Of a stretch of DNA of 64,000 bases, positions 1 through 64,000 are shown piece by piece. The notes below the pieces were generated by a model, which was not told where the DNA came from, did no database searches, and saw nothing but the letters and a program-made list of their open reading frames with translations. The position numbers and the translations under genes are program-made. The stretch is from contig NZ_CP035042.1 of the NCBI RefSeq assembly GCF_009834345.1, positions 4,030,001 through 4,094,000 on the forward strand, written 5' to 3'. Position 1 is the stretch's first letter. Every line of letters starts with the position of its first letter. The stretch comes from Billgrantia tianxiuensis (GTDB lineage: Bacteria; Pseudomonadota; Gammaproteobacteria; Pseudomonadales; Halomonadaceae).

Positions 1-13
1 GATAAATAAAGGC

Positions 14-39
14 GCCTCGGAGGCTGTGCCGCCCGAGGC
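14..39 (+). terminator. Hairpin upstream of the cupredoxin gene
   Basis: Seven-base arms GCCTCGG (14-20) and CCGAGGC (33-39) can pair across a 12-base loop. No T-tract follows on the + strand, so it may be the tail structure of a gene lying before the window or a 5' UTR structure of the cupredoxin gene. Function is uncertain. Confidence 0.3.
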
Positions 40-66
40 CTTGCTGACCGCAACAGGCGGTATTCG

Positions 67-489
67 ATGAACATTGCGATCCCCACTCGCCGCGCATGGC
101 TGGCGCTACTCATCGCCATGGGGCTGGCCGGGAGCCAGGCATGGGGCGACACCCCGATCGAGGTGGTGCCTGTCGCCGATGATGGCGTGCAGCGGGTCAC
201 CCTGGTCGGCGGTAGCTACTACTTCGAGCCCGAGCATATCGTGGTGAGGGCTGGCGTGCCGGTGGAACTGCAGGCGCGCCGGCGGTCCGGCCTCGCTCCT
301 CACAACCTCGTGATCCGCTCTGCCCCGATGGGGATCGATATCGAGGCCTCGCTTGCGACCGAGCCGACTACGATCCGCTTTACCCCCGAGGTACCGGGAC
401 GCGTCGAGTTCTATTGTGATGAGCGTCTGCTGTTTCTCCCCAGCCACCGTGACCGCGGCATGGTCGGTGTACTGGAGGTAGTCGAGTGA
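67..489 (+). CDS. Periplasmic cupredoxin-domain protein
   Basis: A 140-residue secreted small copper protein. The N-terminus is a signal peptide (TRR followed by a hydrophobic stretch, cleavage expected near AWG-D at about residue 27). The rest is one cupredoxin fold with the ligand order of a type 1 copper site: His in APHNL, Cys in FYCDE, His in PSHRDRG and Met in GMVG close to the C-terminus. Family knowledge suggests electron transfer or copper handling in the periplasm; no redox partner is adjacent. Upstream sequence offers only a weak ribosome site, but the signal peptide begins right at this ATG. It is followed after 78 bases by the TVP38 gene on the same strand. The copCD pair at the far end of the window is too distant to count as linked. 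Confidence 0.75.
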   Translation: MNIAIPTRRAWLALLIAMGLAGSQAWGDTPIEVVPVADDGVQRVTLVGGSYYFEPEHIVVRAGVPVELQARRRSGLAPHNLVIRSAPMGIDIEASLATEPTTIRFTPEVPGRVEFYCDERLLFLPSHRDRGMVGVLEVVE

Positions 490-567
490 ACCACGCGGTT
501 TTCCCGATTTGGCCGTAGCGAACGGCCCCGCCTATGCTGAAGCCACGCTCCTGCGCAGGCCGCCCGC

Positions 568-1257
568 ATGTCCCGCAAGGTCCTCCTCGTCCTCGCCGCC
601 CTGGTAACGCTCACCCTGCTGGGGTTCCTGTGGCAGTGGCTGGCCGCGCGCGACATGTTCGACGCCAACACGCTCTTCACCATGCTGCAAGGCTCGTTGG
701 CCTGGCGCGACCGGCCCTGGGCCGGCGCCGTGGTGGTTGTCGTCTTCGTCGTCGCCTCACTGGTACTGTTTCCGCTGAGCGTGCTGGTGGTGCTGGCAGG
801 GCTGATCTTCGGTTCCGTATGGGGCTTCGTCTACTCGCTCATCGGTACACTTCTCGGTGCCGTCGCCACCTTCTGGGTGGGGCGCTGGCTAGGACGTGAC
901 GCCTTGCTGCGCTATGGCGGTACACGACTGGTCAGCCTCTCGCGCTACCTGGCAGGGCGCGGCGTACGCACCATGACCGTGCTCAATCTACTGCCCCTGG
1001 CCCCCTATACGCTGACCAACCTGCTCGCCGGCGCGTTTCACATCCGCTTTCGCGACTACATGCTGGGAACCTTCATCGGCGCCACACCGGGTCTGGCTGG
1101 TATCATTCTGCTGAGCAGCCAGCTCGGCACGCTACTGACCGCCGAGGATCGCCGTGAGCTGGCCTGGGCGGCGGGAGGCATCGTCGCGGGCCTCGCCCTG
1201 CTCTACGCCCTCAAACGCTACGCCGATACCCGCCAACGGCGGCGACGCCGCCACTGA
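568..1257 (+). CDS. TVP38/TMEM64 (VTT/DedA-superfamily) membrane protein
   Basis: A 229-residue inner-membrane protein. A first hydrophobic segment at residues 4-24 is followed by a VTT (SNARE-associated) domain from about residue 50 to 190, with the typical re-entrant signature LIFGSVWGFVYSL and a glycine-rich segment around GTLLGAVATFWVGRWLGRD. A last membrane span is near residues 198-216, followed by a strongly basic tail (RQRRRRRH), which suits a cytoplasmic C-terminus. Proteins of this superfamily have been linked to lipid scrambling or transport and membrane integrity; the substrate of this one cannot be told. It ends three bases before the convergent stop of the LysR gene. Confidence 0.82.
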   Translation: MSRKVLLVLAALVTLTLLGFLWQWLAARDMFDANTLFTMLQGSLAWRDRPWAGAVVVVVFVVASLVLFPLSVLVVLAGLIFGSVWGFVYSLIGTLLGAVATFWVGRWLGRDALLRYGGTRLVSLSRYLAGRGVRTMTVLNLLPLAPYTLTNLLAGAFHIRFRDYMLGTFIGATPGLAGIILLSSQLGTLLTAEDRRELAWAAGGIVAGLALLYALKRYADTRQRRRRRH

Positions 1258-1260
1258 CGG

Positions 1261-2184
1261 TCAGGGGGCGTCGCTCAGCGCCGGCACCCGGCCCGGCATG
1301 CCCTCCTCAAGAAACGCCACGAAGGCGCGAATGCGCGCCGGCACGTGGCGCCGTTGCTGATAGACAGCATGGAAATCGGCACGCACCCCGCGCCACTCGG
1401 GCAGCAGCTCGACCAGCCGGCCATGTGCCAGATGATGGTGGATGTCCCACCAGGAGCGCAGCACAATACCGTGACCGTCGAGGGCCAATTGCACGATGAC
1501 TTCGCCATCATTGCTGGCCAGCGGGCCGGCCACCTTGACCGCCTGCTCTTCCCCACTGTCGCTGCGGCGATGAAAACGCCATACGGCGTAGTCGCTTTCG
1601 TTCTCGCGCAGTATCAGGCAGGGATGGGTGGCGAGATCGGCGGGCGACGCCAAGGACGCCATGCGTGCCACGTAATCGGGAGAGGCGCACAGCACCCGCC
1701 GGTTGGCGAGGATGCGTCGCGCCACCAGGCGCGAATCGGGCGGTTCTCCCACGCGAATGCCAACGTCGAAGCCCTGTTCACCCAGGCTCAACGGATAGTT
1801 GGAGAGTTCCAGCGTCGCCTCGACGCCTGGATGACGCGCACAGAATTCCGACAGCAGCGGCGCCACGTGACGGCGGCCGAAGCCAAAGGTGGCGTTGACC
1901 CTGAGCGGTCCCGAGAGGGCCGCCTGCTGCTCGCCCAGCGCCTCCTCCAGTTCGGCCAGTTCCTCGAGGATGGCCGCCCCGCGCTCCAAGTAGCGCTCGC
2001 CCTCGGCGGTCAGCGACAGGCGCCGCGTGGTACGGCTGGCCAACTCCACGCCCAGGCGCGCCTCGAGCTGCTTGAGACGCTTGCTCACGGCCGACAGCGA
2101 CAGGCCCAGATCGCGCGCCGTGGCCGTCAGACTGCCGGCACGCGCCAGTTGCTGGAAGAAGACCAGGTCATCGAGCTGAGCCAT
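1261..2184 (-). CDS. LysR-family transcriptional regulator
   Basis: A 307-residue LTTR. The N-terminal winged helix is clear (FFQQLARAGSLTATARDLGL, SLSAVSKRLKQLE, at residues 5-65), followed by a substrate-binding domain of the CrgA/PA-type seen in single-target LysR proteins (about 90-290). The ATG at 2184 is preferred over an in-frame GTG at 2196 because GGAG lies eight bases before it. It is divergent from the dehalogenase-like hydrolase and tartrate dehydrogenase genes (102-base gap), the classic layout of an LTTR and its target operon. A 5-4-5 dyad in that gap is a candidate operator. The inducer is unknown; a hydroxy- or halo-acid is a guess from the target genes. Confidence 0.85.
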   Translation of the reverse strand: MAQLDDLVFFQQLARAGSLTATARDLGLSLSAVSKRLKQLEARLGVELASRTTRRLSLTAEGERYLERGAAILEELAELEEALGEQQAALSGPLRVNATFGFGRRHVAPLLSEFCARHPGVEATLELSNYPLSLGEQGFDVGIRVGEPPDSRLVARRILANRRVLCASPDYVARMASLASPADLATHPCLILRENESDYAVWRFHRRSDSGEEQAVKVAGPLASNDGEVIVQLALDGHGIVLRSWWDIHHHLAHGRLVELLPEWRGVRADFHAVYQQRRHVPARIRAFVAFLEEGMPGRVPALSDAP

Positions 2185-2207
2185 GTCACTCTCCACTCTC
2201 GTTCAAT

Positions 2208-2221
2208 AATGGCTTTCCATT
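2208..2221. promoter_or_regulatory. Candidate LysR operator dyad
   Basis: Perfect inverted repeat AATGG-CTTT-CCATT in the divergent LysR/hydrolase intergenic region, about 25 bases upstream of the LysR start and 65 bases upstream of the hydrolase start. LTTR recognition boxes are short interrupted dyads in this position, although a T-N11-A core is not obvious here. Inference from position and symmetry only. Confidence 0.35.
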
Positions 2222-2286
2222 CAGCCCGATTATCTCCTTGAAGCCAAGGGCTAGACTGGGACAGTCAGAATTCGGAGGAAGCACTC

Positions 2287-3171
2287 ATGTTCGAGGGATT
2301 CCGTACGTTCGACATCGCCCACGGCGACATTCGCATCCACGGCCGCATCGGCGGCTCGGGGCCACCCCTGCTGTTGCTGCACGGCCATCCCCAGACCCAC
2401 GTGATCTGGCATCGCCTGGCCGAGCCGCTGGCAAGCCGCTACACCGTGGTGGCCACCGACCTGCGCGGCTATGGCGATTCGTCGAAGCCACCCGGCGAGC
2501 CGGATCATGCCAACTACAGCAAGCGTGCCATGGCCGACGACCAGGTTGCGGTCATGCGCGAGCTGGGCTTCGAGCGCTTCTTCCTGTGCGGCCACGACCG
2601 CGGCGGGCGCGTCGCCCATCGCCTGGTCATGGATCATCCCGAGGCGGTGGAAAAACTGATGCTGCTCGATATCGCCCCGACGCTTGCCATGTACGAGCAG
2701 ACCGACCGCACCTTTGCCACCGCCTATTTCCACTGGTTCTTCCTGATCCAGCCCGCGCCGCTGCCGGAGACCCTGATCGAGGCCTCGCCCGCCGACTACA
2801 TCACCCGCACCATGGGCGGGCGTCATGCCAGCCTCGACGCCTTCGACCCGGCAGCCATCGCCGAATACCAGCGCTGCCTGGCTCAGCCCGGTGCCGCCCA
2901 CGCCCTATGCGAGGACTACCGAGCGTCGAACACAATCGACCTGGAGCACGACCGCGCCGACCGGGCGGCGGGACGCCGCATCGGCTGCCCGGTCAGCGTG
3001 CTGTGGGGCAAGCACGGCATCATCGAGCGCTGCTTCGACCCGCTGGCGGAATGGCGAGCCGTGGCCGAACGGGTCGAGGGCGAAGCCCTACCCTGCGGCC
3101 ACTACATTCCTGAGGAAGCGCCTGAAACGCTGTATTCACGCATTACTCAATTCATGACCACCCCCACCTGA
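2287..3171 (+). CDS. Haloacetate/fluoroacetate dehalogenase-like alpha/beta hydrolase
   Basis: A 294-residue alpha/beta hydrolase. The oxyanion-hole motif HGHPQT is at residues 32-37 and the nucleophile elbow reads GHDRGGR, with Asp104 in place of Ser, followed by Arg105 and Arg108. Fluoroacetate dehalogenases use exactly an Asp nucleophile followed by these two carboxylate-binding arginines, plus a His-Trp-Tyr halide pocket; here His149-Trp150 (YFHWFF) and Tyr211 (EDYRAS) stand in the matching places, and the catalytic His is His272 (CGHY). The predicted reaction is hydrolytic dehalogenation of short 2-haloacids to 2-hydroxyacids. A GGAGG ribosome site lies just upstream. It is cotranscribed with the tartrate/D-malate dehydrogenase gene 10 bases downstream. 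The exact substrate is not provable from sequence; an epoxide hydrolase is the main alternative. Confidence 0.75.
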   Translation: MFEGFRTFDIAHGDIRIHGRIGGSGPPLLLLHGHPQTHVIWHRLAEPLASRYTVVATDLRGYGDSSKPPGEPDHANYSKRAMADDQVAVMRELGFERFFLCGHDRGGRVAHRLVMDHPEAVEKLMLLDIAPTLAMYEQTDRTFATAYFHWFFLIQPAPLPETLIEASPADYITRTMGGRHASLDAFDPAAIAEYQRCLAQPGAAHALCEDYRASNTIDLEHDRADRAAGRRIGCPVSVLWGKHGIIERCFDPLAEWRAVAERVEGEALPCGHYIPEEAPETLYSRITQFMTTPT

Positions 3172-3181
3172 GGATTCGACC

Positions 3182-4255
3182 ATGACCCATCGTATCGCTG
3201 TGATTCCCGGCGACGGCATCGGCAACGAAGTGATGCCGGAAGGCCTACGCGTTCTCGAAGCCGTTGCCAAGCGCTTCGACATCGACCTGGCCTTCGAGCA
3301 CTTCGACTTCGCCTGCTGCGATTATTACGCCAAGCACGGCAAGATGATGCCCGACGACTGGTTCGAGCAGCTCAAGGACTTCGACGCCATCTTTTACGGC
3401 GCGGTGGGCTGGCCCGACACGGTGCCGGACCATATCTCGCTGTGGGGCTCGCTGCTGCAGTTCCGCCGCCAGTTCGATCAGTACATCAACCTGCGCCCGT
3501 GCAAGCTGCTGCCTGGGATCAAGAGCCCGCTGGCCGACCGCAAGCCCGGCGACATCGACTTCTACGTGGTGCGCGAGAACACCGAGGGCGAGTACTCCAG
3601 CGTCGGTGGCAAGATGTTCGAGGGCACCGAGCGCGAGGTGGTGATCCAAGAAACGGTGATGACCCGCCACGGCACCGACCGGGTGCTCAAGTTCGCCTTC
3701 GAGCTGGCCCAGAGCCGGCCGCGGAAGAAGCTCACCTCGGCCACCAAGTCCAACGGCATCGCCATCACCATGCCATGGTGGGACGAGCGGGTCGTGGCCA
3801 TGTCGGGCAACTATCCCGAGGTCAGCGTCGACAAGTTCCACATCGACATCCTCACCGCCAACTTCGTCATGCATCCCGACTGGTTCGACGTGGTGGTGGC
3901 CAGCAACCTGTTCGGCGACATCCTCTCCGACCTGGGCCCGGCCTGTACCGGGACCATCGGCGTGGCGCCCTCGGCCAACATCAATCCCGAGGGCACCTTC
4001 CCGAGCCTGTTCGAACCGGTCCACGGCAGCGCCCCGGACATCGCCGGCAAGGGCATTGCCAACCCCATCGGTCAGATCTGGTCCGGCGCCATGATGCTGG
4101 AGCACCTGGGCCACAAGGAGGCTGCCGACGCCATCGTCACTGCCTTCGAAGCGGTACTGGCAGAGGCCGACCCGGCCGTGCTGACGCCGGACGTTCGCGG
4201 CCAGGGCAGTACCGAGACCCTGGGCCGGGCCATCGCCGAGCGGGTAGCTTCGTAA
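3182..4255 (+). CDS. Tartrate dehydrogenase / D-malate dehydrogenase (decarboxylating)
   Basis: A 357-residue member of the isocitrate/isopropylmalate dehydrogenase superfamily, of the TtuC/DmlA branch. The N-terminus IAVIPGDGIGNEVMPEG is the nucleotide-binding opening of the family; substrate-binding arginines sit in the QYINLRP region and VVRENTEGEYSS is the phosphate-loop-like segment. The metal-binding aspartates lie in VVASNLFGDILSDLGP and the C-terminal signature is LFEPVHGSAPDIAGKG. It oxidises tartrate, D-malate or a related 2-hydroxyacid with NAD and a divalent metal. It follows the dehalogenase-like gene by 10 bases, so the pair may process a 2-hydroxyacid made by that enzyme. LeuB is excluded by the divergent substrate segment and the lack of leuCD. 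Confidence 0.85.
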   Translation: MTHRIAVIPGDGIGNEVMPEGLRVLEAVAKRFDIDLAFEHFDFACCDYYAKHGKMMPDDWFEQLKDFDAIFYGAVGWPDTVPDHISLWGSLLQFRRQFDQYINLRPCKLLPGIKSPLADRKPGDIDFYVVRENTEGEYSSVGGKMFEGTEREVVIQETVMTRHGTDRVLKFAFELAQSRPRKKLTSATKSNGIAITMPWWDERVVAMSGNYPEVSVDKFHIDILTANFVMHPDWFDVVVASNLFGDILSDLGPACTGTIGVAPSANINPEGTFPSLFEPVHGSAPDIAGKGIANPIGQIWSGAMMLEHLGHKEAADAIVTAFEAVLAEADPAVLTPDVRGQGSTETLGRAIAERVAS

Positions 4256-4278
4256 GCATCCGACGCCAAGCGTAAACA

Positions 4279-4299
4279 GAGCCGACGGCCTGTCGGCTC
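4279..4299 (+). terminator. Hairpin after tartrate dehydrogenase gene
   Basis: Eight-base perfect stem GAGCCGAC / GTCGGCTC (4279-4286 and 4292-4299) around a five-base loop, 23 bases after the stop codon. No T-run follows, so it may need Rho or act as a 3' stabiliser. The rest of the gap up to 4527 holds only a small dyad (GAAGAA-GA-TTCTTC, 4457-4470) and presumably the promoter of the next gene. Confidence 0.55.
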
Positions 4300-4527
4300 T
4301 CAGGCAGGCCATTGAGAGATAGCGACCTGCCCTGCCTGGGTGTCTCACACTCACGACTTGATCCGTGTTAACTCGATGCCCGTGAGAACGAAACAGGCAC
4401 TCTCCTGCGTCAAGTTCTGCTTGGTTTTCGTTTCCACTCGGTAAGTGCCGGCCTTTGAAGAAGATTCTTCGTCTAGCCTGATCATTGCAAGCTCACTAGG
4501 GCAAAGCGCAATGAAAGGAGAACAGGC

Positions 4528-5409
4528 ATGAAAAGGACAGCAATCGCCATCGCAGTGGGCGCCTTGAGCACTGGACTGACCCAGGGCGTCCTCGCCCAGG
4601 ATGAGGATGCGCAGCTGCGCGAGCCGCAGCAGGCAACCGAGGAGAGCGATCAGGATCAGTTTGAAGGTGAGAGTGCCGGCGAGCCGGGAGAAACCGGCTT
4701 CGACCCCCAGGATCAAGGCCAGCAGCCCTATTCTGGAGAAGGTGAGTCTGGAGAGGGCGAGGCCGAAGGTCAGGGTCAAGCCGAGGTTCAGATCGAGGAA
4801 GAGCCGGCTGACGTGAACGTCGACCAAGAGCCTGCCGAGGTTCAGGTTGAGCAGGAGCCACCCGATGTGACCGTCGAGCAGCAGCCGCCGGAAGTCACCA
4901 TCGAGCAGGAGGACCCCAACGTCGAGGTCGACCAGGCCGAGCCCAACGTCACCGTCGAGGAGACGGGTGAAGCCGATGTCGAGGTCCAGCCGGCCGATGA
5001 GGCCGAGGCAGAACTACGTGATCCGGACGAACAGGAGCAAGATCAGCAGCAACAAGACGCTGATCAGGCTGCTCAGGGTCAGGACGCTCAAGGACAGGGC
5101 ATCCAGGTCAGCGAACTCGAGGGACGCGATCTCGTCAATCAGGATGGCGAGGAACTCGGCGACATCGATCGCGTGGTGCGCGATACCCAGGGTAACGACA
5201 CTTATGTGGTCGTGAGCGAAGGTGGCTTCCTCGGTTTCGGCGAGGATGAAATTGCCTACCCGGTTTCCGACCTCGAAATTCGCTCGGAGGGTGAAGTCGT
5301 CCTTCAGTCCCAAAGCGGTGAACGCGCCGCCAACGAGCTTGATGACGACAACTTCGAGGAACTGGACGGGGATGAACGCGTGAATGAACCCAACCAGGGC
5401 ATGAACTGA
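4528..5409 (+). CDS. Secreted acidic repeat protein with C-terminal PRC-barrel domain
   Basis: A 293-residue protein in three parts. Residues 1-23 are a signal peptide ending VLAQ. Residues 24-190 are a highly acidic, Gln/Glu/Pro-rich low-complexity region holding about six imperfect repeats of a pattern V-(D/E)-Q-E-x-P-(D/E)-V (about residues 90-150), with almost no basic residues. Residues about 190-270 form a PRC-barrel (GIQVSELEGRDLVNQDGEEL then VSEGGFLGFGEDEIAYP). PRC-barrels mediate RNA or protein contacts and occur in envelope or stress proteins; a role in periplasmic acid or osmotic buffering is only a guess. The acidic composition fits a halophile's exported proteome. It is a single gene ended by a strong bidirectional terminator shared with wrbA. 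Confidence 0.75.
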   Translation: MKRTAIAIAVGALSTGLTQGVLAQDEDAQLREPQQATEESDQDQFEGESAGEPGETGFDPQDQGQQPYSGEGESGEGEAEGQGQAEVQIEEEPADVNVDQEPAEVQVEQEPPDVTVEQQPPEVTIEQEDPNVEVDQAEPNVTVEETGEADVEVQPADEAEAELRDPDEQEQDQQQQDADQAAQGQDAQGQGIQVSELEGRDLVNQDGEELGDIDRVVRDTQGNDTYVVVSEGGFLGFGEDEIAYPVSDLEIRSEGEVVLQSQSGERAANELDDDNFEELDGDERVNEPNQGMN

Positions 5410-5434
5410 GCGAATGAGAGAAGCCCGAATGAGA

Positions 5435-5457
5435 AAGGCGCGGCCATGCCGCGCCTT
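5435..5457. terminator. Bidirectional terminator between PRC-barrel gene and wrbA
   Basis: Perfect ten-base stem AAGGCGCGGC / GCCGCGCCTT (5435-5444 and 5448-5457) with a three-base loop. It lies between two convergent genes; on the + strand it is followed by CTTCGTG, and on the - strand by a TCTC-rich run. It is a good Rho-independent terminator for the + strand gene and likely serves both. Confidence 0.75.
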
Positions 5458-5482
5458 CTTCGTGCCTGATCAACATCTCTGG

Positions 5483-6079
5483 TCAGGCTGCCAGCTTGAG
5501 CGCGACCTCGGCAACGCTGCGCCCCTGCAGGCGGGCCAGTTCCAGTTCGTGCTCGGTCGGCTGACGCGAGTTATCGGCCCCGGCCAGGGTCGAAGCGCCA
5601 TAGGGCGAGCCCCCTTGTACGCTGGAAATGTCGAACTGCGACTCCAGCCCATAGCCGATCGGCAGGATCAACATGCCATGATGCGCCAGAGTGGTCCACG
5701 AGGTCATGATGGTGGTCTCGTTGCCGCCCCCGGTACCGGTCGAGGTAAACACACTGCCTACCTTTCCGCGTAGCACGCCCTTGGCCCAAAGGCTGCCGGT
5801 CTGGTCGAGGAAGGTGCGCATCTGCCCGGTCATGTTGCCGAAGCGGGTGGGCGTGCCGAAGATCACCGCGTCATAATCGGCCAGCTCCTGAGGCTTTGCC
5901 TCGGGAGTATCGAAGGTCTTGCCGCCCGCCTTGGCAAAAGCCTCCGGATCCATGGTTTCGGGTACGCGCTTCACGTCGACCGCGACCCCGTCGACCTGGC
6001 GAACGCCTTCCGCGACCGCCTTGGCCAAGGTGTCGATATGGCCGTACATGGAGTGATAGAGCACGAGTACCTTGGTCAT
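5483..6079 (-). CDS. wrbA: NAD(P)H:quinone oxidoreductase, WrbA type
   Basis: A 198-residue flavodoxin-fold protein. The FMN phosphate loop is at the N-terminus (LYHSMYGH, residues 7-14), [19 protein letters not shown] is the family's second FMN-contact motif, and [10 protein letters not shown] plus ILPIGYG follow. It reduces quinones by two electrons and protects against redox cycling. The ATG at 6079 is chosen because AAAGGAGG lies eight bases upstream; an upstream in-frame codon at 6109 adds ten charged residues not typical of the family. It is convergent with the PRC-barrel gene, and the methyltransferase gene upstream is on the same strand with a 114-base gap. Confidence 0.92.
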
Positions 6080-6193
6080 CTTGCGCCTCCTTTCATCGTT
6101 GCCATCCAAACGCCGGCATCGCCAGCGAGTGCCTACAGCATAGAAAGGGATGCGATGAAGAACAGCGAAGCATTTCGTTCGCCCACTTCGATA

Positions 6194-7093
6194 TTATCGA
6201 TGCCCGAGCCGCCAGACTCCCTGGAGCACCCGCACCTTGCCGGCCGCCAGGTTGTCGCGCAGGTTGCGTCCCATCTGCACGAAGTCGCTGCCGAAGATCA
6301 ACGTGGGGCCAGGCAGCGCAGATGCCTGCTGGCGAGTCTCGCCGGGGCCGCTCTCGCACCGGCTGTGCTCCTGACGCCAGGCCAGGGCCGCCTGGGTGAC
6401 GTCCTCGATGCTCAGCGGCTCGAAACCAGCCAGCGCCATCGCACGCTCGAGCTGCTGCCGATTGCGCAGATGACTGGTATCGGGGGTACGCGCCCAGGGC
6501 ACGGGCAGTGTCAGGGGCGCGGGATTGTCGCCAGCCACGACCTCATGCAGCAACACACGGCCGCCGGGTACCAGCAGGCGATGCCATTCGGCCAGCACAC
6601 GCGGTACCTGTGGCATGTTCATCAGGGCATGCTGGCACCAGACCACCTCGAAGCTATCCGCCGTTAGCGGCACACTGGCGGCATCGGCGCACAGGAAGTG
6701 GGTATGCTTGGCCAGTCCAGTGGCCGCGCTGAGCCAGCTCGCCACCTCGATGAAGCTCGCGGTGATGTCGACTCCGGCCACATCGCAACCGAACTCAGCG
6801 GCCAGCAGCCGGCTCGTGCCACCCGTACCGCAGCCCACGTCGAGCACGCGCTCGCCTTTTTCGAGCCCACCCAGTGCGGCCAGCGCACGACTGGCACTGC
6901 GCCCACCGAGATGAAGCTGATCGATACCGGCCACATCATCCAGGCTCAAGTGCTCCGGGTCGTGCCCCGCCGCCAGGAATGCCTCGCGCAGGCGGGCCAG
7001 CAGGGGCTGGCCTTCGTGTGCGCTAGCGGCATCGTAGTGAGCATTGAGCCGGCCAGCGTGTTCAGGTGTCATCTCGCTGCGGGCGGTTGGCAT
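6194..7093 (-). CDS. Class I SAM-dependent methyltransferase
   Basis: A 299-residue methyltransferase with motif I LDVGCGTGGTSRLLA, the acidic ribose-binding residue in VAGVDIT and the post-I segment VVWCQHALMNMP. N-terminal helices (about 1-65) include a segment like those of glycine/sarcosine-type and small-molecule methyltransferases (GIDQLHLGGRSAS). The start at 7093 is chosen because GAGGAG lies eight bases before it. The substrate is unknown; betaine synthesis from glycine is possible in a halophile, but the usual pair of sarcosine methyltransferases is not present here. It is divergent from astE. Confidence 0.8.
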   Translation of the reverse strand: MPTARSEMTPEHAGRLNAHYDAASAHEGQPLLARLREAFLAAGHDPEHLSLDDVAGIDQLHLGGRSASRALAALGGLEKGERVLDVGCGTGGTSRLLAAEFGCDVAGVDITASFIEVASWLSAATGLAKHTHFLCADAASVPLTADSFEVVWCQHALMNMPQVPRVLAEWHRLLVPGGRVLLHEVVAGDNPAPLTLPVPWARTPDTSHLRNRQQLERAMALAGFEPLSIEDVTQAALAWRQEHSRCESGPGETRQQASALPGPTLIFGSDFVQMGRNLRDNLAAGKVRVLQGVWRLGHR

Positions 7094-7308
7094 ATCGAGG
7101 CTCCTCGCCATCCGGATCAGGAGGGTCCAGCATAGCCTTCGCCCGGTGCTGCCCCCATTGACCAAAGGTCGGCACGCCCAGTTTCAATATCGCACCTGGG
7201 CTTTCACCAGCCCGACGCTCGGGCTTGTACGTTTTCCCGGTGCGCAGGAAGGTGGCCTTGGTTGCACCATCCTGTTCACTATCAACGACTCACTACCCCG
7301 GACACAGC

Positions 7309-8295
7309 ATGTTGTCGGAATGGATCGAGCATAGCCTTGAAGATATCAGCCCCAGATCGCGCAGCGGTCGGCTGCGCGGTGGCACCTACACCCTGCATGC
7401 ACCGGGCATTCTCGAGCTGACCCCCAGCGAATGCCGCAAGACGGCGCACGCCTGCGTGGTGTCGGCAGGCATCCACGGCAACGAGACAGCGCCCATCGAG
7501 CTGCTCGGCGACTGCCTGGCGCGCATCGAAGCGGGCATGCTGCCGCTGGGCGCCCCGGCGCTGATCATCCTCGGCAACCTCGAGGCCATTCGTCGCGCCG
7601 AGCGCTACGTAACCACCAATCTCAATCGACTGTTCCGCCGCGACCTCGACGAAACCGGCCTGGAACCGGATCGCGCCCGTCAATTGATGGACGCCGTGGA
7701 TGCCTTCTACGCCCGCCATCCCGGCCGAGAGCGACTCCACTACGACCTGCACACGGCGATTCGCGATAGCCGTTTCCCGCGCTTCGCCGTCGAGCCCTTC
7801 GCCGATGCGGCCACGCGTCCCGAGCAGTGGCGCTGGCTGGCGGAAGCGAATATCCAGGCGGTATTGCATCAGCATCAGCACAGCTGGACGTTTTCGCACT
7901 ACTCAAAGCACTATCATCAGGCCCAGGCCTTCACCCTGGAGCTGGGGCGGGTCAACCCCTTCGGCCACAACGATCTTATCCCGCTGGTGCCGATGGCCCG
8001 GCTTATCGAAGCCCTGCTGGAAGGACGCGAGCCACGGGGAGCCGATCCCGCGCGCATGGTGTTCTTCCGGGTCGCCCATGAGCTGCGGCGCCACTCCGCC
8101 GACTTTCGCTTGTGCTTTCCCGACGATACGCCGAACTTCACTGAGTTCGCGCCCGGCAGCCGGCTCGCCGAGGATGCCGAGGCCGGCCCCTTCACCGTCG
8201 AGGGCGAGCCTCTAAGCGTGGTATTTCCCAATGCCGAGGTCGAGCTGGGTGCGCGTGCCGCGCTATTGGCCCGACCAGCCTCACCGCCTGGCTAA
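7309..8295 (+). CDS. astE: Succinylglutamate desuccinylase
   Basis: A 328-residue zinc carboxypeptidase-like enzyme of the AstE/aspartoacylase family, the last step of the arginine succinyltransferase pathway: N-succinylglutamate to succinate and glutamate. The zinc site is visible as GIHGNETAPIE (His and Glu) and HYDLHTAIR (third ligand His), and the general-base Glu lies in FTLELGRVNPFG. The ATG at 7309 gives the normal family start (MLSEWIEHS); the open frame extends upstream without coding character. astCABD are not in the window, so astE is detached from its pathway here, but a basic amino-acid ABC transporter follows 240 bases downstream, consistent with an arginine/ornithine use. Confidence 0.88.
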   Translation: MLSEWIEHSLEDISPRSRSGRLRGGTYTLHAPGILELTPSECRKTAHACVVSAGIHGNETAPIELLGDCLARIEAGMLPLGAPALIILGNLEAIRRAERYVTTNLNRLFRRDLDETGLEPDRARQLMDAVDAFYARHPGRERLHYDLHTAIRDSRFPRFAVEPFADAATRPEQWRWLAEANIQAVLHQHQHSWTFSHYSKHYHQAQAFTLELGRVNPFGHNDLIPLVPMARLIEALLEGREPRGADPARMVFFRVAHELRRHSADFRLCFPDDTPNFTEFAPGSRLAEDAEAGPFTVEGEPLSVVFPNAEVELGARAALLARPASPPG

Positions 8296-8374
8296 GGCAT
8301 AGGAATAAAAATCCAAAACATGTAGTTCTTCAGCAAATTTTTCTCGATAGATAACAATAACCAGGAGCCTTTTG

Positions 8375-8458
8375 ATGCATTCCTTGTCTCAGCTTATCGA
8401 CCATCGTCTCATGATGCGGGCTTCGCCTCCCTCTGCCCAAAGCGCTCAGGCCTGTTAG
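8375..8458 (+). CDS. Candidate 27-residue leader peptide before the ABC transporter
   Basis: A short frame (MHSLSQLIDHRLMMR...) with a strong ribosome site CAGGAG seven bases before its ATG, placed in the 240-base gap between astE and the ABC ATPase gene. An AT-rich stretch just upstream (8310-8365) could hold the promoter of the transport operon. A translated leader could couple amino-acid supply to transporter expression, but no clear attenuator hairpin was identified. It may also be chance. The remainder of the gap shows nothing else. Confidence 0.3.
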   Translation: MHSLSQLIDHRLMMRASPPSAQSAQAC

Positions 8459-8536
8459 AATCGCCCCTTTTTCGCGCCTGCCCGCTTGCACTGGCCCGTC
8501 GCCACAGGCGACTCGTCCCGATCTGGAGCCCGTCCC

Positions 8537-9307
8537 ATGGCCGATACCCCGATTCCGCTCGAAGTGCGCAACATCAAGAAGCGCTTTGGCGATACCGAAG
8601 TTCTCAAGGGCCTCTCGCTCGAGGCTCGCAAGGGTGACGTCATCACCCTGATCGGAGCCTCCGGCTCCGGCAAGAGCACCTTCCTGCGCTGCATGAACCT
8701 GCTGGAGCAGCCCGACGAGGGCGACCTGATCGTTCATGGCGAGGAGATCCGCTTCAAGCAGACCAAGCACGGTCGCGAGCCGGCCGACTGGAAACAGGTC
8801 GTGCGCATGCGCGCTAAGCTGTCGATGGTGTTCCAGAGCTTCAACCTGTGGTCGCACATGACCCTGCTCGAGAACGTCATCGAAGCGCCGATCCACGTGC
8901 TCGGCGTGCCCCGCAAGGAGGCCATCGACAAAGCCCGCGCCCTGCTCGAGCGGGTCGGCCTCACGGCACGCGCCGATGCCTATCCGGCGCAGATGTCCGG
9001 CGGCCAGCAGCAGCGCGGGGCGATCGCCCGGGCACTGGCCATGGACCCCGAGGTGATGTTGTTCGACGAACCCACCTCGGCACTCGACCCGGAGCTGGTC
9101 GGCGACGTGCTCAAGGTCATGCGCGACCTGGCCGAGGAGGGCCGCACCATGGTGGTCGTAACCCACGAGATGGGTTTCGCCCGCGACGTTTCCAGCCAGG
9201 TGATCTACCTGCATCAGGGCCTGGTCGAAGAGGCCGGCCCGCCCCAGGACGTGCTGGTCAACCCCACCTCGCCGCGGCTCAAGCAGTTCCTGGCGCCGAA
9301 GTACTGA
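8537..9307 (+). CDS. Polar amino-acid ABC transporter, ATP-binding protein (HisP/AotP type)
   Basis: A 256-residue ABC ATPase with Walker [11 protein letters not shown]-loop VFQSFNLW, signature [15 protein letters not shown], Walker [15 protein letters not shown] and H-loop VVTHEMG. The insertion after the Walker A region and overall length match histidine/arginine/ornithine transporters (HisP, AotP). It powers uptake through the two permeases directly downstream (10-base gap, then overlapping spacing). The ATG at 8537 follows a GGAG site; an upstream in-frame ATG at 8486 would add 17 non-conserved residues. The operon order ATPase-permease-permease-binding protein is normal for the family. 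Confidence 0.92.
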
Positions 9308-9317
9308 GGGGACCACC

Positions 9318-10019
9318 ATGCTCGATCTACACGGCTACGGCCCACGATTGCTGGAGGGCGCTGGCGTCACGCTGCAGCTCGCCGTGCTCTCGTTGATTCT
9401 CGCCTTGGTGCTGGGCCTGCTCACCGCCAGCGCCAAGATGTCGCGCAATTGGTTGCTGCACAAGGTCGCCACGCTCTACACCACGGTGATTCGCGGCGTT
9501 CCCGACCTGGTACTGATGCTGCTGCTGTTCTTCGGCGGCCAGATGGCGCTGAATATCGTCACCGACGCCATCTACGACCGCACCGGGCTGGACTGGTACG
9601 TCAACCTCAACGCCTTCGCCGCTGGGGTGATCACCATCGGCTTCATCTTCGGCGCCTACATGGGCGAGACCTTCCGCGGCGCCTTCATGGCCGTGGAGCA
9701 CGGCCAGATCGAAGCCGGCAAGGCCTACGGCATGACGCCATGGCTGGTGTTCCGCCGCATTCGCTTCCCGCAGATGATGCGCCACGCCCTGCCGGGGATC
9801 TCCAACAACTGGATGGTACTGCTCAAGACCACCGCGCTGGTTTCGGTGATCGGGCTCTCGGACATGGTTCGCGTGGCCGCCGAGGCCTCTCGCGCAACGC
9901 ACGAACCGTTCACTTTCCTGATTCCCGTCGCCGCGGTCTACCTGTTGATCGCCAGCGTGTCGGAGTGGATGTTCGCCCGGCTGCAGAAGCGCTACAACGT
10001 CGGCTTCGGAGGGCACTGA
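9318..10019 (+). CDS. Polar amino-acid ABC transporter permease (HisQ/AotQ type)
   Basis: A 233-residue inner-membrane permease. Five hydrophobic spans are visible, and the EAA loop that contacts the ATPase reads IEAGKAYGMTPWLVFRRI (about 133-150). The N-terminal sequence (GYGPRLLEGAGVTLQLAVLS) is characteristic of HisQ-like subunits. It forms a heterodimer with the next permease. The gene follows the ATPase gene by 10 bases with GAGGGG as ribosome site and ends one base before the next start. Confidence 0.9.
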   Translation: MLDLHGYGPRLLEGAGVTLQLAVLSLILALVLGLLTASAKMSRNWLLHKVATLYTTVIRGVPDLVLMLLLFFGGQMALNIVTDAIYDRTGLDWYVNLNAFAAGVITIGFIFGAYMGETFRGAFMAVEHGQIEAGKAYGMTPWLVFRRIRFPQMMRHALPGISNNWMVLLKTTALVSVIGLSDMVRVAAEASRATHEPFTFLIPVAAVYLLIASVSEWMFARLQKRYNVGFGGH

Positions 10020-10020
10020 C

Positions 10021-10751
10021 ATGATCGACCTGACCTGGCTCAACGAGCTACTCGCCGACAACCGCATTTTCACTCCCCAGACCCTGGCCTACTACTGGGG
10101 GGATTGGTCACCACCACCCAACTGGTGTTCCTGTCGCTGGTGATCGGCCTGGTACTGGCGATACCACTGGCCATCGGACGCAGTTCGGGCCGTCGCTGGA
10201 TCAGCCTGCCGATCTACGTCTATACCTACGTGTTCCGTGGCACGCCACTGCTGATCCAGCTCTACATCATCTACTACGGCGTGGTGTTCTTCGACGGCAT
10301 CCAGCAGACCTTTCTCTGGCCGATCCTGCGCGAGGCCTTCTATCCGGCGCTGATCGCCTTCACCCTCAATACCGCGGCCTACACCACCGAGATCTTTCGC
10401 GGTGCGATCAAGGCCACGCCGCGCGGCGAGATCGAGGCGGCACGGGCCTACGGCATGTCCCAGAGCCTGATGATGCGGCGCATCGTGCTGCCCAGCGCTT
10501 TCCGCCGCGCCCTGCCGGCCTATGGAAACGAGGTGATCTTCATGCTGCATGCCAGCGCCATCGCCAGCGTGGTCACGCTGATGGATCTCACCGGCGCAGC
10601 TCGCTTCGTCTATGCGCGCTTCTACGCACCGTTCGAGGCGTTCCTGTTCGCCGCGGCGATCTACCTGTGCCTGACCTTCGCCATCCTTTACTTCTTCCGC
10701 TATCTCGAGAAACGGCTGCTGGCACACCTCAAGCCGCAGAGCGGAAATTGA
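10021..10751 (+). pseudogene. Polar amino-acid ABC transporter permease (HisM/AotM type), frameshifted near the 5' end
   Basis: The second permease subunit. The natural ATG is at 10021, one base after the previous gene, and codes about 27 residues ending LAYYWG. The frame then breaks inside GGGGGG at 10097-10102; one extra G would give YYWGGLVTTTQLVFLS and run uninterrupted to 10751, a 243-residue HisM-like permease with EAA loop IEAARAYGMSQSLMMRRI. Without the repair, translation would have to start internally at the TTG at 10104, losing the N-terminal tail. Everything downstream is intact and of normal length. The pattern matches five other G/C-run deletions in this window, so a sequencing error is the likeliest cause. 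Confidence 0.85.
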
Positions 10752-10874
10752 GCAACGTCAAACAGGCGTTGGAAAAACCGCGCTCTGGGACTTTCGGCTC
10801 AGGCACGGCTGCGCTAAATTCAGGCGCGACGTCACCCAAAAGGTGCACGAACGACTACAAAAGGGAAACGAAAG

Positions 10875-11639
10875 ATGAAAAAACTGCTGACTGTGTCTCT
10901 GCTGGGCGTGGCCATTGCCGCCGGTACCGCCCAGGCCCGTGACTACGATCACGTGCGCTTCGGCGTCGACGTGCCCTACGAGCCGATGGAGTATCGTACC
11001 GCCGAGGGTGAACTGACCGGCTTCGACATCGATCTCGGCAATGCACTTTGCGAAGAGATGGGCGTTACCTGCGAGTGGATCGAGCAGGAGTGGGACGGCA
11101 TCATTCCCGGCCTGCTGGCACGCAACTACGACGCCATCATGTCCTCGATGACCATCAACGACGAGCGCCGCCAGACCCTGCTCTTCTCCGATCCCTACAT
11201 CACCATCCCCGGCGCCTGGTTCGCCCCCGCCGGCAGCGAGGTCGACGAGATCAATGAAGAAACCCTGGCCGGGAAAAGCATTGGCGTGCAGCGTGGCACC
11301 ACCTTCGACGGCTACGTCACCGACAACTACGGCAACATAGCCAACGTCAGCCGCTACTCCACCGCCGACGACATGGTGCTCGACCTTCAGGCCCAGCGCC
11401 TGGACCTCGTCTTCCTCGAGTTCATCGTCGGCCAGGCCACGCTGCTCGAGAACGAGGACGGCGAATATAGGGTTGTGGGCGAGATGGTAACCGAGCCCGA
11501 GGAGTATTTCGGCGAAGGTTTCGGCATCGCCTTCCGCCCGCGCGACGAGGCCTTGGCCGAGCGCTTCAACGAGGCCCTGGCCACGCTGAAGGAAGACGGC
11601 ACCTACGACGAGATCTACCAGCGCTACTTCGGCGAATAA
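10875..11639 (+). CDS. Polar amino-acid ABC transporter substrate-binding protein 1 (AotJ/ArgT type)
   Basis: A 254-residue periplasmic binding protein of the SBP_bac_3 family. Signal peptide at residues 1-21 (KKLLTVSLLG..., cleavage after AQA). The mature part opens VRFGVDVPYEPMEYRTAEGE and contains LTGFDIDLGNALCEEM and the ligand-contact segment IMSSMTINDERRQT. It delivers a basic or polar amino acid to the permeases encoded just upstream (123-base gap with a GGGAAACG ribosome site). A strong hairpin follows the gene. It is a close paralogue of the binding protein at 12071, with nearly identical DNA blocks. The ligand is not certain; arginine/ornithine is inferred from family and from astE nearby. 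Confidence 0.9.
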   Translation: MKKLLTVSLLGVAIAAGTAQARDYDHVRFGVDVPYEPMEYRTAEGELTGFDIDLGNALCEEMGVTCEWIEQEWDGIIPGLLARNYDAIMSSMTINDERRQTLLFSDPYITIPGAWFAPAGSEVDEINEETLAGKSIGVQRGTTFDGYVTDNYGNIANVSRYSTADDMVLDLQAQRLDLVFLEFIVGQATLLENEDGEYRVVGEMVTEPEEYFGEGFGIAFRPRDEALAERFNEALATLKEDGTYDEIYQRYFGE

Positions 11640-11652
11640 CGCATTCGTCGCC

Positions 11653-11678
11653 CTGCCCCGGTCGCTCGACCGGGGCAG
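11653..11678 (+). terminator. Hairpin after binding protein 1
   Basis: Twelve-base perfect stem CTGCCCCGGTCG / CGACCGGGGCAG (11653-11664 and 11667-11678) starting 14 bases after the stop codon. No T-tract follows, but the stability suggests termination or a 3' end that sets apart the upstream transporter operon. A consensus -35 hexamer TTGACA (11682-11687) lies directly behind it, without an obvious -10 at standard spacing. Confidence 0.6.
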
Positions 11679-11751
11679 GAATTGACAGCTACCACGCTTT
11701 CACTGACAGTCGATACGATCGTCAACGCAACATCGCATCAGGGCCTGGTCC

Positions 11752-11838
11752 ATGATCGATCTCTTCAACCAACCGCCGCGCGAGGTTTACTGCTGTTACT
11801 TCGACAGCTTCTACCTCAGCGAATGGTTCGACGAATAA
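11752..11838 (+). CDS. Candidate 28-residue aromatic-rich peptide
   Basis: A short frame between the two binding-protein genes coding 28 residues that begin MIDLFNQPPREVY, followed by a Cys-Cys pair and the tail FYLSEWFDE. Eight of 28 residues are aromatic and the C-terminus is acidic. A weak AGGG ribosome site lies eight bases upstream. Such a composition is unusual for random high-GC sequence, which normally translates to Arg/Ala/Pro-rich products. It sits behind a terminator hairpin and a TTGACA element, so it could have its own transcript. I do not recognise the family. It may be a leader, a signalling or modified-peptide precursor, or chance. The following 232 bases (11839-12070) hold no other frame I can support. 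Confidence 0.4.
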   Translation: MIDLFNQPPREVYCCYFDSFYLSEWFDE

Positions 11839-12070
11839 GCCCCTTCCCGCGGCCTGCCTGGCTGCGTCGGCACACCCGTGCCATCCGACACGCCATCGCC
11901 TGAACGGCGAAGAGCGTGAGCCTCGTCGCAACTGAACCTGCGACGCTTCCGCCAACCTTGGCAAATACGCAAGACCCGACCACGACTCAGTCTTGACGAC
12001 TCTGTCTCGGTCTCAACGACCTATTGCAATAACCGTGTTCAACAACAATGCCTTCCCGGGAGGAAGTCTC

Positions 12071-12856
12071 ATGCGTTCCATCAATGTGATCCTGGCCGCT
12101 TCACTGGCAGCCGGCCTGACCGCCGGTACCGCCCAGGCCCGCGACTATTCCGACATTCGTCTGGGTGTCGACATTCCCTACGAGCCCTTCATGTACCGTC
12201 AGCCGGATGGCGAATTGACCGGCTTCGAGATCGAGCTGGGCAATGCCGTATGCGATTATCTGGAAGTGAACTGCACATGGGTGGAGCAGGATTGGGACGG
12301 CATCATTCCCGGCCTGCTGGCACGCAACTACGACGCCATCATGTCCTCTATGTCGATCACCGAGGAACGCGCCGAGCGCGTGCTGTTCTCCGAACCCTAC
12401 TACACCACGCCCAGCGCCTGGATCACCGCCAATGACCGCGACATCGACATCGAGGATCGCGCCAGCCTCGAGGGCCTGGTGGTCGGCGTGCAGCGCGCTA
12501 CCCTGCAGGACAACTACGTGACAGAGCTGTACGGCGACGTACTCGAGATCCGCCGTTATACCAGCGCCAATGACGTCGTCACCGACATGCGTGCCGGCCG
12601 GCTCGACCTCACCTTCATGGATTATCCGGTCGCCGAGTCCACCATCGCCATCGATACCGTAGGCAGCGACTTCAAGCGCATCAGCGGGTTCATCAAGGAG
12701 CCCGAGCACATCTTCGGCAAGGGCGTGGGAGTGGCGTTCCGCCCGCGCGACGAGGCCTTGGCCGAGCGTTTCAACGAGGCCTTGGCGGCGCTCAAGGAGG
12801 ATGGTACCTACGATGCCCTCATGGAGCGCTACTTCAACTACGACGTCAAACTCTGA
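12071..12856 (+). CDS. Polar amino-acid ABC transporter substrate-binding protein 2
   Basis: A 261-residue SBP_bac_3 protein, paralogue of the one at 10875. Signal peptide ends TAQA at about residue 23. Mature sequence opens IRLGVDIPYEPFMYRQPDGE and shares the blocks WDGIIPGLLARNYDAIMSSM and FRPRDEALAERFNEALA with the first copy. The start at 12071 is supported by GGGAGGAAG upstream; an earlier ATG at 11993 lacks one. The second copy differs most in the central lobe, which suggests a shifted ligand range for the same permease pair. A 12-base hairpin ends the gene. Confidence 0.88.
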   Translation: MRSINVILAASLAAGLTAGTAQARDYSDIRLGVDIPYEPFMYRQPDGELTGFEIELGNAVCDYLEVNCTWVEQDWDGIIPGLLARNYDAIMSSMSITEERAERVLFSEPYYTTPSAWITANDRDIDIEDRASLEGLVVGVQRATLQDNYVTELYGDVLEIRRYTSANDVVTDMRAGRLDLTFMDYPVAESTIAIDTVGSDFKRISGFIKEPEHIFGKGVGVAFRPRDEALAERFNEALAALKEDGTYDALMERYFNYDVKL

Positions 12857-12874
12857 ACCGATCCGCACCGTCCA

Positions 12875-12902
12875 GCGAACGCCGGCACAGGCCGGCGTTC
12901 GC
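12875..12902 (+). terminator. Hairpin between binding protein 2 and the amidohydrolase gene
   Basis: Perfect 12-base stem GCGAACGCCGGC / GCCGGCGTTCGC (12875-12886 and 12891-12902) with a four-base loop, 18 bases after the stop codon. A short T-containing stretch follows. It likely ends or attenuates the binding-protein transcript before the amidohydrolase gene. Confidence 0.65.
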
Positions 12903-12919
12903 CTTGATGAGGAGCCTCG

Positions 12920-14068
12920 ATGCTAACCCTGCTGAAGAATGCCCAGCTATATGCCCCAACCTCCATGGGGTTGTGCCACCTGCTGCTTGCCGACCGCCGC
13001 ATTGCCGCCGTGGTATCGGCCGAGCGGGAAGCACCCGCGCTCGGCATGGCGGTTGACGAGATCGATCTGGAGGGGCGTCGGGTCATTCCTGGCCTGGTCG
13101 ATCCCCTGGTCCACTTCATCGGCGGCGGTGGCGAAGGCGGTTTCGGCACTCGCACCGCCGAGCTGACGCTCGATGATGCCCTGGCTTCCGGCGTCACCAC
13201 GCTGGTCGGCGCGCTGGGCACCGATGCCTTGACCCGCACCCCGGCCAACCTGCTGGGCAAGGCCCGCGAACTCGCCGCCGGCGGCCTGACCACCTACTGC
13301 TACACCGGCTCCTACCAGCTGCCGCCGGTCACCCTGACCGGCTCGGTGGGCAGCGACATCCTGTTCATCCCCGAGTTCATCGGCGTCGGCGAGGTGGCCA
13401 TCAGCGACCATCGCGGTTCACAGCCCTCGCCCTTCGAGCTGGCCCGCCTGGCGTCGGAAGCGCGTACCGCCGGCATGCTGGCAGGCAAGTCGGGGATCGT
13501 CTTCATACATACCGGCGACGCTCCCTCGCATCTGGAGCCGCTGCGCGCGGCGAGCCGCGACAGCGCCATTCCCCTCGCCCAGTTCCTGCCGACCCATATC
13601 AACCGCACCGCCGAGCTGTTCGAGGACGGCCTGCGCTTCGCCCGCGAGGGCGGCCGCATCGACTTCACCACCAGTACCACGGCGGAGCTTCTCGCCGGCG
13701 GTGAAGTCCCGGCCTCGGAAGCCGTGGCTCGCGCCCTGCATGCCCGCGTCGAGCCGTCGCGTATCACCCTCTCTTCCGATGCCAATGCCTCGCTGCCACG
13801 CTTCGACGCCGAGCGCCGCTTCGTCGGACTCGAACCCGGCCGATTGTCGAGCCCGTTCGAGGTGTTGGGCGAATGTATCGACGAACACGGCATCGCTTGG
13901 GAGACCGCGATCGGTGTCGCCAGCACCCACGCCGCCGACGCGCTCGGGCTCAGTACCAAGGGCCGACTGGCGCCAGGTCACGATGCCGACCTGCTGATAC
14001 TAGCCGAAGGTGAATGGTCCATCGATGAGGTGTGGGCATTGGGCCGGCGGGTGTATCGGCGCGATTGA
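12920..14068 (+). CDS. Isoaspartyl dipeptidase (IadA)-like amidohydrolase with altered metal ligands
   Basis: A 382-residue amidohydrolase of the beta-aspartyl-dipeptidase family (usual length about 390). The family's glycine-rich IGGGGE block follows the first metal motif, which here reads VDPLVH: Leu63 stands where the first His of the H-x-H pair is normally found, and only His65 remains. The carboxylated Lys position of E. coli IadA is Glu158 (GVGEVAISDHR). Other ligands appear present: His197 (FIHTGD), His226 (LPTHINR) and Asp in LSSDAN. Ordinary members cleave isoaspartyl dipeptides from damaged proteins; this copy may be altered or inactive. The start at 12920 has GAGGAG nine bases before it. 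Its place behind the amino-acid transporter suggests use of imported or recycled dipeptides. Confidence 0.78.
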   Translation: MLTLLKNAQLYAPTSMGLCHLLLADRRIAAVVSAEREAPALGMAVDEIDLEGRRVIPGLVDPLVHFIGGGGEGGFGTRTAELTLDDALASGVTTLVGALGTDALTRTPANLLGKARELAAGGLTTYCYTGSYQLPPVTLTGSVGSDILFIPEFIGVGEVAISDHRGSQPSPFELARLASEARTAGMLAGKSGIVFIHTGDAPSHLEPLRAASRDSAIPLAQFLPTHINRTAELFEDGLRFAREGGRIDFTTSTTAELLAGGEVPASEAVARALHARVEPSRITLSSDANASLPRFDAERRFVGLEPGRLSSPFEVLGECIDEHGIAWETAIGVASTHAADALGLSTKGRLAPGHDADLLILAEGEWSIDEVWALGRRVYRRD

Positions 14069-14084
14069 GCCGTCCAGCGGAGCT

Positions 14085-14543
14085 TCAACGGCCGCCGTGC
14101 GGCCCAGGAACGTGGCTGGGCTCGCCGGTTTCGGAGGGCAGCTGATGCGATGCCGGCTGGGCCAGCTCCTGAAGAATACCGCAGTGGCTGGAGTCCGTTT
14201 CGCCATTGCAACGCGAACGCAGGATGGCCAGTGCCTCGCGCAGCGCCTGGAGCTGCTCGATGCGCGCCTCGACGTGGGCCAAGTGATCGTCGATCAAGCC
14301 GTTGACCGCGTTGCACGGCTGGCGCGGGTGGTCGTGATAGTCGAGCAGGGTGCGAATCTCGTCGAGTGTCATGTCCAGCGTGCGGCAGTGGCGGATGAAG
14401 CTCAGCCGCTCGGCGTGGGGCTCGGCGTAGAGCCGGTAGTTGCCGCTCGAGCGTGCAGGCTCGGGCAACAATCCCTCGCGCTCGTAGTAGCGAATGGTCT
14501 CTACCGGGCAACCGGTGCGGCTGGAAAGCTCGCCGATTTTCAT
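14085..14543 (-). CDS. cadR: Cd(II)/Pb(II)-responsive MerR-family regulator, CadR type
   Basis: A 152-residue MerR regulator. The N-terminal winged helix reads IGELSSRTGCPVETIRYYE, then NYRLY. The metal-sensing pattern of CadR/PbrR is visible: Cys in RHCRTLDM, Cys in HPRQPCNAVN before the long dimer helix, and Cys in SRCNGETDSSHCGIL at its end. It is divergent from cadA across 104 bases containing a MerR-type promoter and would activate cadA on binding Cd, Pb or Zn. The ATG at 14543 starts the conserved MKIGEL sequence. The C-terminal tail holds several His residues that can add metal binding. Confidence 0.9.
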   Translation of the reverse strand: MKIGELSSRTGCPVETIRYYEREGLLPEPARSSGNYRLYAEPHAERLSFIRHCRTLDMTLDEIRTLLDYHDHPRQPCNAVNGLIDDHLAHVEARIEQLQALREALAILRSRCNGETDSSHCGILQELAQPASHQLPSETGEPSHVPGPHGGR

Positions 14544-14588
14544 GTGAGGCCTCGCATGTACTTTGGAAAACGCAAATGTCCAGCAGCT

Positions 14589-14618
14589 TGACTCTGTAGT
14601 TGCTACAGGGTGTGTCAT
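14589..14618 (+). promoter_or_regulatory. MerR-type promoter/operator of cadA
   Basis: A -35 element TTGACT (14589-14594) and a poor -10 TGTCAT (14613-14618) are separated by 18 bases. The spacer is filled by the dyad ACTCTGTAG-TTG-CTACAGGGT (14592-14612). This overlap of a symmetrical operator with a long spacer is the hallmark of promoters twisted into action by MerR-family proteins, here CadR. Confidence 0.8.
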
Positions 14619-14647
14619 CAGCATATGCCATGACACGGAGTCCTACC

Positions 14648-16909
14648 ATGACCGAACGCACCTGCTGCTCGGGTTGCAGCGCCACTGCCGATACCCTTGC
14701 CCCACCGACACGGGACGAGCTCCCGCCCGGCACACGTTCGCTGCGCTTGCATATCGAGGCGATGGACTGCCCTACCGAGGAAGCACTGCTGCGTCGGGCG
14801 CTGGGCGACATGCCGGGCATCGTACGGCTCGACTTCGACCTGATCGGCCGGGTGCTCACCGTGCGCCATCATGACGTGGAGGAAGAAGCCGTTCTGCGTC
14901 GTGTCGCCGCCACCGGGATGACGGCGAAGCGCCACGACCCGGCCCAGCGCATGCCTGCCACGAGCCGGGAAGAGGCCTGGTGGAAACTGGGCGTGGCCGC
15001 AGTGTTGGCCCTGGCCGCCGAAGCCAGCCACTGGCTGGGATTGGCCGAGCCCTGGCTCGCTGCCGCTCTGGCGCTTACCGCCATCGCCCTGGTCGGCCTG
15101 CCGACCTGGAAGAAGGGCTTCATCGCCCTGCGCCACCGTACGCTCAACATCAATGCATTGATGAGCGTGGCGGTGACCGGCGCCCTGCTGATCGGCCAGT
15201 GGGCCGAGGCGGCGATGGTGCTGGTACTGTTCACCCTGGCCGAGTGCATCGAGGCGCGTTCGCTGGGCCGGGCGCGTAACGCCATTCGCGAGCTGCTCTC
15301 GCTGGCCCCCGAGAGCGCCAGCGTGCGCCAGGCCAACGGCGACTTTCAACGCATGCCCGCCAGCGAGGTCGCGGTCGAAAGCCTGGTGAGGGTACGTCCG
15401 GGCGAGCGCCTGGCACTGGATGGAAGCGTAATGGAAGGCCACCCGTCGCTGGACGAGTCGCCCATCACCGGCGAGAGCCTGCCGGTAGACAAGGCACCGG
15501 GCGATGCCGTGTACGCCGGCAGCGTCAACCAGGGCAGCGAGTTTCTCTATCGCACCACCCGTGCGGCGAGCGATACCACCCTGGCCCGTATCATCCACAC
15601 CGTGGAGCAGGCCCAGGCCAGCCGTGCCCCAACCCAGCGCTTCATCGACCGCTTCGCCGCCGTCTACACACCGGCGGTATTCGCCATTGCCTTGCTGGTA
15701 GCGCTCAGCTGGCCATGGCTGTTCGGCATCGGCTGGCTCGAAGGCACCTACCGTGCCCTGGTGCTGCTGGTGATCGCCTGCCCCTGCGCACTGGTAATCT
15801 CCACTCCGGTGACCATCGTCAGCGGCTTGGCCGCTGCCGCGCGCACGGGCATCCTGGTCAAGGGAGGCAACGTACTCGAGCAGGGCTATCGCCTCAAGAC
15901 CCTGGCCTTCGACAAGACCGGCACCCTGACCCGGGGCCGCCCCACGCAGCGAATCTGGCACCCGCTCGATGCCACGCTGGACGAGCCCGCCCGCTCACGG
16001 CTGCGTGGCTTGGCTGCGGGACTCGCCGGGCGTTCGTCACATCCGGTGTCGGCGGCCCTGGCCCGCGCTGCCGAGGCGGACGGCATCCGCCCGCTGGAGG
16101 TGTACGACGTACGCGAGCTTCCCGGTCGTGGCGTGGTCGCTCGGCAGGGCGAATGCCAGGTCTGGCTCGGCAATCGCCGGTTGATGCAGCAGTTCGCAAC
16201 GACGGACGAGGCGCTCGACGACCACCTGGCCGAGCACGAGGCACGCGGCGAGACACTGGTGATCCTGGGCGAGGAGAGCCGGCCTCTGGCGCTGTTCGCC
16301 GTCGGCGACCCGCTGCGCGCGGAGAGCCGCGAGGCCATCGAGGCGCTGCATCGGCTGGGCGTGACCACGCTGATGCTGAGCGGCGACAACCCGGCGAGCG
16401 TGGCCGCGATGGCCGCCCAGGCCGGCATCGACGAGGCTCATGGCTCGCTGCTGCCGGAAGACAAGCTGGCGATGATCGAGGCGCGTGCTCAGCAAGGCCC
16501 CGTGGGCATGGTCGGGGACGGCGTCAACGATGCCCCGGCACTGGCGCGAGCCGATATCGGCTTCGCCATGGGGGCGCTCGGCAGTGATGCGGCCATCGAG
16601 ACCGCCGATGTGGCCTTGATGGACGACGACCCACGTCGGCTCGCCGACTTCCTGCATCTGTCTCGCTATACGCGCACGGTGCTGATGCAGAACATCCTCC
16701 TGGCGCTGGGCCTAAAGGCGGTATTCATGGCGCTCGCCTTCAGCGGCCACGCCACCCTGTGGATGGCGGTATTCGCCGACATGGGCGCCAGCCTGATCGT
16801 GGTGGCCAACGGACTGCGCCTGCTACGCCATGGCAGGCGGCCAGGCGTTGAAAGGCCGCAGCGTGATCTCGGGCATGATGAAGCCTTCGAGGAGAACACG
16901 GTGCAATAA
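14648..16909 (+). CDS. cadA: Heavy-metal translocating P-type ATPase (Cd/Pb/Zn efflux), CadA/ZntA type
   Basis: A 753-residue P1B ATPase. Order: Cys-rich N-terminus (TCCSGC), one heavy-metal-associated domain with the motif MDCPTEE typical of CadA/PbrA (about residues 37-100), membrane spans, actuator loop with SPITGESLPVDK, the CPC transport motif (IACPCALV) of Cd/Pb/Zn pumps, the phosphorylation site DKTGTLTRG, and hinge GDGVNDAPAL. It exports divalent soft metals from the cytoplasm. The ATG at 14648 is chosen because GGAG lies seven bases ahead and it yields the usual N-terminus. Regulated by the divergent cadR. A flavoprotein gene follows by eight bases and may be cotranscribed by chance. 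Confidence 0.93.
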   Translation: MTERTCCSGCSATADTLAPPTRDELPPGTRSLRLHIEAMDCPTEEALLRRALGDMPGIVRLDFDLIGRVLTVRHHDVEEEAVLRRVAATGMTAKRHDPAQRMPATSREEAWWKLGVAAVLALAAEASHWLGLAEPWLAAALALTAIALVGLPTWKKGFIALRHRTLNINALMSVAVTGALLIGQWAEAAMVLVLFTLAECIEARSLGRARNAIRELLSLAPESASVRQANGDFQRMPASEVAVESLVRVRPGERLALDGSVMEGHPSLDESPITGESLPVDKAPGDAVYAGSVNQGSEFLYRTTRAASDTTLARIIHTVEQAQASRAPTQRFIDRFAAVYTPAVFAIALLVALSWPWLFGIGWLEGTYRALVLLVIACPCALVISTPVTIVSGLAAAARTGILVKGGNVLEQGYRLKTLAFDKTGTLTRGRPTQRIWHPLDATLDEPARSRLRGLAAGLAGRSSHPVSAALARAAEADGIRPLEVYDVRELPGRGVVARQGECQVWLGNRRLMQQFATTDEALDDHLAEHEARGETLVILGEESRPLALFAVGDPLRAESREAIEALHRLGVTTLMLSGDNPASVAAMAAQAGIDEAHGSLLPEDKLAMIEARAQQGPVGMVGDGVNDAPALARADIGFAMGALGSDAAIETADVALMDDDPRRLADFLHLSRYTRTVLMQNILLALGLKAVFMALAFSGHATLWMAVFADMGASLIVVANGLRLLRHGRRPGVERPQRDLGHDEAFEENTVQ

Positions 16910-16917
16910 GGACTGTC

Positions 16918-18168
16918 ATGAGGGAGTCATCGGAGCACACCGAGATCATGGTCATCGGCGCCGGTATCGTCGGCCTGGCCTGCGCCTGGCACCTGCAGCG
17001 GCAAGGCTTCGAGGTCACCCTGGTCGATCCCGAGCCGCCCGGCGCCGCGGCCTCCTCCGGCAACGCTGGACTCCTGGCCAACTTCGCCATCGAGCCCCTG
17101 GCCCAACCCGCCATCTGGCGGCAGGCCCCGGGGCTTGTACTGTCGCCGCACTCCCCCTTTCACCTGCGCTGGCGCCATCTGCCCGGGCTCGCCCCGTGGC
17201 TGTGGCGCTTCATGCAGCGCGCCAACCGCCGCAGTGCCGCCCAGGCCACTCAGATCCTGAGCGAGCTGTTAACGCCTTCGGTGAATGACTGGCTGACTAT
17301 CTTCGACGATCTGGAGGACAACGGCACCCTTCTGCAGCAGCGCGGCAGCCTGTGCTTCTATCTCAGCGCCAAGGGCTGGCGCAAGGCTCAGGCCGAGCTC
17401 TCCGAGCGCGAGCGCTTCGGCGTCAACCAGCAACGCCTCGACGCCAAGGCACTGGCGGAGCTGGAACCGGCCCTCGAAGGCCTGGCCCGAGGCGGCATCC
17501 TGTTTCCCGACGCCTGCCACGTCAGCGACCCGCTGACCCTGGCCCAGCGCTTGGCCGAACGCCTGCAAAGCCGCGGCGTTCATCTGGTACGCGCCAAGGC
17601 ACTGGGGCTCGCGTCGCACGGCGGCCGTATCGACATCGATACCGATCGAGGCCCCTGGCAGGCCGAAAAGGTGGTGATCGCCGCGGGCACCTGGTCGCGA
17701 CCGCTGGCACTGGCCTGCGGCGACCGCATACCGCTGATCTCCGAACGTGGCTATCATCTGGAGTTTCCCACTGCCAGGGGGCTGGTCAGCCGACCCTGCA
17801 GTCCCGGGGAGTACGCCTTCTATCTCACGCCGATGCAGGGCCGCCTGCGCATCGCTGGCACCGTGGAGCTGGGTCACAATGACGACCCGATCAATTCCCG
17901 GCGGCTCGACTACATTCGCCGTCACGCCGAGAGCCTGTTCGGCCCGCTCGGCGAGCCGAGCCACACCTGGCTGGGCCTGCGCCCCTCGCTGCCCGACTCG
18001 CTTCCGGTGATCGGCCCCGCCACCGCCCTACCCGGCGTCAGCTACGCCTTCGGCCATGGCCACCTAGGCCTGACCCTGGCGGCCACCACCGGAAGGCTGC
18101 TGGCGGCCAGCATCAAGGGCGAAGCACCCGCCTGGTTGGCCGCCTGCGGCGCCGGCCGTTTTCGCTAA
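16918..18168 (+). CDS. FAD-dependent D-amino-acid dehydrogenase/amine oxidase (DadA-like)
   Basis: A 416-residue DAO-family flavoprotein. The dinucleotide-binding motif VIGAGIVGLACAWHL is at residues 12-26, followed by the acidic ribose residue in VDPE and the family block SSGNAGLL. The C-terminal FAD-contact segment ends YAFGHGHLGLTLA. Relatives oxidise D-amino acids, sarcosine or gamma-glutamylputrescine and pass electrons to the quinone pool. It follows cadA by eight bases on the same strand and converges on the amidotransferase gene of the amine-type cluster (72-base gap). A link with that cluster would suit a PuuB-like step, but orientation speaks neither for nor against it. Confidence 0.8.
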   Translation: MRESSEHTEIMVIGAGIVGLACAWHLQRQGFEVTLVDPEPPGAAASSGNAGLLANFAIEPLAQPAIWRQAPGLVLSPHSPFHLRWRHLPGLAPWLWRFMQRANRRSAAQATQILSELLTPSVNDWLTIFDDLEDNGTLLQQRGSLCFYLSAKGWRKAQAELSERERFGVNQQRLDAKALAELEPALEGLARGGILFPDACHVSDPLTLAQRLAERLQSRGVHLVRAKALGLASHGGRIDIDTDRGPWQAEKVVIAAGTWSRPLALACGDRIPLISERGYHLEFPTARGLVSRPCSPGEYAFYLTPMQGRLRIAGTVELGHNDDPINSRRLDYIRRHAESLFGPLGEPSHTWLGLRPSLPDSLPVIGPATALPGVSYAFGHGHLGLTLAATTGRLLAASIKGEAPAWLAACGAGRFR

Positions 18169-18240
18169 ATCGAAGACACCCTCGGGTTCATTTACGCGCT
18201 GCCATCGCACGCCGCAGAAAGTTCAGTATCCAGCGCGCCA

Positions 18241-18905
18241 TCAAGGTATCCCCACCGGGGCGCTCAGGGACTCCTCTCCCTCGCGCACCCGCTCGTCGCC
18301 GACCAATTCGCGGCGCAGTGCCATCAGGTCGCGGGAGTAGGCCTTGGTGAATTCAGGGTGGCCCTGCACGCCGAGGAAGTGCTCGCCGACCTGCATCAAA
18401 TAGTTGGGGCAGAAGTCGCTGCCGCCCACGATGGTAGCCTCGGGGGAAGGATCTCGACCTGATCCTGGTGGCTGACCAGCAGGTCGATGCCCGGCTGCCA
18501 GGGTTCCATCCACGCCGCCCGCGCCGTGACGCGGTTGAACGACATGCCCACGCCCCAACCCCGCTCGCTCTTGACCACCTCGCCGCCCAGCGCCTTGGCC
18601 ATCAGCTGATGGCCGAAGCAGATGCCCACCAGCGGCTTGCCGGCCCGCCACAGCTCGCGCACGAAGTCGCACAGCTCGTCGACCCAGGGCAGCCCATCGT
18701 TGACGCCGTATTTCGAGCCGGTGGTCATCCAGGCGTCGACGGCATCGATGTCGTCGGGAATCTCGCCATCCAGGCAGCGCCACACCTGGAACTCCAGCGT
18801 AGGCTCGACCTGTCGGAACAGGGCGGCGAACATCTCGGGGTAGTTGCCGTGGGCCTCGCGCAGTTCCGGCGCCACGTCATCGCACTGCAGTAGTCCGATG
18901 CGCAT
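18241..18905 (-). pseudogene. Class I glutamine amidotransferase / gamma-glutamyl hydrolase-like protein, frameshifted
   Basis: A GATase1 protein. Residues 1-155 open MRIGLLQCDD and hold the nucleophile elbow GICFGHQL; the frame then breaks in GGGGG (18442-18446, C-run on the coding strand). One extra C joins VEILPP to EATIVGG and yields a 221-residue product with the catalytic His-Glu in GVQGHPEF. The start at 18905 has AAGGAG eight bases upstream. Such stand-alone GATases beside a gamma-glutamyl ligase often hydrolyse the gamma-glutamyl amide (PuuD-like role), although this one resembles the GMP-synthase-like branch. It is the last gene of the TRAP/ligase/dehydrogenase cluster, 72 bases after the alcohol dehydrogenase gene. 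The break is probably a sequencing error. Confidence 0.82.
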
Positions 18906-18977
18906 CGGTGAATCTCCTTTCATTGAGCCATCCCTGTCGTCTCAGCCTGCTACAACAGCCTCGTCGGGCAAATACGA

Positions 18978-20159
18978 TCAGATCCGACCTTCCACGGCAG
19001 CCACGAAGATACCGCGGTACTCGTCGGCGTCGAAGGCGACCGGGTTGGTGCCCGACGACGGATCCGCCACCGCCATGCGCCCGACCTTGTCGGCCTGGCG
19101 CGTATCGATACCGAGTTCGGCCAGGCTGTGCGGAATGCCGAGCCGCTCGCGCAGGCCGAGCACCCATTCGATCACCGCCGCCGTACCCGGCTGGTCCAGG
19201 TTGAGATAGCGTCCCAGGCGCACCATCGGTTCGCCGATGGCGCGCTCGTTGGCACGCAGCACGTAGGGCATCAGCACCGCGTTCAAGGTTCCATGGTGAG
19301 CGTCGTAGAGCGCCCCGAGAGGATGCGCCAAGGCGTGCATGGCGCCCAGGCCGCGCTGGAAGGCGGTGGCCCCCATGCTCGATGCCACCAGCATGTTCAT
19401 GCGCGCCTCGAGGTCACTGCCGTCGCTGTAGGCGCGCTGCAGGTAGAGGTCGATGCGGCGCATGCCCTCCACCGCGATGCCCTCGGCCATGGGGTGGTAG
19501 AGCGGCGAGCACCACGCCTCCATGCAGTGCGACAACGCATCCATGCCGGTGGCGGCGGTAACCGCCGGCGGCAGCCCTACGGTGAGCTCGGGGTCGAGGA
19601 TCACCGTCGCCGGCACCATGCCGGGGTGGAAGATGATGCGCTTGACGTGCTCCGCCTCGTCGGTGATCACCGAGGCGCGTCCCACCTCGGAGCCGGTGCC
19701 GGCGGTGGTGGGCACAGCGACGATGGGGGCGATGGCCCGGGCGTCGGCGTTCTTCCAGTTGTCGCCGACATCCTCCAGCGACCACAGCGACAGCCCCTCG
19801 CGCTGGTTGGCCATCAGCGCCACCGCCTTGGCGGCATCCAGCCCCGAGCCGCCGCCGAAGGCGATCACGCCGTCGTGACTGCCGCTGCGGAAGGCAGCGA
19901 TACCATCCAGCACATTACGTCCGGTGGGGTTGCCCTTGACCTGGCTGAATACGGCGGTGCGCAGGCCGGCATCCTGGCACGCCTGCACACAGGCCTGCAC
20001 CATCGGCAGCGCCGCCAGACCGGGATCGGTGACCAGCAGCGGCGCGCCCATGCCCAGCGCCTTGCAGGCGTCGGGCAGGTCACGAATCCGCCCCGCCCCG
20101 GTGAGGATGTTCGAGGGGTAGTTCCAGCCCATGGTGTAGTGGTTGATGTCGTGGCTCAT
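18978..20159 (-). CDS. Iron-containing (group III) alcohol dehydrogenase
   Basis: A 393-residue Fe-ADH. NAD-binding GGGSGLDAAKA (about 98-108), the TTAGTGSEV segment and the metal site are visible: Asp and His in TGMDALSHCMEA, then His residues in GAMHALAHPLGALYDAHHG. It oxidises a primary alcohol to an aldehyde with NAD. The aldehyde dehydrogenase gene lies 19 bases upstream on the same strand, so alcohol to aldehyde to acid is the expected pair of steps. Within the cluster the substrate may be a gamma-glutamylated amino alcohol rather than a free alcohol. Length and motifs are normal. Confidence 0.9.
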   Translation of the reverse strand: MSHDINHYTMGWNYPSNILTGAGRIRDLPDACKALGMGAPLLVTDPGLAALPMVQACVQACQDAGLRTAVFSQVKGNPTGRNVLDGIAAFRSGSHDGVIAFGGGSGLDAAKAVALMANQREGLSLWSLEDVGDNWKNADARAIAPIVAVPTTAGTGSEVGRASVITDEAEHVKRIIFHPGMVPATVILDPELTVGLPPAVTAATGMDALSHCMEAWCSPLYHPMAEGIAVEGMRRIDLYLQRAYSDGSDLEARMNMLVASSMGATAFQRGLGAMHALAHPLGALYDAHHGTLNAVLMPYVLRANERAIGEPMVRLGRYLNLDQPGTAAVIEWVLGLRERLGIPHSLAELGIDTRQADKVGRMAVADPSSGTNPVAFDADEYRGIFVAAVEGRI

Positions 20160-20178
20160 TGCGTTCTCCTGGGCCGGC

Positions 20179-21564
20179 TTAGGCGTGTTTGAGGTGGAAC
20201 GACTTGGGTCGGGTCAGCGTCTCGTAGCCGACGCGGGACAGCGAACAGCCGCGCCCCGACTGCTTGACGCCGGTCCAGGCCAGCTCCGGGTCGAGGTAGT
20301 CGCAGCGGTTGGTGAACACGGTGCCGGCTTCCAGTCGCCGGGCGATGGCCTCGCCCGTGGCGATATCGCGGGTGAACACGGCGGCAGTGAGACCGAAGTC
20401 GCTGTCGTTCATCAGCCGCACGGCCTCGTCGTCGTCCGCCACCGGCATGATGCCGACCACCGGGCCGAAGCTCTCCTCGTTCATCACCCGCATCGAATGA
20501 TCGACCTCGGTCAGCACCTGTGGCGCCAGGTAGGCGCTGCCCGGCCGCGAGAGCGGATACTCGCCGGGGTCGATCCAGGCCCTGGCGCCGACGGCGACCG
20601 CCTCCTCGATCTGGCCGCGCACGAAGTCCGCCGCCGCCGGGCGCACCAGCGGCCCCAGGGTGGTCGCGGGGTCGGTGGGGTTGCCGAGCTTGAGCTGGCG
20701 CACCCAGGCCACCGCGCGCTCGACGAAGTCGTCGAAGATCGAGGCATGCACGTAGATGCGCTCGATGCCGCAGCAGCTCTGGCCCGAGTTGAAGAAGGCG
20801 CCGTCCATCACCCCGGGCACTGCCTCGTCGAGGTTCACGTCGGCGCGGATGTAGGCCGGGTCCTTGCCGCCCAGCTCCAGGCCGGTGGCGATGAAGCGCC
20901 CGGCGGCGTTGCGCTCGACCATCGCCCCACCCGCTACCGAGCCGGTGAAGGAGACGTGGGCGATGCGGACATCGCGAATCACGCTTTCCGCGTCGTCATG
21001 GGCGAGGTGCAGGTGCTGGAACACGCCCTCCGGCAGCCCCGCCTCGTCGAAGGCCTGCTGGAAGCGCTCGGCGCACAGCGGGGTCTGGGCCGAATGCTTG
21101 AGGATCACTGCATTGCCGGCCATGATCGCCGGCACCACGGCGTTCACCGCGGTCATGAAGGGGAAATTCCAGGGCGCGACGATGAACGACACCCCCAGCG
21201 GCTCGCGGGTGATGTAGCGGGTGAAGCCCGGCTTGTCGGCCAGGCGGATCGGCGCCAGGGCCTCCTCGGCCATGGCGATCATGGTCCGTGCGCGATCCTC
21301 GAAGCCACCGATCTCGCCGCCGGCCACGGCGATCGGCCGGCCCATCTGCCAGGTCAATTCGCGCGCCAGCTCGTCGCGCCGGGCGACGAAGGCATCGACC
21401 ATCCTCGAACACAGCCGCGCCCGTTCGGCCAGGCTCGTCTCGCGCCACTTACGCTGCGCCGCCACCGCGCTTTCCAGCGCCGCCTCGACCCGCGCTGGGT
21501 CGGCCAGCTCCCGCTCGACGTAGACCGAACCGTCGACCGGAGAAATCGTCTTCTGTATGGCCAC
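20179..21564 (-). CDS. NAD(P)-dependent aldehyde dehydrogenase
   Basis: A 461-residue ALDH. Cofactor segment APWNFPFMTA, the catalytic Glu in LELGGKDPAY, the nucleophile Cys in FFNSGQSCCGIERIY and the C-terminal EESFGPV block are all present. The double Cys after GQS is common in succinate-semialdehyde-like and glycolaldehyde-type members. It should oxidise the aldehyde made by the adjacent alcohol dehydrogenase. A GGAGAA ribosome site precedes the ATG at 21564. Between it and the ligase gene upstream lies a 164-base gap filled by a long imperfect palindrome. Confidence 0.9.
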   Translation of the reverse strand: MAIQKTISPVDGSVYVERELADPARVEAALESAVAAQRKWRETSLAERARLCSRMVDAFVARRDELARELTWQMGRPIAVAGGEIGGFEDRARTMIAMAEEALAPIRLADKPGFTRYITREPLGVSFIVAPWNFPFMTAVNAVVPAIMAGNAVILKHSAQTPLCAERFQQAFDEAGLPEGVFQHLHLAHDDAESVIRDVRIAHVSFTGSVAGGAMVERNAAGRFIATGLELGGKDPAYIRADVNLDEAVPGVMDGAFFNSGQSCCGIERIYVHASIFDDFVERAVAWVRQLKLGNPTDPATTLGPLVRPAAADFVRGQIEEAVAVGARAWIDPGEYPLSRPGSAYLAPQVLTEVDHSMRVMNEESFGPVVGIMPVADDDEAVRLMNDSDFGLTAAVFTRDIATGEAIARRLEAGTVFTNRCDYLDPELAWTGVKQSGRGCSLSRVGYETLTRPKSFHLKHA

Positions 21565-21623
21565 TTGGCGTTCTCCTGCTAATTCATTGCCTCAAGTACA
21601 AGGTGAGCGCTGAGCGAGCGGTT

Positions 21624-21708
21624 CGCAGGCAAGGCGGAGCGAAAAGGAGCGAGCGGAGTTGACTGTAGTCAATGAGCATCGCGAGTTTTCGCTCCAACAC
21701 AGCCTGCG
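21624..21708. repeat. REP-like long imperfect palindrome
   Basis: An 85-base hairpin-forming element between the ligase and aldehyde dehydrogenase genes. Outer arms CGCAGGC / GCCTGCG (21624-21630 and 21702-21708), middle arms GGAGCGAAAA / TTTTCGCTCC, and inner arms TTGACT / AGTCAA around GT. Intergenic palindromes of this type are repeated in many gammaproteobacterial genomes; no second copy is seen in this window. It could stabilise or separate parts of the operon transcript. Confidence 0.6.
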
Positions 21709-21728
21709 GATCGCGCAGCCAGTGCGGA

Positions 21729-23108
21729 TCAAATAATCTCGAAGTAGCGATCGAGCTCCCAGTCAGTAATATGACGCCTGAACTGGCGTTCTTCCCACTC
21801 CCGCGTGGCCGCGAAGTGCTCGACGAAGGCGTCGCCGAACAGGCTGCGCGCCGCGTCGGAGGCTTTCAACCGCTGGGCGGCTTCCCACAGCGTGCGCGAG
21901 AGCGCCTGATGCTCAGGGTGGGCCAGCTCGTAGGAGTTGCCGGTTACCATTTCGTCGGGCTCGAGCTGGTGTTCGATACCGTAGAGGCCCGAGCCGATCG
22001 CCGCGGCCAGCGCCAGGTAGGGGTTGGCGTCGGCGCTGCCCAGGCGGTACTCGACCCGCTGCGACTTGGCGCTGCCGGGAATCACCCGCAGCGCGGTGGT
22101 GCGGTTCTCCACTCCCCAGGTGGCGTCGGTGGGCGCCCAGAAGCCGGGAATCAGGCGGGTGTAGCTGTTCACCGTGGGGGCGAACATGGCCAGAAATTCC
22201 GGCATCAGCTTCTGCTGGCCGGCGACGAAGTGGCGCTGGATGTCGCTCATGCCATGGGGCTGGTCGGCATCGAAGAAGGCCGATTCACCGCTGTCGGTGC
22301 GATTCAACGAGAGGTGGATGTGGCCGCTCTGGCCGGGGTAGTCCGGCGACCACTTGGCCATGAAGGTGGCCATCAGTCCGCGACGCTGCGCCCACACCTT
22401 GGTAAAGGTCTTGAACAACGCGCCCTTGTCGCCGGCGGCCAGCGCCTCGTCGACACGGATCGCCGCTTCCAGCACGCCGGGGCCAGTCTCGGTGTGCAGC
22501 CCCTCGATGGGGAAGTCCATCGCCTCGGCCATGCCCAGTAGCTCATGATAGAGTTCGCCATGCACCGAGCTTCGCAGCATCGAGTAGCCCATCATGTCCG
22601 GCGTGAAGGGCTTGAGATTGCGAAAACCCTTCTCGCGTACCGACTCGGGCGTTTCCTGGAACAGGAAGAACTCGTACTCCAGCGCCCCGCAGGCGGTAAA
22701 GCCCATGGCCTCGGCCTTGGCCAGCACGCGGCGCAGCAGCCCGCGCGGGCAGATCTCCCCGGCCGGGCCAGTGAACTCGGCCAGGAACAACAACATGTCG
22801 CCCTCGCAGGGCAGCTCGCGGCAGCTCTCGGGAATCACCCGCAGGGCGGCGTCCGGGTAGCCGGTGTGCCAGCCGGTGTACGTCACGTTGTCGTAGAGCT
22901 CGTCCTTGCTGTCCCAGCCCAGCACCACGTCGCAGAAGGCGAAGCCTTCGCTCAGCGCGTGAAAGAACTTGTCGCGGCGCATGTACTTGCCGACCATCAC
23001 GCCATCGATGTCAAACATGCCGACCTTGACGTGGCTCAGCCCGCGCTGTTCGACGATCCGCCGGGCATCGTCGGCATTTCTTACGTCTCTTGCCTGGAGT
23101 CGGCTCAT
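21729..23108 (-). CDS. Glutamine synthetase-fold gamma-glutamyl ligase (PuuA/IpuC/GlnA4-like)
   Basis: A 459-residue member of the glutamine synthetase family but not housekeeping GlnA: no PII/adenylylation-type C-terminal tail and a divergent N-terminus (VKVGMFDIDGVMVGKY). ATP/metal motifs are present: EYEFFLF, GHIHLSLN, the SYTRLIPGFWAP segment and VEYRLGSADANPYLALAA. Such proteins join glutamate to an amine (putrescine, isopropylamine, ethanolamine) with ATP. The start at 23108 has GAGGAAG eight bases upstream. Context with a TRAP transporter, Fe-ADH, ALDH and an amidotransferase argues for an amino-alcohol substrate such as ethanolamine; a diamine would normally come with an aminotransferase or oxidase instead of an alcohol dehydrogenase. 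Confidence 0.85.
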   Translation of the reverse strand: MSRLQARDVRNADDARRIVEQRGLSHVKVGMFDIDGVMVGKYMRRDKFFHALSEGFAFCDVVLGWDSKDELYDNVTYTGWHTGYPDAALRVIPESCRELPCEGDMLLFLAEFTGPAGEICPRGLLRRVLAKAEAMGFTACGALEYEFFLFQETPESVREKGFRNLKPFTPDMMGYSMLRSSVHGELYHELLGMAEAMDFPIEGLHTETGPGVLEAAIRVDEALAAGDKGALFKTFTKVWAQRRGLMATFMAKWSPDYPGQSGHIHLSLNRTDSGESAFFDADQPHGMSDIQRHFVAGQQKLMPEFLAMFAPTVNSYTRLIPGFWAPTDATWGVENRTTALRVIPGSAKSQRVEYRLGSADANPYLALAAAIGSGLYGIEHQLEPDEMVTGNSYELAHPEHQALSRTLWEAAQRLKASDAARSLFGDAFVEHFAATREWEERQFRRHITDWELDRYFEII

Positions 23109-23221
23109 TGCTGCTTCCTCGTCCACCCTTCGTTGTCATTGTTCTTCAAAACAGTTCTTCGAAACCGCTCGATGAAAGCCGGCGGGAGTACCGAGCCGGG
23201 CCCGGCACTCCCGTCCTTCCC

Positions 23222-24277
23222 TCAGCCATAACGGTAGGGAGGTCCCGCCTGTTGCATGGTCTGGCGATAGTCCTTGAGAATCTGCACCACTCGCGCGCTA
23301 CGCTCGCTCTCCTGGGCGATCTCGTCCCAGAAGGCCAGCGCCTCGTCCTCCAGCCGCTGCCACTCCGATTCGGGAATCGAGGTCAGCTCCAGCTTGCCGC
23401 CGGTGGTGCGGTAGTGGGCCTCGCCCCACCAGTACCAGTGCTGGCGATAGTAGTGGGAGCTGTCCATGCACAGCTTGAACAGCACCTGCAGGTGCTCGGG
23501 CACTTCGTTCCAGCGCTCGGTATTGGCGAAGTAAGAGCCGGCCCAGGCGCCGGAGATGTTGTTGGTCAGGTAGTAGTTGCTGACATCGGCCCAGCCCACG
23601 GTGTAGGCCTCGGTGATGCCGGCCCAGGCGATGCCGTCGAGTTCGCGGGTCTGCATGGCGACCTCGATGTCCTCCCACGGCAGCGTCACCGGCACCACGC
23701 CGAAGCGGCTGAGGAAGCGCCCCGCGGTGGGGAAGGTGAAGACGCGCTTGCCCTGCAGATCGTCGAGGCTCCTGATCGGGTCGCGGGTGACGAAGTTGCA
23801 CGGGTCCCAGGCGCCCGAGCCGAGCCAGGTGACGCCGTCGATCTCACCGTAAGCCTCCTCCCAGATCTCCTTGAGCCCGTAGTGGTGGAACAGCGCGGGC
23901 ACGTCGAGGCTGTAGCGCGAGGCGAACGGGAAGTAGCCGCCGAACACCGAGACGTCCACGGGCGCGTTGATCGAGTCGTCGTCGCTCTGCACGGCATCGA
24001 TGGTGCCTCGCTGCATGGCGCGGAACAGCTCACCGGTGGGCACCAGTTGGTCGGCGTAGTAGAGCTCGATCTCCATCTCGCCGTTGGCGGCCTTGTTGAA
24101 GGCATCGATGGAGGGCTTGATCACGTGGGCGGCCAGCGCCGGCCCGGCGTAGGTCTGCAGGCGCCAGCGGATCGGTCGGCGCTGGGCATGCACGTAGGGC
24201 GCCGCGAGGGTCGTGGCCCCCACGGTGGCGGCGGTGGCCAGGCCCGCCTTCTTGAGAAAGTCGCGACGATTGGTCAT
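23222..24277 (-). CDS. TRAP transporter substrate-binding protein (DctP family)
   Basis: A 351-residue periplasmic binding protein exported by the Tat route (NRRDFLKKAG at residues 3-12, cleavage near VHA). The mature part has the DctP fold with ELYYADQLVPTGELFRAMQRG and the conserved PFASRYSLD and AWAGITEAY segments. The C-terminal third is very rich in aromatic residues (SSHYYRQHWYWWGEAHY), a feature of the group that includes lactate/2-oxoacid binding proteins; an aromatic cage could also hold a cationic amine. It captures the substrate for the two membrane subunits encoded upstream. The start at 24277 begins the twin-arginine sequence and has a GGAGAAG site. Confidence 0.9.
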   Translation of the reverse strand: MTNRRDFLKKAGLATAATVGATTLAAPYVHAQRRPIRWRLQTYAGPALAAHVIKPSIDAFNKAANGEMEIELYYADQLVPTGELFRAMQRGTIDAVQSDDDSINAPVDVSVFGGYFPFASRYSLDVPALFHHYGLKEIWEEAYGEIDGVTWLGSGAWDPCNFVTRDPIRSLDDLQGKRVFTFPTAGRFLSRFGVVPVTLPWEDIEVAMQTRELDGIAWAGITEAYTVGWADVSNYYLTNNISGAWAGSYFANTERWNEVPEHLQVLFKLCMDSSHYYRQHWYWWGEAHYRTTGGKLELTSIPESEWQRLEDEALAFWDEIAQESERSARVVQILKDYRQTMQQAGPPYRYG

Positions 24278-24356
24278 TTCTCTTCTCCTGCTGTTTTTGC
24301 TTGTTGTGGGAAGAAACGCGGTGCTCTTTCGTCGTGCCGGGTTCACCTCCTGGGTG

Positions 24357-25679
24357 TCAGTAGCCGCGATAGAGCTGCGGCAGCCACAGCGCCAGTTGCG
24401 GGAAGATCGTGATCAGCGCCAACCCGATCAGCATGATGCCGACGAAGGGCCAGACACTGCGGTAGATGTCGCCCAGCGACACCTCCGGCGGCGCCATGGC
24501 GCGCATCAGGAACAGGTTGTAGCCGAACGGCGGAGTCATGTAGGCGATCTGCACAGTGATGGTGTAGAGCACGCCATACCAGATCGGGTCGAAGCCGAGA
24601 CTGATCACCAACGGCACGTAGAGCGGCGCGACGATCACCAGCATGGCAGTGTCGTCGAGGAACATGCCGAGCAGGATGTAGGAGAGCTGCATCATCACGA
24701 GTATTTGCCATGGGCTCATGCCGATGCGGTCGAGGAACACGTTCTCGATGGCGCGCACCGCACCCAGGCCGTCGAACACCGCGCCGAAACAGAGGGCGGC
24801 GAGGATGATCCACATGAACATGCAGCTGATGCCAAGCGTCTTGTGCACGGTGCTCTCGATCACCTTCCAGGTCAGGCGCCGCTTGATCAGCGCGGCCAGG
24901 GTGGCGGCCACGGCGCCGACCGCCGAACTCTCCACCAGGCTGGTCACGCCCATCAGGAACAGCCCGGTCATGAAGAAGAAGATCATCAGCGGCAACAGGC
25001 CGGCGCGCAGCAGCTTGAGCTTCTCGGCCAGACTCATCTGGCGCTCCTCGGCGGGCAGCGCCGGCCCCAGATGCGGCTGCAGGCGGCAGCGGATGACGAT
25101 GTAAATCACGAACAGCCCGGCAAGGATCAGCCCCGGGATGGCTCCCGCCAGCCACAGCTGGCTGACCGGCTGGCGCGCGATCATGCCGTAGAGCACCAGC
25201 ACCACGCTGGGCGGCACCAGGATGCCCAGTGAGCTGCCCGCCTGGATCACGCCGGTGACCATGATCTTGTCGTAGCCGCGGCGCAACAGTTCCGGCAGGG
25301 CGATGGTCGCGCCGATGGCCATGCCCGCCACGCTCAGCCCGTTCATCGCCGAGACCACCACCATCAGGCCGATGGTGCCCACCGCCAGGCCGCCCCTGAG
25401 CGAGCCCATCCAGACGTGGAACATCTCGTAGAGTTCGCTGGCGATGCCCGACTCGGAGAGCATGTAGCCCATGTAGATGAACAGTGGCAGGGTCAGCAGC
25501 GGGTACCAGTTCATCAGTTGGATGGCGGCGCTGAACGGCATCTCCACCCCACCCTGCCCCCACAGCAGCAGCGCCGAGGCGGCGCCGACGAAGCCGATCA
25601 CGCCGAACACCCGCTGCCCGGTGAGCAGCAGCAGCATCATGGCCGAGAACATCAGCAGGGCGATCATCTCGTAGCTCAT
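24357..25679 (-). CDS. TRAP transporter large permease (DctM family)
   Basis: A 440-residue membrane protein with about 12 hydrophobic segments. Family blocks include LPLFIYMGYMLSESGIA, GIATIALPELLRRGYD-like GATIALPELL, GILVPPSVVLVLYG and the terminal MTPPFGYNLFLMR. It is the sodium-driven transport subunit of the TRAP system. The start at 25679 overlaps the stop of the small permease gene by four bases (ATGA), the usual coupling; the long open frame continues further upstream but only as a shadow of the DctQ gene. Confidence 0.92.
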   Translation of the reverse strand: MSYEMIALLMFSAMMLLLLTGQRVFGVIGFVGAASALLLWGQGGVEMPFSAAIQLMNWYPLLTLPLFIYMGYMLSESGIASELYEMFHVWMGSLRGGLAVGTIGLMVVVSAMNGLSVAGMAIGATIALPELLRRGYDKIMVTGVIQAGSSLGILVPPSVVLVLYGMIARQPVSQLWLAGAIPGLILAGLFVIYIVIRCRLQPHLGPALPAEERQMSLAEKLKLLRAGLLPLMIFFFMTGLFLMGVTSLVESSAVGAVAATLAALIKRRLTWKVIESTVHKTLGISCMFMWIILAALCFGAVFDGLGAVRAIENVFLDRIGMSPWQILVMMQLSYILLGMFLDDTAMLVIVAPLYVPLVISLGFDPIWYGVLYTITVQIAYMTPPFGYNLFLMRAMAPPEVSLGDIYRSVWPFVGIMLIGLALITIFPQLALWLPQLYRGY

Positions 25680-26224
25680 TCGCCCGCCCCCCGCTCCACG
25701 GAGGCATCCGCCCGGTCCAGGGAGACGCCGCGCGCCCGGGCAATGTCCTTGAACAGGGTCGACACGCTCTGCAGCAGCATGAGGAACACGCCGAAGGTCA
25801 TGACGATCTTGATCGGCGCCAGCCGCGGTGCCCAGGAGGTGTAGCTCTTCTCGCCGTAGCGCAGCGCGTACTCGGTGCTGGAGATACCGCCAGCCAGCAG
25901 CGCGCCGAGGAAGACGATCAGCAGCAGGATGGTAAGGGCATCGACCCAGGCGCGGGTGCGGTCGGACCAGCGCGAGTAGAACAGGTCCATGCGCACATGG
26001 GCGCCCATCTGCATGGCGTAGGCACCGCCCAGCAGGTAGTAGGCGGCCAACATGAACTGCGAGACCTCGATGCTCCAGATCAGAGGAGCGTTGAAGGCGG
26101 TACGCGACACCGAGGCATAGAGCAGCACGCCGATCATGACGAAGATCATGAACATGACGATGCGCCCCACCACCCGGTTGAATGCATCCACCCAGCGAAC
26201 GTAGAGCGTTATTATTCTTGGCAT
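25676..26224 (-). CDS. TRAP transporter small permease (DctQ family)
   Basis: A 182-residue protein with four membrane spans. The N-terminus VRWVDAFNRVVGRIVMFM leads into the first span; QFMLAAYYLLGGAYAMQMGAHVRMDLFY is the characteristic family block. It completes the TRAP transporter with DctM (four-base overlap) and DctP. First gene of the presumed catabolic operon; the 195-base gap back to the LysR stop at 26420 should hold the operon promoter, in which nothing sharper than an AT-rich patch at about 26205-26300 was seen. Confidence 0.9.
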   Translation of the reverse strand: MPRIITLYVRWVDAFNRVVGRIVMFMIFVMIGVLLYASVSRTAFNAPLIWSIEVSQFMLAAYYLLGGAYAMQMGAHVRMDLFYSRWSDRTRAWVDALTILLLIVFLGALLAGGISSTEYALRYGEKSYTSWAPRLAPIKIVMTFGVFLMLLQSVSTLFKDIARARGVSLDRADASVERGAGE

Positions 26225-26419
26225 CGTTCGGCCGACCTTGAGGGTTGCCTTGAGTTTCGTTCAAGTCTTTGGACGAAATCGTGCGGTGCGCAACGAGCAT
26301 CGGTTATAGCGACGCCCGGGGTATCGATGAAATCGATAGTGCCTCGCGACAGGGCGCACACACCCCACCGCGCCCCCCATCGGGGCACGGCAGCACTCAG
26401 GAAGGGAACAGGGGAACGC

Positions 26420-27379
26420 TCACCCTTGGGTCACGACTTCAGCAAAGAGCCAGGGCAGCTCCCGCTCCAACTGGGTGCGGAAACGCTGCTCCAGCAGCCG
26501 GCGGCCATCGCGGGCCAGCAGTGCAGGCAATTCCCCCAGCTCATCGCGCCGGGCCACCAGCGTCAGTTCCCGTACCAGCGGCGCCAGCGGCAGTGGCGCA
26601 ACCGTGACCTGAAGCGCGTCGAGGCCGGCCTGGTAGAGGCACAGCGGCGTGGTGATGGTCCAGCCCGCACCGGCGCTGACCAGGCGCAGCACGGCAAAGG
26701 TATTGTCGAGATGCAGCCGGGCCGGCAGTTCGAGCTGGTTGAGGCGCAGGTGGCGCTCGATGGCCTGGCCGATCAGCGACTGCGGCGTATAGCGCACGAA
26801 ATCCAGATGTCGCGCCAGCCAGCGCAGGTTGTCCAGCGGGCCGTCCCAGGAGAGCGGCACCACCAGCACGAAGGGCTCGCGCAGCAGGGCATGACGCTCC
26901 AGGCCGTCGTAGTTCTCGAGCCGGTCATCGGAAATGATGATATCCACGTGACGGGTCAGCAGGGAGTGGCCATGCATGTGCGACAGCCCCGTGGTCAGGG
27001 TATAGTCGCGGGTGTAGCGTCGGATCAGTTCGATCAGCGGCTGCCCCACCGCCGTTGCCAGCGAGTCGACCAGCGCCAGGCGCACCTGGTGGAGCTGGCC
27101 GAAGCCGCCGCTGACCAGCTCGCGGCGGGTGCTGCGCGCGTCGTCGAGCAGGCGCCGGGCGCGGTCGTAGAAGAAGCGTCCCGCGCTGGTCGGTTCGAGT
27201 GGACGGGAGTGGCGCTTGAACAGCGTCACGCCCATGCTCTCCTCCAGGTTGGCCAGGCTCTGCGACACCGAAGACTGTTTCAGCCCCAGCCGCCTGGCCG
27301 CCGCGCTCTGGCTGCCCTGTTCCAGGGTTTCGACGAAGATTTCCATGCTGCGAAGATCGAAACCGAAGCCGCTGCGCAT
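26420..27379 (-). CDS. LysR-family regulator upstream of the TRAP/ligase cluster
   Basis: A 319-residue LTTR: winged helix FVETLEQGSQSAAARRLGL, KQSSVSQSLANLE at residues 14-50, then an effector domain (about 100-300). It lies immediately upstream of the TRAP operon on the same strand with a 195-base gap and is the likely regulator of the cluster. LTTRs are more often divergent from their target, so control of the cluster is inference. It is divergent from the TraX-like gene on the other side (93 bases). Confidence 0.85.
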   Translation of the reverse strand: MRSGFGFDLRSMEIFVETLEQGSQSAAARRLGLKQSSVSQSLANLEESMGVTLFKRHSRPLEPTSAGRFFYDRARRLLDDARSTRRELVSGGFGQLHQVRLALVDSLATAVGQPLIELIRRYTRDYTLTTGLSHMHGHSLLTRHVDIIISDDRLENYDGLERHALLREPFVLVVPLSWDGPLDNLRWLARHLDFVRYTPQSLIGQAIERHLRLNQLELPARLHLDNTFAVLRLVSAGAGWTITTPLCLYQAGLDALQVTVAPLPLAPLVRELTLVARRDELGELPALLARDGRRLLEQRFRTQLERELPWLFAEVVTQG

Positions 27380-27472
27380 GCGCGTATCCTCGCTCTACTA
27401 TGCCGGGCGCTGGAACTCTCTTTGCAGCGCACCGGTCACAAACGTTGTCGTCATCACTACAGGGAGGTCCCG

Positions 27473-28273
27473 ATGACCGCACAGGCCGCCGCCCGGCCGC
27501 TGCCCGCTCGCCCCGTTTCCACCTGGACCGGCTGGGGCCAATGGCTGGCGCTCGCCACCATGACCATCGATCATCTAACCCGTTACGTGGCGCCCAGCGG
27601 CTGGGAACTCGGCTGGGCCGGTTCTTCGCTGGGCCGTATCGCCTTCCCCCTGTTCGCCGCCATGGTCGCCTGGCATGGCCTGTTCAATACGCGCAACCCG
27701 TTGCGCTACGCCCGACGCATCCTGATCATCGGCCTTGCCGCACAGCTCCCCTACATGCTGATGCCGCGGGCTTCCGATGCCTTCATTCTCAATGTCTGCT
27801 TTACCCTGGCGCTGGGTCTGGCCTGGGGCGCCTGGCTGCGCGAGCTGCTCGCCCGGCACCGCAGCGGCAGCCTGGGCAGTGCCTGGCTGGGGGCTGCGCT
27901 AGTCGCCACGCTGGCAGTCTGGTACCTGCTCGGCGAGTGGGTCGAATACGGCCATCGCGGGCTGCTGCTGGTGCCCTTGTTCATGCTTGCCATGCACCAC
28001 CTGCACGATGCGGGAGAGACGCTTGCCGAGCGTCTCGGCGCCGTGACCATGGCCGCTCCGCTGCTGATCGTGGCGGGGCTGATGAACAGCTCCGACATGG
28101 CCAAGTCGTTCACCGTTGCCACCTGCCTGGCGGTGCTGTGGCTGGCCGCCGGCGCCCATCGCCTGACACCCGGGGTGCCGGCCGCCATGCCCCGCCGGCT
28201 GTGGCTGGCGTGGTATCCCGGCCACTTCGCCCTAATCGCCCTGTGGCTATGGGCAAGCGGCGGGCTAGGCTGA
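27473..28273 (+). CDS. TraX-family membrane protein
   Basis: A 266-residue integral membrane protein. The TraX hallmark is near the N-terminus: LALATMTIDHLTRYV, then GRIAFPLFAAMVAWHG and NPLRYARRILIIGLAAQLPYM, followed by about seven more hydrophobic spans. In F plasmids TraX acetylates pilin, but chromosomal homologues occur without transfer genes and are thought to be acyl- or acetyltransferases; none of the conjugation genes is present here. The ATG at 27473 has GGGAGG seven bases before it. Three bases separate its stop from the convergent GGDEF-EAL gene. Confidence 0.85.
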   Translation: MTAQAAARPLPARPVSTWTGWGQWLALATMTIDHLTRYVAPSGWELGWAGSSLGRIAFPLFAAMVAWHGLFNTRNPLRYARRILIIGLAAQLPYMLMPRASDAFILNVCFTLALGLAWGAWLRELLARHRSGSLGSAWLGAALVATLAVWYLLGEWVEYGHRGLLLVPLFMLAMHHLHDAGETLAERLGAVTMAAPLLIVAGLMNSSDMAKSFTVATCLAVLWLAAGAHRLTPGVPAAMPRRLWLAWYPGHFALIALWLWASGGLG

Positions 28274-28276
28274 GCA

Positions 28277-30628
28277 TCAGTCGCGCGGCTGGTCGGCCTC
28301 CACTTCCCTGCCGGCCAGCAGCGCCTCGAATGCCTCGGCCGGCATGGGCCGGTGAAAATAATAACCTTGAAACAGCCGGCAGCCTCGCGCCAACAGAAAT
28401 TCGTGCTGGGCGCGGTTCTCCACGCCTTCCGCAACCACGTCGATGCCAAGATGCTGGGCCATGGCCAGGATCGTTTCGGCAATAGCGGCATCGCTGCCGT
28501 CGGTATCGAGGTTACTGACGAAGCTACGGTCGATCTTGAGTTCATCCAGTGGCAGGGACTTGAGATACGCCAGCGACGAGAAGCCGGTGCCGAAGTCGTC
28601 CAGGGCCAACTGCACGCCCAACCGCTTGAGGGCCTGCATGCGCTCGGCGGCGTCTTGCAGCCCGTCGATCATGATGCTCTCGGTGAATTCCACGATCAGT
28701 CGCGACGGCTCGATGCCATGGGTGCCGGTGACCCAGGTGAGCCCCTCGACGAAGCCCGGCTGGGTGAAGTGACGCACACTGATATTGACCGACAGCCGCG
28801 GCAGGGTCTCGGCCGGCAGCCGTGACAGCAGTTCGCAGCAACGGTCGAGCATCCAGGTCTCGAGCTCGACGATCAGGTCGCTCTCCTCGGCGATGGCGAT
28901 GAACACTTCGGGCGAGACCCAGCCATGCCGGGGATGCTGCCAGCGCATCAACGCTTCCCCGCCCACCACCCGGCCACGTTCGTCGAGCTGGGGTTGGAAG
29001 GCTATACTCAGTTGATCCTCCGCCAGGGCCCGGCGCAGCGCCTGCTCCATCTCCAGGCGCCAGCTCATCTGGGTCTGCATGGAGGGCTCGTAGCCGCAGA
29101 TCTGCGCACGCCCCTTCAGCTTGGCCTGGTACATGGCGGTATCGGCATGGCGCAGCACGTCGCCCACGTCCTCGTCGGCCAGCGGGAACAGGGTGTAACC
29201 GATGCTCGGCGTCACGCTGATACGCTGGCCGCCCAGGTCGTAGGCCCGGCGCAGCGTCGTGAGCAGCCGTTCGGCACGGTGTTCGGCACGCTGGATCTCG
29301 GCCTCGCGGTCGGAGCTCAAGGCCGGCATCATGACGACGAACTCGTCGCCACTGAGGCGCGCTGCCATGGCGTCCTGATCGATGCTCAGCAATAGGCGCT
29401 TGCTGACCTGGCGCAGCAGCTCGTCACCCACCGCATGCCCCAGGGTATCGTTGATGATCTTGAAGCGATCCAGGTCGAGGAACATCACCAGCCCGACACG
29501 GCCATCGTCACGGCGGTCGCGAATGGTCGACGCCAGTGTCTCGATCAGCAGGCGCCGGTTGGGCAGGTCGGTGAGCGGATCGTAGTAGGCCTGGCGATGT
29601 ATCGTCTCCTCCGCCAGCTTGCGCTCGGTGAAGTCCTCGATGACCGCGACACCGCCCACCACTTCGCCCGACTCGTTGCGCAGAGCGCTGTAGAAGGCAC
29701 GCAGCGGCGTCTGCTTGCCGCTGACCACGGTGCGGTAGGTGCCCTCGAAGTAGCCGGTGCCACTCTCCAGGGCATCGCGTATCGCCCCGGTCACGCGCTC
29801 GTCGCTCAACTGGGTCAGCAGGTTCATGCCCAGCAGACGCTTACGGGAGGTGCCGAGGATGTCGAGGCACATTTCGTTGCAGTCGACCACCCGGCCTTCG
29901 CGGTCGAAGTGCATCACGCCCAGCGGCGTATGGCGGAAGATCGCACGGTAGCGCGCTTCGCTGACCCGCAGTTGCCGCTCGCGGGACGAAACGACCAGGC
30001 GCAGGGAGATATTGTCGGTAATGGTGCGATACAGCCGCCGGTTGATCGTCAGTACCAGCCCCAAGAACAGCATGACCATGGCGGCCAGCAGCAGAGAGAG
30101 GGAGGTGCCCTGCAGCAGAAGTTGGACCAATAGCGGCAGCATGGTGGGCAGGACGAACAGCGGGGCCATCCACATGACAGAGGAGAGTGTGGTCACCCCG
30201 CCAGCGGCAATACCGGTCAGCACGATCGCCAATGCCGCGAGCTGACCGTGGTGTTCCATGGTGAACATCGAGGCGCCGGCCACCCCCCAGAGCAGGCCGG
30301 CCATGACCGCTCCCCAGGCGAAACGCTGGAGCCAGCGCCGTCTCTGGCGCTGCCTGGCGGGCTGACGGTGATAGTACCAGGCGAGCCACAGGCGACCGCT
30401 CGACACGGCGATCAACGCACCGAGCCAGCCCAACAGATAATTCGATGGCATGATCGTCCACATGGCGCCTACCAGCAGGCAAGCCGCCAGGACACTGGCC
30501 AGTATCGGCTGCCATAGCCGCTCATAGAGCAGGCGCACCTGTTCATGGGCCAGCTGGCGACGGTAGGAAACGTCCAAGAGCGGTGCCGCGTCGTGCTCGC
30601 GTTGCTCATCCTGAAGCGGGAAGGACAT
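28277..30628 (-). CDS. Membrane-bound PAS-GGDEF-EAL c-di-GMP protein
   Basis: A 783-residue bifunctional-type protein. N-terminal membrane region of about five or six spans (residues 40-200), a PAS domain (about 235-340; YRAIFRHTPLGVMHFD), GGDEF domain (about 355-515) with active-site SGDEF and no RxxD inhibitory site in the usual place, then EAL (about 525-770) with EALMRW, LALDDFGTGFSSL and AEGVEN all intact. The EAL domain therefore looks catalytically competent as a phosphodiesterase; the cyclase may also be active without product inhibition. The PAS domain suggests redox, light or ligand sensing. It is a monocistronic gene convergent with the TraX-like gene. Confidence 0.92.
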   Translation of the reverse strand: MSFPLQDEQREHDAAPLLDVSYRRQLAHEQVRLLYERLWQPILASVLAACLLVGAMWTIMPSNYLLGWLGALIAVSSGRLWLAWYYHRQPARQRQRRRWLQRFAWGAVMAGLLWGVAGASMFTMEHHGQLAALAIVLTGIAAGGVTTLSSVMWMAPLFVLPTMLPLLVQLLLQGTSLSLLLAAMVMLFLGLVLTINRRLYRTITDNISLRLVVSSRERQLRVSEARYRAIFRHTPLGVMHFDREGRVVDCNEMCLDILGTSRKRLLGMNLLTQLSDERVTGAIRDALESGTGYFEGTYRTVVSGKQTPLRAFYSALRNESGEVVGGVAVIEDFTERKLAEETIHRQAYYDPLTDLPNRRLLIETLASTIRDRRDDGRVGLVMFLDLDRFKIINDTLGHAVGDELLRQVSKRLLLSIDQDAMAARLSGDEFVVMMPALSSDREAEIQRAEHRAERLLTTLRRAYDLGGQRISVTPSIGYTLFPLADEDVGDVLRHADTAMYQAKLKGRAQICGYEPSMQTQMSWRLEMEQALRRALAEDQLSIAFQPQLDERGRVVGGEALMRWQHPRHGWVSPEVFIAIAEESDLIVELETWMLDRCCELLSRLPAETLPRLSVNISVRHFTQPGFVEGLTWVTGTHGIEPSRLIVEFTESIMIDGLQDAAERMQALKRLGVQLALDDFGTGFSSLAYLKSLPLDELKIDRSFVSNLDTDGSDAAIAETILAMAQHLGIDVVAEGVENRAQHEFLLARGCRLFQGYYFHRPMPAEAFEALLAGREVEADQPRD

Positions 30629-30767
30629 GCGGAGGGGTCCGAGTCTGTTATTGTTCGCAGCCCTATCTTTACTTGATCGCGCCGAATTTGGCGAGGCTGT
30701 GCCCTCAACGCAATTCGGCTTCCCCCGTGTGCCAATCGCCGAACCCTCCCGCGTGGCTCCGCGAAGC

Positions 30768-30838
30768 GCCTATATCCAGAAGTGCCTATAGCCAGAGAAA
30801 CAACTACAGCCAGAGAAATAAAATAACTACGGCCAGGA
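30768..30838. repeat. Four imperfect repeats around the stop codon of the cytochrome b5/FMN gene
   Basis: Read on the minus strand, the coding end CCTGGCCGTAG recurs three more times as TCTGGCTGTAG, TCTGGCTATAG and TCTGGATATAG, spaced by 7 to 12 AT-rich bases. Each copy carries the terminal TAG stop codon. The array lies in the 198-base gap before the GGDEF-EAL promoter and looks like a small tandem duplication of the 3' end of the gene. Confidence 0.6.
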
Positions 30839-31648
30839 ATAGACGCCACGATTCAAGGCATCGCGGATGGCCGAGATCACCTTGCCTCCCCGCAAGGTCG
30901 CCCCGCTGAAGCCATCGATGTCGTCGACCACTCGCTCGGGCTCATAGAGCGCAAAGATCCGCGTAACGGGCTCCCCCTCGAGGCGCTCGGCAATCTGTCG
31001 GTGCTGCAGCAAGACCGCATACCCCTCGTCGCCCTCTTCCAAGGCCAGATAATCGACGCCGCGGTAGGCCAGGTGGCGATACTCCAGCGCGTGGATGCGC
31101 CCATCACGCAAGTCGAAGGTGACATTGATCTGGATACTGCCACGGTCGGTAAAGACGCCCCGATAGTGGCCGTCCAAGGGCAAGCCCAGCAGGGCACGAG
31201 CGAGCCGTTCGTCCACGCTGGGCTCTCGCTCCTGCGCCTCGGTGCTGTCAGCGACTGATTCCACGACCACGGCCTCCCACGGCGCGGCATCGCTCCTTTC
31301 CAGTCGTCCGATCAGGTAGCGTTCGAGGCGGTCCTGTGCACGAGGGCTGTGCGGCACGCCGGGGCGCTTGTTGTCCCACCCTTCGCTGGCCTCCTTGCCG
31401 CACCACTCGCGGATGACAGCCTCGTCGGTGGGATGGTCGGGCACATAGCGGGTGATGTCATAGACCCGTCCATGAATGGCCTTCCAGCAGCTCTCGGCCG
31501 AATCGTGCTCAGCCAGCTCGTCCAGGGTGATGAGGGGCAGCTCATCCGCGTCGCGCTCCTCCCCGGCGAGGCTCAAGGCATTCACGGCTAGCAGGCTCAG
31601 CACACTGGAAACGAAGGCGACGAAGGCGGTATAGGCGATCTTGTTCAT
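30827..31648 (-). CDS. Cytochrome b5-like plus FMN-binding domain protein
   Basis: A 273-residue exported protein. A signal anchor is at residues 1-25, then a cytochrome b5-type domain (about 35-115) with SCWKAIHGRVYDITRYVPDHP as heme-binding segment, and a C-terminal FMN_bind domain (about 160-270) carrying SGATLRGG, the Thr to which FMN is linked by a phosphoester in NqrC/RnfG/NosR-type proteins. It would be a periplasmic heme/flavin electron carrier. Its start overlaps the stop of the flavocytochrome gene by four bases (ATGA), showing translational coupling, so the two probably pass electrons across the inner membrane. The first 32 residues of the longer open frame are not used because the signal sequence starts at 31648. 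Confidence 0.82.
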   Translation of the reverse strand: MNKIAYTAFVAFVSSVLSLLAVNALSLAGEERDADELPLITLDELAEHDSAESCWKAIHGRVYDITRYVPDHPTDEAVIREWCGKEASEGWDNKRPGVPHSPRAQDRLERYLIGRLERSDAAPWEAVVVESVADSTEAQEREPSVDERLARALLGLPLDGHYRGVFTDRGSIQINVTFDLRDGRIHALEYRHLAYRGVDYLALEEGDEGYAVLLQHRQIAERLEGEPVTRIFALYEPERVVDDIDGFSGATLRGGKVISAIRDALNRGVYSWP

Positions 31649-32942
31649 AGGAAATCGAAGACCTCGCTGTGAATGCGTGAGGCAGGGATCCCTTGACCGA
31701 TCAGCAGCTGTCGGACATGAGCGTTCATGCCCGGCGGGCCGCATAGGTAGATCTCGCGCTCGGTGAAATCGGGGCAGTGCTCGCGCAGGAATGCCTCATC
31801 GAGAAACCCATGGTCGCGATAGCAATGAAGCGTGAAAGTGAAGGCGTCATTCGCCTCGGCAATTTGGCCAAGCTCGTCCATGTAATAGGCGCGACTGCAA
31901 TCCTTGGCCAGATAGAGCAGCTGTATCCGGCCCTCAGCCGGGCCGTCCGGCGTCAGGTTGCGAGCCGCGCCGACGAAAGGCGTGATCCCGATGCCGCCAC
32001 CCACCCAGAGCATGTCTCGCTGCGGGAAGCGACGGCCGAAGAAGTCACCGTAGGGTCCCTCGACCAATACCCGGGTGCCTGGGGTGACCGTCTGCAGGGC
32101 GTGGCTGGCATCGCCAAGCTCCTTGATGCCGATACGCAGGCATTCATCCGATGGTGCCGAGGCGATGGTATAGGGGTGCTCCTCGCCACGACCGGCGGCA
32201 AGCGTCTCGTCGAGCGGTGTCAGATAGATGAACTGACCCACTCCATGGCTGATGCCTTCCCCCTCCGGGCGCAGCTTCAGTTCCACCACACCGCGCGCCA
32301 GCGGCACCACCTGCTCGATCCGATAAGGTTGCCGCCGCTGCGGCGCCCCCCCTTGCGCCAGGCGATGGCCCCGAGCCCGACGATGCCTAGCAGCCACCAG
32401 GGCCAGCGCTCGCCGGCCAGCGGCAGCGCATGGCCTAGCCCCAGCACCAGCGCCGCCACCGAGACCAAGTGCAGCCGCTTCCAACGCTGATACTCGAGAC
32501 GGCCGAAGAAACCAAAGGTGGGCGCCAGGAAGATCACCATGGCCAGCCAGGCGAGCCAGCCAAGCCAGATGACCCACTCGCCAGCGGGAGGGAACAGGGT
32601 GAGAACAGCGGCGTTCAGGGATAGGGGAATGCCGGCAAACCCAAGTGCCAACGCATGCAGCATGACCAGGATGAAGGCCCAGAACCCCAGCCAGTGATGC
32701 ACTCGCCACAGCCGGGTCAGGCCACCGAAGGGCCGGTCGAAGCCCGGCACGCGCAGGCTTACCGCCGCCGCGAGCAGCATCATGGCAAAGCCCAGGATTC
32801 CGGCGGTACGGCCGAACCAATCCAACCAGGCAATGGCGCCCCCGGCACCCGGCCAGCCCAGCCGCGGCAGTGCCACCGCCAACGGCACTAGCAGGGCTGC
32901 TATCAGAGCGACATCGCCCGGCTTCGGATAGCGCCGCATCAT
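31645..32942 (-). pseudogene. Ferric reductase-like transmembrane / FAD-NAD(P)H reductase, frameshifted
   Basis: A flavocytochrome of the ferric-reductase/ferredoxin-NADP reductase type. N-terminal six-span domain (residues 1-200) with heme histidines in RVHHWLGFW, MLHALAL and RLHLVSV; C-terminal FAD domain (HPYTIASAP) and NAD domain (GGGIGITPFVG, YLCGPPGMNAHV). The frame breaks in CCCCCCC at 32346-32352; one more C (G on the coding strand) joins WRKGG to APQRRQPYR and gives 432 residues. Membrane cytochromes of this type move electrons from NAD(P)H outward to metals or heme proteins. The cytochrome b5/FMN gene overlaps its end. Probably a homopolymer error. Confidence 0.85.
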
Positions 32943-33094
32943 CCCTCCCCCCTCGTCCCTCGCCTGCTACTCATTGTTGCGGATTGGCTGGCACTTTCAA
33001 TCGATGAGGCAGATTGCCGCTCTTTTCTTGACCTGGGTCAGCTCATCCAATTGTACGTCGACCACACTGATACTCAGTAAGATTCCTCTAACAA

Positions 33095-34552
33095 ATGATC
33101 GTTGGTGAACATATGGCGAATCACGGCAAGGGCGTCGGCTCGTGGCTGGTCCTCGGCCTGCCGATTGCCCTCGGACTGTCCTGGATCACTCAAGGCACCG
33201 GGGTGGTCGGCAACGACCTCGAGCGCAACATCTGGATTCCCGACGACCTGACCATGCCGCTGCAGGTACAGGCCGCCTACAACGGCGAGAGGATTTTCTT
33301 CCGCTACCGCTGGCCCGCCGAGCGCGCCCATGTCTATCACGATATGCTGCGCTACGAAGGGGGCAACTGGGTACGACACGGTGCATCGCGTGTCGGGCCG
33401 GACCCGGACGGCACCTACGAGGACCGGGTCACCATGCTGGTAGACGATGGTGGCGTACCTGACTTCGGCCGCTACGGTGGCTATATCACCGTCGGTGACC
33501 GGATGCGCTTCTTCACCGACTCGGCGAGTCCGGCCGAGGTAGGCGCCCACCCCCATCTCGGCGAGACGCTCGGCCTGACGGAGGTCCAGAAGCACCTGCC
33601 GGAGACTCGCCGCGACGCCGCCGACTGGCGCAGCGTGGTGGATGCCGAGACGCTCGCCGCCCAGCGCGAGGCCGGCTACTTCCTCGACCTCTGGCACTGG
33701 CGTGCCGGACGCTCCAACCCCATCGGCGTCTCCGACGACCAGTGGATCGGCGAGGACCGGTTCGGAGACGCCGGCCAGGGCCCCTTCACCACCAACTGGG
33801 ACGGCGCGACCGGCCAGCCGCGGTGGATGTTCGATCCCGAGAGCACCGGGATCCATGCGCTGCGCTGGGAGGAAGTCCAGGCTGACCAGGTCGACTTCGA
33901 CGGTATCTACTACCTCTCCCGGGCCATGGCGGTCGAGTTCGATCCCGACCACGATTGGCAGGACGGCGATGTCATTCCCCGGCGGCTGCTCAGCGAAGGG
34001 CAGGGCTCACGCAGCGACATCAGCGTACACGGCAACGCCCGCTGGGCCGACGGTCACTGGGACGTGACCCTGGTACGCGACCTGGACACCCGCAACCCGC
34101 TGGACGACAAGGCGTTCCGCGAGCAGGGCGTCTACGACATCGGCATCGCCGTACACCGCAATGCCACCGGCAGCCGCTGGCACTACGTCTCGCATCCCCA
34201 TTCGCTGGGGCTCGGCCGCCATGCCGACATCCAGGCCCAGCGCATCGACGGCGACTCTCCGGACTGGAGCGACGACTGGTTCGAGATGACCCTGTTCTAC
34301 CCCGGTCAGGTGGACTGGCCGCTGCTGATCAGCCGCGCGCATGCCGGCGCCCCGGACATCGCCGCCGGCAAGCCTGTTCGCCCCCGCCACAGCGAGAAGC
34401 AGCTGGCACTCTATGGCGTGGAGATGGAGTTCAACGATGCCATCACCGGCCAGTGGTGGCTGACCCTCTTCGCCGGCCTGCTCGCCATGCTCGGCGTCAC
34501 CCTCGCCCTGCTGCCCACCTTCCGCCCGCATCGCCGAGGAGACCGCTCATGA
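33095..34552 (+). CDS. Ethylbenzene dehydrogenase-type heme-binding protein
   Basis: A 485-residue exported protein. Signal or anchor at residues 14-40 (SWLVLGLPIALGLSW), then an EB_dh-type beta-sandwich (about 45-450; opening NIWIPDDLTMPLQVQAAY and GERIFFRYRWP), and a C-terminal membrane anchor (about 458-480) before a basic tail. In DMSO-reductase complexes this fold binds heme b as gamma subunit, yet no molybdenum or Fe-S subunit lies nearby. An alternative start is the ATG at 33113; both have weak ribosome sites. Its stop overlaps the start of the DUF2231-like gene by four bases. Divergent from the flavocytochrome gene across 152 bases, so the two units may share control and electron flow. 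Confidence 0.78.
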   Translation: MIVGEHMANHGKGVGSWLVLGLPIALGLSWITQGTGVVGNDLERNIWIPDDLTMPLQVQAAYNGERIFFRYRWPAERAHVYHDMLRYEGGNWVRHGASRVGPDPDGTYEDRVTMLVDDGGVPDFGRYGGYITVGDRMRFFTDSASPAEVGAHPHLGETLGLTEVQKHLPETRRDAADWRSVVDAETLAAQREAGYFLDLWHWRAGRSNPIGVSDDQWIGEDRFGDAGQGPFTTNWDGATGQPRWMFDPESTGIHALRWEEVQADQVDFDGIYYLSRAMAVEFDPDHDWQDGDVIPRRLLSEGQGSRSDISVHGNARWADGHWDVTLVRDLDTRNPLDDKAFREQGVYDIGIAVHRNATGSRWHYVSHPHSLGLGRHADIQAQRIDGDSPDWSDDWFEMTLFYPGQVDWPLLISRAHAGAPDIAAGKPVRPRHSEKQLALYGVEMEFNDAITGQWWLTLFAGLLAMLGVTLALLPTFRPHRRGDRS

Positions 34553-35109
34553 CCGGTATGCACCATATGCTCGTTCATTTTCCGGAGGCGTTCTGGGCGC
34601 TGGCCACCCTGATGATCCTGATCGGCGCCCTGCTGCCCGGTCGCCTGGCCGAACTCAGCCGCGCCGCCCTGCTGCCGGTACTGGTGCTCAGCCTGCTCGG
34701 CGCCCTGGCTGCCATCGTCAGCGGCCTGCTGGTCTGGCCGCTGGAGGCCAACCTGGCCAGTCCGATGGTCCGCAACCATATCTTGATGGCGATGTGGTCG
34801 CTGGGACTCTATACCATGCTCACCGTGCTGGTATGGCGGGCCGGTGCGGCCGCCTTTGACGGAAGCCGGCGCTGGGTACTGGTGATCCTGGCACTGATCG
34901 GTGGATTGCTGTTCGCTACTACCGGTACCTTGGGAGGTCATCTGGCCGGTGCGACGACCCGCTTCTCCGAACTGCTGCGCCTCACCGGCTGGGAGGTTTA
35001 TACCACCTTCTACAGCCCCATCTGGGTGATCGCCACTATGGTGATGATCGGCCTGGCCTGCGCCATCCTGGGTTATCGTCGCAAGCGGTCGCCCGGAACC
35101 GACGACTAA
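34549..35109 (+). CDS. DUF2231-like four-span membrane protein
   Basis: A 186-residue protein with four hydrophobic spans. It opens HHMLVHFPEAFWALA, the hallmark of the DUF2231 family, and has further conserved His residues (NHILMAMW, GGHLAGATT) that could bind heme. It overlaps the upstream heme protein gene (ATGA), so the two are probably a complex: a periplasmic heme subunit on a membrane b-type subunit. The exact function of DUF2231 proteins is unknown. Confidence 0.7.
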   Translation: MTGMHHMLVHFPEAFWALATLMILIGALLPGRLAELSRAALLPVLVLSLLGALAAIVSGLLVWPLEANLASPMVRNHILMAMWSLGLYTMLTVLVWRAGAAAFDGSRRWVLVILALIGGLLFATTGTLGGHLAGATTRFSELLRLTGWEVYTTFYSPIWVIATMVMIGLACAILGYRRKRSPGTDD

Positions 35110-35247
35110 ACCAAGCCCACTTCCAAGCGAGCATCTCGGTACAAGGCATCGTAGCGTCATGACATCGTCTTCATTCGTTCATGCCGATGCAACATGGCGC
35201 TACCAAGATCGGGCTTCGTCGATCTCTTATTCAGCACGAGGCCACTC

Positions 35248-37269
35248 ATGAACCAGTCGTACAAGCCCGGACACGTCGACCCGATTCTTGCCGCCGGCGA
35301 CGAGCCGGCGAGCAACGCATCCCGCAACGTGTACTTCGGCGACATCCTCGAGGCACGCATGAGTCGCCGCACGCTGCTGCGCGGTAGCCTGGCGGCGGCG
35401 GTCGCCGGTGCCATGGCCACCAGCCTGCCCTTCGGCCGCGCCCTGGCCGCAGGCAATGGCGCACCGTCACCGAGTATCGGCTTCAAGGCGATTCCGGTCG
35501 GTACCGGCGACAGCGTGGTAGTGCCGGAGGGCTACCGGGTACAGACCTTCATTCCGTGGGGTACGCCAATCAGCGGTTCCATGCCGGCCTTCTCGCTGCA
35601 AGCGAGCGGAGAGGATCAGGCCCACCAGGTAGGCAGCCACCACGACGGCATGCACTTCTTCCCGCTGGATGGCAGTTCCCGCGACGGCCTGCTGGTGCTC
35701 AATCACGAATACGTCGAGCCGCGCTTCCTGCATGCCGCGGCCAGTGGCTTGGCGCTCGACTCCGAGGGCTTCCCGCAGCGCGAGGACGGCTCCCGCGATG
35801 CCGACCAGGTACGCAAGGAACTCAACGCCCATGGCGTCTCGGTAATTCGCGTGCGCCAGGGCGGCGACGGCCAATGGCAGGTGGTGGAAGATCGTTACAA
35901 TCGTCGCATCACCGGCCTGACCCCGATGCGCCTGGCCGGCCCCGTGGCCGGCACCGAGCATGTGATGACGAAGTACAGCCCCGACGGCAGCATGATCCGC
36001 GGCACCCTCAACAACTGCGCCCATGGCGTCACGCCCTGGAATACCTACCTCGCCGCCGAGGAAAACTGGTCGGGCTACTTCGCCAACGAGGATGCCGAGA
36101 TCGACCGGCGCCAGGCCCGCTACGGCATCGCCACTCGCGCCGAAGGCCGCTACCAATGGCACCGCGCCGAGGGCGGCGCCGACGAGTTCGTGCGCTTCGA
36201 TGCCACCTCGCGCGGCGACTCGCCGCGTGACGACTACCGCAACGAGCCCCATGCCTTCGGCTACATGGTGGAGATCGACCCCTTCGATCCCGAGAGCACC
36301 CCGGTCAAACGCACCCACCTGGGTCGCTTCGCCCACGAGGGAGTGATCTTCGCTCCCGCGGTGGAAGGCCAACCGGTGGTCTGCTACTCCGGCGACGATG
36401 CCCGCTTCGAGTACATCTACAAGTTCGTATCGGCCCGACCCTATCAGGCTGCCAGCGCCGACGGCTCGCTGCTCGATGAAGGCACGCTCTACGTGGCCAG
36501 GTTCAACGACGATGGCAGCGGCGAATGGCTGGCCCTGGCGCCGGGCGAGAACGGCCTGACGCCGGAGAACGGCTTCGCTGACCTGGCCGACATCCTGGTC
36601 AATGCCCGCAGCGCCGCCGACCACGTCGGGGCGACCAAGATGGACCGTCCCGAGTGGGGCGCGGTCGACCCGGCTACCGGCCAGGTCTACTTCACCCTGA
36701 CCAACAACACTCGCCGCAGCGAAGAGCAAGTCGACGCCGCCAACCCCCGCGCCGAGAACCACTTCGGTCACATCATTCGCTGGCAGGAAGACGGCACCCA
36801 TGCCGCCGAGCGCTTCCAGTGGGATATCTTTCTGCTGGCGGGAGACCAGGAGAGTGGCCGCGACCTGAATGGTGAGCCCCTCGACCAGGACGCCATCCTG
36901 GCCTCGCCCGACGGGCTGTGGATCGATGCAGACCGCCGCGTGTGGATCCAGACCGACATCAGCGAGTCGGTGATGAACACCGGTATCCATGAGGTGTTCG
37001 GCAACAACCAGATGCTGGTGGCCAACCCCGAGACCGGCGAGTTGCGACGCTTCCTCACCGGCCCCATCGGCCAGGAGATAACCGGCGTGGTCACCACACC
37101 GGACCAGCGCACCATGTTCGTCAACGTGCAGCACCCCGGCGCCACCACCGAAGCAGAGGCATTTGCCGCGGGCGAACTGACCAGCCACTGGCCGGATGGC
37201 GGCAACGCCATCCCGCGCTCGGCCACGCTGGTGATAACGCGCGAGGACGGCGGCATCATCGGCGCCTGA
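35248..37269 (+). CDS. PhoX-like (DUF839) Tat-exported alkaline phosphatase
   Basis: A 673-residue secreted protein with a twin-arginine signal peptide preceded by a long N-region (SRRTLLRGSLAAAVAG at about residues 37-52). The body matches the DUF839/PhoX family: TKYSPDGSMIRGTLNNCAHG, WNTYLAAEENWSGYF, GDDARFEYIYKFVS and FTLTNNTRR. PhoX enzymes are Ca/Fe-dependent periplasmic phosphomonoesterases used under phosphate limitation. The start at 35248 is preferred over the ATG at 35194, which would add residues ahead of the typical beginning. No strong Pho box was found in the 138-base gap upstream. A clear terminator follows. Family members also occur with unknown non-phosphatase roles. Confidence 0.85.
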   Translation: MNQSYKPGHVDPILAAGDEPASNASRNVYFGDILEARMSRRTLLRGSLAAAVAGAMATSLPFGRALAAGNGAPSPSIGFKAIPVGTGDSVVVPEGYRVQTFIPWGTPISGSMPAFSLQASGEDQAHQVGSHHDGMHFFPLDGSSRDGLLVLNHEYVEPRFLHAAASGLALDSEGFPQREDGSRDADQVRKELNAHGVSVIRVRQGGDGQWQVVEDRYNRRITGLTPMRLAGPVAGTEHVMTKYSPDGSMIRGTLNNCAHGVTPWNTYLAAEENWSGYFANEDAEIDRRQARYGIATRAEGRYQWHRAEGGADEFVRFDATSRGDSPRDDYRNEPHAFGYMVEIDPFDPESTPVKRTHLGRFAHEGVIFAPAVEGQPVVCYSGDDARFEYIYKFVSARPYQAASADGSLLDEGTLYVARFNDDGSGEWLALAPGENGLTPENGFADLADILVNARSAADHVGATKMDRPEWGAVDPATGQVYFTLTNNTRRSEEQVDAANPRAENHFGHIIRWQEDGTHAAERFQWDIFLLAGDQESGRDLNGEPLDQDAILASPDGLWIDADRRVWIQTDISESVMNTGIHEVFGNNQMLVANPETGELRRFLTGPIGQEITGVVTTPDQRTMFVNVQHPGATTEAEAFAAGELTSHWPDGGNAIPRSATLVITREDGGIIGA

Positions 37270-37284
37270 TCGTCCTCGCCGCAC

Positions 37285-37316
37285 AACGCCGCTGCCCATG
37301 TCAGCGGCGTTTTCTC
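37285..37316 (+). terminator. Rho-independent terminator after phoX-like gene
   Basis: Ten-base stem AACGCCGCTG / CAGCGGCGTT (37285-37294, 37302-37311) followed directly by a T-rich run TTTCTC, 16 bases past the stop codon. Strong terminator for the + strand. Confidence 0.85.
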
Positions 37317-37319
37317 TTT

Positions 37320-37684
37320 ATCGCATCAGCGCTTTGATGCGCCTATTGCTTTGCTTCGCGTTCTCGCTATTCTTTTCTCGCTCTTCTCTTTCTCATCCCC
37401 GTCCTTTCCCGACCCGATATGGCCGCCATACCACATGCCCTTTCTTGCAAATCGTCAATTAATGAGACAAACGACGATTTAATTCTCATGACAGCGAGCT
37501 CTCAAGTTGAGAAAATCCTGAAACCGTGCTTCCAAATTATACATTGACCTCAATTATTCTTTGGCCGCCCTTTACTATATACCTATTACTTTTACTTCGA
37601 AATGGCTTTCGAGCAGCGTGGACAAGAATCTGTGCTTAGAAGGATTTGTGCACAGACAGTGAGCCGAGGAATACTTCACATTAG
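37320..37684 (+). promoter_or_regulatory. AT-rich upstream region of the TonB receptor operon
   Basis: A 365-base stretch far more AT-rich than its surroundings, with several -10-like patches (TATATA around 37576-37581) and TTGACC at 37544-37549. A seven-base inverted repeat TCTGTGC / GCACAGA (37629-37635 and 37650-37656) lies just ahead of the start codon at 37685 and could be a regulator site or a 5' UTR hairpin. No coding frame is supported in this stretch. Confidence 0.45.
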
Positions 37685-39679
37685 ATGTTGAACTTGATTC
37701 ACTCCCTCTTCGAGGCACTTTCCCCACCTGCCCACTCATCGCCACTGAAGACGCAGGCATCGATATTTCCCAGGACCACGGCGCTCGCTCTCTTCGCAGC
37801 GCTCTGCCTGCATGCCAGCCCATGGGGCTCGGCATACGCCATCTCAGGCCCCCTGGCCCTCACCCAGTTATCACTTGAGGAACTGGCGGAAACCGAGGTA
37901 ACCAGCGCGACCTATTTCGCGCAGCAGATGGTCGATGCGCCGTCCGCCGTATCGGTCGTCACCGCCGAGGAAATTCGCCGCTTCGGCTACCGCACCATCG
38001 CCGAGATACTCGACAGCATGCGCGGTATCCATATTACGCGGGACCGCGATTACAGCTACTTGGGTGGGCGCGGCTACGGTGCACCGGGTGAGTATGCCGG
38101 CCGTATCATGATTCTGATCGACGGCTACTCCGCCGCGGAGAACTACTACAATCAGATCTTCATCGCCGAAGACGGTTATCTCGACACCTCCCTGATCGAA
38201 AGGGTCGAATACGCCCCCGGCCCGGGCTCGGCCATCTACGGCAACAACGCCTTTCTCGGCGTGATCAACATCATCACCCGCAAGGGACGGGACTTCGAGG
38301 GCTTCGATACCGAGCTGACCACAGGTTCCCATAATGAGCGAGAGGCCCGGGTCACTTGGGGCAACCGATTCGCCAACGGCGCGGAGTGGCTGATCTCGGC
38401 CTCACGCCTCACCAGCGACGGCGTGCGCCACTATCATGACGGCGACACCATCGCCAATGCCGACCTGGTTGGCGAACGTCTGTTCCTGAAGGGAAACTAC
38501 CGGGGATGGTCACTGGAAGCCGCTACCGCGGACAAGTGGCGGAATAGCGCCAATTCGATCTTTGATATGGAATATCGCAACAGGGATCGTAATCGTTTCG
38601 TCAATCTCGGCTACGACGCGGACTTGGACCTGAACTGGCGCACGACCACCCGGCTCTACTATGGCGACTATCTGTTCAGCGGTCGAGCGCACTATCCCGA
38701 TTTTGGCATGACGCAAGACTCTTGGAACAACGGCCGGTGGTATGGCGTCGATAGCAAGCTGATCTACCTCGGGCTCGAGAGGCATCAGATCCTGTTCGGC
38801 GGCGAATACCGCGTCGACGAGCAGCAGGATTTCCACACTCGCATCCATGCCGTTTCAAGCAGCGAACTGTGGTATATGAGGGATGCACTCGATAACGGCG
38901 ACACCCTCAGTCTCTATGGCGAGGACAGGATCGCATTGACTCCCTCGTTGAGCGCCAGCGTCGGCGGACGCTACGACCGCCGTCACTATCGGTCGCTCGA
39001 CACTACCCAGGATGTTTTCAACCCGCGCCTGGCGCTGATTCACACCCCCTGGGAAGAGCTGTCGCTCAAGCTCTCTTATGGCCAGGCAAGCCGGCTCATC
39101 CCAATCCACGAGGTCCGGAGCGAGGTCGATCAGCCATCCAGGGTACGCACCACCGAGCTGGTGGCGGAGCACACCACGGACAACCGCCGCCTGCTCGCCT
39201 CTCTGTACCGCTACCGCGTAGACCGGTTGCCGTTGGACTTCCTCGGGGTGGAGTCGCAGACGATCCGGGGCGCCGAGCTGGAATCCGAATGGCAGTGGCC
39301 CGGTGCCAGGACGCTTCGGCTCAGCTATGCCTGGCAGCACGCGGAGGACAATCAGGACAGGGAGATGCCCAACGTACCCCGCCATATCGGCAAACTCCAA
39401 GTATCGACACCGCTGCTGGGCGAGCGGCTGCGCGCCAGTCTGGCGCTGCGTTACGTCGGCGAACACCGCAGCTTGGCGTACGAACCACTCGATAGTTACA
39501 CGCTCACCGATCTGACCCTGACTTCATCGGAGCCACTGCCCGGTACGACCCTCACCCTGGGAGTGAGAAACCTGTTCGACACCCGCTATGGCCACGTCTC
39601 ATATTTCGGCGACGAGAATGGGCTGCTGGCCCAGGACGGCCGCACGGTCTGGCTGCGGCTGGGGTACCGGTTCCCATGA
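37685..39679 (+). CDS. TonB-dependent outer-membrane receptor
   Basis: A 664-residue receptor. Signal peptide within residues 25-52, then LSLEELAETEVTSAT, which serves as TonB-box region, the plug domain (about 60-190; APSAVSVVTAEEIRRFG, ILIDGYSA, RVEYAPGPGSAIYG, NAFLGVINI) and a 22-strand-type barrel ending in the aromatic LRLGYRFP. It moves an unknown ligand across the outer membrane. Its stop overlaps the start of the yfiR-like gene (ATGA), followed by a diguanylate cyclase gene, an arrangement seen in other gammaproteobacteria that points to a signalling rather than a siderophore role. No Fur-type box was recognised with confidence in the AT-rich upstream region. Confidence 0.88.
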   Translation: MLNLIHSLFEALSPPAHSSPLKTQASIFPRTTALALFAALCLHASPWGSAYAISGPLALTQLSLEELAETEVTSATYFAQQMVDAPSAVSVVTAEEIRRFGYRTIAEILDSMRGIHITRDRDYSYLGGRGYGAPGEYAGRIMILIDGYSAAENYYNQIFIAEDGYLDTSLIERVEYAPGPGSAIYGNNAFLGVINIITRKGRDFEGFDTELTTGSHNEREARVTWGNRFANGAEWLISASRLTSDGVRHYHDGDTIANADLVGERLFLKGNYRGWSLEAATADKWRNSANSIFDMEYRNRDRNRFVNLGYDADLDLNWRTTTRLYYGDYLFSGRAHYPDFGMTQDSWNNGRWYGVDSKLIYLGLERHQILFGGEYRVDEQQDFHTRIHAVSSSELWYMRDALDNGDTLSLYGEDRIALTPSLSASVGGRYDRRHYRSLDTTQDVFNPRLALIHTPWEELSLKLSYGQASRLIPIHEVRSEVDQPSRVRTTELVAEHTTDNRRLLASLYRYRVDRLPLDFLGVESQTIRGAELESEWQWPGARTLRLSYAWQHAEDNQDREMPNVPRHIGKLQVSTPLLGERLRASLALRYVGEHRSLAYEPLDSYTLTDLTLTSSEPLPGTTLTLGVRNLFDTRYGHVSYFGDENGLLAQDGRTVWLRLGYRFP

Positions 39680-40191
39680 GGTTCGTCGGCCTCCTTCTGG
39701 CACTGCTGCTGTGGGCAACCACAGCCTCGGCGCAGTCGTTGGATGAGCGTGCCGTCAAGGCCGCCTATATCTACAACTTCATCCGCTTCACCGAGTGGCC
39801 CATCGCGCTGGAGCAGCCCTTCTACCTGTGCATCCTGGGGCGCACCTCGCTGGACAACGAACTGCACCAGTTGGAGGGTCAGCCGGTGCGCCACGGCATC
39901 ACCATCAGGGTGGTCCACGTCGCCGTTGGCGACGATCTGGCGTTCTGCCATTCGCTCTACTTCGACGAGAACCAGCGCCGACAGATCGATGTGCTGCTGA
40001 GACACCTGGGCTCAGCCCCGATCCTGACGATCACCGATGCGCAGGGACTGGCCGACCGTGGTGCAATGATCGAAATGGGTACGCTGCGAAATCGGGTCGC
40101 CTTCGAAGTCAACTTATGGGCCGCCCAGCAAGCCGAGATGCACATCAGCGCCCGGCTGCTGAAGCTGGCGCGCCATGTCGCCACCCGATGA
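39676..40191 (+). CDS. YfiR-family (DUF4154) periplasmic protein
   Basis: A 171-residue exported protein. Signal peptide at residues 1-19 (ending ASAQ), then the DUF4154 opening KAAYIYNFIRFTEWP, ILGRTSLDNEL and the terminal IEMGTLRNRVAFEVNLWAA. In Pseudomonas YfiR is a periplasmic, disulfide-sensitive repressor of the membrane cyclase YfiN. Here two Cys (YLCILG, AFCHSLY) could form such a switch. It overlaps the receptor gene by four bases and the cyclase gene follows within 12 bases, so a receptor-repressor-cyclase signalling module is likely. Confidence 0.87.
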   Translation: MRFVGLLLALLLWATTASAQSLDERAVKAAYIYNFIRFTEWPIALEQPFYLCILGRTSLDNELHQLEGQPVRHGITIRVVHVAVGDDLAFCHSLYFDENQRRQIDVLLRHLGSAPILTITDAQGLADRGAMIEMGTLRNRVAFEVNLWAAQQAEMHISARLLKLARHVATR

Positions 40192-40202
40192 GGCGGAACA
40201 CG

Positions 40203-42284
40203 ATGAAGCAAAGCCGACGATCGATTCGCACGCAGCTGGTCGCTTACGGTGTCAGTCTCACCGCCCTGGCCCTGGCCATCCTCATGCTGGGAACGCTGGC
40301 TTACAACACCTGGGACAAGTACCGGGCGCTGAGCGGCGCCATGCATGTCGGGGCCGATGTCATCGGTCGCAACAGCGCCGCCGCCATACTGTTCGGCGAT
40401 GAAGCGGACGCCGCCGAAGTGCTTTCGTCACTGGCCGCCGCACCCGACATTCTACATGCTACCGTTTTGCTCCCCGACGGCACTCGGCTGGCCGACTACC
40501 ATTCGCAGGCCGGCCTCGGTTGTCGCCATGGCATCGCGACTGTATCGGTCGTGCCGGAGTCGAGCAGCCTGCAGTTCTCCTGGTGCAGCGTACAGCTCCA
40601 CAAGCCCATCGTCCTGCACGGGCAACGTATCGGCAGCGTTGCCCTCGAGTACAGCCTGGCGCCGCTGTTTTCCAGCATCCTTTTCGAGCTGCTATTCGGA
40701 ATTCTCGCCATCCTGTTGACCCTGCTGCTGTCGCTGCTGATCTGGCGGCGCTTCGCCACCCGCATCACCTTGCCGCTGTTCCATCTCTCCAGAGTGACAC
40801 AGCAGGTAAGCCAGCAGCAGGATTTCAGCCTGCGTGCCGTTGTCGCCTCGAATGACGAAGTCGGCAGGCTGGCCAGCGACTTCAACGGCATGATGGATCA
40901 GCTGCAACGGTACGACGTGCGGCTGAAGGAAGAACTCCGTCAACGCCGAGCGGCCGAAGCGCGGCTCAACCAGTTGGCTTATCACGACAGCGTCACGGGT
41001 CTTCACAACCGCCATTTCTTCAAGGAGCGGCTGGATGAGGTGATCGACCAGGCCTGCCGGCACGGTGATGGCTGCGCGGTACTGATGATCGATCTCGATG
41101 GCTTCAAGAAAATCAACGACACCCTGGGCCACGACATGGGCGACGAGCTCCTGCGCCAGGTGGCTTCCAGGCTCCGGAACGGGGTTCGCGACAGCGACAT
41201 CGCTTGTCGCTTGGGTGGCGACGAGTTCGCCATCATTGCCAGAGGCGATGCCACGCGAGACCAGATTCAGCAGCTCGCCCAGGGATTGGTCGAATTGATG
41301 GCGCCGGCCTACCAACTGCAGGGTAAACGGGTATTCGTCACCGGCAGCATCGGTGCCAGCCTGTGCCCCGAGCATGCCGCGGACAAGGAGCTATTGGTCA
41401 AGTACGCGGACATTGCCATGTACCAGGCCAAGGAGAAGGGAAAGAACGGCTACAGTATCTATCGCCCTGAGTCGGCGACCTATCTCGACAACCTGTTCAG
41501 AATAGAGAACGACCTGCACGAAGCCCTGGTGTCGAATCAGCTACAGCTGCATTACCAACCCCGATACACAACCGCCGACCGCAAGCTGGTCGGATTCGAA
41601 GCGTTATTGCGCTGGGATCATCCCGAACTAGGCCAGATCGCTCCCGCTCAATTCATCCCCGTCGCGGAAAACACCGAACTGATCCTCCCTATCGGCGAGT
41701 GGATATTGCAGCAGGCCAGCCAACGACTGGCCGAATGGAAACGCATCGCCCCTGGCCTCAAGCTCAGCCTCAACCTCTCCGGGCAACAGTTGAAACACGA
41801 TGAGGCTATCGAAGGCCTGGTCTCGATACTGCGCGCCTCTACTCTCTCCCGCGGCGATATCGAACTGGAGCTAACGGAAAGTTCGCTGCTGGAAATCACC
41901 GAGGTGATCCGCGTCCGCATGCAACGACTGCTGGAGTCGGGCTTCCTGCTGGCTCTCGACGGATTCAGCGCGGGCTATTCATCGCTCTCCTACCTGCACA
42001 GCTTCCCGTTCACCCGGATCAAGATCGCGCGCAGCTTTATCGAGCAACTGAGTCCGGATCCGGGCAGCCAGGCCCTGGTTAGCGCCATGGTCGCCATCGG
42101 CGAAACGCTGGGTCTCGACATCACTGCCCAGGGAGTCGAATACGCAGAACAGTTAGACATCCTCGCGACGATCGGCTGTAGCCAGGCACAGGGGCTGTAC
42201 CTGGGTGAGCCCATGTCAGCCGACGCCACCCGGGAATTGATCGAGCAAGCCTACAACCGGTCGCTCATCAACCCTCGAAGCTAA
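40203..42284 (+). CDS. YfiN/TpbB-like diguanylate cyclase with degenerate EAL domain
   Basis: A 693-residue inner-membrane protein. Two spans (about 15-37 and 160-185) flank a periplasmic CHASE8-like sensor, then a HAMP linker (about 185-240), GGDEF domain (about 250-410) with intact GGDEF and RDSD inhibitory site, and an EAL domain (about 425-685). The EAL domain keeps EALLRW and ELTES but has LALDGFSAG for DDFGTG and AQGVE for AEGVE, so two metal/catalytic residues are lost and hydrolysis is doubtful. The protein should make c-di-GMP under control of the YfiR protein encoded upstream. The start at 40203 has AGGCGG six bases ahead; an ATG at 40188 overlapping the previous stop is an alternative. 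Its end overlaps the convergent purK by 17 bases. Confidence 0.9.
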   Translation: MKQSRRSIRTQLVAYGVSLTALALAILMLGTLAYNTWDKYRALSGAMHVGADVIGRNSAAAILFGDEADAAEVLSSLAAAPDILHATVLLPDGTRLADYHSQAGLGCRHGIATVSVVPESSSLQFSWCSVQLHKPIVLHGQRIGSVALEYSLAPLFSSILFELLFGILAILLTLLLSLLIWRRFATRITLPLFHLSRVTQQVSQQQDFSLRAVVASNDEVGRLASDFNGMMDQLQRYDVRLKEELRQRRAAEARLNQLAYHDSVTGLHNRHFFKERLDEVIDQACRHGDGCAVLMIDLDGFKKINDTLGHDMGDELLRQVASRLRNGVRDSDIACRLGGDEFAIIARGDATRDQIQQLAQGLVELMAPAYQLQGKRVFVTGSIGASLCPEHAADKELLVKYADIAMYQAKEKGKNGYSIYRPESATYLDNLFRIENDLHEALVSNQLQLHYQPRYTTADRKLVGFEALLRWDHPELGQIAPAQFIPVAENTELILPIGEWILQQASQRLAEWKRIAPGLKLSLNLSGQQLKHDEAIEGLVSILRASTLSRGDIELELTESSLLEITEVIRVRMQRLLESGFLLALDGFSAGYSSLSYLHSFPFTRIKIARSFIEQLSPDPGSQALVSAMVAIGETLGLDITAQGVEYAEQLDILATIGCSQAQGLYLGEPMSADATRELIEQAYNRSLINPRS

Positions 42285-43386
42285 AGCGCGCCTCCGGCGC
42301 CTCGGGCAGCAGCCAGGCGCAGGCGTGCACCTTCTCCAGCAGTTCGGCGTGGCTTTCGGCCACCAGGTTGACGTGGCCGAGCTTGCGCCCGGGGCGCTCG
42401 CTCTTGTCGTAGCGGTGCAGATGGGCATCGGTGATGGCGAGTATCGCCGCCGGGTCGCCCTCCTGGCCGATCACGTTGACCATGCAGGTCGGCTTGCGCG
42501 CCGAGGTGTCGCCCAGCGGCAGGCCCTGGATGGCGCGCAGGTGGTTCTCGAACTGGCTGGTGACGGCGCCGTCCATGGTCCAGTGGCCTGAGTTGTGTAC
42601 CCGCGGCGCCATCTCGTTGGCCAGCAGCTTGCCGTCACGGGTCTGGAACAGCTCCAGGGTCAGCACGCCGACGTAGTCGAGTTCGTCGAGCAGCGCGCGG
42701 ATATAGCCGTCGGCGGTCTGCTGCACCGACTCGTCGAGGTCGGGCATGGGCGCCAGCGAGTAGCGCAGGATGCCGTCGACATGCAGGTTCTCGGCCATGG
42801 GATAGAAAGCCACTTCGCCCTCGCGGCCGCGCACGGCGATGATCGACACCTCGCGCACGAAATCGACGAAGGCCTCGACGATCAGCTTCGGATGATTGAT
42901 CGAACGCCAAGCCTCGGCCGCCTCGCCCGGGTCGCGCAGCACCGCCTGGCCCTTGCCGTCGTAGCCCTCGGTGACCGACTTGGCCACCACCGGCGTGCCT
43001 AGCTCGCGGGCAGCCGCTTCCAATGCCTCGGCGCTCTCCACGATTCGGTAGGCGGGAGTGGGAATGCCCAGGCGGTCGAACAGCGCCTTCTCCTCGGCAC
43101 GGTTCTGGCAGATACGGATCGCCTCGCTCGAGGGATAGACCGGCTTGACCTCCTCGATGGCCTGCACCAGCGCCACGGGCAGGTGCTCGAACTCGTAGGT
43201 GACCAGGTCGACCTTGGCCAGGAAGTCGTCGAGCAGGTGATGCTGGTCGGTGTAGATCATGACATCACCGATCCCGGCGCTGGGGTGGCCGGTGGTGTCG
43301 AGGAAGGTGAAGCGGTTGGCCAGCGGGTAGCCGGCCAGGGCCAGCATGCGGCCGAGCTGGCCGGCACCGAGTACGCCGATGTTCAT
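42268..43386 (-). CDS. purK: N5-carboxyaminoimidazole ribonucleotide synthase
   Basis: A 372-residue ATP-grasp enzyme: GVLGAGQLGRMLALAGYPL at the N-terminus, the ATP-binding SVTEGYDGKGQAVL segment, FVREVSIIAVRG, and the metal residues in NEMAPRVHNSGHW. It makes N5-CAIR from AIR, bicarbonate and ATP in purine synthesis. It lies 11 bases after purE in the same operon. The start at 43386 follows GGAGCG; the open frame continues upstream only as an out-of-frame shadow of purE. Confidence 0.95.
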   Translation of the reverse strand: MNIGVLGAGQLGRMLALAGYPLANRFTFLDTTGHPSAGIGDVMIYTDQHHLLDDFLAKVDLVTYEFEHLPVALVQAIEEVKPVYPSSEAIRICQNRAEEKALFDRLGIPTPAYRIVESAEALEAAARELGTPVVAKSVTEGYDGKGQAVLRDPGEAAEAWRSINHPKLIVEAFVDFVREVSIIAVRGREGEVAFYPMAENLHVDGILRYSLAPMPDLDESVQQTADGYIRALLDELDYVGVLTLELFQTRDGKLLANEMAPRVHNSGHWTMDGAVTSQFENHLRAIQGLPLGDTSARKPTCMVNVIGQEGDPAAILAITDAHLHRYDKSERPGRKLGHVNLVAESHAELLEKVHACAWLLPEAPEARFSFEG

Positions 43387-43397
43387 GGTTCGCTCCT

Positions 43398-43907
43398 TCA
43401 TTCGCTGTCGGGGCGGGGGTCGGGATTGTCGAGCACCGACTGGGTCTGCTCGGCGCGGAACGCCTCCACGGCCGCACGCACCTTGGCATCCTGAAGGCCG
43501 ACGATCTGCGCCGCCAACAACCCGGCATTGGTCGCCCCGGCCTTGCCGATGGCAAGGGTTCCCACGGCGATGCCGCCCGGCATCTGCACGATGGAGAGCA
43601 GCGAGTCCAACCCCTTCAGCGCCTTGGACTCCACCGGTACGCCGAGCACCGGCAGCGCCGTTTGCGAAGCGACCATGCCCGGCAGGTGGGCGGCCCCACC
43701 GGCGCCGGCCACGATCACTTGCAGGCCGCGCCCGGCGGCACTCTTGGCGTAGTCGAACAGCAGGTCCGGCGTGCGATGCGCCGACACCACGCGGGTCTCG
43801 TAGGGCACGCCCAGGCGTTCGAGCATCGCCACGGCGTGCTCCATGACCGGCCAGTCGGACTTCGACCCCATGATCACGCCTACGCGTGGCTGCTCGTTGG
43901 ACTGCAT
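43398..43907 (-). CDS. purE: N5-carboxyaminoimidazole ribonucleotide mutase
   Basis: A 169-residue class I Pur[14 protein letters not shown] at the N-terminus, [24 protein letters not shown] and the [22 protein letters not shown] stretch are all conserved. It converts N5-CAIR to CAIR after PurK. Operon purEK, with purE first. Confidence 0.95.
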
Positions 43908-44028
43908 GTGTGGCTCCCGGAATGGCGCTGAGAATTCGAAGGGCAGGTATTCTAACGGCGCCCGCAGGCGCCGTCATCTTGACCAGTCGGGCAGCCGACC
44001 GTTTCCTGTCGGAAGCGGTCGGCTGCCG

Positions 44029-46050
44029 TCAGGCGGCTCCGCTTCCTGCCGGGTGAGTTTCACGCCGGCTGGCCAGCCAGTTGGCACCGATGGCAACGAT
44101 CATCACCGCCACGCCGGCGGCCTCGACCAGGAAGCTCGGGTAGAACACCGCCACGATCGCGCCGGCAATGGCAATGCGCGGCAACCACGACATGCGGGTG
44201 AATAGGTAGCCCTCCAGTGCCGCGGCAAAGGCTCCCAAGGCGAGTATGGCAATTACGCCGTTCCAGGCCAGCACGTGCAGCGGACCGCCCATGATGATCT
44301 CGGGGTTGAATACCATGAACACCGGGATCAGGTAGAGGCCCTTGGCGAACTTCCACGCTTGCACCCCGGTGGCCATCGGCTTGCTGCCGGCGATAGCCGC
44401 TCCGGCGAAGCCCGCCAGCGCTATCGGTGGTGTGACGTTGGAATCCTGCGAATACCAGAACACCACCAGGTGGGCGATCAGCAGCGGGATGCCGAACTCG
44501 GCAGTCAGCGCCGGCCCCACCAGCACGATCAGCACGATATAACTAGCGGTTACGGGCAAGCCCATGCCTAGGATCAGGCTGGCCAGCAGCACCATCAGCA
44601 GCGCCAGCACGATGTTGCCGCCCGAGAAAGCCATCATCATGGCGGAGAACTTCAGCCCCAGTCCGGTAAGGCCCACCACGCCGACGATGATGCCGGCCAC
44701 GGCACAGGCCATGGACACCGCCACCGCGTTGCGCGCTCCCAGCTCGAGCCCCTCGATCAGCTTGACGACGCCGGCCCACACCACCCGGCCGGTGCTAGCC
44801 AGCGTGACCGGCTGGCCCTGCTGCGGCGCAACGAACAGGAACCAGATGGCATAGCGCAGAGCGGCCACGGCGACCATGGTGATAACCGCATAGAAACCCA
44901 CCCGCATCGGCGACATGTGCATCGCCAGCAGCCAGACAAGCACCGCCAACGGCAGCAGGAAGTGCCAGCCCTCACGCATCACGTCGCGCATCTGCGGCAG
45001 CTCGCTGCGGGGCAGGCCCTGCATGCCCTGCTTCAGGGCGATGATGTGCACGAACAGGTAGACGGTGGCGAAGTACATGATTGCCGGCAGGATGCTGACC
45101 TTGACCACGTCGAGATAAGGCGTGTTGGTGTACTCGGCGATCAGGAAGGCACCGGCCCCCATCAGCGGCGGCATGATCTGGCCGCCGGTGGAAGCGGCGG
45201 CCTCGATACCGCCGGCCTGGTGCGGCTTGTAGCCCAGGCGCTTCATCAGCGGAATGGTGAAAGCCCCGGTGGTCACCACGTTGGCGATGGCGCTGCCCGA
45301 AATCGAGCCCATGCCGGCGGAGGCGATGACCGCCGCCTTGGCCGGACCGCCGCGCTGGCGGCCGGTGGCGGCGTAGGCCATGTCGATGAAGAACTTGCCG
45401 GCGCCGGTGCTCTCGAGGAAGGCGCCGAACAGCACGAAGACGAAGATATAGGTGGCCGCTACGCCCAGCGGCAGGCCGAAGATGCCCTCCTGGCCCAGGT
45501 AGAGCTGACCCACCACACGATCGATGTTGTAGCCACGGTGTCCGAGGATGCCGGGCAGCCATTCGCCCAGCCAGGGCAGCTCGCCACGCGGTCCGGCGAA
45601 GGCATAGACGATCGCCAGCGCACCGATAATGGTCATGCCCAGCCCCACCGCGCGACGGCTGGCTTCCAGCACCGTGATGGTGGCAATGCAGCCGACGATG
45701 ATATCGGTCTGGCTCCAGAACCCGGCGCGACGGATGATCTCGTCCAGGTAGAGCACCAGGTAGCCGCCGGTGATCAGCGCACCGGCGAAGAAGATCGCAT
45801 CGATGGCCCAGCCCAGCACACCGCGTCTGCGATTGGGACCGAAGACGGGAAAGATCAGAAATGCCAGCATCATGATCAGCATCAGGTGGATGCTGCGCTG
45901 ATAGAACAGGCCCAGCGGCTGGATGCCCGCCGAGTAGAGCTGGAATAGCGACAGACCGACGGCGACCAGGGTGATCAACCACAGGATTGGTCGGGGCTGG
46001 ATGGCATTGCCACCGGGTACGGTGACAGGAGGGTTGGCAGATTCGCTCAT
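44029..46050 (-). CDS. TAXI-TRAP transporter fused 4TM/12TM permease
   Basis: A 673-residue membrane protein fusing the small and large TRAP permeases. The N-terminal four spans include LYLDEIIRRAGFW; the C-terminal part has ASAGMGSISGSAIANVVTTGAFTIP, GGQIMPPLMGAGAFLIAEYT, the block MGLPVTASYIVLIVLVGPAL and the Asn/Ser-rich SQDSNVTPPIALAGFAGAAIAGS. It is the transport part of a TAXI system, driven by sodium or protons. Its gene is the third in an operon with the DUF1850 and TAXI binding-protein genes, gaps of 9 and 21 bases. The substrate is unknown; glutamate or other carboxylates are known for TAXI systems. Confidence 0.92.
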   Translation of the reverse strand: MSESANPPVTVPGGNAIQPRPILWLITLVAVGLSLFQLYSAGIQPLGLFYQRSIHLMLIMMLAFLIFPVFGPNRRRGVLGWAIDAIFFAGALITGGYLVLYLDEIIRRAGFWSQTDIIVGCIATITVLEASRRAVGLGMTIIGALAIVYAFAGPRGELPWLGEWLPGILGHRGYNIDRVVGQLYLGQEGIFGLPLGVAATYIFVFVLFGAFLESTGAGKFFIDMAYAATGRQRGGPAKAAVIASAGMGSISGSAIANVVTTGAFTIPLMKRLGYKPHQAGGIEAAASTGGQIMPPLMGAGAFLIAEYTNTPYLDVVKVSILPAIMYFATVYLFVHIIALKQGMQGLPRSELPQMRDVMREGWHFLLPLAVLVWLLAMHMSPMRVGFYAVITMVAVAALRYAIWFLFVAPQQGQPVTLASTGRVVWAGVVKLIEGLELGARNAVAVSMACAVAGIIVGVVGLTGLGLKFSAMMMAFSGGNIVLALLMVLLASLILGMGLPVTASYIVLIVLVGPALTAEFGIPLLIAHLVVFWYSQDSNVTPPIALAGFAGAAIAGSKPMATGVQAWKFAKGLYLIPVFMVFNPEIIMGGPLHVLAWNGVIAILALGAFAAALEGYLFTRMSWLPRIAIAGAIVAVFYPSFLVEAAGVAVMIVAIGANWLASRRETHPAGSGAA

Positions 46051-46059
46051 GCGCGCCTC

Positions 46060-46566
46060 TCAGGGGGTGGAATCAGGGGTGCGCAGGTGGATCGTCACCC
46101 GCTCGCCGGCCGCCAGTTCGCTCAGGCTGGTCCGACGTCCCTCATGCAGCAGTCTATGGTCGACCCTGGCGGAGCCGACCCGTAGTCGATAGCGGTTGCC
46201 GGGCACCGGCTCGTCGATATCCTCGATCCAATAGCCGCCCTGACCGTCCGAAACCTGGCGGCCCCGCCCCGGTACGTGGCCGAGGCCAGCGGCAAAATCC
46301 GGCTGGTGGCTGCGCTCCAGCACCATCTTCCCTTGGTCGTGGCGATAGCAATCCTGCACACGAATGCCCGTTACGGAGTGATTCCACTCCAGGCACCAGC
46401 GTTCGCCCTCCGGCATCGGCAGCGTCACCAGCACATTGCCGTGATCGTCGAGCACTTCCAGGCGCGAAGTATCGGCCCAGGCCGTGACACAGTACAGGGC
46501 CAACACGCAGAAAGTCGCCGGCCCAAGGGCACGGCGACTCCTGCGCAGGTTCGAGGCAAGCATCAT
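46060..46566 (-). CDS. DUF1850 protein of TAXI-TRAP operon
   Basis: A 168-residue exported protein. Signal-like hydrophobic N-terminus (about residues 14-31, ending AWAD), then a DUF1850 core with LEWNHSVTGIRVQDCY and VGSARVDHRLL. DUF1850 genes are nearly always found between TAXI binding protein and fused permease, so it is probably an accessory subunit of the transporter; the biochemical role is not known. Two adjacent ATG codons start it (46566 or 46563). Confidence 0.8.
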   Translation of the reverse strand: MMLASNLRRSRRALGPATFCVLALYCVTAWADTSRLEVLDDHGNVLVTLPMPEGERWCLEWNHSVTGIRVQDCYRHDQGKMVLERSHQPDFAAGLGHVPGRGRQVSDGQGGYWIEDIDEPVPGNRYRLRVGSARVDHRLLHEGRRTSLSELAAGERVTIHLRTPDSTP

Positions 46567-46587
46567 GGATGCCTGACAGGGCGAACC

Positions 46588-47547
46588 TTACGGACGCTGG
46601 TGGTCGGCCACTTCGGCACCCACTTCCTCATAGTAGCGCAGCGCGCCGTCGTGGAAGGGAACCGGAGTGGAGTCGATGCTGAACTCGACGGTGGTGTCGT
46701 TGGCCGCCGGATGCACCGCGATCAGCTCGTCGGTACGCTCGAACAGCAGCTTGGTCAGCTCGTAGGCCAGCTCTTCGTCCATATCGGCGTTGACGACCAG
46801 CACGTTGGGGATGCTGATGGTCCGCACCGCCTCGTCCATGCCTTCGTACATGCCGGCGCGCAGCTCGTATGGCGCGAAGACCGGCTCGGCCTCGCGGGCG
46901 TTCTCGATCTCTTCATCGGAGAAGCCGATCAGGCGAATGTCGCGCGTGGCAGCCAGGTTGAGGATCGAGCTGGTGGGCGGTCCCACGCTCCAGAAGCCCG
47001 CGTCGATGTCACCGTCGCGGATGGCGTCGGCGGTCTCGTTGAAGTTCAGGCGTTGCGGCGTGAAATCGTCATAGGTGATGCCGTTGGCCTCCAACAGGGC
47101 ACGCGCGTTGAGCTCGGTGCCGCTGCCCGGCGCGCCGACGGAGACGCGCTTGCCCTTGAGATCCTCAAGCGACTGGATGTCGGAATCGGCCAGGGTGACA
47201 AGCTGCACCGCGTTGGGATAGACCGACGCCAGGGCGCGGGTGTTCTCGATCTGGCGACCTTCGAAGTCGCCGGAGCCGCTGTAGGCCTGGTAGGCGGTAT
47301 CGGCCAGCACCAGCGCCAGGTCGGCGTCACCGCGCATGATCAGGCCCATGTTCTCCACCGAGGCGCCGGTGACCTCCGCCGTGGCGCTGGCTCCCTCGAT
47401 GTGGTTGTTGATCATCTCGGCAAGACCGCCGCCGATCGGATAGTAGACGCCGCCGGTGCCGCCAGTGGCGATCGAGAGCTGCTGGGCAGCGGCCAGGGGG
47501 GCCGTGGCCATCAGCGAAGCGGCCGCGACATATTTGAGAGCGCGCAT
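46588..47547 (-). CDS. TAXI-family TRAP substrate-binding protein
   Basis: A 319-residue binding protein. Signal peptide ends AAAQQ at about residue 20, then the TAXI hallmark LSIATGGTGGVYYPIGGGLAEMI. Further blocks are MGLIMRGDADLALVLAD, GKRVSVGAPGSGTELNAR and the aromatic-acid site around DAGFWSVG. It delivers the substrate to the fused permease. The start at 47547 has GGAGGAG eight bases upstream; the longer open frame upstream lacks coding character. First gene of the operon, so its promoter lies in the 295 bases up to the HTH gene, where no specific element was recognised. Confidence 0.92.
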   Translation of the reverse strand: MRALKYVAAASLMATAPLAAAQQLSIATGGTGGVYYPIGGGLAEMINNHIEGASATAEVTGASVENMGLIMRGDADLALVLADTAYQAYSGSGDFEGRQIENTRALASVYPNAVQLVTLADSDIQSLEDLKGKRVSVGAPGSGTELNARALLEANGITYDDFTPQRLNFNETADAIRDGDIDAGFWSVGPPTSSILNLAATRDIRLIGFSDEEIENAREAEPVFAPYELRAGMYEGMDEAVRTISIPNVLVVNADMDEELAYELTKLLFERTDELIAVHPAANDTTVEFSIDSTPVPFHDGALRYYEEVGAEVADHQRP

Positions 47548-47842
47548 GAGTCTCCTCCGTCCTGAAACCGGATCGTTTATGGTTGTTCCTGGAACGCACC
47601 GGGGAAACCGGTCGTTTACCTGACAAAAGCTAGCACGCCCCTGCACTGAGAGGCTAATCGATAGTTTCTACGTTCTGAAGGATTTTCGGCAATCCCACCA
47701 AGGTCGGTTTAGCCCGACAGGCCGTCGGGGCGTGCACTGAGCAGCATGCGTCGCAGCGTCACGAAAAAGTCGCGAATCGGCACTGGCAAAATTGCCGAAA
47801 TGCCCCCATGATGTGGTTGTCGCAACCGCCCACTGGAGAATC

Positions 47843-48123
47843 ATGAGTACGGCACGACACACTTCCAACGCGGAACCTCTCGACCCCCGCGAAGTTGCCC
47901 TGACCTCGATGTCAGGGATTTGGAAAAGCGCACACGCCTGATGCGCATCGTTACACGGCTCATCGCCGTATCCGACCTCGGCTGCCGCGAGATCGCTCGC
48001 CGCGCCGGACTTCCGGCACAGAAGATCAGCGATCTGCTGGCCGGCCGCCTCGAGCATCTCTCGCTCGATGAGCTACGCCTCGTCTATCACACCATCGATC
48101 CGGAAGGCGCCTTGAACTACTAG
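47843..48123 (+). CDS. Small XRE/HTH_37-like DNA-binding protein, probable frameshift near the 5' end
   Basis: The 3' part is a clear helix-turn-helix: LGCREIARRAGLPAQKISDLLAGR then LSLDELRLV, in a frame that opens at a TTG at 47920 (67 residues). A well-spaced GGAG-ATG lies at 47843 in another frame. Adding one C to CCCCC (47884-47888) would join them into a 93-residue protein ending its N-terminal arm in DLDVRDLEKR, which resembles the helix preceding HTH_37 domains of HigA-type antitoxins. No toxin gene is adjacent. If unrepaired, a 67-residue protein from the TTG or a shorter one from the ATG at 47941 could still be made. A strong terminator follows. Confidence 0.5.
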
Positions 48124-48160
48124 GGCCGCCGGGTTCCCGTTGTGATTGGCTCAGACACAT

Positions 48161-48192
48161 CGACGCCTCGTCCAAGGACGAGGCGTCGTTTT
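48161..48192. terminator. Strong terminator after the HTH gene
   Basis: Thirteen-base perfect stem CGACGCCTCGTCC / GGACGAGGCGTCG (48161-48173, 48176-48188) with a two-base loop, followed by TTTT on the + strand. It separates the HTH gene from the convergent small gene at 48219. Confidence 0.88.
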
Positions 48193-48218
48193 GACGCCGC
48201 CAGAGAAAACGGCGGCAC

Positions 48219-48407
48219 TCAGTTCTCACGCTGCTCGAATGCCTCGGCGGCCTGAATGGCCTCCCTCTGAGTCTCGTGCTCGGAGACGACCACCTCGTTG
48301 TCGGGATCCGATTCGTCGACTACGTTCCAGCCGATTACCGTCTGGTTGAGGTCGCTCGCCTCGTAGATGGGTTCCACCCGCGCCTGCTTGTTGCTCGCCT
48401 TTTTCAT
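48219..48407 (-). CDS. Small acidic protein of unknown function
   Basis: A 62-residue protein with an excellent ribosome site (GGGAGG, seven bases before the ATG at 48407). A basic N-terminus (MKKASNKQARVE) leads into a single small alpha/beta unit: VIGWNVVDESDPDNEVVVSE and TQREAIQAAEAFEQ. The sequence pattern (Trp-Asn-Val-Val followed by an Ala-rich helix) recalls small DUF2188-like proteins, but I do not assign it. It is monocistronic, convergent with the HTH gene. Confidence 0.65.
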   Translation of the reverse strand: MKKASNKQARVEPIYEASDLNQTVIGWNVVDESDPDNEVVVSEHETQREAIQAAEAFEQREN

Positions 48408-48530
48408 AGGACCTCCCTGAGCGTTGCGATTGGACTCGTCTCGCACGGTGCGGCACCCCGCATCCGTACTCGATCAAGCTAGCCAAGCTCTGCCGGAAAG
48501 CCAAACGGGGCCTCCTGGCACTTGGTTCTT

Positions 48531-48547
48531 GGCTCATGGCTCATGGC

Positions 48548-48557
<10 letters not shown>
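48531..48557. repeat. Heptamer repeat over the ilvD stop codon
   Basis: GGCTCAT occurs three times in a row (48531-48551) and a fourth time as GGCTCCT. On the coding strand the unit contains the ilvD stop, so the terminal codon sequence is repeated beyond the gene, much like the array after the cytochrome b5/FMN gene. Confidence 0.6.
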
Positions 48558-50239
<1,682 letters not shown>

Positions 50240-50304
50240 GGGGCGCTCTCCGTTTCGGTTACGCACCCCTGAGGTTGGTCGTTATGGCGCCTTCTGGCAA
50301 ATGC

Positions 50305-51693
50305 TCAGACGGTGCGCGGCATGGCGCGGGGCTTGAGCCAGGCGATCGTCAGGCTGACCAGAGTCGAAGCCACCAGTGCCCCGAGGAAGGGCGGCAGCGT
50401 GGGAATGCTATCGGGAAAGCTCGCCGCCAACACACCCGCCGCAGCGCTGCCGTATGCCACCCAGCCCGGCAGAATCGCGCCGAGCATGCCCGCCACGCCT
50501 CCCGCCACTGCCGCCAGCGGCGTCATACGCTGCCACAGTCCCAGCAGCACCGGCACCACGATGGCGGCACACAGCAGATCGGCGATCAGGAACAGCCGCA
50601 GCACCGAGAGCCCTTGCAGCGCCACGATCACCACCGGCACCATCAGCACCACGGTGACCAGCCGCGCCGCACCGATGGATAACCCTCGCCTGCCCGACCC
50701 CGCCACCGCCAGCGAAGCAATACCGTTCTGCAGGGTATCGACGCTGGAGGCGACCAGAGTGACCGCCAGTACCAGGGCCGGCAACGCCAGCCAACCCGGC
50801 GCTTCGGCCAACAGGGCAAAGAAGGGAATCGGCGGCTCGCCGAGCGACACGCCACTCATCGCCGCCAACATGCCAAGCCCACCCACCAGGGCGACCACCG
50901 CCACGGTGGTCGCCCCGCCCAGCCAGGCACCGCGGTTGAGGGCACGCTCGTCGCGAGCCGCCCAGACCCGCTGCCAGTAACCTTGATGGAACAGGTTGGC
51001 CGCGGTCACGGCGATGATCAGCGTCAGCGCCACGCCCAGCGCGCTGCCGACGGGAATGGCCGGCAAGGCCGCCTGGACAGGCATTTCGGGCAGGCGTACG
51101 AGCGCCACGCCGCCCACCACCAGCAACAACACGATCAGCAGCCAGGCCTGCCAGCGATCCGTGGCCAGGCTCGCACGCAGCCCACCGATGGCGGTATAGA
51201 GCAGCGTGGTCACGGCCACGCCGATCACCACCAGCGCGGGGGGCACGTCGGAAAGCAGCGCGGTGATCGCCCCGATGGCGGTCAGTTCGGCGGCAAGAAA
51301 GCAGGCCATGTAGAGAATCGAGATCAGCGATACCCAGCGGCGCACGCCGGCGCCGTAGCACGCCTCGGCGAACTCGCCGATGCTGCGCCCTTCAGGCAGG
51401 TGGCGACGAATCGCGGGGCCGTAGAGCCCCAGCACGATGAACGGCAGCGCTGAACCGATGGCGTAGCCCGCCAGCGCCACCGGGCCGACGAAGGCACCGA
51501 TCTCCGGCGGCGCGAAGAGGATCCATGCTCCCATCCCAGAAGCCAGGAACGACAACCCCAAGGTCGAGGCAGACTGGGAATTGCGGGCGGTGACGTAGTC
51601 GTCGAGGGGGCCGTCGGCCCGGCGAGCCCGCAGGCCCAGTAGCGCAAAGCATAGCAGCGCCGCGCCGAGTACGGCAGACGTCAGGTATGACAT
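50305..51693 (-). CDS. Sodium:solute symporter under TPP riboswitch (ThiV-like, probable thiamine-related uptake)
   Basis: A 462-residue SSS-family transporter of about 13 spans. The N-terminus has DDYVTARNSQSASTLGLSFLA, the typical opening of the family, then SDVPPALVVIGVAVTTLLY and the Asn/Ser sodium-site region GVSLGEPPIP and ASSVDTLQNG. A TPP riboswitch immediately upstream covers its ribosome site, so the cargo is probably thiamine, its pyrimidine (HMP) or another precursor; SSS transporters under this riboswitch are known as ThiV. The ATG at 51693 has GGAGG nine bases before it, inside the riboswitch. Confidence 0.88.
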   Translation of the reverse strand: MSYLTSAVLGAALLCFALLGLRARRADGPLDDYVTARNSQSASTLGLSFLASGMGAWILFAPPEIGAFVGPVALAGYAIGSALPFIVLGLYGPAIRRHLPEGRSIGEFAEACYGAGVRRWVSLISILYMACFLAAELTAIGAITALLSDVPPALVVIGVAVTTLLYTAIGGLRASLATDRWQAWLLIVLLLVVGGVALVRLPEMPVQAALPAIPVGSALGVALTLIIAVTAANLFHQGYWQRVWAARDERALNRGAWLGGATTVAVVALVGGLGMLAAMSGVSLGEPPIPFFALLAEAPGWLALPALVLAVTLVASSVDTLQNGIASLAVAGSGRRGLSIGAARLVTVVLMVPVVIVALQGLSVLRLFLIADLLCAAIVVPVLLGLWQRMTPLAAVAGGVAGMLGAILPGWVAYGSAAAGVLAASFPDSIPTLPPFLGALVASTLVSLTIAWLKPRAMPRTV

Positions 51694-51695
51694 GT

Positions 51696-51786
51696 CGCAC
51701 TTCCTCCGCCGGCATGAACCGGATCAGGTTCCAGGGTCAGCGTAGGCGCTCTCTCAGCCTCGCCGCAGCGAGACTCCCCTGGCGAC
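51696..51786 (-). promoter_or_regulatory. TPP riboswitch (THI element)
   Basis: Read on the minus strand, the conserved parts of the THI box appear in order: GGGGAGTC at the 5' side, GGCTGAGAG (CTGAGA at 51757-51752), GACCCTGGAACCTGATC (ACCTGATC at 51729-51722), GGTTCATGCCGGCG, and a 3' GGAGGAAGTGCG. The 3' strand of P1 includes the GGAGG ribosome site of the symporter gene (51707-51703), nine bases ahead of its ATG. TPP binding would hide the site, so repression is probably at translation. The pattern is nearly consensus throughout. Confidence 0.95.
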
Positions 51787-51915
51787 AGTGAATGAATTTT
51801 TCTTCGCAAGGCTCAAGCTGGCCCCATACGGGCCGATATGACCTCGAGCCCCTGGAATGATATAACTGATATAACAGCGAAAAAACCAGACACTCCTCCC
51901 CGCAGGGAACCTGTC

Positions 51916-52602
51916 ATGCCATTCAGCGAAGCCAAGGAACACGCCCCAGGGCGCCTTCATCACATCTTTGCCGACCCCTACTCCGCTTTCGACAACCTGG
52001 CCGTCGAGCGCCAGTTGCACCTGCGGGTCGCACTGCAGGCGCTGGTCTGCGAGCCATTGGCTGGCGGCCATCTGACGCTGCGCGTCATCCATGGCTGGGA
52101 GAACGGAGGCTTCGACCCGGCCGACCTGGCCCATAGCGACAAGCGCATTGCCTCACTCGACGAACTCGATCGGGTGCGCCTGCACTTCCAGCAGGCCTTC
52201 GAGAAAGCCGCCCCATTACCGCATGACGAGACGTCGTTGCTGGCCGGGCCGCTGGCCGAGGCCATCGCTGCCGCCGAGGCCAAAGGGCAGGTGCTCGACG
52301 AAGAGACGCGCACCATTCCCGCCCGCTGGCCCGCCTTCGAGCGTGGCCTTTCGCTGTACACCTTCTTCAAGGTCTATCACCGCCTGACTTACGGCGAGGA
52401 CGACAGCTACCGCTCGATCCACTGCCAAACACCGGATGGCGCTCGCGAGATTCACGAGTTCCATCTCGAGGAGGGCGAGTTCGCCGTGGTGTGCCCCGCC
52501 GAGGGCGCATCCGGTGACAGCGTACTCGTTCTACACGTCAGCCAGCTCGAGCCGGTACTGATGCTGTTGGAGGCGTGCCGCCACCTGGCCCCTACACGCT
52601 GA
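51916..52602 (+). CDS. Conserved-looking protein of unknown function
   Basis: A 228-residue soluble protein. I do not recognise a family. It opens MPFSEAKEHAPGRLHHIFADPYSAFDNL in three readable pieces; residues 30-60 form a mixed strand-helix block, about 85-150 is helical and acidic, and 150-225 alternates strands (YRSIHCQTPDG, REIHEFHLEEG, SVLVLHVS). There is no signal peptide or membrane span. The ATG at 51916 has AGGGAA upstream; the frame is also open from 51838. It is divergent from the TPP-controlled symporter and followed by a convergent AhpD-like gene. Confidence 0.6.
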   Translation: MPFSEAKEHAPGRLHHIFADPYSAFDNLAVERQLHLRVALQALVCEPLAGGHLTLRVIHGWENGGFDPADLAHSDKRIASLDELDRVRLHFQQAFEKAAPLPHDETSLLAGPLAEAIAAAEAKGQVLDEETRTIPARWPAFERGLSLYTFFKVYHRLTYGEDDSYRSIHCQTPDGAREIHEFHLEEGEFAVVCPAEGASGDSVLVLHVSQLEPVLMLLEACRHLAPTR

Positions 52603-52618
52603 GCCCTCGCTTCTCTTC

Positions 52619-53206
52619 TCACTTCTCCCTCGGCACCCGTCCCATCAGGTAGAACTCAGGGTTGGGCGGCGTGCCGGTGAGGGTGACCAGGCGGTTGGAG
52701 AGGCCGAAGAAGGCGGTGATGGCGCCGATATCCCAGATGTCGTCATGGGTGAAGCCGACCTCGGTGAGACGCGCCTGCCATTCGTCGGTGAGTTCCCCTA
52801 CCTCCAGGCCGCAGTGCAGGGCGAAATCGAGCATCACTCGGTGACGTTCGCTGAGCGGCGCGGTGCGGTGGTTGATCGCCACTTGGTCGGCCAGCAGCGG
52901 ATCCTTGCTGTAGATGCGCACCAGCGCGCCGTGGGCTACCACACAGTAGAGGCAACGGTTGCGGGCACTGGTGGCCACCACGATCATCTCCTTCTCCGCC
53001 TTGGTGAGGGTGTCGGACTCCCGTTCCATCAGCGCATCGTGGTAGGCGAAGAAGGCGCGGAACTCGTCGGGACGATGCGCCAGCATCAAAAAGACGTTAG
53101 GCACGAAGCCGGCCTTCTCTTGCACGGCGAGAATGGCATCGCATATGTCTTCGGGCAGGTCCTGGATCGATTCGGGTACCGGAAAGCGGCTGAGTGGTGC
53201 TGGCAT
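52619..53206 (-). CDS. AhpD-like peroxidase-related enzyme (carboxymuconolactone decarboxylase fold)
   Basis: A 195-residue all-helical protein. The redox motif of alkyl-hydroperoxidase D proteins is visible: Glu in KAEKEMIVVATS, then RCLYCVVAHG, a CxxC followed by His four residues later. The C-terminal half (HDDIWDIGAITAFFGLSNRLV) is typical of the peroxidase-related subgroup. It may reduce peroxides or act in general redox defence. The ATG at 53206 has AAGAGA nine bases before it; another ATG at 53239 is possible. Three hexamers GTTAAC/GTTAAC/GTCAAC lie just upstream in the likely promoter region. Confidence 0.82.
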   Translation of the reverse strand: MPAPLSRFPVPESIQDLPEDICDAILAVQEKAGFVPNVFLMLAHRPDEFRAFFAYHDALMERESDTLTKAEKEMIVVATSARNRCLYCVVAHGALVRIYSKDPLLADQVAINHRTAPLSERHRVMLDFALHCGLEVGELTDEWQARLTEVGFTHDDIWDIGAITAFFGLSNRLVTLTGTPPNPEFYLMGRVPREK

Positions 53207-53243
53207 GGCGTTATCTCTTGTCGTTGTCACTTCGCTCATGTCA

Positions 53244-53261
53244 GTTAACGTTAACGTCAAC
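53244..53261. repeat. Triple hexamer GTTAAC upstream of the AhpD-like gene
   Basis: GTTAAC-GTTAAC-GTCAAC in direct succession, each a near-perfect palindrome. It sits 38 bases before the preferred start and inside the gap to the next gene, so it may be a regulator site. Purely inference. Confidence 0.4.
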
Positions 53262-53292
53262 GAAATGTCCATGCATATCGGCCCTACCCCGT

Positions 53293-55154
53293 TCAAGCCT
53301 TCTCCAGCAATGAGCGCGTCACCACCCGGTTGCGGCTAAGTTCCTTGGCCTCGTACATCGCCTGGTCTGCCTGACGATACAGCGCCATGGCCGAGGGCGC
53401 CTGACGGTAGTCGCTGCAGCACACCAGCCCGAAGGAAGCGGTCACGACGCCATGGCGCGATTTCTTATGCGGGATCTGCAATTGCTGGAGAGAATGACGA
53501 AAGCGTTCGAGGGCAAACTGCCCCGCTTCCAGCGAATCGGCTTCCAGCAGAATGCCGAACTCCTCCCCTCCCAGGCGGAACAGCCTGTCACCGGCCCGGC
53601 GAAAGTGCGCCCTGAGCAGCTTGCTGACCTCGATCAGCACCTCGTCGCCGGCCTGGTGGCCATAGGTATCGTTGAACAACTTAAAGTCGTCGATATCCAT
53701 CATGGCGAACAACAGCGGTTTGTCGTCGCGCTGATGGCGCAGAATCTCCTCGCTGAGCAACGTCTCGAACTGGCGCCGGTTGAGCAGCCCCGTCAGCGGA
53801 TCCGTTCGCACCATGGCGGCCAGCCGCTGGTTGGCTTCCTCCAGTTCCTGGGTGCGCTCATTTACCTGGGTCTCGAGCTGCTGACTGAGGGAGCGCTGCA
53901 GCTCGTAGGTTTCGCGTTCCGCCGCCAGCTTGGCCCGCTTCAGCCGGCTGATCTTGCAGGCCAGACCGAAGGCCAGCAGCAGGAAGCCAAAGGCCGCACC
54001 CAGCTCCAGCGCATACTCGCTGACGATGCCATAAGGCACGAAACCGCCCAGCCGCAAGCAGTAGACCACGCTGCCCACCAGCAAACCGCCCCAGGCCACC
54101 AGGAAGACCCGCGCCAGGCTGTCGCGCCGATGCCCGAGCCAGATGGCGGTGCCAAGCAGCAGCAGCGCGTAAACGATACCCAGCGGAACCAGGGCGCGCA
54201 GTACCCAGGCGAAACGGTCGGCGAAGACCGGCAGCACGGACAACAGAATCAATCCCGTCAGCCACGCGAATAGCCGGGCCAGGCGCGGCGCCTGTTGTCG
54301 CAGGTTCAGGTAATCGATGCTGAATAGGGTCAAGGCGCCGTACAGCAGACCGGCACTCAACAGCAGCATCTGCTGATTGAAGCGCGGCCACTCCGGCCAC
54401 AGGAACTGGTAGCCGAACCCTCGCAGGGTGAAGTTGAACAGCAGGAAGGCGCCCAGGTAGAGCACGGAATGCAGAAAAGCCCGCTCGCGTGTGGCGATAA
54501 AGGTCAACAGGTTGTAGATCAGCAGCGCCAGAAGTCCGCCATAGAGCAGGCTGTAGGCCATCAACTCGCCCTGGGTGCGCTCGAGGAAGCTGACATCGTC
54601 CATCAACAGCAGCGGAGTGGCGGGTATTAGTCCATCGTGGCTCGAGAGGCGCACGAGGACCTGGCGTGTCTCTTCCGGCCCCACATGGAGCGGCAACACG
54701 AAGGAGCGATGCCCAATGGGACGTGAAGCAAACGGGCGGCGGCTACCGGTATGCCACTGCTGTACCACCCTGCCCTGCTCGTCCACCGCATAGGCGTCGA
54801 CGAAATCGGGCAGCGGCGAGGCCAGTTCGAGCAGTCGCCGCAGGGGGCCGGAGAGCCGTTCTGTATTTCCAGCCTCAGCCACCAGGCCGAATCGGTGAAA
54901 CCGAACTTGGGCGTCTCCTGCTGCAAGGGCTGCCAGGGTAGTGTTGCGCTCGCCTCCAGCACCTCGTCGATGCCGAGCCGATTCGCTTCGTCCTCGAACA
55001 CCGACACCTGCGGAGCGGGATTGAGAGTGGTGGCAGGCTCGGTAATGTCGATGGCAGCCTGAGCCTGCCACGCAGGCAGCCAGGCAAATAGCCAGAAAAG
55101 AACGGCCATCCCTTTGGCCAAGCCGGCTGGCATCCCGGCAAGCGCGTAGCGCAT
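53293..55154 (-). pseudogene. 7TMR-DISM sensor diguanylate cyclase, frameshifted in the sensor domain
   Basis: A GGDEF protein with a complete modular layout. Signal peptide (residues 1-32), 7TMR-DISMED2 sensor (about 35-155; FGFTDSAWWLRLEIQN), seven spans (about 185-385), a coiled coil (about 390-425) and GGDEF domain (430-600) with GGEEF and the inhibitory RAGD. The frame breaks in GGGGG at 54843-54847; one more C on the coding strand joins NGSPAP to LRRLLELAS as expected for DISMED2 and gives a 620-residue product. The start at 55154 follows GGAGG. It should make c-di-GMP in response to a periplasmic carbohydrate-like or other ligand. Probably a sequence error. Confidence 0.87.
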
Positions 55155-55246
55155 GGGCACAAGGCCTCCATGATCGTGTCCTTACGATCCCTACACCTTA
55201 GCATCATTAGGGCGGCACCACTGCGCCGCAACGAGCACCTACGCAA

Positions 55247-55271
55247 AGGCCCCGCCTCTGGGACGGGGCCT
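55247..55271 (-). terminator. Terminator after mmsA
   Basis: Eight-base stem AGGCCCCG / CGGGGCCT (55247-55254 and 55264-55271), followed on the minus strand by TTTGCG. It lies 21 bases beyond the mmsA stop. Confidence 0.65.
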
Positions 55272-55292
55272 CGACTTCCTCGTGGGACTTCG

Positions 55293-56792
55293 TCAGCTCA
55301 ACGAGATGGTGCTGTTGATGCCGCTGGAGACGTTCTCCGGCTCGAACCAGCGTGCGGTGACAGTCTTGGTCTGGGTCCAGAACTGGATCGCCTGCTTGCC
55401 GTTGGGGCCCAGGTCGCCCAACTTCGAGCCGCGCGAGCCGGTGAAGCTGAAGTAGGCCACCGGCACCGGAATCGGCACGTTGATGCCGACCTGGCCGACG
55501 TCGATGTCGGTCTCGAAGCGGCGCGCCACCCAGCCGGAGTTGGTGAAGATCGAGGTGCCGTTACCGTTGGGGTTGGCATTGATGAACTCGATCGCCTCAT
55601 CCAGGGTATCGACACTGACCACGCACAGCACTGGGCCGAAGATCTCCTCGCGGTAGATAGTCATCTCCGGCTTCACGTCGGCAAACACGGTGGCACCGAC
55701 GAAGTTGCCGTCCGGGTAGCCCTCCACCTGGCAGCCGCGGCCATCGACCAACAGCTTGGCGCCCTCTTTCTCGCCGGCGTCGATCAGGCGTACCACGCGG
55801 TCGCGGGCGGCCTTGGAGACCAGCGGGCCGAGATCGGCGTCACGCTGGGTGCCCGGCCCCACCTTCATGTTGCGCGCCCCCTCGACGATATCGTCGAGCC
55901 ATGCCTTGGCCTCGCCCACCAGCACCACCACCGAGTTGGCCATGCAGCGCTGGCCGGCAGCGCCGAAGGCGGAGCCCAGCAGGTTGTTGATCGCTTGGCT
56001 GCGGTTGGCGTCGGGCATCACGACACAATGGTTCTTGGCACCCATCATCGACTGTACCCGCTTGCCCGCCTCGGAGGCGCGGCGGTAGATGTGGGTGCCC
56101 ACGTTGGTGGAGCCGATGAAGGAGAGCGCCTTGATGTCGGGGTGGTCGCAGATCTGGTTGGCCACGTCGGGGCCGCCGTGCACCACGTTGAGCACGCCGG
56201 CCGGCACGCCCGCCTCATGGGCCAGCTCGACCAGGCGCATGGTGGAACTGGGGTCCTGCTCGGAGGGCTTGAGCACGAAGGTGTTGCCGGCGGCGATGGC
56301 CAGCGGGAACATGAAGCAGGGCAGCATGATCGGGAAGTTGAAGGCGGTGATGCCGGCGCCCACCCCCAGCGGCTGGTTGAGGGTGTAGACGTCGACCTCG
56401 CTGGCCGCGTTTTCGGCTAGCTCGCCGAGCTGCAGCGAGGTGATGGAACAGGCGTGCTCTACCACCTCCAGGCCACGGCCTACCTCGCCGGCAGCGTCGG
56501 GCAGCGTCTTGCCGTGCTCCTCGGTGATCAGTGCGGCAAGCTCCTCGGTATGCTCACGAATCAGCGCCTGGAACTTGAGCATGATGCGCATGCGCTTGGC
56601 CAGCGGTGTCTTGCGCCACTCCTTGAACGCGGCCTTGGCACTGGCCACGGCGCGATCGACCTCCTCGGCGGTGCAGAACGGCACCCGCGCCACCACTTCC
56701 TGGGTAGCGGGATTGACGACGTCTCGCCACTCCTGGCTCTTGGAGGGGACGGCCTGGCCGTCGATGTACATGGAAATTTCGCGAACGGACAT
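55293..56792 (-). CDS. mmsA: CoA-acylating methylmalonate-semialdehyde dehydrogenase
   Basis: A 499-residue ALDH of the MmsA branch. Features: [17 protein letters not shown] at the N-terminus, [21 protein letters not shown] (in two readable pieces) as cofactor segment, [13 protein letters not shown] in place of the usual catalytic Glu loop, and the nucleophile in [11 protein letters not shown]. It converts methylmalonate semialdehyde to propionyl-CoA in valine and inositol catabolism, or malonate semialdehyde to acetyl-CoA. It is divergent from a LysR gene over 183 bases that should contain its promoter. mmsB is not in the window. Confidence 0.92.
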
Positions 56793-56975
56793 GGCGGTAT
56801 TCTCCTGTCGTGCTTGTCATCGTTATAAGGCTGAGCCGGGTTAGACTTTATGTGTAGAAATACACGAAATATGATTAATTTGAGTCTATAGACCCGCCCG
56901 CCGGCGTGACAATGCGTACTTATTCACAAGATTTGTGCAAAAATGCACAACCAACCTCGCGTACAGAGTGGGCCA

Positions 56976-57914
56976 ATGCTCGACTGGCAGGACATCCAGA
57001 TCTTTCTCGAAGTGGCACGCAGCCAGCGACTCACCGACGCCGCCCGGCGCCTGGGGCTGGACCACTCCACACTGTCGCGGCGCACCCGTCGCTTCGAGCA
57101 GAAACTCAATACCCAGCTCTTCGAGCGTAGCACCCATGGCTACCATCTGACCGAGGCCGGCCAGCAGCTGCTTGCACATGCCGAAGAGATGGCGCGCCAC
57201 GCCTTCGAGGCGGGCGAGAGCCTTTCCGACAAGAACCGCCAGCTCAGCGGCCAGATTCGCCTGGGCGTGACCGAAGGCTTCGGCACCTGGGTGATCGCCC
57301 CGCTGCTCTCGGCCTTCTGCGAGCGCCACCCGGGGATCACCCTGGATCTGTTGGCCCTGCCGCGGGTGGTCAACCTGAGCCGTCACGAGGCCGATCTGGC
57401 GATCACCGTGGAGCGCCCGGCAAGCCAGGGGCTGGTCATCTCGCGGCTGTGCGACTACCGCCTGCGTCTCTACGGCAGCCAGAGCTACTTCCGCCGCCAT
57501 GGCCGCCCGGCACGGCTCGACGAACTGGGCCGCCACCGGCTGATCGGCTACGTCGACGACCTGATCTTCAGCGAGCAGTTGAGCTACCTCGACCCGCTGC
57601 TCGATCCTGCGGTGGTGGGCACAACACCGCATTTCTCGATTCGCAGCACCAGCGTCACCACCCAGCACGCCGCCGCCCTGCAGGGGGCAGGGCTCGCCGT
57701 GCTTCCGTGCTTCATGGCCGAGACCGGAGACCGGCTCGAGAGCGTGCTAAACAAAGAAGTGGAGATCGTGCGCCAGTTCTGGATCACCTCACGCCAGGAG
57801 CAGCGCCGCCTGGCGCGGGTGAGGCTGCTGTGGGATTTCCTGCGTGAGGCGTTGGAGGCCAACCAGGCGCTGTTGATGGGTGAGGCGCGGGAGCTGGTGC
57901 TGCCCAGCGCCTGA
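56976..57914 (+). CDS. LysR-family regulator divergent from mmsA
   Basis: A 312-residue LTTR: DIQIFLEVARSQRLTDAARRL and LDHSTLSRRTRRFEQ form the winged helix (residues 4-45), followed by the effector domain. The ATG at 56976 begins the usual MLDWQDIQ sequence; an upstream ATG at 56943 adds 11 residues. It probably controls mmsA, from which it is divergent. The AT-rich stretch 56815-56945 has TTTATGTGTAGAAATACACGAAAT with near-dyads GTGTA/TACAC as candidate operator. Confidence 0.85.
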   Translation: MLDWQDIQIFLEVARSQRLTDAARRLGLDHSTLSRRTRRFEQKLNTQLFERSTHGYHLTEAGQQLLAHAEEMARHAFEAGESLSDKNRQLSGQIRLGVTEGFGTWVIAPLLSAFCERHPGITLDLLALPRVVNLSRHEADLAITVERPASQGLVISRLCDYRLRLYGSQSYFRRHGRPARLDELGRHRLIGYVDDLIFSEQLSYLDPLLDPAVVGTTPHFSIRSTSVTTQHAAALQGAGLAVLPCFMAETGDRLESVLNKEVEIVRQFWITSRQEQRRLARVRLLWDFLREALEANQALLMGEARELVLPSA

Positions 57915-57947
57915 GCTCCACTACCCAGCCGCAACGCCCAGCCGCGC

Positions 57948-59203
57948 TCACGTCACCGCCCCGCGCTGCTGAAAGCGCGGCGCGAGATACTCGCCTTCGG
58001 CAAGCACCTCACGCAGATGCCGCGCCGCCTGCCAGACGTCCTCATGGCTCAGGTAGAGCGGCGCGAAGCCGAAGCGCATCAGTCCCGGCTCGCGGTAGTC
58101 GCCGATCACGCCGCGCTCTATCAGCGCCTGGACGATGGCATAGCCAGGGTTCGGGGCGTTGGAAGAGCCATGGTTCGACACCACCAACCCTACCTGGCTG
58201 CCGCGCTGAGCCTCCGGCGGCGTGATGTCACTGATGCCATGCTCGTCCAGGCAGTCACTCAGCGACTCGCGAAACAGATCAATCAAGCGTTGGCTCTTGT
58301 GGCGTAGCGCAGCGAGATCCACCTCCTGCCACAGGGTCAGCGATGCTTCCAGCGCCGCGAAGGCGAGGGGCGAATGGGTACCGGTGCGGAATTGCGAGAT
58401 GCCTGGCGCCGGCGCGTAGTCGGCTTCGAAAGCGAATGGTGCCGCGTGCCCCAGCCAGCCCGAAAGAGGCTGCCAGCCCCGGTTCTGACAGTCACGCCGC
58501 ACGTAGAGAAAGGCCGGCGCGCCGGGGCCGCCATTGAGATATTTGTAGGTACAGCCCACCGCGTAGCGCACGCCGCAGGCGGCGAGGTTCACCGGCAGGG
58601 CACCGGCCGAGTGGGCCAGGTCCCAGACGACCTCGGCGCCGCTGGCATGGACCTGCCTGGTGATCGCCGCCATGTCGCGCAGGCGCCCGGTGCGATAGTG
58701 CACGTGGCTGAGCACCACCGCCGCCACCCGCTCGTCGAGATAGGCATCCAGCGGCTCGCCTTCCGGCACGACCCGATGCTCGAAGCCGCCGAAGCGACAG
58801 AAGCCCTGGGCGATGTAGCCGTCGGTGGGAAAGTTGCCCCCTTCACTGAGGATCACTGGCCGCGCCCGTCCCTGTCCCTCGGTGATATAGCCCAGCTGCT
58901 TGTAGAGGTTGTGGGTGATGGTGTCGCTCACCAGCACCTCGGCCGGCGCGGCGCCGAGCAGCGGCGCCAGCCGGTCGCCGAGCCGCTCGGGGCGTCGAAC
59001 CAGCCCTGGTTCCAGCCCTGGATCAACGAGTCGCGCCACTGCGCCATCAGCGCTTCGACGGCCTCGGCAGCAGCCACGGGCTGGGCGCCCAGGGAGTTGC
59101 CGTCGAGATAGATCGCCCCCTCCGGCAGCGCGAAGCGTGACTTGAAAGTCGCCAGCGGGTCCTGGCGGTCCAGCTCACGGACATCATCGAGAGTCAGGGG
59201 CAT
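57948..59203 (-). pseudogene. kynU: Kynureninase, frameshifted near the N-terminus
   Basis: A PLP enzyme that cleaves kynurenine to anthranilate and alanine. Residues 1-70 (LYLDGNSLG-like IYLDGNSLGAQP and QGWNQGWFDAP) are in one frame; the rest (ERLGDRLAPLLGA, VWDLAHSAGALPV, CTYKYLNGGPGAPAF with the PLP Lys) in another. One missing C in GGGG (58989-58992) explains the break; repair joins WFDAP to ERLGD and gives 418 residues, the normal length. It is the last gene of kynABU, 59 bases after kynB. The start at 59203 matches the family. Confidence 0.9.
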
Positions 59204-59262
59204 GATCGGCTCCGGCAAGGGGAAACAAGGATCGGGAAGCGGCGATCAACCAGCTCACGCCG

Positions 59263-59895
59263 CTAGCCTTCCAGCTCGCGCAGAATGGCGCGCACCGGCG
59301 CGGCATCGGCCCCGGCCAGTTTCAGCGGCAGGGCGACCAGCTCGTAATGGCCCGGCGGTACCGCGTCCAGCACCAGCCCTTCGAGGATCGCCATGCCGTG
59401 GTGCCGCACCCGATGGTGCGCTAGCAGTGCACTGTCCACTTCGGGATCGAGCGAAGGCGCATCCACGCCGATCAGCCTGGCACCACGCTCGGCCAACAGG
59501 TCGATGCTCTCCGGCGCGAGAGTGGTGAAGTCGCTGCGCCACTCGTCGTGAGGGAAGCGCGCCCAGGTACGTAGCAGCACCCGTTCGACGCTTTTCGGCA
59601 ACACGGGCAGCAGGTGCTCGGGACGTACCGTCGGTACCGCATGGCGCATGTCCAGCACCACGCAGGGGCCAATGTAGCGGGACAGGTCCACCTCATCGAT
59701 CGGCTGGCCGTCGGCCGCGTAGTGGCTCGGCGCGTCGGCATGGCTGCCGGTGTGGGTGGAGAGCGTCAGGCGCGAGACGTTGACCGGACAGTGCTCACCG
59801 AGCACCCAGCTCGGCTCGCGGGCGAAGGCCGTATCGCCCGGCCACACCGGCATGCCGGGGCGCAGCGGCTGGGAGATGTCATGGAGCCGGCTCAC
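59263..59895 (-). CDS. kynB: Kynurenine formamidase
   Basis: A 210-residue cyclase-family metal hydrolase: HDISQPLRPGMPVWPGD at the N-terminus, the metal motif STHTGSHADAPSHY, and ARLIGVDAPSLDPE. It hydrolyses N-formylkynurenine to kynurenine. The start is a GTG at 59895 overlapping the kynA stop (GTGA), with GGAGG upstream, which shows tight coupling with kynA. Normal length. Confidence 0.92.
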   Translation of the reverse strand: MSRLHDISQPLRPGMPVWPGDTAFAREPSWVLGEHCPVNVSRLTLSTHTGSHADAPSHYAADGQPIDEVDLSRYIGPCVVLDMRHAVPTVRPEHLLPVLPKSVERVLLRTWARFPHDEWRSDFTTLAPESIDLLAERGARLIGVDAPSLDPEVDSALLAHHRVRHHGMAILEGLVLDAVPPGHYELVALPLKLAGADAAPVRAILRELEG

Positions 59896-60764
59896 GAGGC
59901 GCCCTCCTCGAGGGTGGTGCGCACCGACCACAGCTCGGGGAAGAACTGCAGGTCCAGCGCCTTGGCGAGATACGAGGCCCCGCCGGTGCCGCCGGTACCG
60001 GGTTTCTGGCCGATGATGCGCTCCACGGTCTTCAAGTGGCTGAAGCGCCACTGCTGGAAATGGTACTCGGTATCGACGAGTTTCTCGGCCAGCTCATAGA
60101 GTTCCCAGTGACGCCCGACATCGCGATAGATATCCGCCCAGGCCTGCTCCACCTCGGTGCTGGGCCGGTAGGGCTCCGACCAATCGCGTTCGATCACCGA
60201 CTCGGGAAGGTCGAAGCCGCGCCGCGCCAGCAGCTGAAGGGTGATGTCGTAGAGGCTGGGCGCATGCAGCACTTCGCGGAGCCGCTGATAATGCGCCGGA
60301 TGCCGACGGTGCACCTCGACCATCGCTGCATTCTTGTTGCCGAGCAGGAACTCCAGCTCGCGATACTGGAAGGACTGGAAGCCCGAGCTCTGGCCCAGGC
60401 TGTCGCGAAAGCGCGCGTAGTCGGCCGGCGTCATGGTCACCAGCACCTCCCAGGCGTTGATCATCTGCGCCTGGATCCGAGCCACCCGGGTGAGCATCTT
60501 GAACGCCGGGCGCAAGCGGTCGGCGGCGATGTTGGCGGCGGCGGCATGGGCCTCATGCAGGCACTGCTTGAGCCACAGCTCGGAGACCTGATGGATGACG
60601 ATGAACAGCATCTCGTCATGCTCCGCGGTACCCGGCTGCTGGGCCGACAGCAGCGGCCCCAACTGCAGGTATTCGCCGTAGCTCATCGGCTGGTCCCAAT
60701 GGACGCCCTCCTGCGAGAGGTCCAGCGCACCGCCGCGCGGCGCTTCGTTGCTCTTCCTCGTCAT
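59892..60764 (-). CDS. kynA: Tryptophan 2,3-dioxygenase
   Basis: A 290-residue heme dioxygenase. MSYGEYLQLGPLLSAQQP at the N-terminus, EMLFIVIHQVSELWLKQ with the conserved His, the QSSGFQSFQYRELEFLLGN segment and WRFSHLKTVERIIGQKPGTGGTGG at the C-terminus with the proximal heme His. It opens the tryptophan ring to give N-formylkynurenine. First gene of kynABU; the promoter lies in the 70 bases up to the copD stop, in which no specific element was recognised. Confidence 0.95.
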   Translation of the reverse strand: MTRKSNEAPRGGALDLSQEGVHWDQPMSYGEYLQLGPLLSAQQPGTAEHDEMLFIVIHQVSELWLKQCLHEAHAAAANIAADRLRPAFKMLTRVARIQAQMINAWEVLVTMTPADYARFRDSLGQSSGFQSFQYRELEFLLGNKNAAMVEVHRRHPAHYQRLREVLHAPSLYDITLQLLARRGFDLPESVIERDWSEPYRPSTEVEQAWADIYRDVGRHWELYELAEKLVDTEYHFQQWRFSHLKTVERIIGQKPGTGGTGGASYLAKALDLQFFPELWSVRTTLEEGAS

Positions 60765-60834
60765 GGCCGCTCCCGTCCTGTCCGGCTGTCTATCGACAGT
60801 GTACGAAGGGAGTTCACCCCAAGGCCACCGACGC

Positions 60835-61730
60835 CTATCCGCGGGGTGCCCCCGTCGTCAACAGTAGCGCCACCGTGAGCAGCAACAGCCCCATCAGCAC
60901 GCCCTCGGTGGCGATGCTGCGGCGCAGCCGGTGCTTGGCCCCCGGCACACCGCGCTCGATGGCCGGGACCAGGCGCCACTTGTTGAACGCGCCCAGCGCG
61001 AGCAGCAGGACCACCAGCCCTAGTTTCAGCATCAGTACCTGGCCATAGGCGGAGCCCAGCAGGGAGGCGGGACGCCCCTCCACCAGCCAGATCGCCAGGC
61101 CGCCCCCGGCGAGCAGCAGCAGGGGGATCAATACCAGCCCGAGGCGCCCGAAACGGCGCAGCAACCGCACCGGAGGCGTGCCGCGATGCTGCTCGCCGGC
61201 CAGGCGATACAGCGGCGACAGGGCGGCCAGCCAGAAAGCCGCGACGAGTAGATGAAGCATCAGCAGGCCGCCCAGGCGGAAGTCGCCGCGGGTATGCCCC
61301 ACCTGGGCGAAGGCCAGCAGCGCCAGGGCCGCACCGACCAAGCCGACCCCTTGGCGCACAGCGAGCCATCGTCCTTCCCATAGGCTGAGTTGCAGCAGCA
61401 GGAACCCGGCTACAGCCAGAAAGAGGCGATGCCCTTGGGGCTTTCCGCTACGATTCGAAGCAGGATCGGGTCTCTCGCCGCGGCCAGGCTACCACCGCCC
61501 AGATAGGCGGCCTGCAGCGGCCAGAGCAGAAGCACCAGGCCGATGCCCGCCCAGGCAGCCACCAGGCTGACACGCCGCAGGGTCCGCTCCTCGAAGGACG
61601 GCAGACTGGGGAACGCCAGGCGGAACAGCAGGCCGCCCACGGTTAGCAGAGCGGCGCCATAGAACCCCGCCGATACGACGACGCGCCCGGCCGTCCAGAC
61701 ATCCAACCCGAGGAGGATTTGGCCAATCAC
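60835..61730 (-). pseudogene. copD: Copper-resistance CopD family membrane protein, frameshifted
   Basis: An eight-span membrane protein of the CopD family. The first frame (from the ATG at 61730, about 100 residues) ends IVAESPKG, and the second runs from SPQGHRLFLAVAGFLLLQ through QVGHTRGDFRL, MLHLLVAAFWLAAL and FNKWRLVPAI to the stop at 60835. One missing C in GGGG (61437-61440) separates them; repair gives 298 residues, normal for the family. It partners with CopC in periplasmic copper uptake or tolerance. The start overlaps the copC stop (ATGA). Probably a sequence error. Confidence 0.87.
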
Positions 61731-62092
61731 TCCTGCACCGAGAAGCGGTAGTCTCCCGACATGGTATGGCCGTCCCCGGCAAGGCCGCGCCAGATCACCC
61801 GATACTCGCCCGGAGCCAAGACATTGGCCGGCCGCGCCTCATGGTGTTTTCCCATCTCACCGACGGGCGCATCGCTCAGCTCGACTCCCCCTTCTGGGCC
61901 GGAGACCTCGAACTGGGTGATCCGCAGCGGCGCATCGAAGCGGAGCTCGAAGCGCTCCGGCGATACCTCGACACTTTCGCCTTCCACCGGCACCTGATCG
62001 ATCAGATGGGCATGGGCCCAGAGCGGCTGGCTCATCAGTCCTAGCCATGCCACGACGCCCCAACGCAAGGCGTGCTTGCCTCTTGCTGCCAT
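61727..62092 (-). CDS. copC: Periplasmic copper-binding protein CopC
   Basis: A 121-residue exported beta-sandwich. Signal peptide ends LWAHAHL, so the mature protein starts with His, the usual Cu(II) ligand of CopC; the rest includes RFDAPLRITQFEVSG, KHHEARPANVLAPGEYRV and the terminal GHTMSGDYRFSV with the His ligand. It binds copper in the periplasm for CopD. The ATG at 62092 has GGGAGAG upstream and starts the signal peptide. It shares an ATGA overlap with copD. Confidence 0.9.
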   Translation of the reverse strand: MAARGKHALRWGVVAWLGLMSQPLWAHAHLIDQVPVEGESVEVSPERFELRFDAPLRITQFEVSGPEGGVELSDAPVGEMGKHHEARPANVLAPGEYRVIWRGLAGDGHTMSGDYRFSVQE

Positions 62093-62211
62093 TGTCTTCG
62101 TTCTCTCCCTGGAATAACCGCGATGCATGCCGGTGCAGCCCGGCGCCTCGGCCATCATGTCGCGATCCACGCTCGGAACCAAGTGACAGTGACAAGCTGC
62201 CGCGGCTCATC

Positions 62212-63690
62212 TCAGGTCCCGCAGAAAGTACGGAACACCCGCTCGGTGGGCTCGGCCGGTCGCGTGTACTCCTCGCGTCCGGGCTGGTCGTCGAAGGGAT
62301 GGGTGATGACTTCGAGCAGCGTCTCGAAGGGGCCGTAGTCGTTCTCGTCCATGGCCGCGGTGAGCGCCTGCTGTACGCGGTGGTTGCGCGGGATGAAGGC
62401 CGGGTTGGCCAGGCGCATTCGCCGCGCCCGTTCGTCTTCGGTCCACAGATCCTGGGCCAGGCGTTGGCGCCAATCCTCTAGCCAGCCAGCGATCTCCTCC
62501 GGGCGTTCGAACAGCGCGATCAGCGAGGCTTCGGCCTCACGATTCTCGGCGGCGTCCGCCAGGCGGCGGAAGGTCAGGGTGAAGTCGGCACGCCCCCGGT
62601 GCATGATCGCCAGCAGCGCCTCGGCCAGCGCCTTGTCGCCGGGCTGTGCCCGCTCCAGGCCGAGCTTGGCCCGCATCACCGCGAGCCACTCCTCTTCGTA
62701 GCGCTCCGGAAAACGCTGCAGCAGCTCGGTGGCAAGCTCGATTGCCCGGTCGGTGTCGTCGTCGATCAGCGGCAGCAGGGTTTCGGCCAGCCGCGCCAGG
62801 TTCCACTGGGCAATCCACGGCTGGTTGGCGTAGGCGTAGCGACCGCCTTCATCGATGGAGCTGAACACCATCTGCGGGTCGTACTGCTCCATGAAGGCAC
62901 AGGGACCGAAGTCGATGGTCTCGCCCGAGATCGAGGTATTGTCGGTATTCATCACGCCGTGAATGAAGCCGACACCCATCCACTTGGCGATCAGCGCCGC
63001 CTGGCGTGCCTGCACCGACTCCAGCAGCCCCAGGTAGCGCTCGCCACCCTTGCGTTTCGTGAGTTCCGGATAGTGCCGTTCGATGGCGTGATCGGCCAAC
63101 TCGCGCACGCCGTCGATGTCGCCGCGGGCGGCGAAGTACTGGAAGGTACCGACGCGAATATGGCTGGCCGCCACCCGGGTGAGAATGGCGCCCGGTTCGG
63201 GAATGCCGCGCACCACGTGTTCGCCGGTGGTCACTGCGGCGAGCGCCCGGGTAGAGGGAATGCCCATGGCATGCATCGCCTCGCTGACCAGGTACTCGCG
63301 TAGCACCGGGCCCAGCGGCGCACGCCCGTCTCCGCCGCGGGAGAACGGCGTGCGCCCGGCGCCCTTGAGCTGAATGTCGCGCAGCCGACCGTCGCGGTCG
63401 GTCACCTCGCCCAGCAGTACCGCACGGCCGTCGCCCAGTCGCGGCACGAAGCCACCGAACTGGTGCCCGGCATAGGCCTGGGCCAGCGGCTCCGCGCCGC
63501 GCGGCACGACATTGCCGGAAAACCATACCGCCGCTTCTTCGGCGTCGAAGGCGGCCAGATCGAAACCAAGCGCTTCCGCCAACGGCCGGTTGAAGGCGAT
63601 CAGCCGTGGTTCGCGCACGGGCACCGGCTCGAAGCGCTCGTAGAAGCGCTCCGGCAGGCGGGAATAGCGAAGGGTAAAAGCGGGAAACAT
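62212..63690 (-). CDS. selO: Protein adenylyltransferase SelO (YdiU/UPF0061)
   Basis: A 492-residue pseudokinase-fold AMPylator. N-terminus LRYSRLPERFYERFEPVPV, the AYAGHQFGGFVPRLGDGRA block, the nucleotide-binding GAGRTPFSRGGDGRA and the catalytic Asp region MNTDNTSISGETIDFGPC are all present. Bacterial SelO transfers AMP to redox proteins under oxidative stress. Many members end with a penultimate selenocysteine or Cys; here the C-terminus reads TFCGT, a Cys in that position. Monocistronic by appearance. Confidence 0.93.
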   Translation of the reverse strand: MFPAFTLRYSRLPERFYERFEPVPVREPRLIAFNRPLAEALGFDLAAFDAEEAAVWFSGNVVPRGAEPLAQAYAGHQFGGFVPRLGDGRAVLLGEVTDRDGRLRDIQLKGAGRTPFSRGGDGRAPLGPVLREYLVSEAMHAMGIPSTRALAAVTTGEHVVRGIPEPGAILTRVAASHIRVGTFQYFAARGDIDGVRELADHAIERHYPELTKRKGGERYLGLLESVQARQAALIAKWMGVGFIHGVMNTDNTSISGETIDFGPCAFMEQYDPQMVFSSIDEGGRYAYANQPWIAQWNLARLAETLLPLIDDDTDRAIELATELLQRFPERYEEEWLAVMRAKLGLERAQPGDKALAEALLAIMHRGRADFTLTFRRLADAAENREAEASLIALFERPEEIAGWLEDWRQRLAQDLWTEDERARRMRLANPAFIPRNHRVQQALTAAMDENDYGPFETLLEVITHPFDDQPGREEYTRPAEPTERVFRTFCGT

Positions 63691-63772
63691 GACGACTCCA
63701 CTGACGTTCCTGCCGTCACTGTAGGTGGGCGAAGGGCGAAAATCGAGAGTCTTTGCATGCGCTTACAAGCGA

Positions 63773-64000
63773 CTAGCCGGTTGCGGAAACCGGCCGTTCG
63801 AACTCACGGATGCTGGCCACGAAGTCGCTGAAGCGCTCGCCCTGGATCAGCACGTGATCGCGCAGGGCATGCTCCGCCGCGGCCGGGTCGCCCGCTTCGA
63901 TGGCCGCCACCACGGCCCGATGCTCGCGCAGCGAACTGTGCATGCGCTGGCGAACCTGCAGCTGCAGGCGACGATAGGGCTTGAGCCGCTGCTTGAGCTG
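63773..64000 (-). CDS. GntR-family regulator, C-terminal FCD domain (cut by window edge)
   Basis: The last 75 codons of a gene whose start lies beyond 64000. The peptide reads EHRAVVAAIEAGD, AEHALRDHV and ends RPVSATG, the typical helix and metal-ligand His (DHV) of FCD effector domains of FadR-type GntR regulators. Ends with TAG at 63773. The effector and targets cannot be told. The 82 bases between it and selO show only the selO promoter region. Confidence 0.75.
   Translation of the reverse strand, partial: QLKQRLKPYRRLQLQVRQRMHSSLREHRAVVAAIEAGDPAAAEHALRDHVLIQGERFSDFVASIREFERPVSATG

Follow-up and report, generated by a model that had tools for sequence, protein, structure and literature searches.

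Within the window, the 64,000-nucleotide stretch of the genome of the salt-loving bacterium Billgrantia tianxiuensis analysed here, one cluster lies on the minus strand in the order LysR, DctQ-DctM-DctP, ligase, aldehyde dehydrogenase, iron alcohol dehydrogenase and amidotransferase, confirming the order given in a preliminary description of this DNA. The LysR-family protein (26420–27379; Pfam HTH_1 and LysR_substrate above cut-off) is the proposed ethanolamine-responsive regulator of the cluster. The palindrome CACTATCGATTTCATCGATACC (26320–26341, also on the minus strand), a candidate LysR operator that contains T-N11-A, precedes the start of DctQ by about 95 bases. The TRAP genes encode an EtoV-like small permease, DctQ (25676–26224; Pfam DctQ, 86.7 bits), an EtoW-like large permease, DctM (24357–25679; Pfam DctM, 227 bits), and an EtoX-like, predicted ethanolamine-binding protein, DctP (23222–24346), which has a TAT signal and a likely start near 24277. 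In genome G051, an 827-amino-acid ORF resembling a DctM-DctP fusion was read as a shadow frame of DctM. The enzyme genes lie adjacent to one another: a ligase of the glutamine synthetase (GS) fold (21729–23126; Pfam Gln-synt_C, 324 bits), a proposed gamma-glutamylethanolamide synthetase; an aldehyde dehydrogenase (20179–21564; Pfam Aldedh, 427 bits), proposed to act on gamma-glutamyl-aminoacetaldehyde; an iron alcohol dehydrogenase (18978–20159; Pfam Fe-ADH and ADH_Fe_C), a proposed gamma-glutamylethanolamide dehydrogenase; and a class-I amidotransferase (18241–18923), a proposed gamma-glutamylglycine hydrolase, which is frame-broken here, with two ORFs matching consecutive parts of NF004212.

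The preliminary description had proposed a search for the same neighbourhood elsewhere. Among 80 named loci having this DctP, DctQ is present in 78, DctM in 78 and both in 77, while aldehyde and iron alcohol dehydrogenases above the identity thresholds occur in 54. A GS-fold ligase lies near DctP in 62 of these loci and is of the window type in 23. This co-occurrence exceeds chance. The importer also serves other settings, since 18 of the 80 loci have no ligase, aldehyde dehydrogenase or iron alcohol dehydrogenase nearby.

The importer and its predicted ligand

The window DctP matches PDB entries 4uab and 4xf5, which are one sequence, with an E value of 4e-157 (over 318 residues for 4uab). It is 66% identical to the Chromohalobacter salexigens-type protein of locus L168; both L168 and L169 carry the exact 100-residue 4uab peptide. 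Entry 4uab is described as Csal_0678 with ethanolamine, the ligand being held by Glu220 (PMC12410723), and ethanolamine binding by Csal_0678 is cited in both PMC12410723 and PMC4646407. Residue E246 of the window protein aligns with Glu220, and Glu occupies this position in all 105 DctPs aligned. The match and the retained Glu support the earlier suggestion of a dedicated TRAP importer for ethanolamine, and the window DctP very probably binds and imports this compound.

TRAP proteins are stated to use an Arg for carboxylates (PMC4646407). In the window DctP, Phe203 aligns with the Arg of 4pet; among the 105 proteins, 102 have Phe at this position, 3 have Tyr and none has Arg. This Arg of 4pet being the carboxylate-binding one, a carboxylate-type protein is unlikely here.

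The ligase and two versions of the pathway

The ligase had been called a GS-fold enzyme other than GlnA, and this holds: it scores 214 bits on the GlnA model TIGR00653, with a cut-off of 429. Type III GS (188 bits, cut-off 470) and PuuA (NF045547; 180 bits, cut-off 650) were rejected likewise, all three scores falling far below the NCBIfam cut-offs. Trp330 of the ligase stands where the GlnA of this genome, a GlnA-like protein encoded elsewhere, has the Glu of PGFEAP, which we take to be the flap residue Glu327.

The window ligase is only 32% identical to the C. salexigens-type ligase (type A), and in a tree the type-A and window-type (type B) ligases form separate clades with support of 100/99. 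Entry 5dm3, presumably Csal_0679 and a member of the type-A clade, is matched by the ligase of L168 with a score of 1011 bits. No type-A ligase was found in the window genome at E 1e-100. Across 275 genomes of the family, type B is the commoner ligase, present in 68 as compared to 26 for type A, and no genome has both; each of the 70 family genomes that have this DctP encodes a ligase of one of the two types. The difference extends to neighbouring genes. Of the type-A loci fetched, 23/25 have an RpiR regulator and 22/25 a hydrolase resembling N-formylglutamate amidohydrolase, in place of which the window has LysR and a class-I amidotransferase. The oxidation enzymes are alike, with copies of the aldehyde dehydrogenase (51–62% identical, in alphaproteobacteria) and of the iron alcohol dehydrogenase (51–57%) adjoining type-A ligases. 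The window cluster thus looks like a second, new version of the system, with a different ligase, hydrolase and regulator; judged from the open-licence literature, type B is apparently undescribed. The preliminary description, made from the sequence alone, could not show that these three components differ from those of the published system.

An ethanolamine gamma-glutamylation pathway of C. salexigens, including Csal_0678, was reportedly described by Vetting et al. in 2015. That system resembles the window in having, within one cluster, DctQMP with the same binding-protein family, a GS-fold ligase, aldehyde and iron alcohol dehydrogenases and a hydrolase. The C. salexigens-type loci L168 and L169 differ in three components: their regulator is RpiR, their hydrolase is an amidohydrolase with distant similarity to N-formylglutamate deformylase, and their ligase is the one of 32% identity. 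In Phaeobacter sp. MED193, the operon EtoVWX-ETAGA-GAADDH-GETADH-GGAH has the same function set as the window, EtoVWX being accompanied by a ligase, two dehydrogenases and an amidohydrolase, and EtoX binds ethanolamine with a Kd of 7.9 uM (PMC10132767). As described there, it differs from the window as type A does, both in its RpiR regulator and in the position of the GGAH gene, which comes first (PMC10132767). The Phaeobacter genes are called closely related to ones demonstrated to function in C. salexigens and Agrobacterium (PMC10132767), although another, more cautious account treats the pathway of C. salexigens as an in silico prediction (PMC6529630). Because such TRAP-fed, cobalamin-free gamma-glutamyl catabolism of ethanolamine was already published (PMC10132767), the novelty claimed for this route in the preliminary description falls away. 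The GlnA4 cluster of Streptomyces coelicolor is also similar, with a GS-like ethanolamine ligase, an aldehyde dehydrogenase and an amidohydrolase or amidotransferase; by its description, it has a short-chain dehydrogenase where the window has the iron alcohol dehydrogenase, and the excerpted text mentions no TRAP transporter (PMC6529630). In some species the GlnA4 cluster includes a putative ethanolamine permease (PMC6529630).

Proposed route and the broken amidotransferase

These comparisons make it highly probable that the cluster is a type-B operon for uptake and gamma-glutamyl-type catabolism of ethanolamine. The reading draws on homology, gene order, the conserved pocket residue, ligase exclusivity, the exchange of importers and the co-occurrence of operator and regulator; from these we infer all enzyme activities, the order of steps, the inducer and the function of the operator. 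LysR, probably acting at the palindrome, would turn the operon on, and DctP-DctQ-DctM would bring in ethanolamine. The type-B ligase is proposed to use ATP to join glutamate to the ethanolamine amine, yielding gamma-glutamylethanolamide, the alcohol of which would be oxidised by the iron alcohol and aldehyde dehydrogenases to gamma-glutamylglycine. The amidotransferase would then release glutamate and glycine. This is the sequence of events put forward in the preliminary description, and homology and context lend it strong support. EutB, of the EutBC ethanolamine ammonia-lyase pathway for the same substrate, was not found in this genome by a search in which the E. coli control was positive, in line with the cobalamin-free route suggested earlier.

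The type-B ligase groups not with the C. salexigens ligase but with IpuC, annotated on pTC1 as gamma-glutamylisopropylamide synthetase, so its substrate may be alaninol or a different small amino alcohol. The IpuC branch lies beside the type-B clade (97/86) but is long, which makes its place unsure; at 38–39% identity IpuC is the nearest ligase annotated with a named amine among the matches listed (30 of 55 plasmid records). Moreover, 4xf5 is reportedly Csal_0678 with a 2-aminopropanol. On this basis, the main substrate could be L-alaninol, 3-aminopropanol or an amine such as isopropylamine converted to an amino alcohol, with ethanolamine secondary. We consider this improbable. The genes around IpuC are different, and the P450 and ferredoxin genes adjoining it on pTC1 are absent from the window cluster; furthermore, the importer is either a DctP that has the pocket residue for ethanolamine or a member of the ethanolamine permease family (above the cut-off in three of four scored).

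Even less credible is degradation of a polyamine such as putrescine by a route of the Puu/Pau type. Distant ligase relatives, of 54–55% identity, on Pseudorhizobium and Rhodobacteraceae plasmids do adjoin aminotransferase and polyamine ABC transporter genes, but the window cluster has neither an aminotransferase nor an amine oxidase, its ligase falls far short on the PuuA model, as noted above, and a separate Puu-like cluster in this genome has a PuuD-like hydrolase, an aminotransferase and a ligase 30% identical to that of the window.

With ethanolamine retained as the favoured substrate, the last step of the route depends on a gene that is broken as sequenced, and this break may be either real or an assembly error. 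The preliminary description correctly assigned the class-I amidotransferase by family and position, but it is not a single open frame. Two ORFs divide it between them, 18396–18923 encoding the N-terminal part and its Cys motif and 18241–18783 the C-terminal part and its GHPEF motif; one frame change, missed earlier, lies near 18444 and a second near 18255. The parts share a frame in 21/21 named relatives having both and in 18/19 further family loci (the exception being L141), and intact ORFs were seen in three relatives. One explanation is that the operon is decaying or dead in this strain, with ethanolamine imported and gamma-glutamylglycine left uncleaved by the cluster's own hydrolase. The two frame changes fit such decay, and the data do not show an assembly rich in errors overall, because one-base indels (37 and 26 for the window) are not in genome-wide excess over a control pair (27). 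For the same reason, assembly error as the cause of the break relies on a few gene-level cases. These include another GS-fold gene of the genome (C1:3256172-3257163), likewise frame-split, and a window gene near 59,000, split relative to one relative; genome completeness, 95.2 here and mostly 99–100 in the relatives listed with a match, also fits assembly error. The seven other genes of the cluster, moreover, are open and 96–99% identical to those of L038. On balance, we regard a dead operon as unlikely. A three-way comparison with queries from relatives gave 10 split entries in the window and 4 between two relatives, several of these entries being diverged genes or shadow ORFs, or one place counted on each strand; of the entries, we therefore used just two, the amidotransferase and the gene near 59,000.

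Regulator, candidate operator and importer exchange

LysR copies at least 60% identical to that of the window occur in 18/80 named DctP loci, two further hits being only 36% identical; they are also present in 14 of the 24 family loci that have a type-B ligase and lack this DctP. The palindrome is recognisable in the window and in 12/12 aligned relatives. Allowing up to 3 mismatches, it has one match in the window versus 0.01 expected, and an 18-base version has a single perfect match in the genome, at this same site. We scanned for the box with a weight matrix built from 13 sites, the window's included, on which all of the following calls depend. A box precedes whichever importer is present in 33/33 scanned family loci having LysR, including 6/6 held-out TRAP loci and 14/14 permease loci with LysR; it is found in 0/13 loci without LysR in these two sets and in 0/25 type-A loci. 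The matrix replaced an earlier strict palindrome pattern, which detected 8/23 type-B TRAP loci and 2/24 loci without this DctP and missed the window. Two loci depart from this pattern: in Photobacterium, a LysR of 53% identity is present yet there is no box (score 12.9), and in Legionella (L180) LysR is absent yet a box-like match scores 20.7, the 99% point of shuffled sequence being 16.8. LysR probably binds the palindrome at 26320–26341.

Just upstream of the type-B ligase, a permease ORF, recognised by shared motifs, is present in 20/24 family genomes without this DctP; the remaining 4 have no permease ORF there. Three of these permeases were scored on the ethanolamine permease model TIGR00908 (cut-off 382), giving 550 bits for L129, 536 for L147 and 371, just under the cut-off, for L142; that of the Photobacterium locus scores 553. 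No permease of this family was found in the window genome at E 1e-40, in a search run without a positive control. Hence, within one operon type, type B, the importer is swapped between TRAP and permease.

Ethanolamine derives from a major membrane phospholipid, and etoX is estimated to occur in about 5–10% of ocean bacteria (PMC10132767). Searches that rely solely on the ligase or hydrolase already published would overlook type-B clusters, for which testable markers are available in the LysR box and in the type-B ligase and hydrolase.

We lean towards a history in which gamma-glutamyl ethanolamine catabolism was assembled at least twice, with different ligases, hydrolases and regulators and shared oxidation enzymes, and in which the type-B LysR and operator remained in place while an APC permease and TRAP were exchanged. 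For the study of how operons evolve, two unrelated importers exchanged under one regulator are a clean natural experiment. The type-B DctP is nearer to outside (mostly alphaproteobacterial) proteins than to the type-A proteins of Halomonadaceae.

Gene content and probable substrate

Within the window (C1:4030001-4094000), eight genes run along the minus strand: LysR, DctQ, DctM, DctP, a ligase of the glutamine synthetase (GS) fold, an aldehyde dehydrogenase (ALDH), an iron alcohol dehydrogenase (Fe-ADH) and a class-I amidotransferase, the order listed in the preliminary description. The ligase had also been called distinct from GlnA, and it scores far under the curated GlnA cut-off. GlnA, type III GS and PuuA were all ruled out as its identity, with scores well under curated values. 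When aligned with GlnA of the same genome (5.0 Mb, one contig), Trp330 of the ligase occupies the column of the Glu in PGFEAP, which we take to be the catalytic flap residue Glu327. This column holds Phe in the ligases of L168 (a Chromohalobacter salexigens-type locus) and L059 (Pseudovibrio) and Tyr in a Puu-like paralogue. A Puu-like cluster lies elsewhere in this genome (L178, 3907-9246); from reading, its genes resemble a PuuD-like hydrolase, a ligase, an aminotransferase and an aldehyde dehydrogenase.

The pathway had been predicted to act on ethanolamine by gamma-glutamylation. Among PDB entries, the window DctP matches 4uab/4xf5 (C. salexigens Csal_0678) at E 4e-157, and the next-best match is at 2e-12. 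An exact 100-residue stretch of 4uab is present in two family genomes, L168 and L169, and we took these two to represent loci of C. salexigens type. Between the DctPs of L168 and the window, identity is 66%. Csal_0678 binds ethanolamine through Glu220 (PMC12410723, excerpt). Residue 220 of the L168 DctP is the Glu of GITE and aligns with E246 of the window protein, in a column that is Glu in 105/105 DctPs (80 named loci plus 25 family loci of the L168 type). Csal_0678 also lacks the carboxylate-binding Arg (PMC4646407, excerpt), and at this position the window DctP has Phe203, the 105 proteins showing Phe in 102 cases and Tyr in three. A search of the window's genome found no EutB (E. coli control positive), and a search run without a positive control gave no match to an ethanolamine-type permease at E 1e-40. 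The predicted biochemistry, ethanolamine and gamma-glutamylation alike, is very likely right, with enzyme activities assigned by similarity.

The claim that a TRAP-fed, cobalamin-free ethanolamine route would be new does not hold, as one has already been described in Phaeobacter (PMC10132767, excerpt). There, EtoVWX (measured EtoX Kd 7.9 uM for ethanolamine) comes with a ligase, an amidohydrolase and a pair of dehydrogenases, and the paper describes these genes as close relatives of ones demonstrated functional in C. salexigens and Agrobacterium. Other excerpts treat the pathway of C. salexigens as an in silico prediction (PMC6529630, which also credits Streptomyces GlnA4 with the same first step), call its steps proposed (PMC9397018), list Csal0679, numbered next to Csal_0678, as a putative GS (PMC5299690), and remark on a positively charged TRAP ligand as surprising (PMC5812351).

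Two versions of the predicted pathway and their importers

The window ligase and DctP are closest to counterparts in Billgrantia and other Halomonadaceae, and hence the 275 family genomes searched for ligases and DctP (all at E 1e-100) are called by that family's name. The window-type ligase occurs in 68 of them and the L168-type ligase in 26; none of the 275 carries both. DctP was found in 70. In 44 genomes it is at least 87% identical to the window protein and lies within about 4 kb of a window-type ligase on the same contig. In the other 26, DctP is 65–70% identical, and these are exactly the genomes with the L168-type ligase.

The order at L168 is RpiR (divergent), amidohydrolase, DctQ, DctM, DctP, ligase, ALDH and Fe-ADH. 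We fetched 25 of the 26 loci of this type (type A; G109 omitted). All 25 have a ligase 61–65% identical to that of Pseudovibrio L059, together with its ALDH and Fe-ADH, and most have RpiR (23) and the amidohydrolase (22). Type A thus differs from the window type (type B) in ligase, hydrolase and regulator, whereas the importer and oxidation enzymes are common to both. PDB 5dm3 is matched by the L168 ligase at 1011 bits, and identity between this enzyme and the window ligase is 32%. A tree with 51 rows, six belonging to no group, places type A and type B in distinct clades, each requiring one change (support 100/99).

A window-type ligase (67–98%) occurs in 23 of the 80 named DctP loci and a ligase at 29–36% in another 39, and 18 (L057, L058, L065, L072, L080, L087, L109 and 11 others) have no ligase, ALDH or Fe-ADH nearby. 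Reading of 17 of these TRAP-only loci (L103 omitted) revealed an RpiR-like gene in six and an amidohydrolase-like gene in three.

Of the 68 genomes with a window-type ligase, 24 are without such a DctP, and here the importer appears to have been swapped. ALDH and Fe-ADH are kept in 23 of these loci, the 24th stopping at a contig end; the amidotransferase is present in 19, LysR in 14, and a permease ORF, identified via shared motifs, directly upstream of the ligase in 20. Three of the 20 permeases were scored with an ethanolamine-permease model (cut-off 382), giving 550 (L129), 536 (L147) and, just under, 371 (L142). A Photobacterium plasmid carries, in order, LysR, an ethanolamine-type permease (553 bits), ligase, ALDH, Fe-ADH and amidotransferase; a plasmid of Legionella lytica carries the four enzyme genes, with no LysR, permease or TRAP genes adjoining. 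In a midpoint-rooted tree of 48 DctPs, the type-A proteins cluster together as a single group (100/100); those of type B fall inside a group of 27 (100/98) with 11 from other bacteria, mostly alphaproteobacteria. This grouping is consistent with lateral acquisition of the TRAP genes, without indicating a direction.

More distant ligases, 54–60% identical to that of the window, occur at L181, L182 and L185. In Burkholderia vietnamiensis the ligase gene lies beside a sodium/solute symporter and RpiR, and on two alphaproteobacterial plasmids it is paired with aminotransferases and polyamine ABC genes. Given these differing neighbourhoods, the subfamily at large probably acts on several amines.

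A candidate operator

A candidate LysR operator, CACTATCGATTTCATCGATACC, lies between LysR and DctQ (26320-26341, minus strand). It is recognisable in 12/12 aligned relatives, drawn from the 23 named type-B loci. At up to three mismatches the window contains a single match (0.01 expected), and an 18-base version has just one perfect match in the whole genome, at this position. A weight matrix built from 13 sites (window plus 12 relatives) was then run on other loci, with L049 left out; its 99% background point, from shuffled 19.5-kb pieces, was 16.8. Among ten held-out type-B TRAP loci, all six with LysR score a site (22.7–36.1), including three in which LysR is relocated behind DctP. The remaining four have none: L089, L110 and L113 are without LysR, and L041 is missing its upstream DNA. 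Type-B loci without this DctP follow the same pattern, with a site in 14/14 that have LysR (26.7–38.8) and in 0/10 that do not (at most 14.3). Altogether, 33/33 scanned Halomonadaceae loci with LysR have the site, 13 of these by construction as matrix training loci, and none of 25 type-A loci does (highest score 15.7). Two loci count against the pairing of operator and LysR: that of Photobacterium has LysR without the site (12.9), and Legionella L180 scores 20.7 without LysR. What the cluster really adds to the earlier description is a second, non-orthologous form of the pathway, its enzyme activities predicted, with its own candidate regulator–operator pair.

Reading frames and neighbouring genes

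The window amidotransferase is split over two ORFs, with the Cys motif in 18396-18923 and the GHPEF motif in 18241-18783, and there is a further frame change near 18255. The halves share one frame in all 21 named relatives having both. The stretch is free of stops in 18 of these; in the others (L036, L037, L048) a single stop falls within the first five aligned residues, ahead of the likely start. Halomonadaceae family loci with both halves show one frame in 18/19 cases, the exception being L141 (13192-13832), and unbroken ORFs of 234–245 aa occur in L036, L038 and L124. An assembly error is favoured, because other genes of this genome are split as well and its completeness is 95.2, most relatives listed with a match being at 99–100. 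One such gene is another GS-fold ligase (C1:3256172-3257163, locus L127), whose neighbours look, from reading, like a polyamine-type ABC transporter together with FAD oxidases. A second (57951-59203, minus strand) is broken into two frames near 58,988-59,018 relative to genome G110, the pieces being 100% and 95.5% identical; it is absent from G051. This reading is weakened by the lack of an excess of one-base indels in good flanks (37 and 26 for the window versus two relatives, 27 between relatives).

A DadA/ThiO-like FAD amino-acid dehydrogenase gene (16918-18168, plus strand) converges on the cluster, and an orthologue sits at the same place in 4/80 named DctP loci, all Billgrantia. As the pathway product would be glycine, a link is conceivable. 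Beyond it (14085-16909) are a divergent MerR-like regulator and a heavy-metal P-type ATPase-like protein, named from reading translations. On the other side, beside LysR, a gene at about 27400-28273 (plus strand) begins with STWTGWGQWLALATMTIDHLTRY, a start that we take to be TraX-like. ORFs resembling it are found ahead of the ligase gene in L132, L134, L137, L140 and L144 too, loci that lack LysR and a DctP of this kind.
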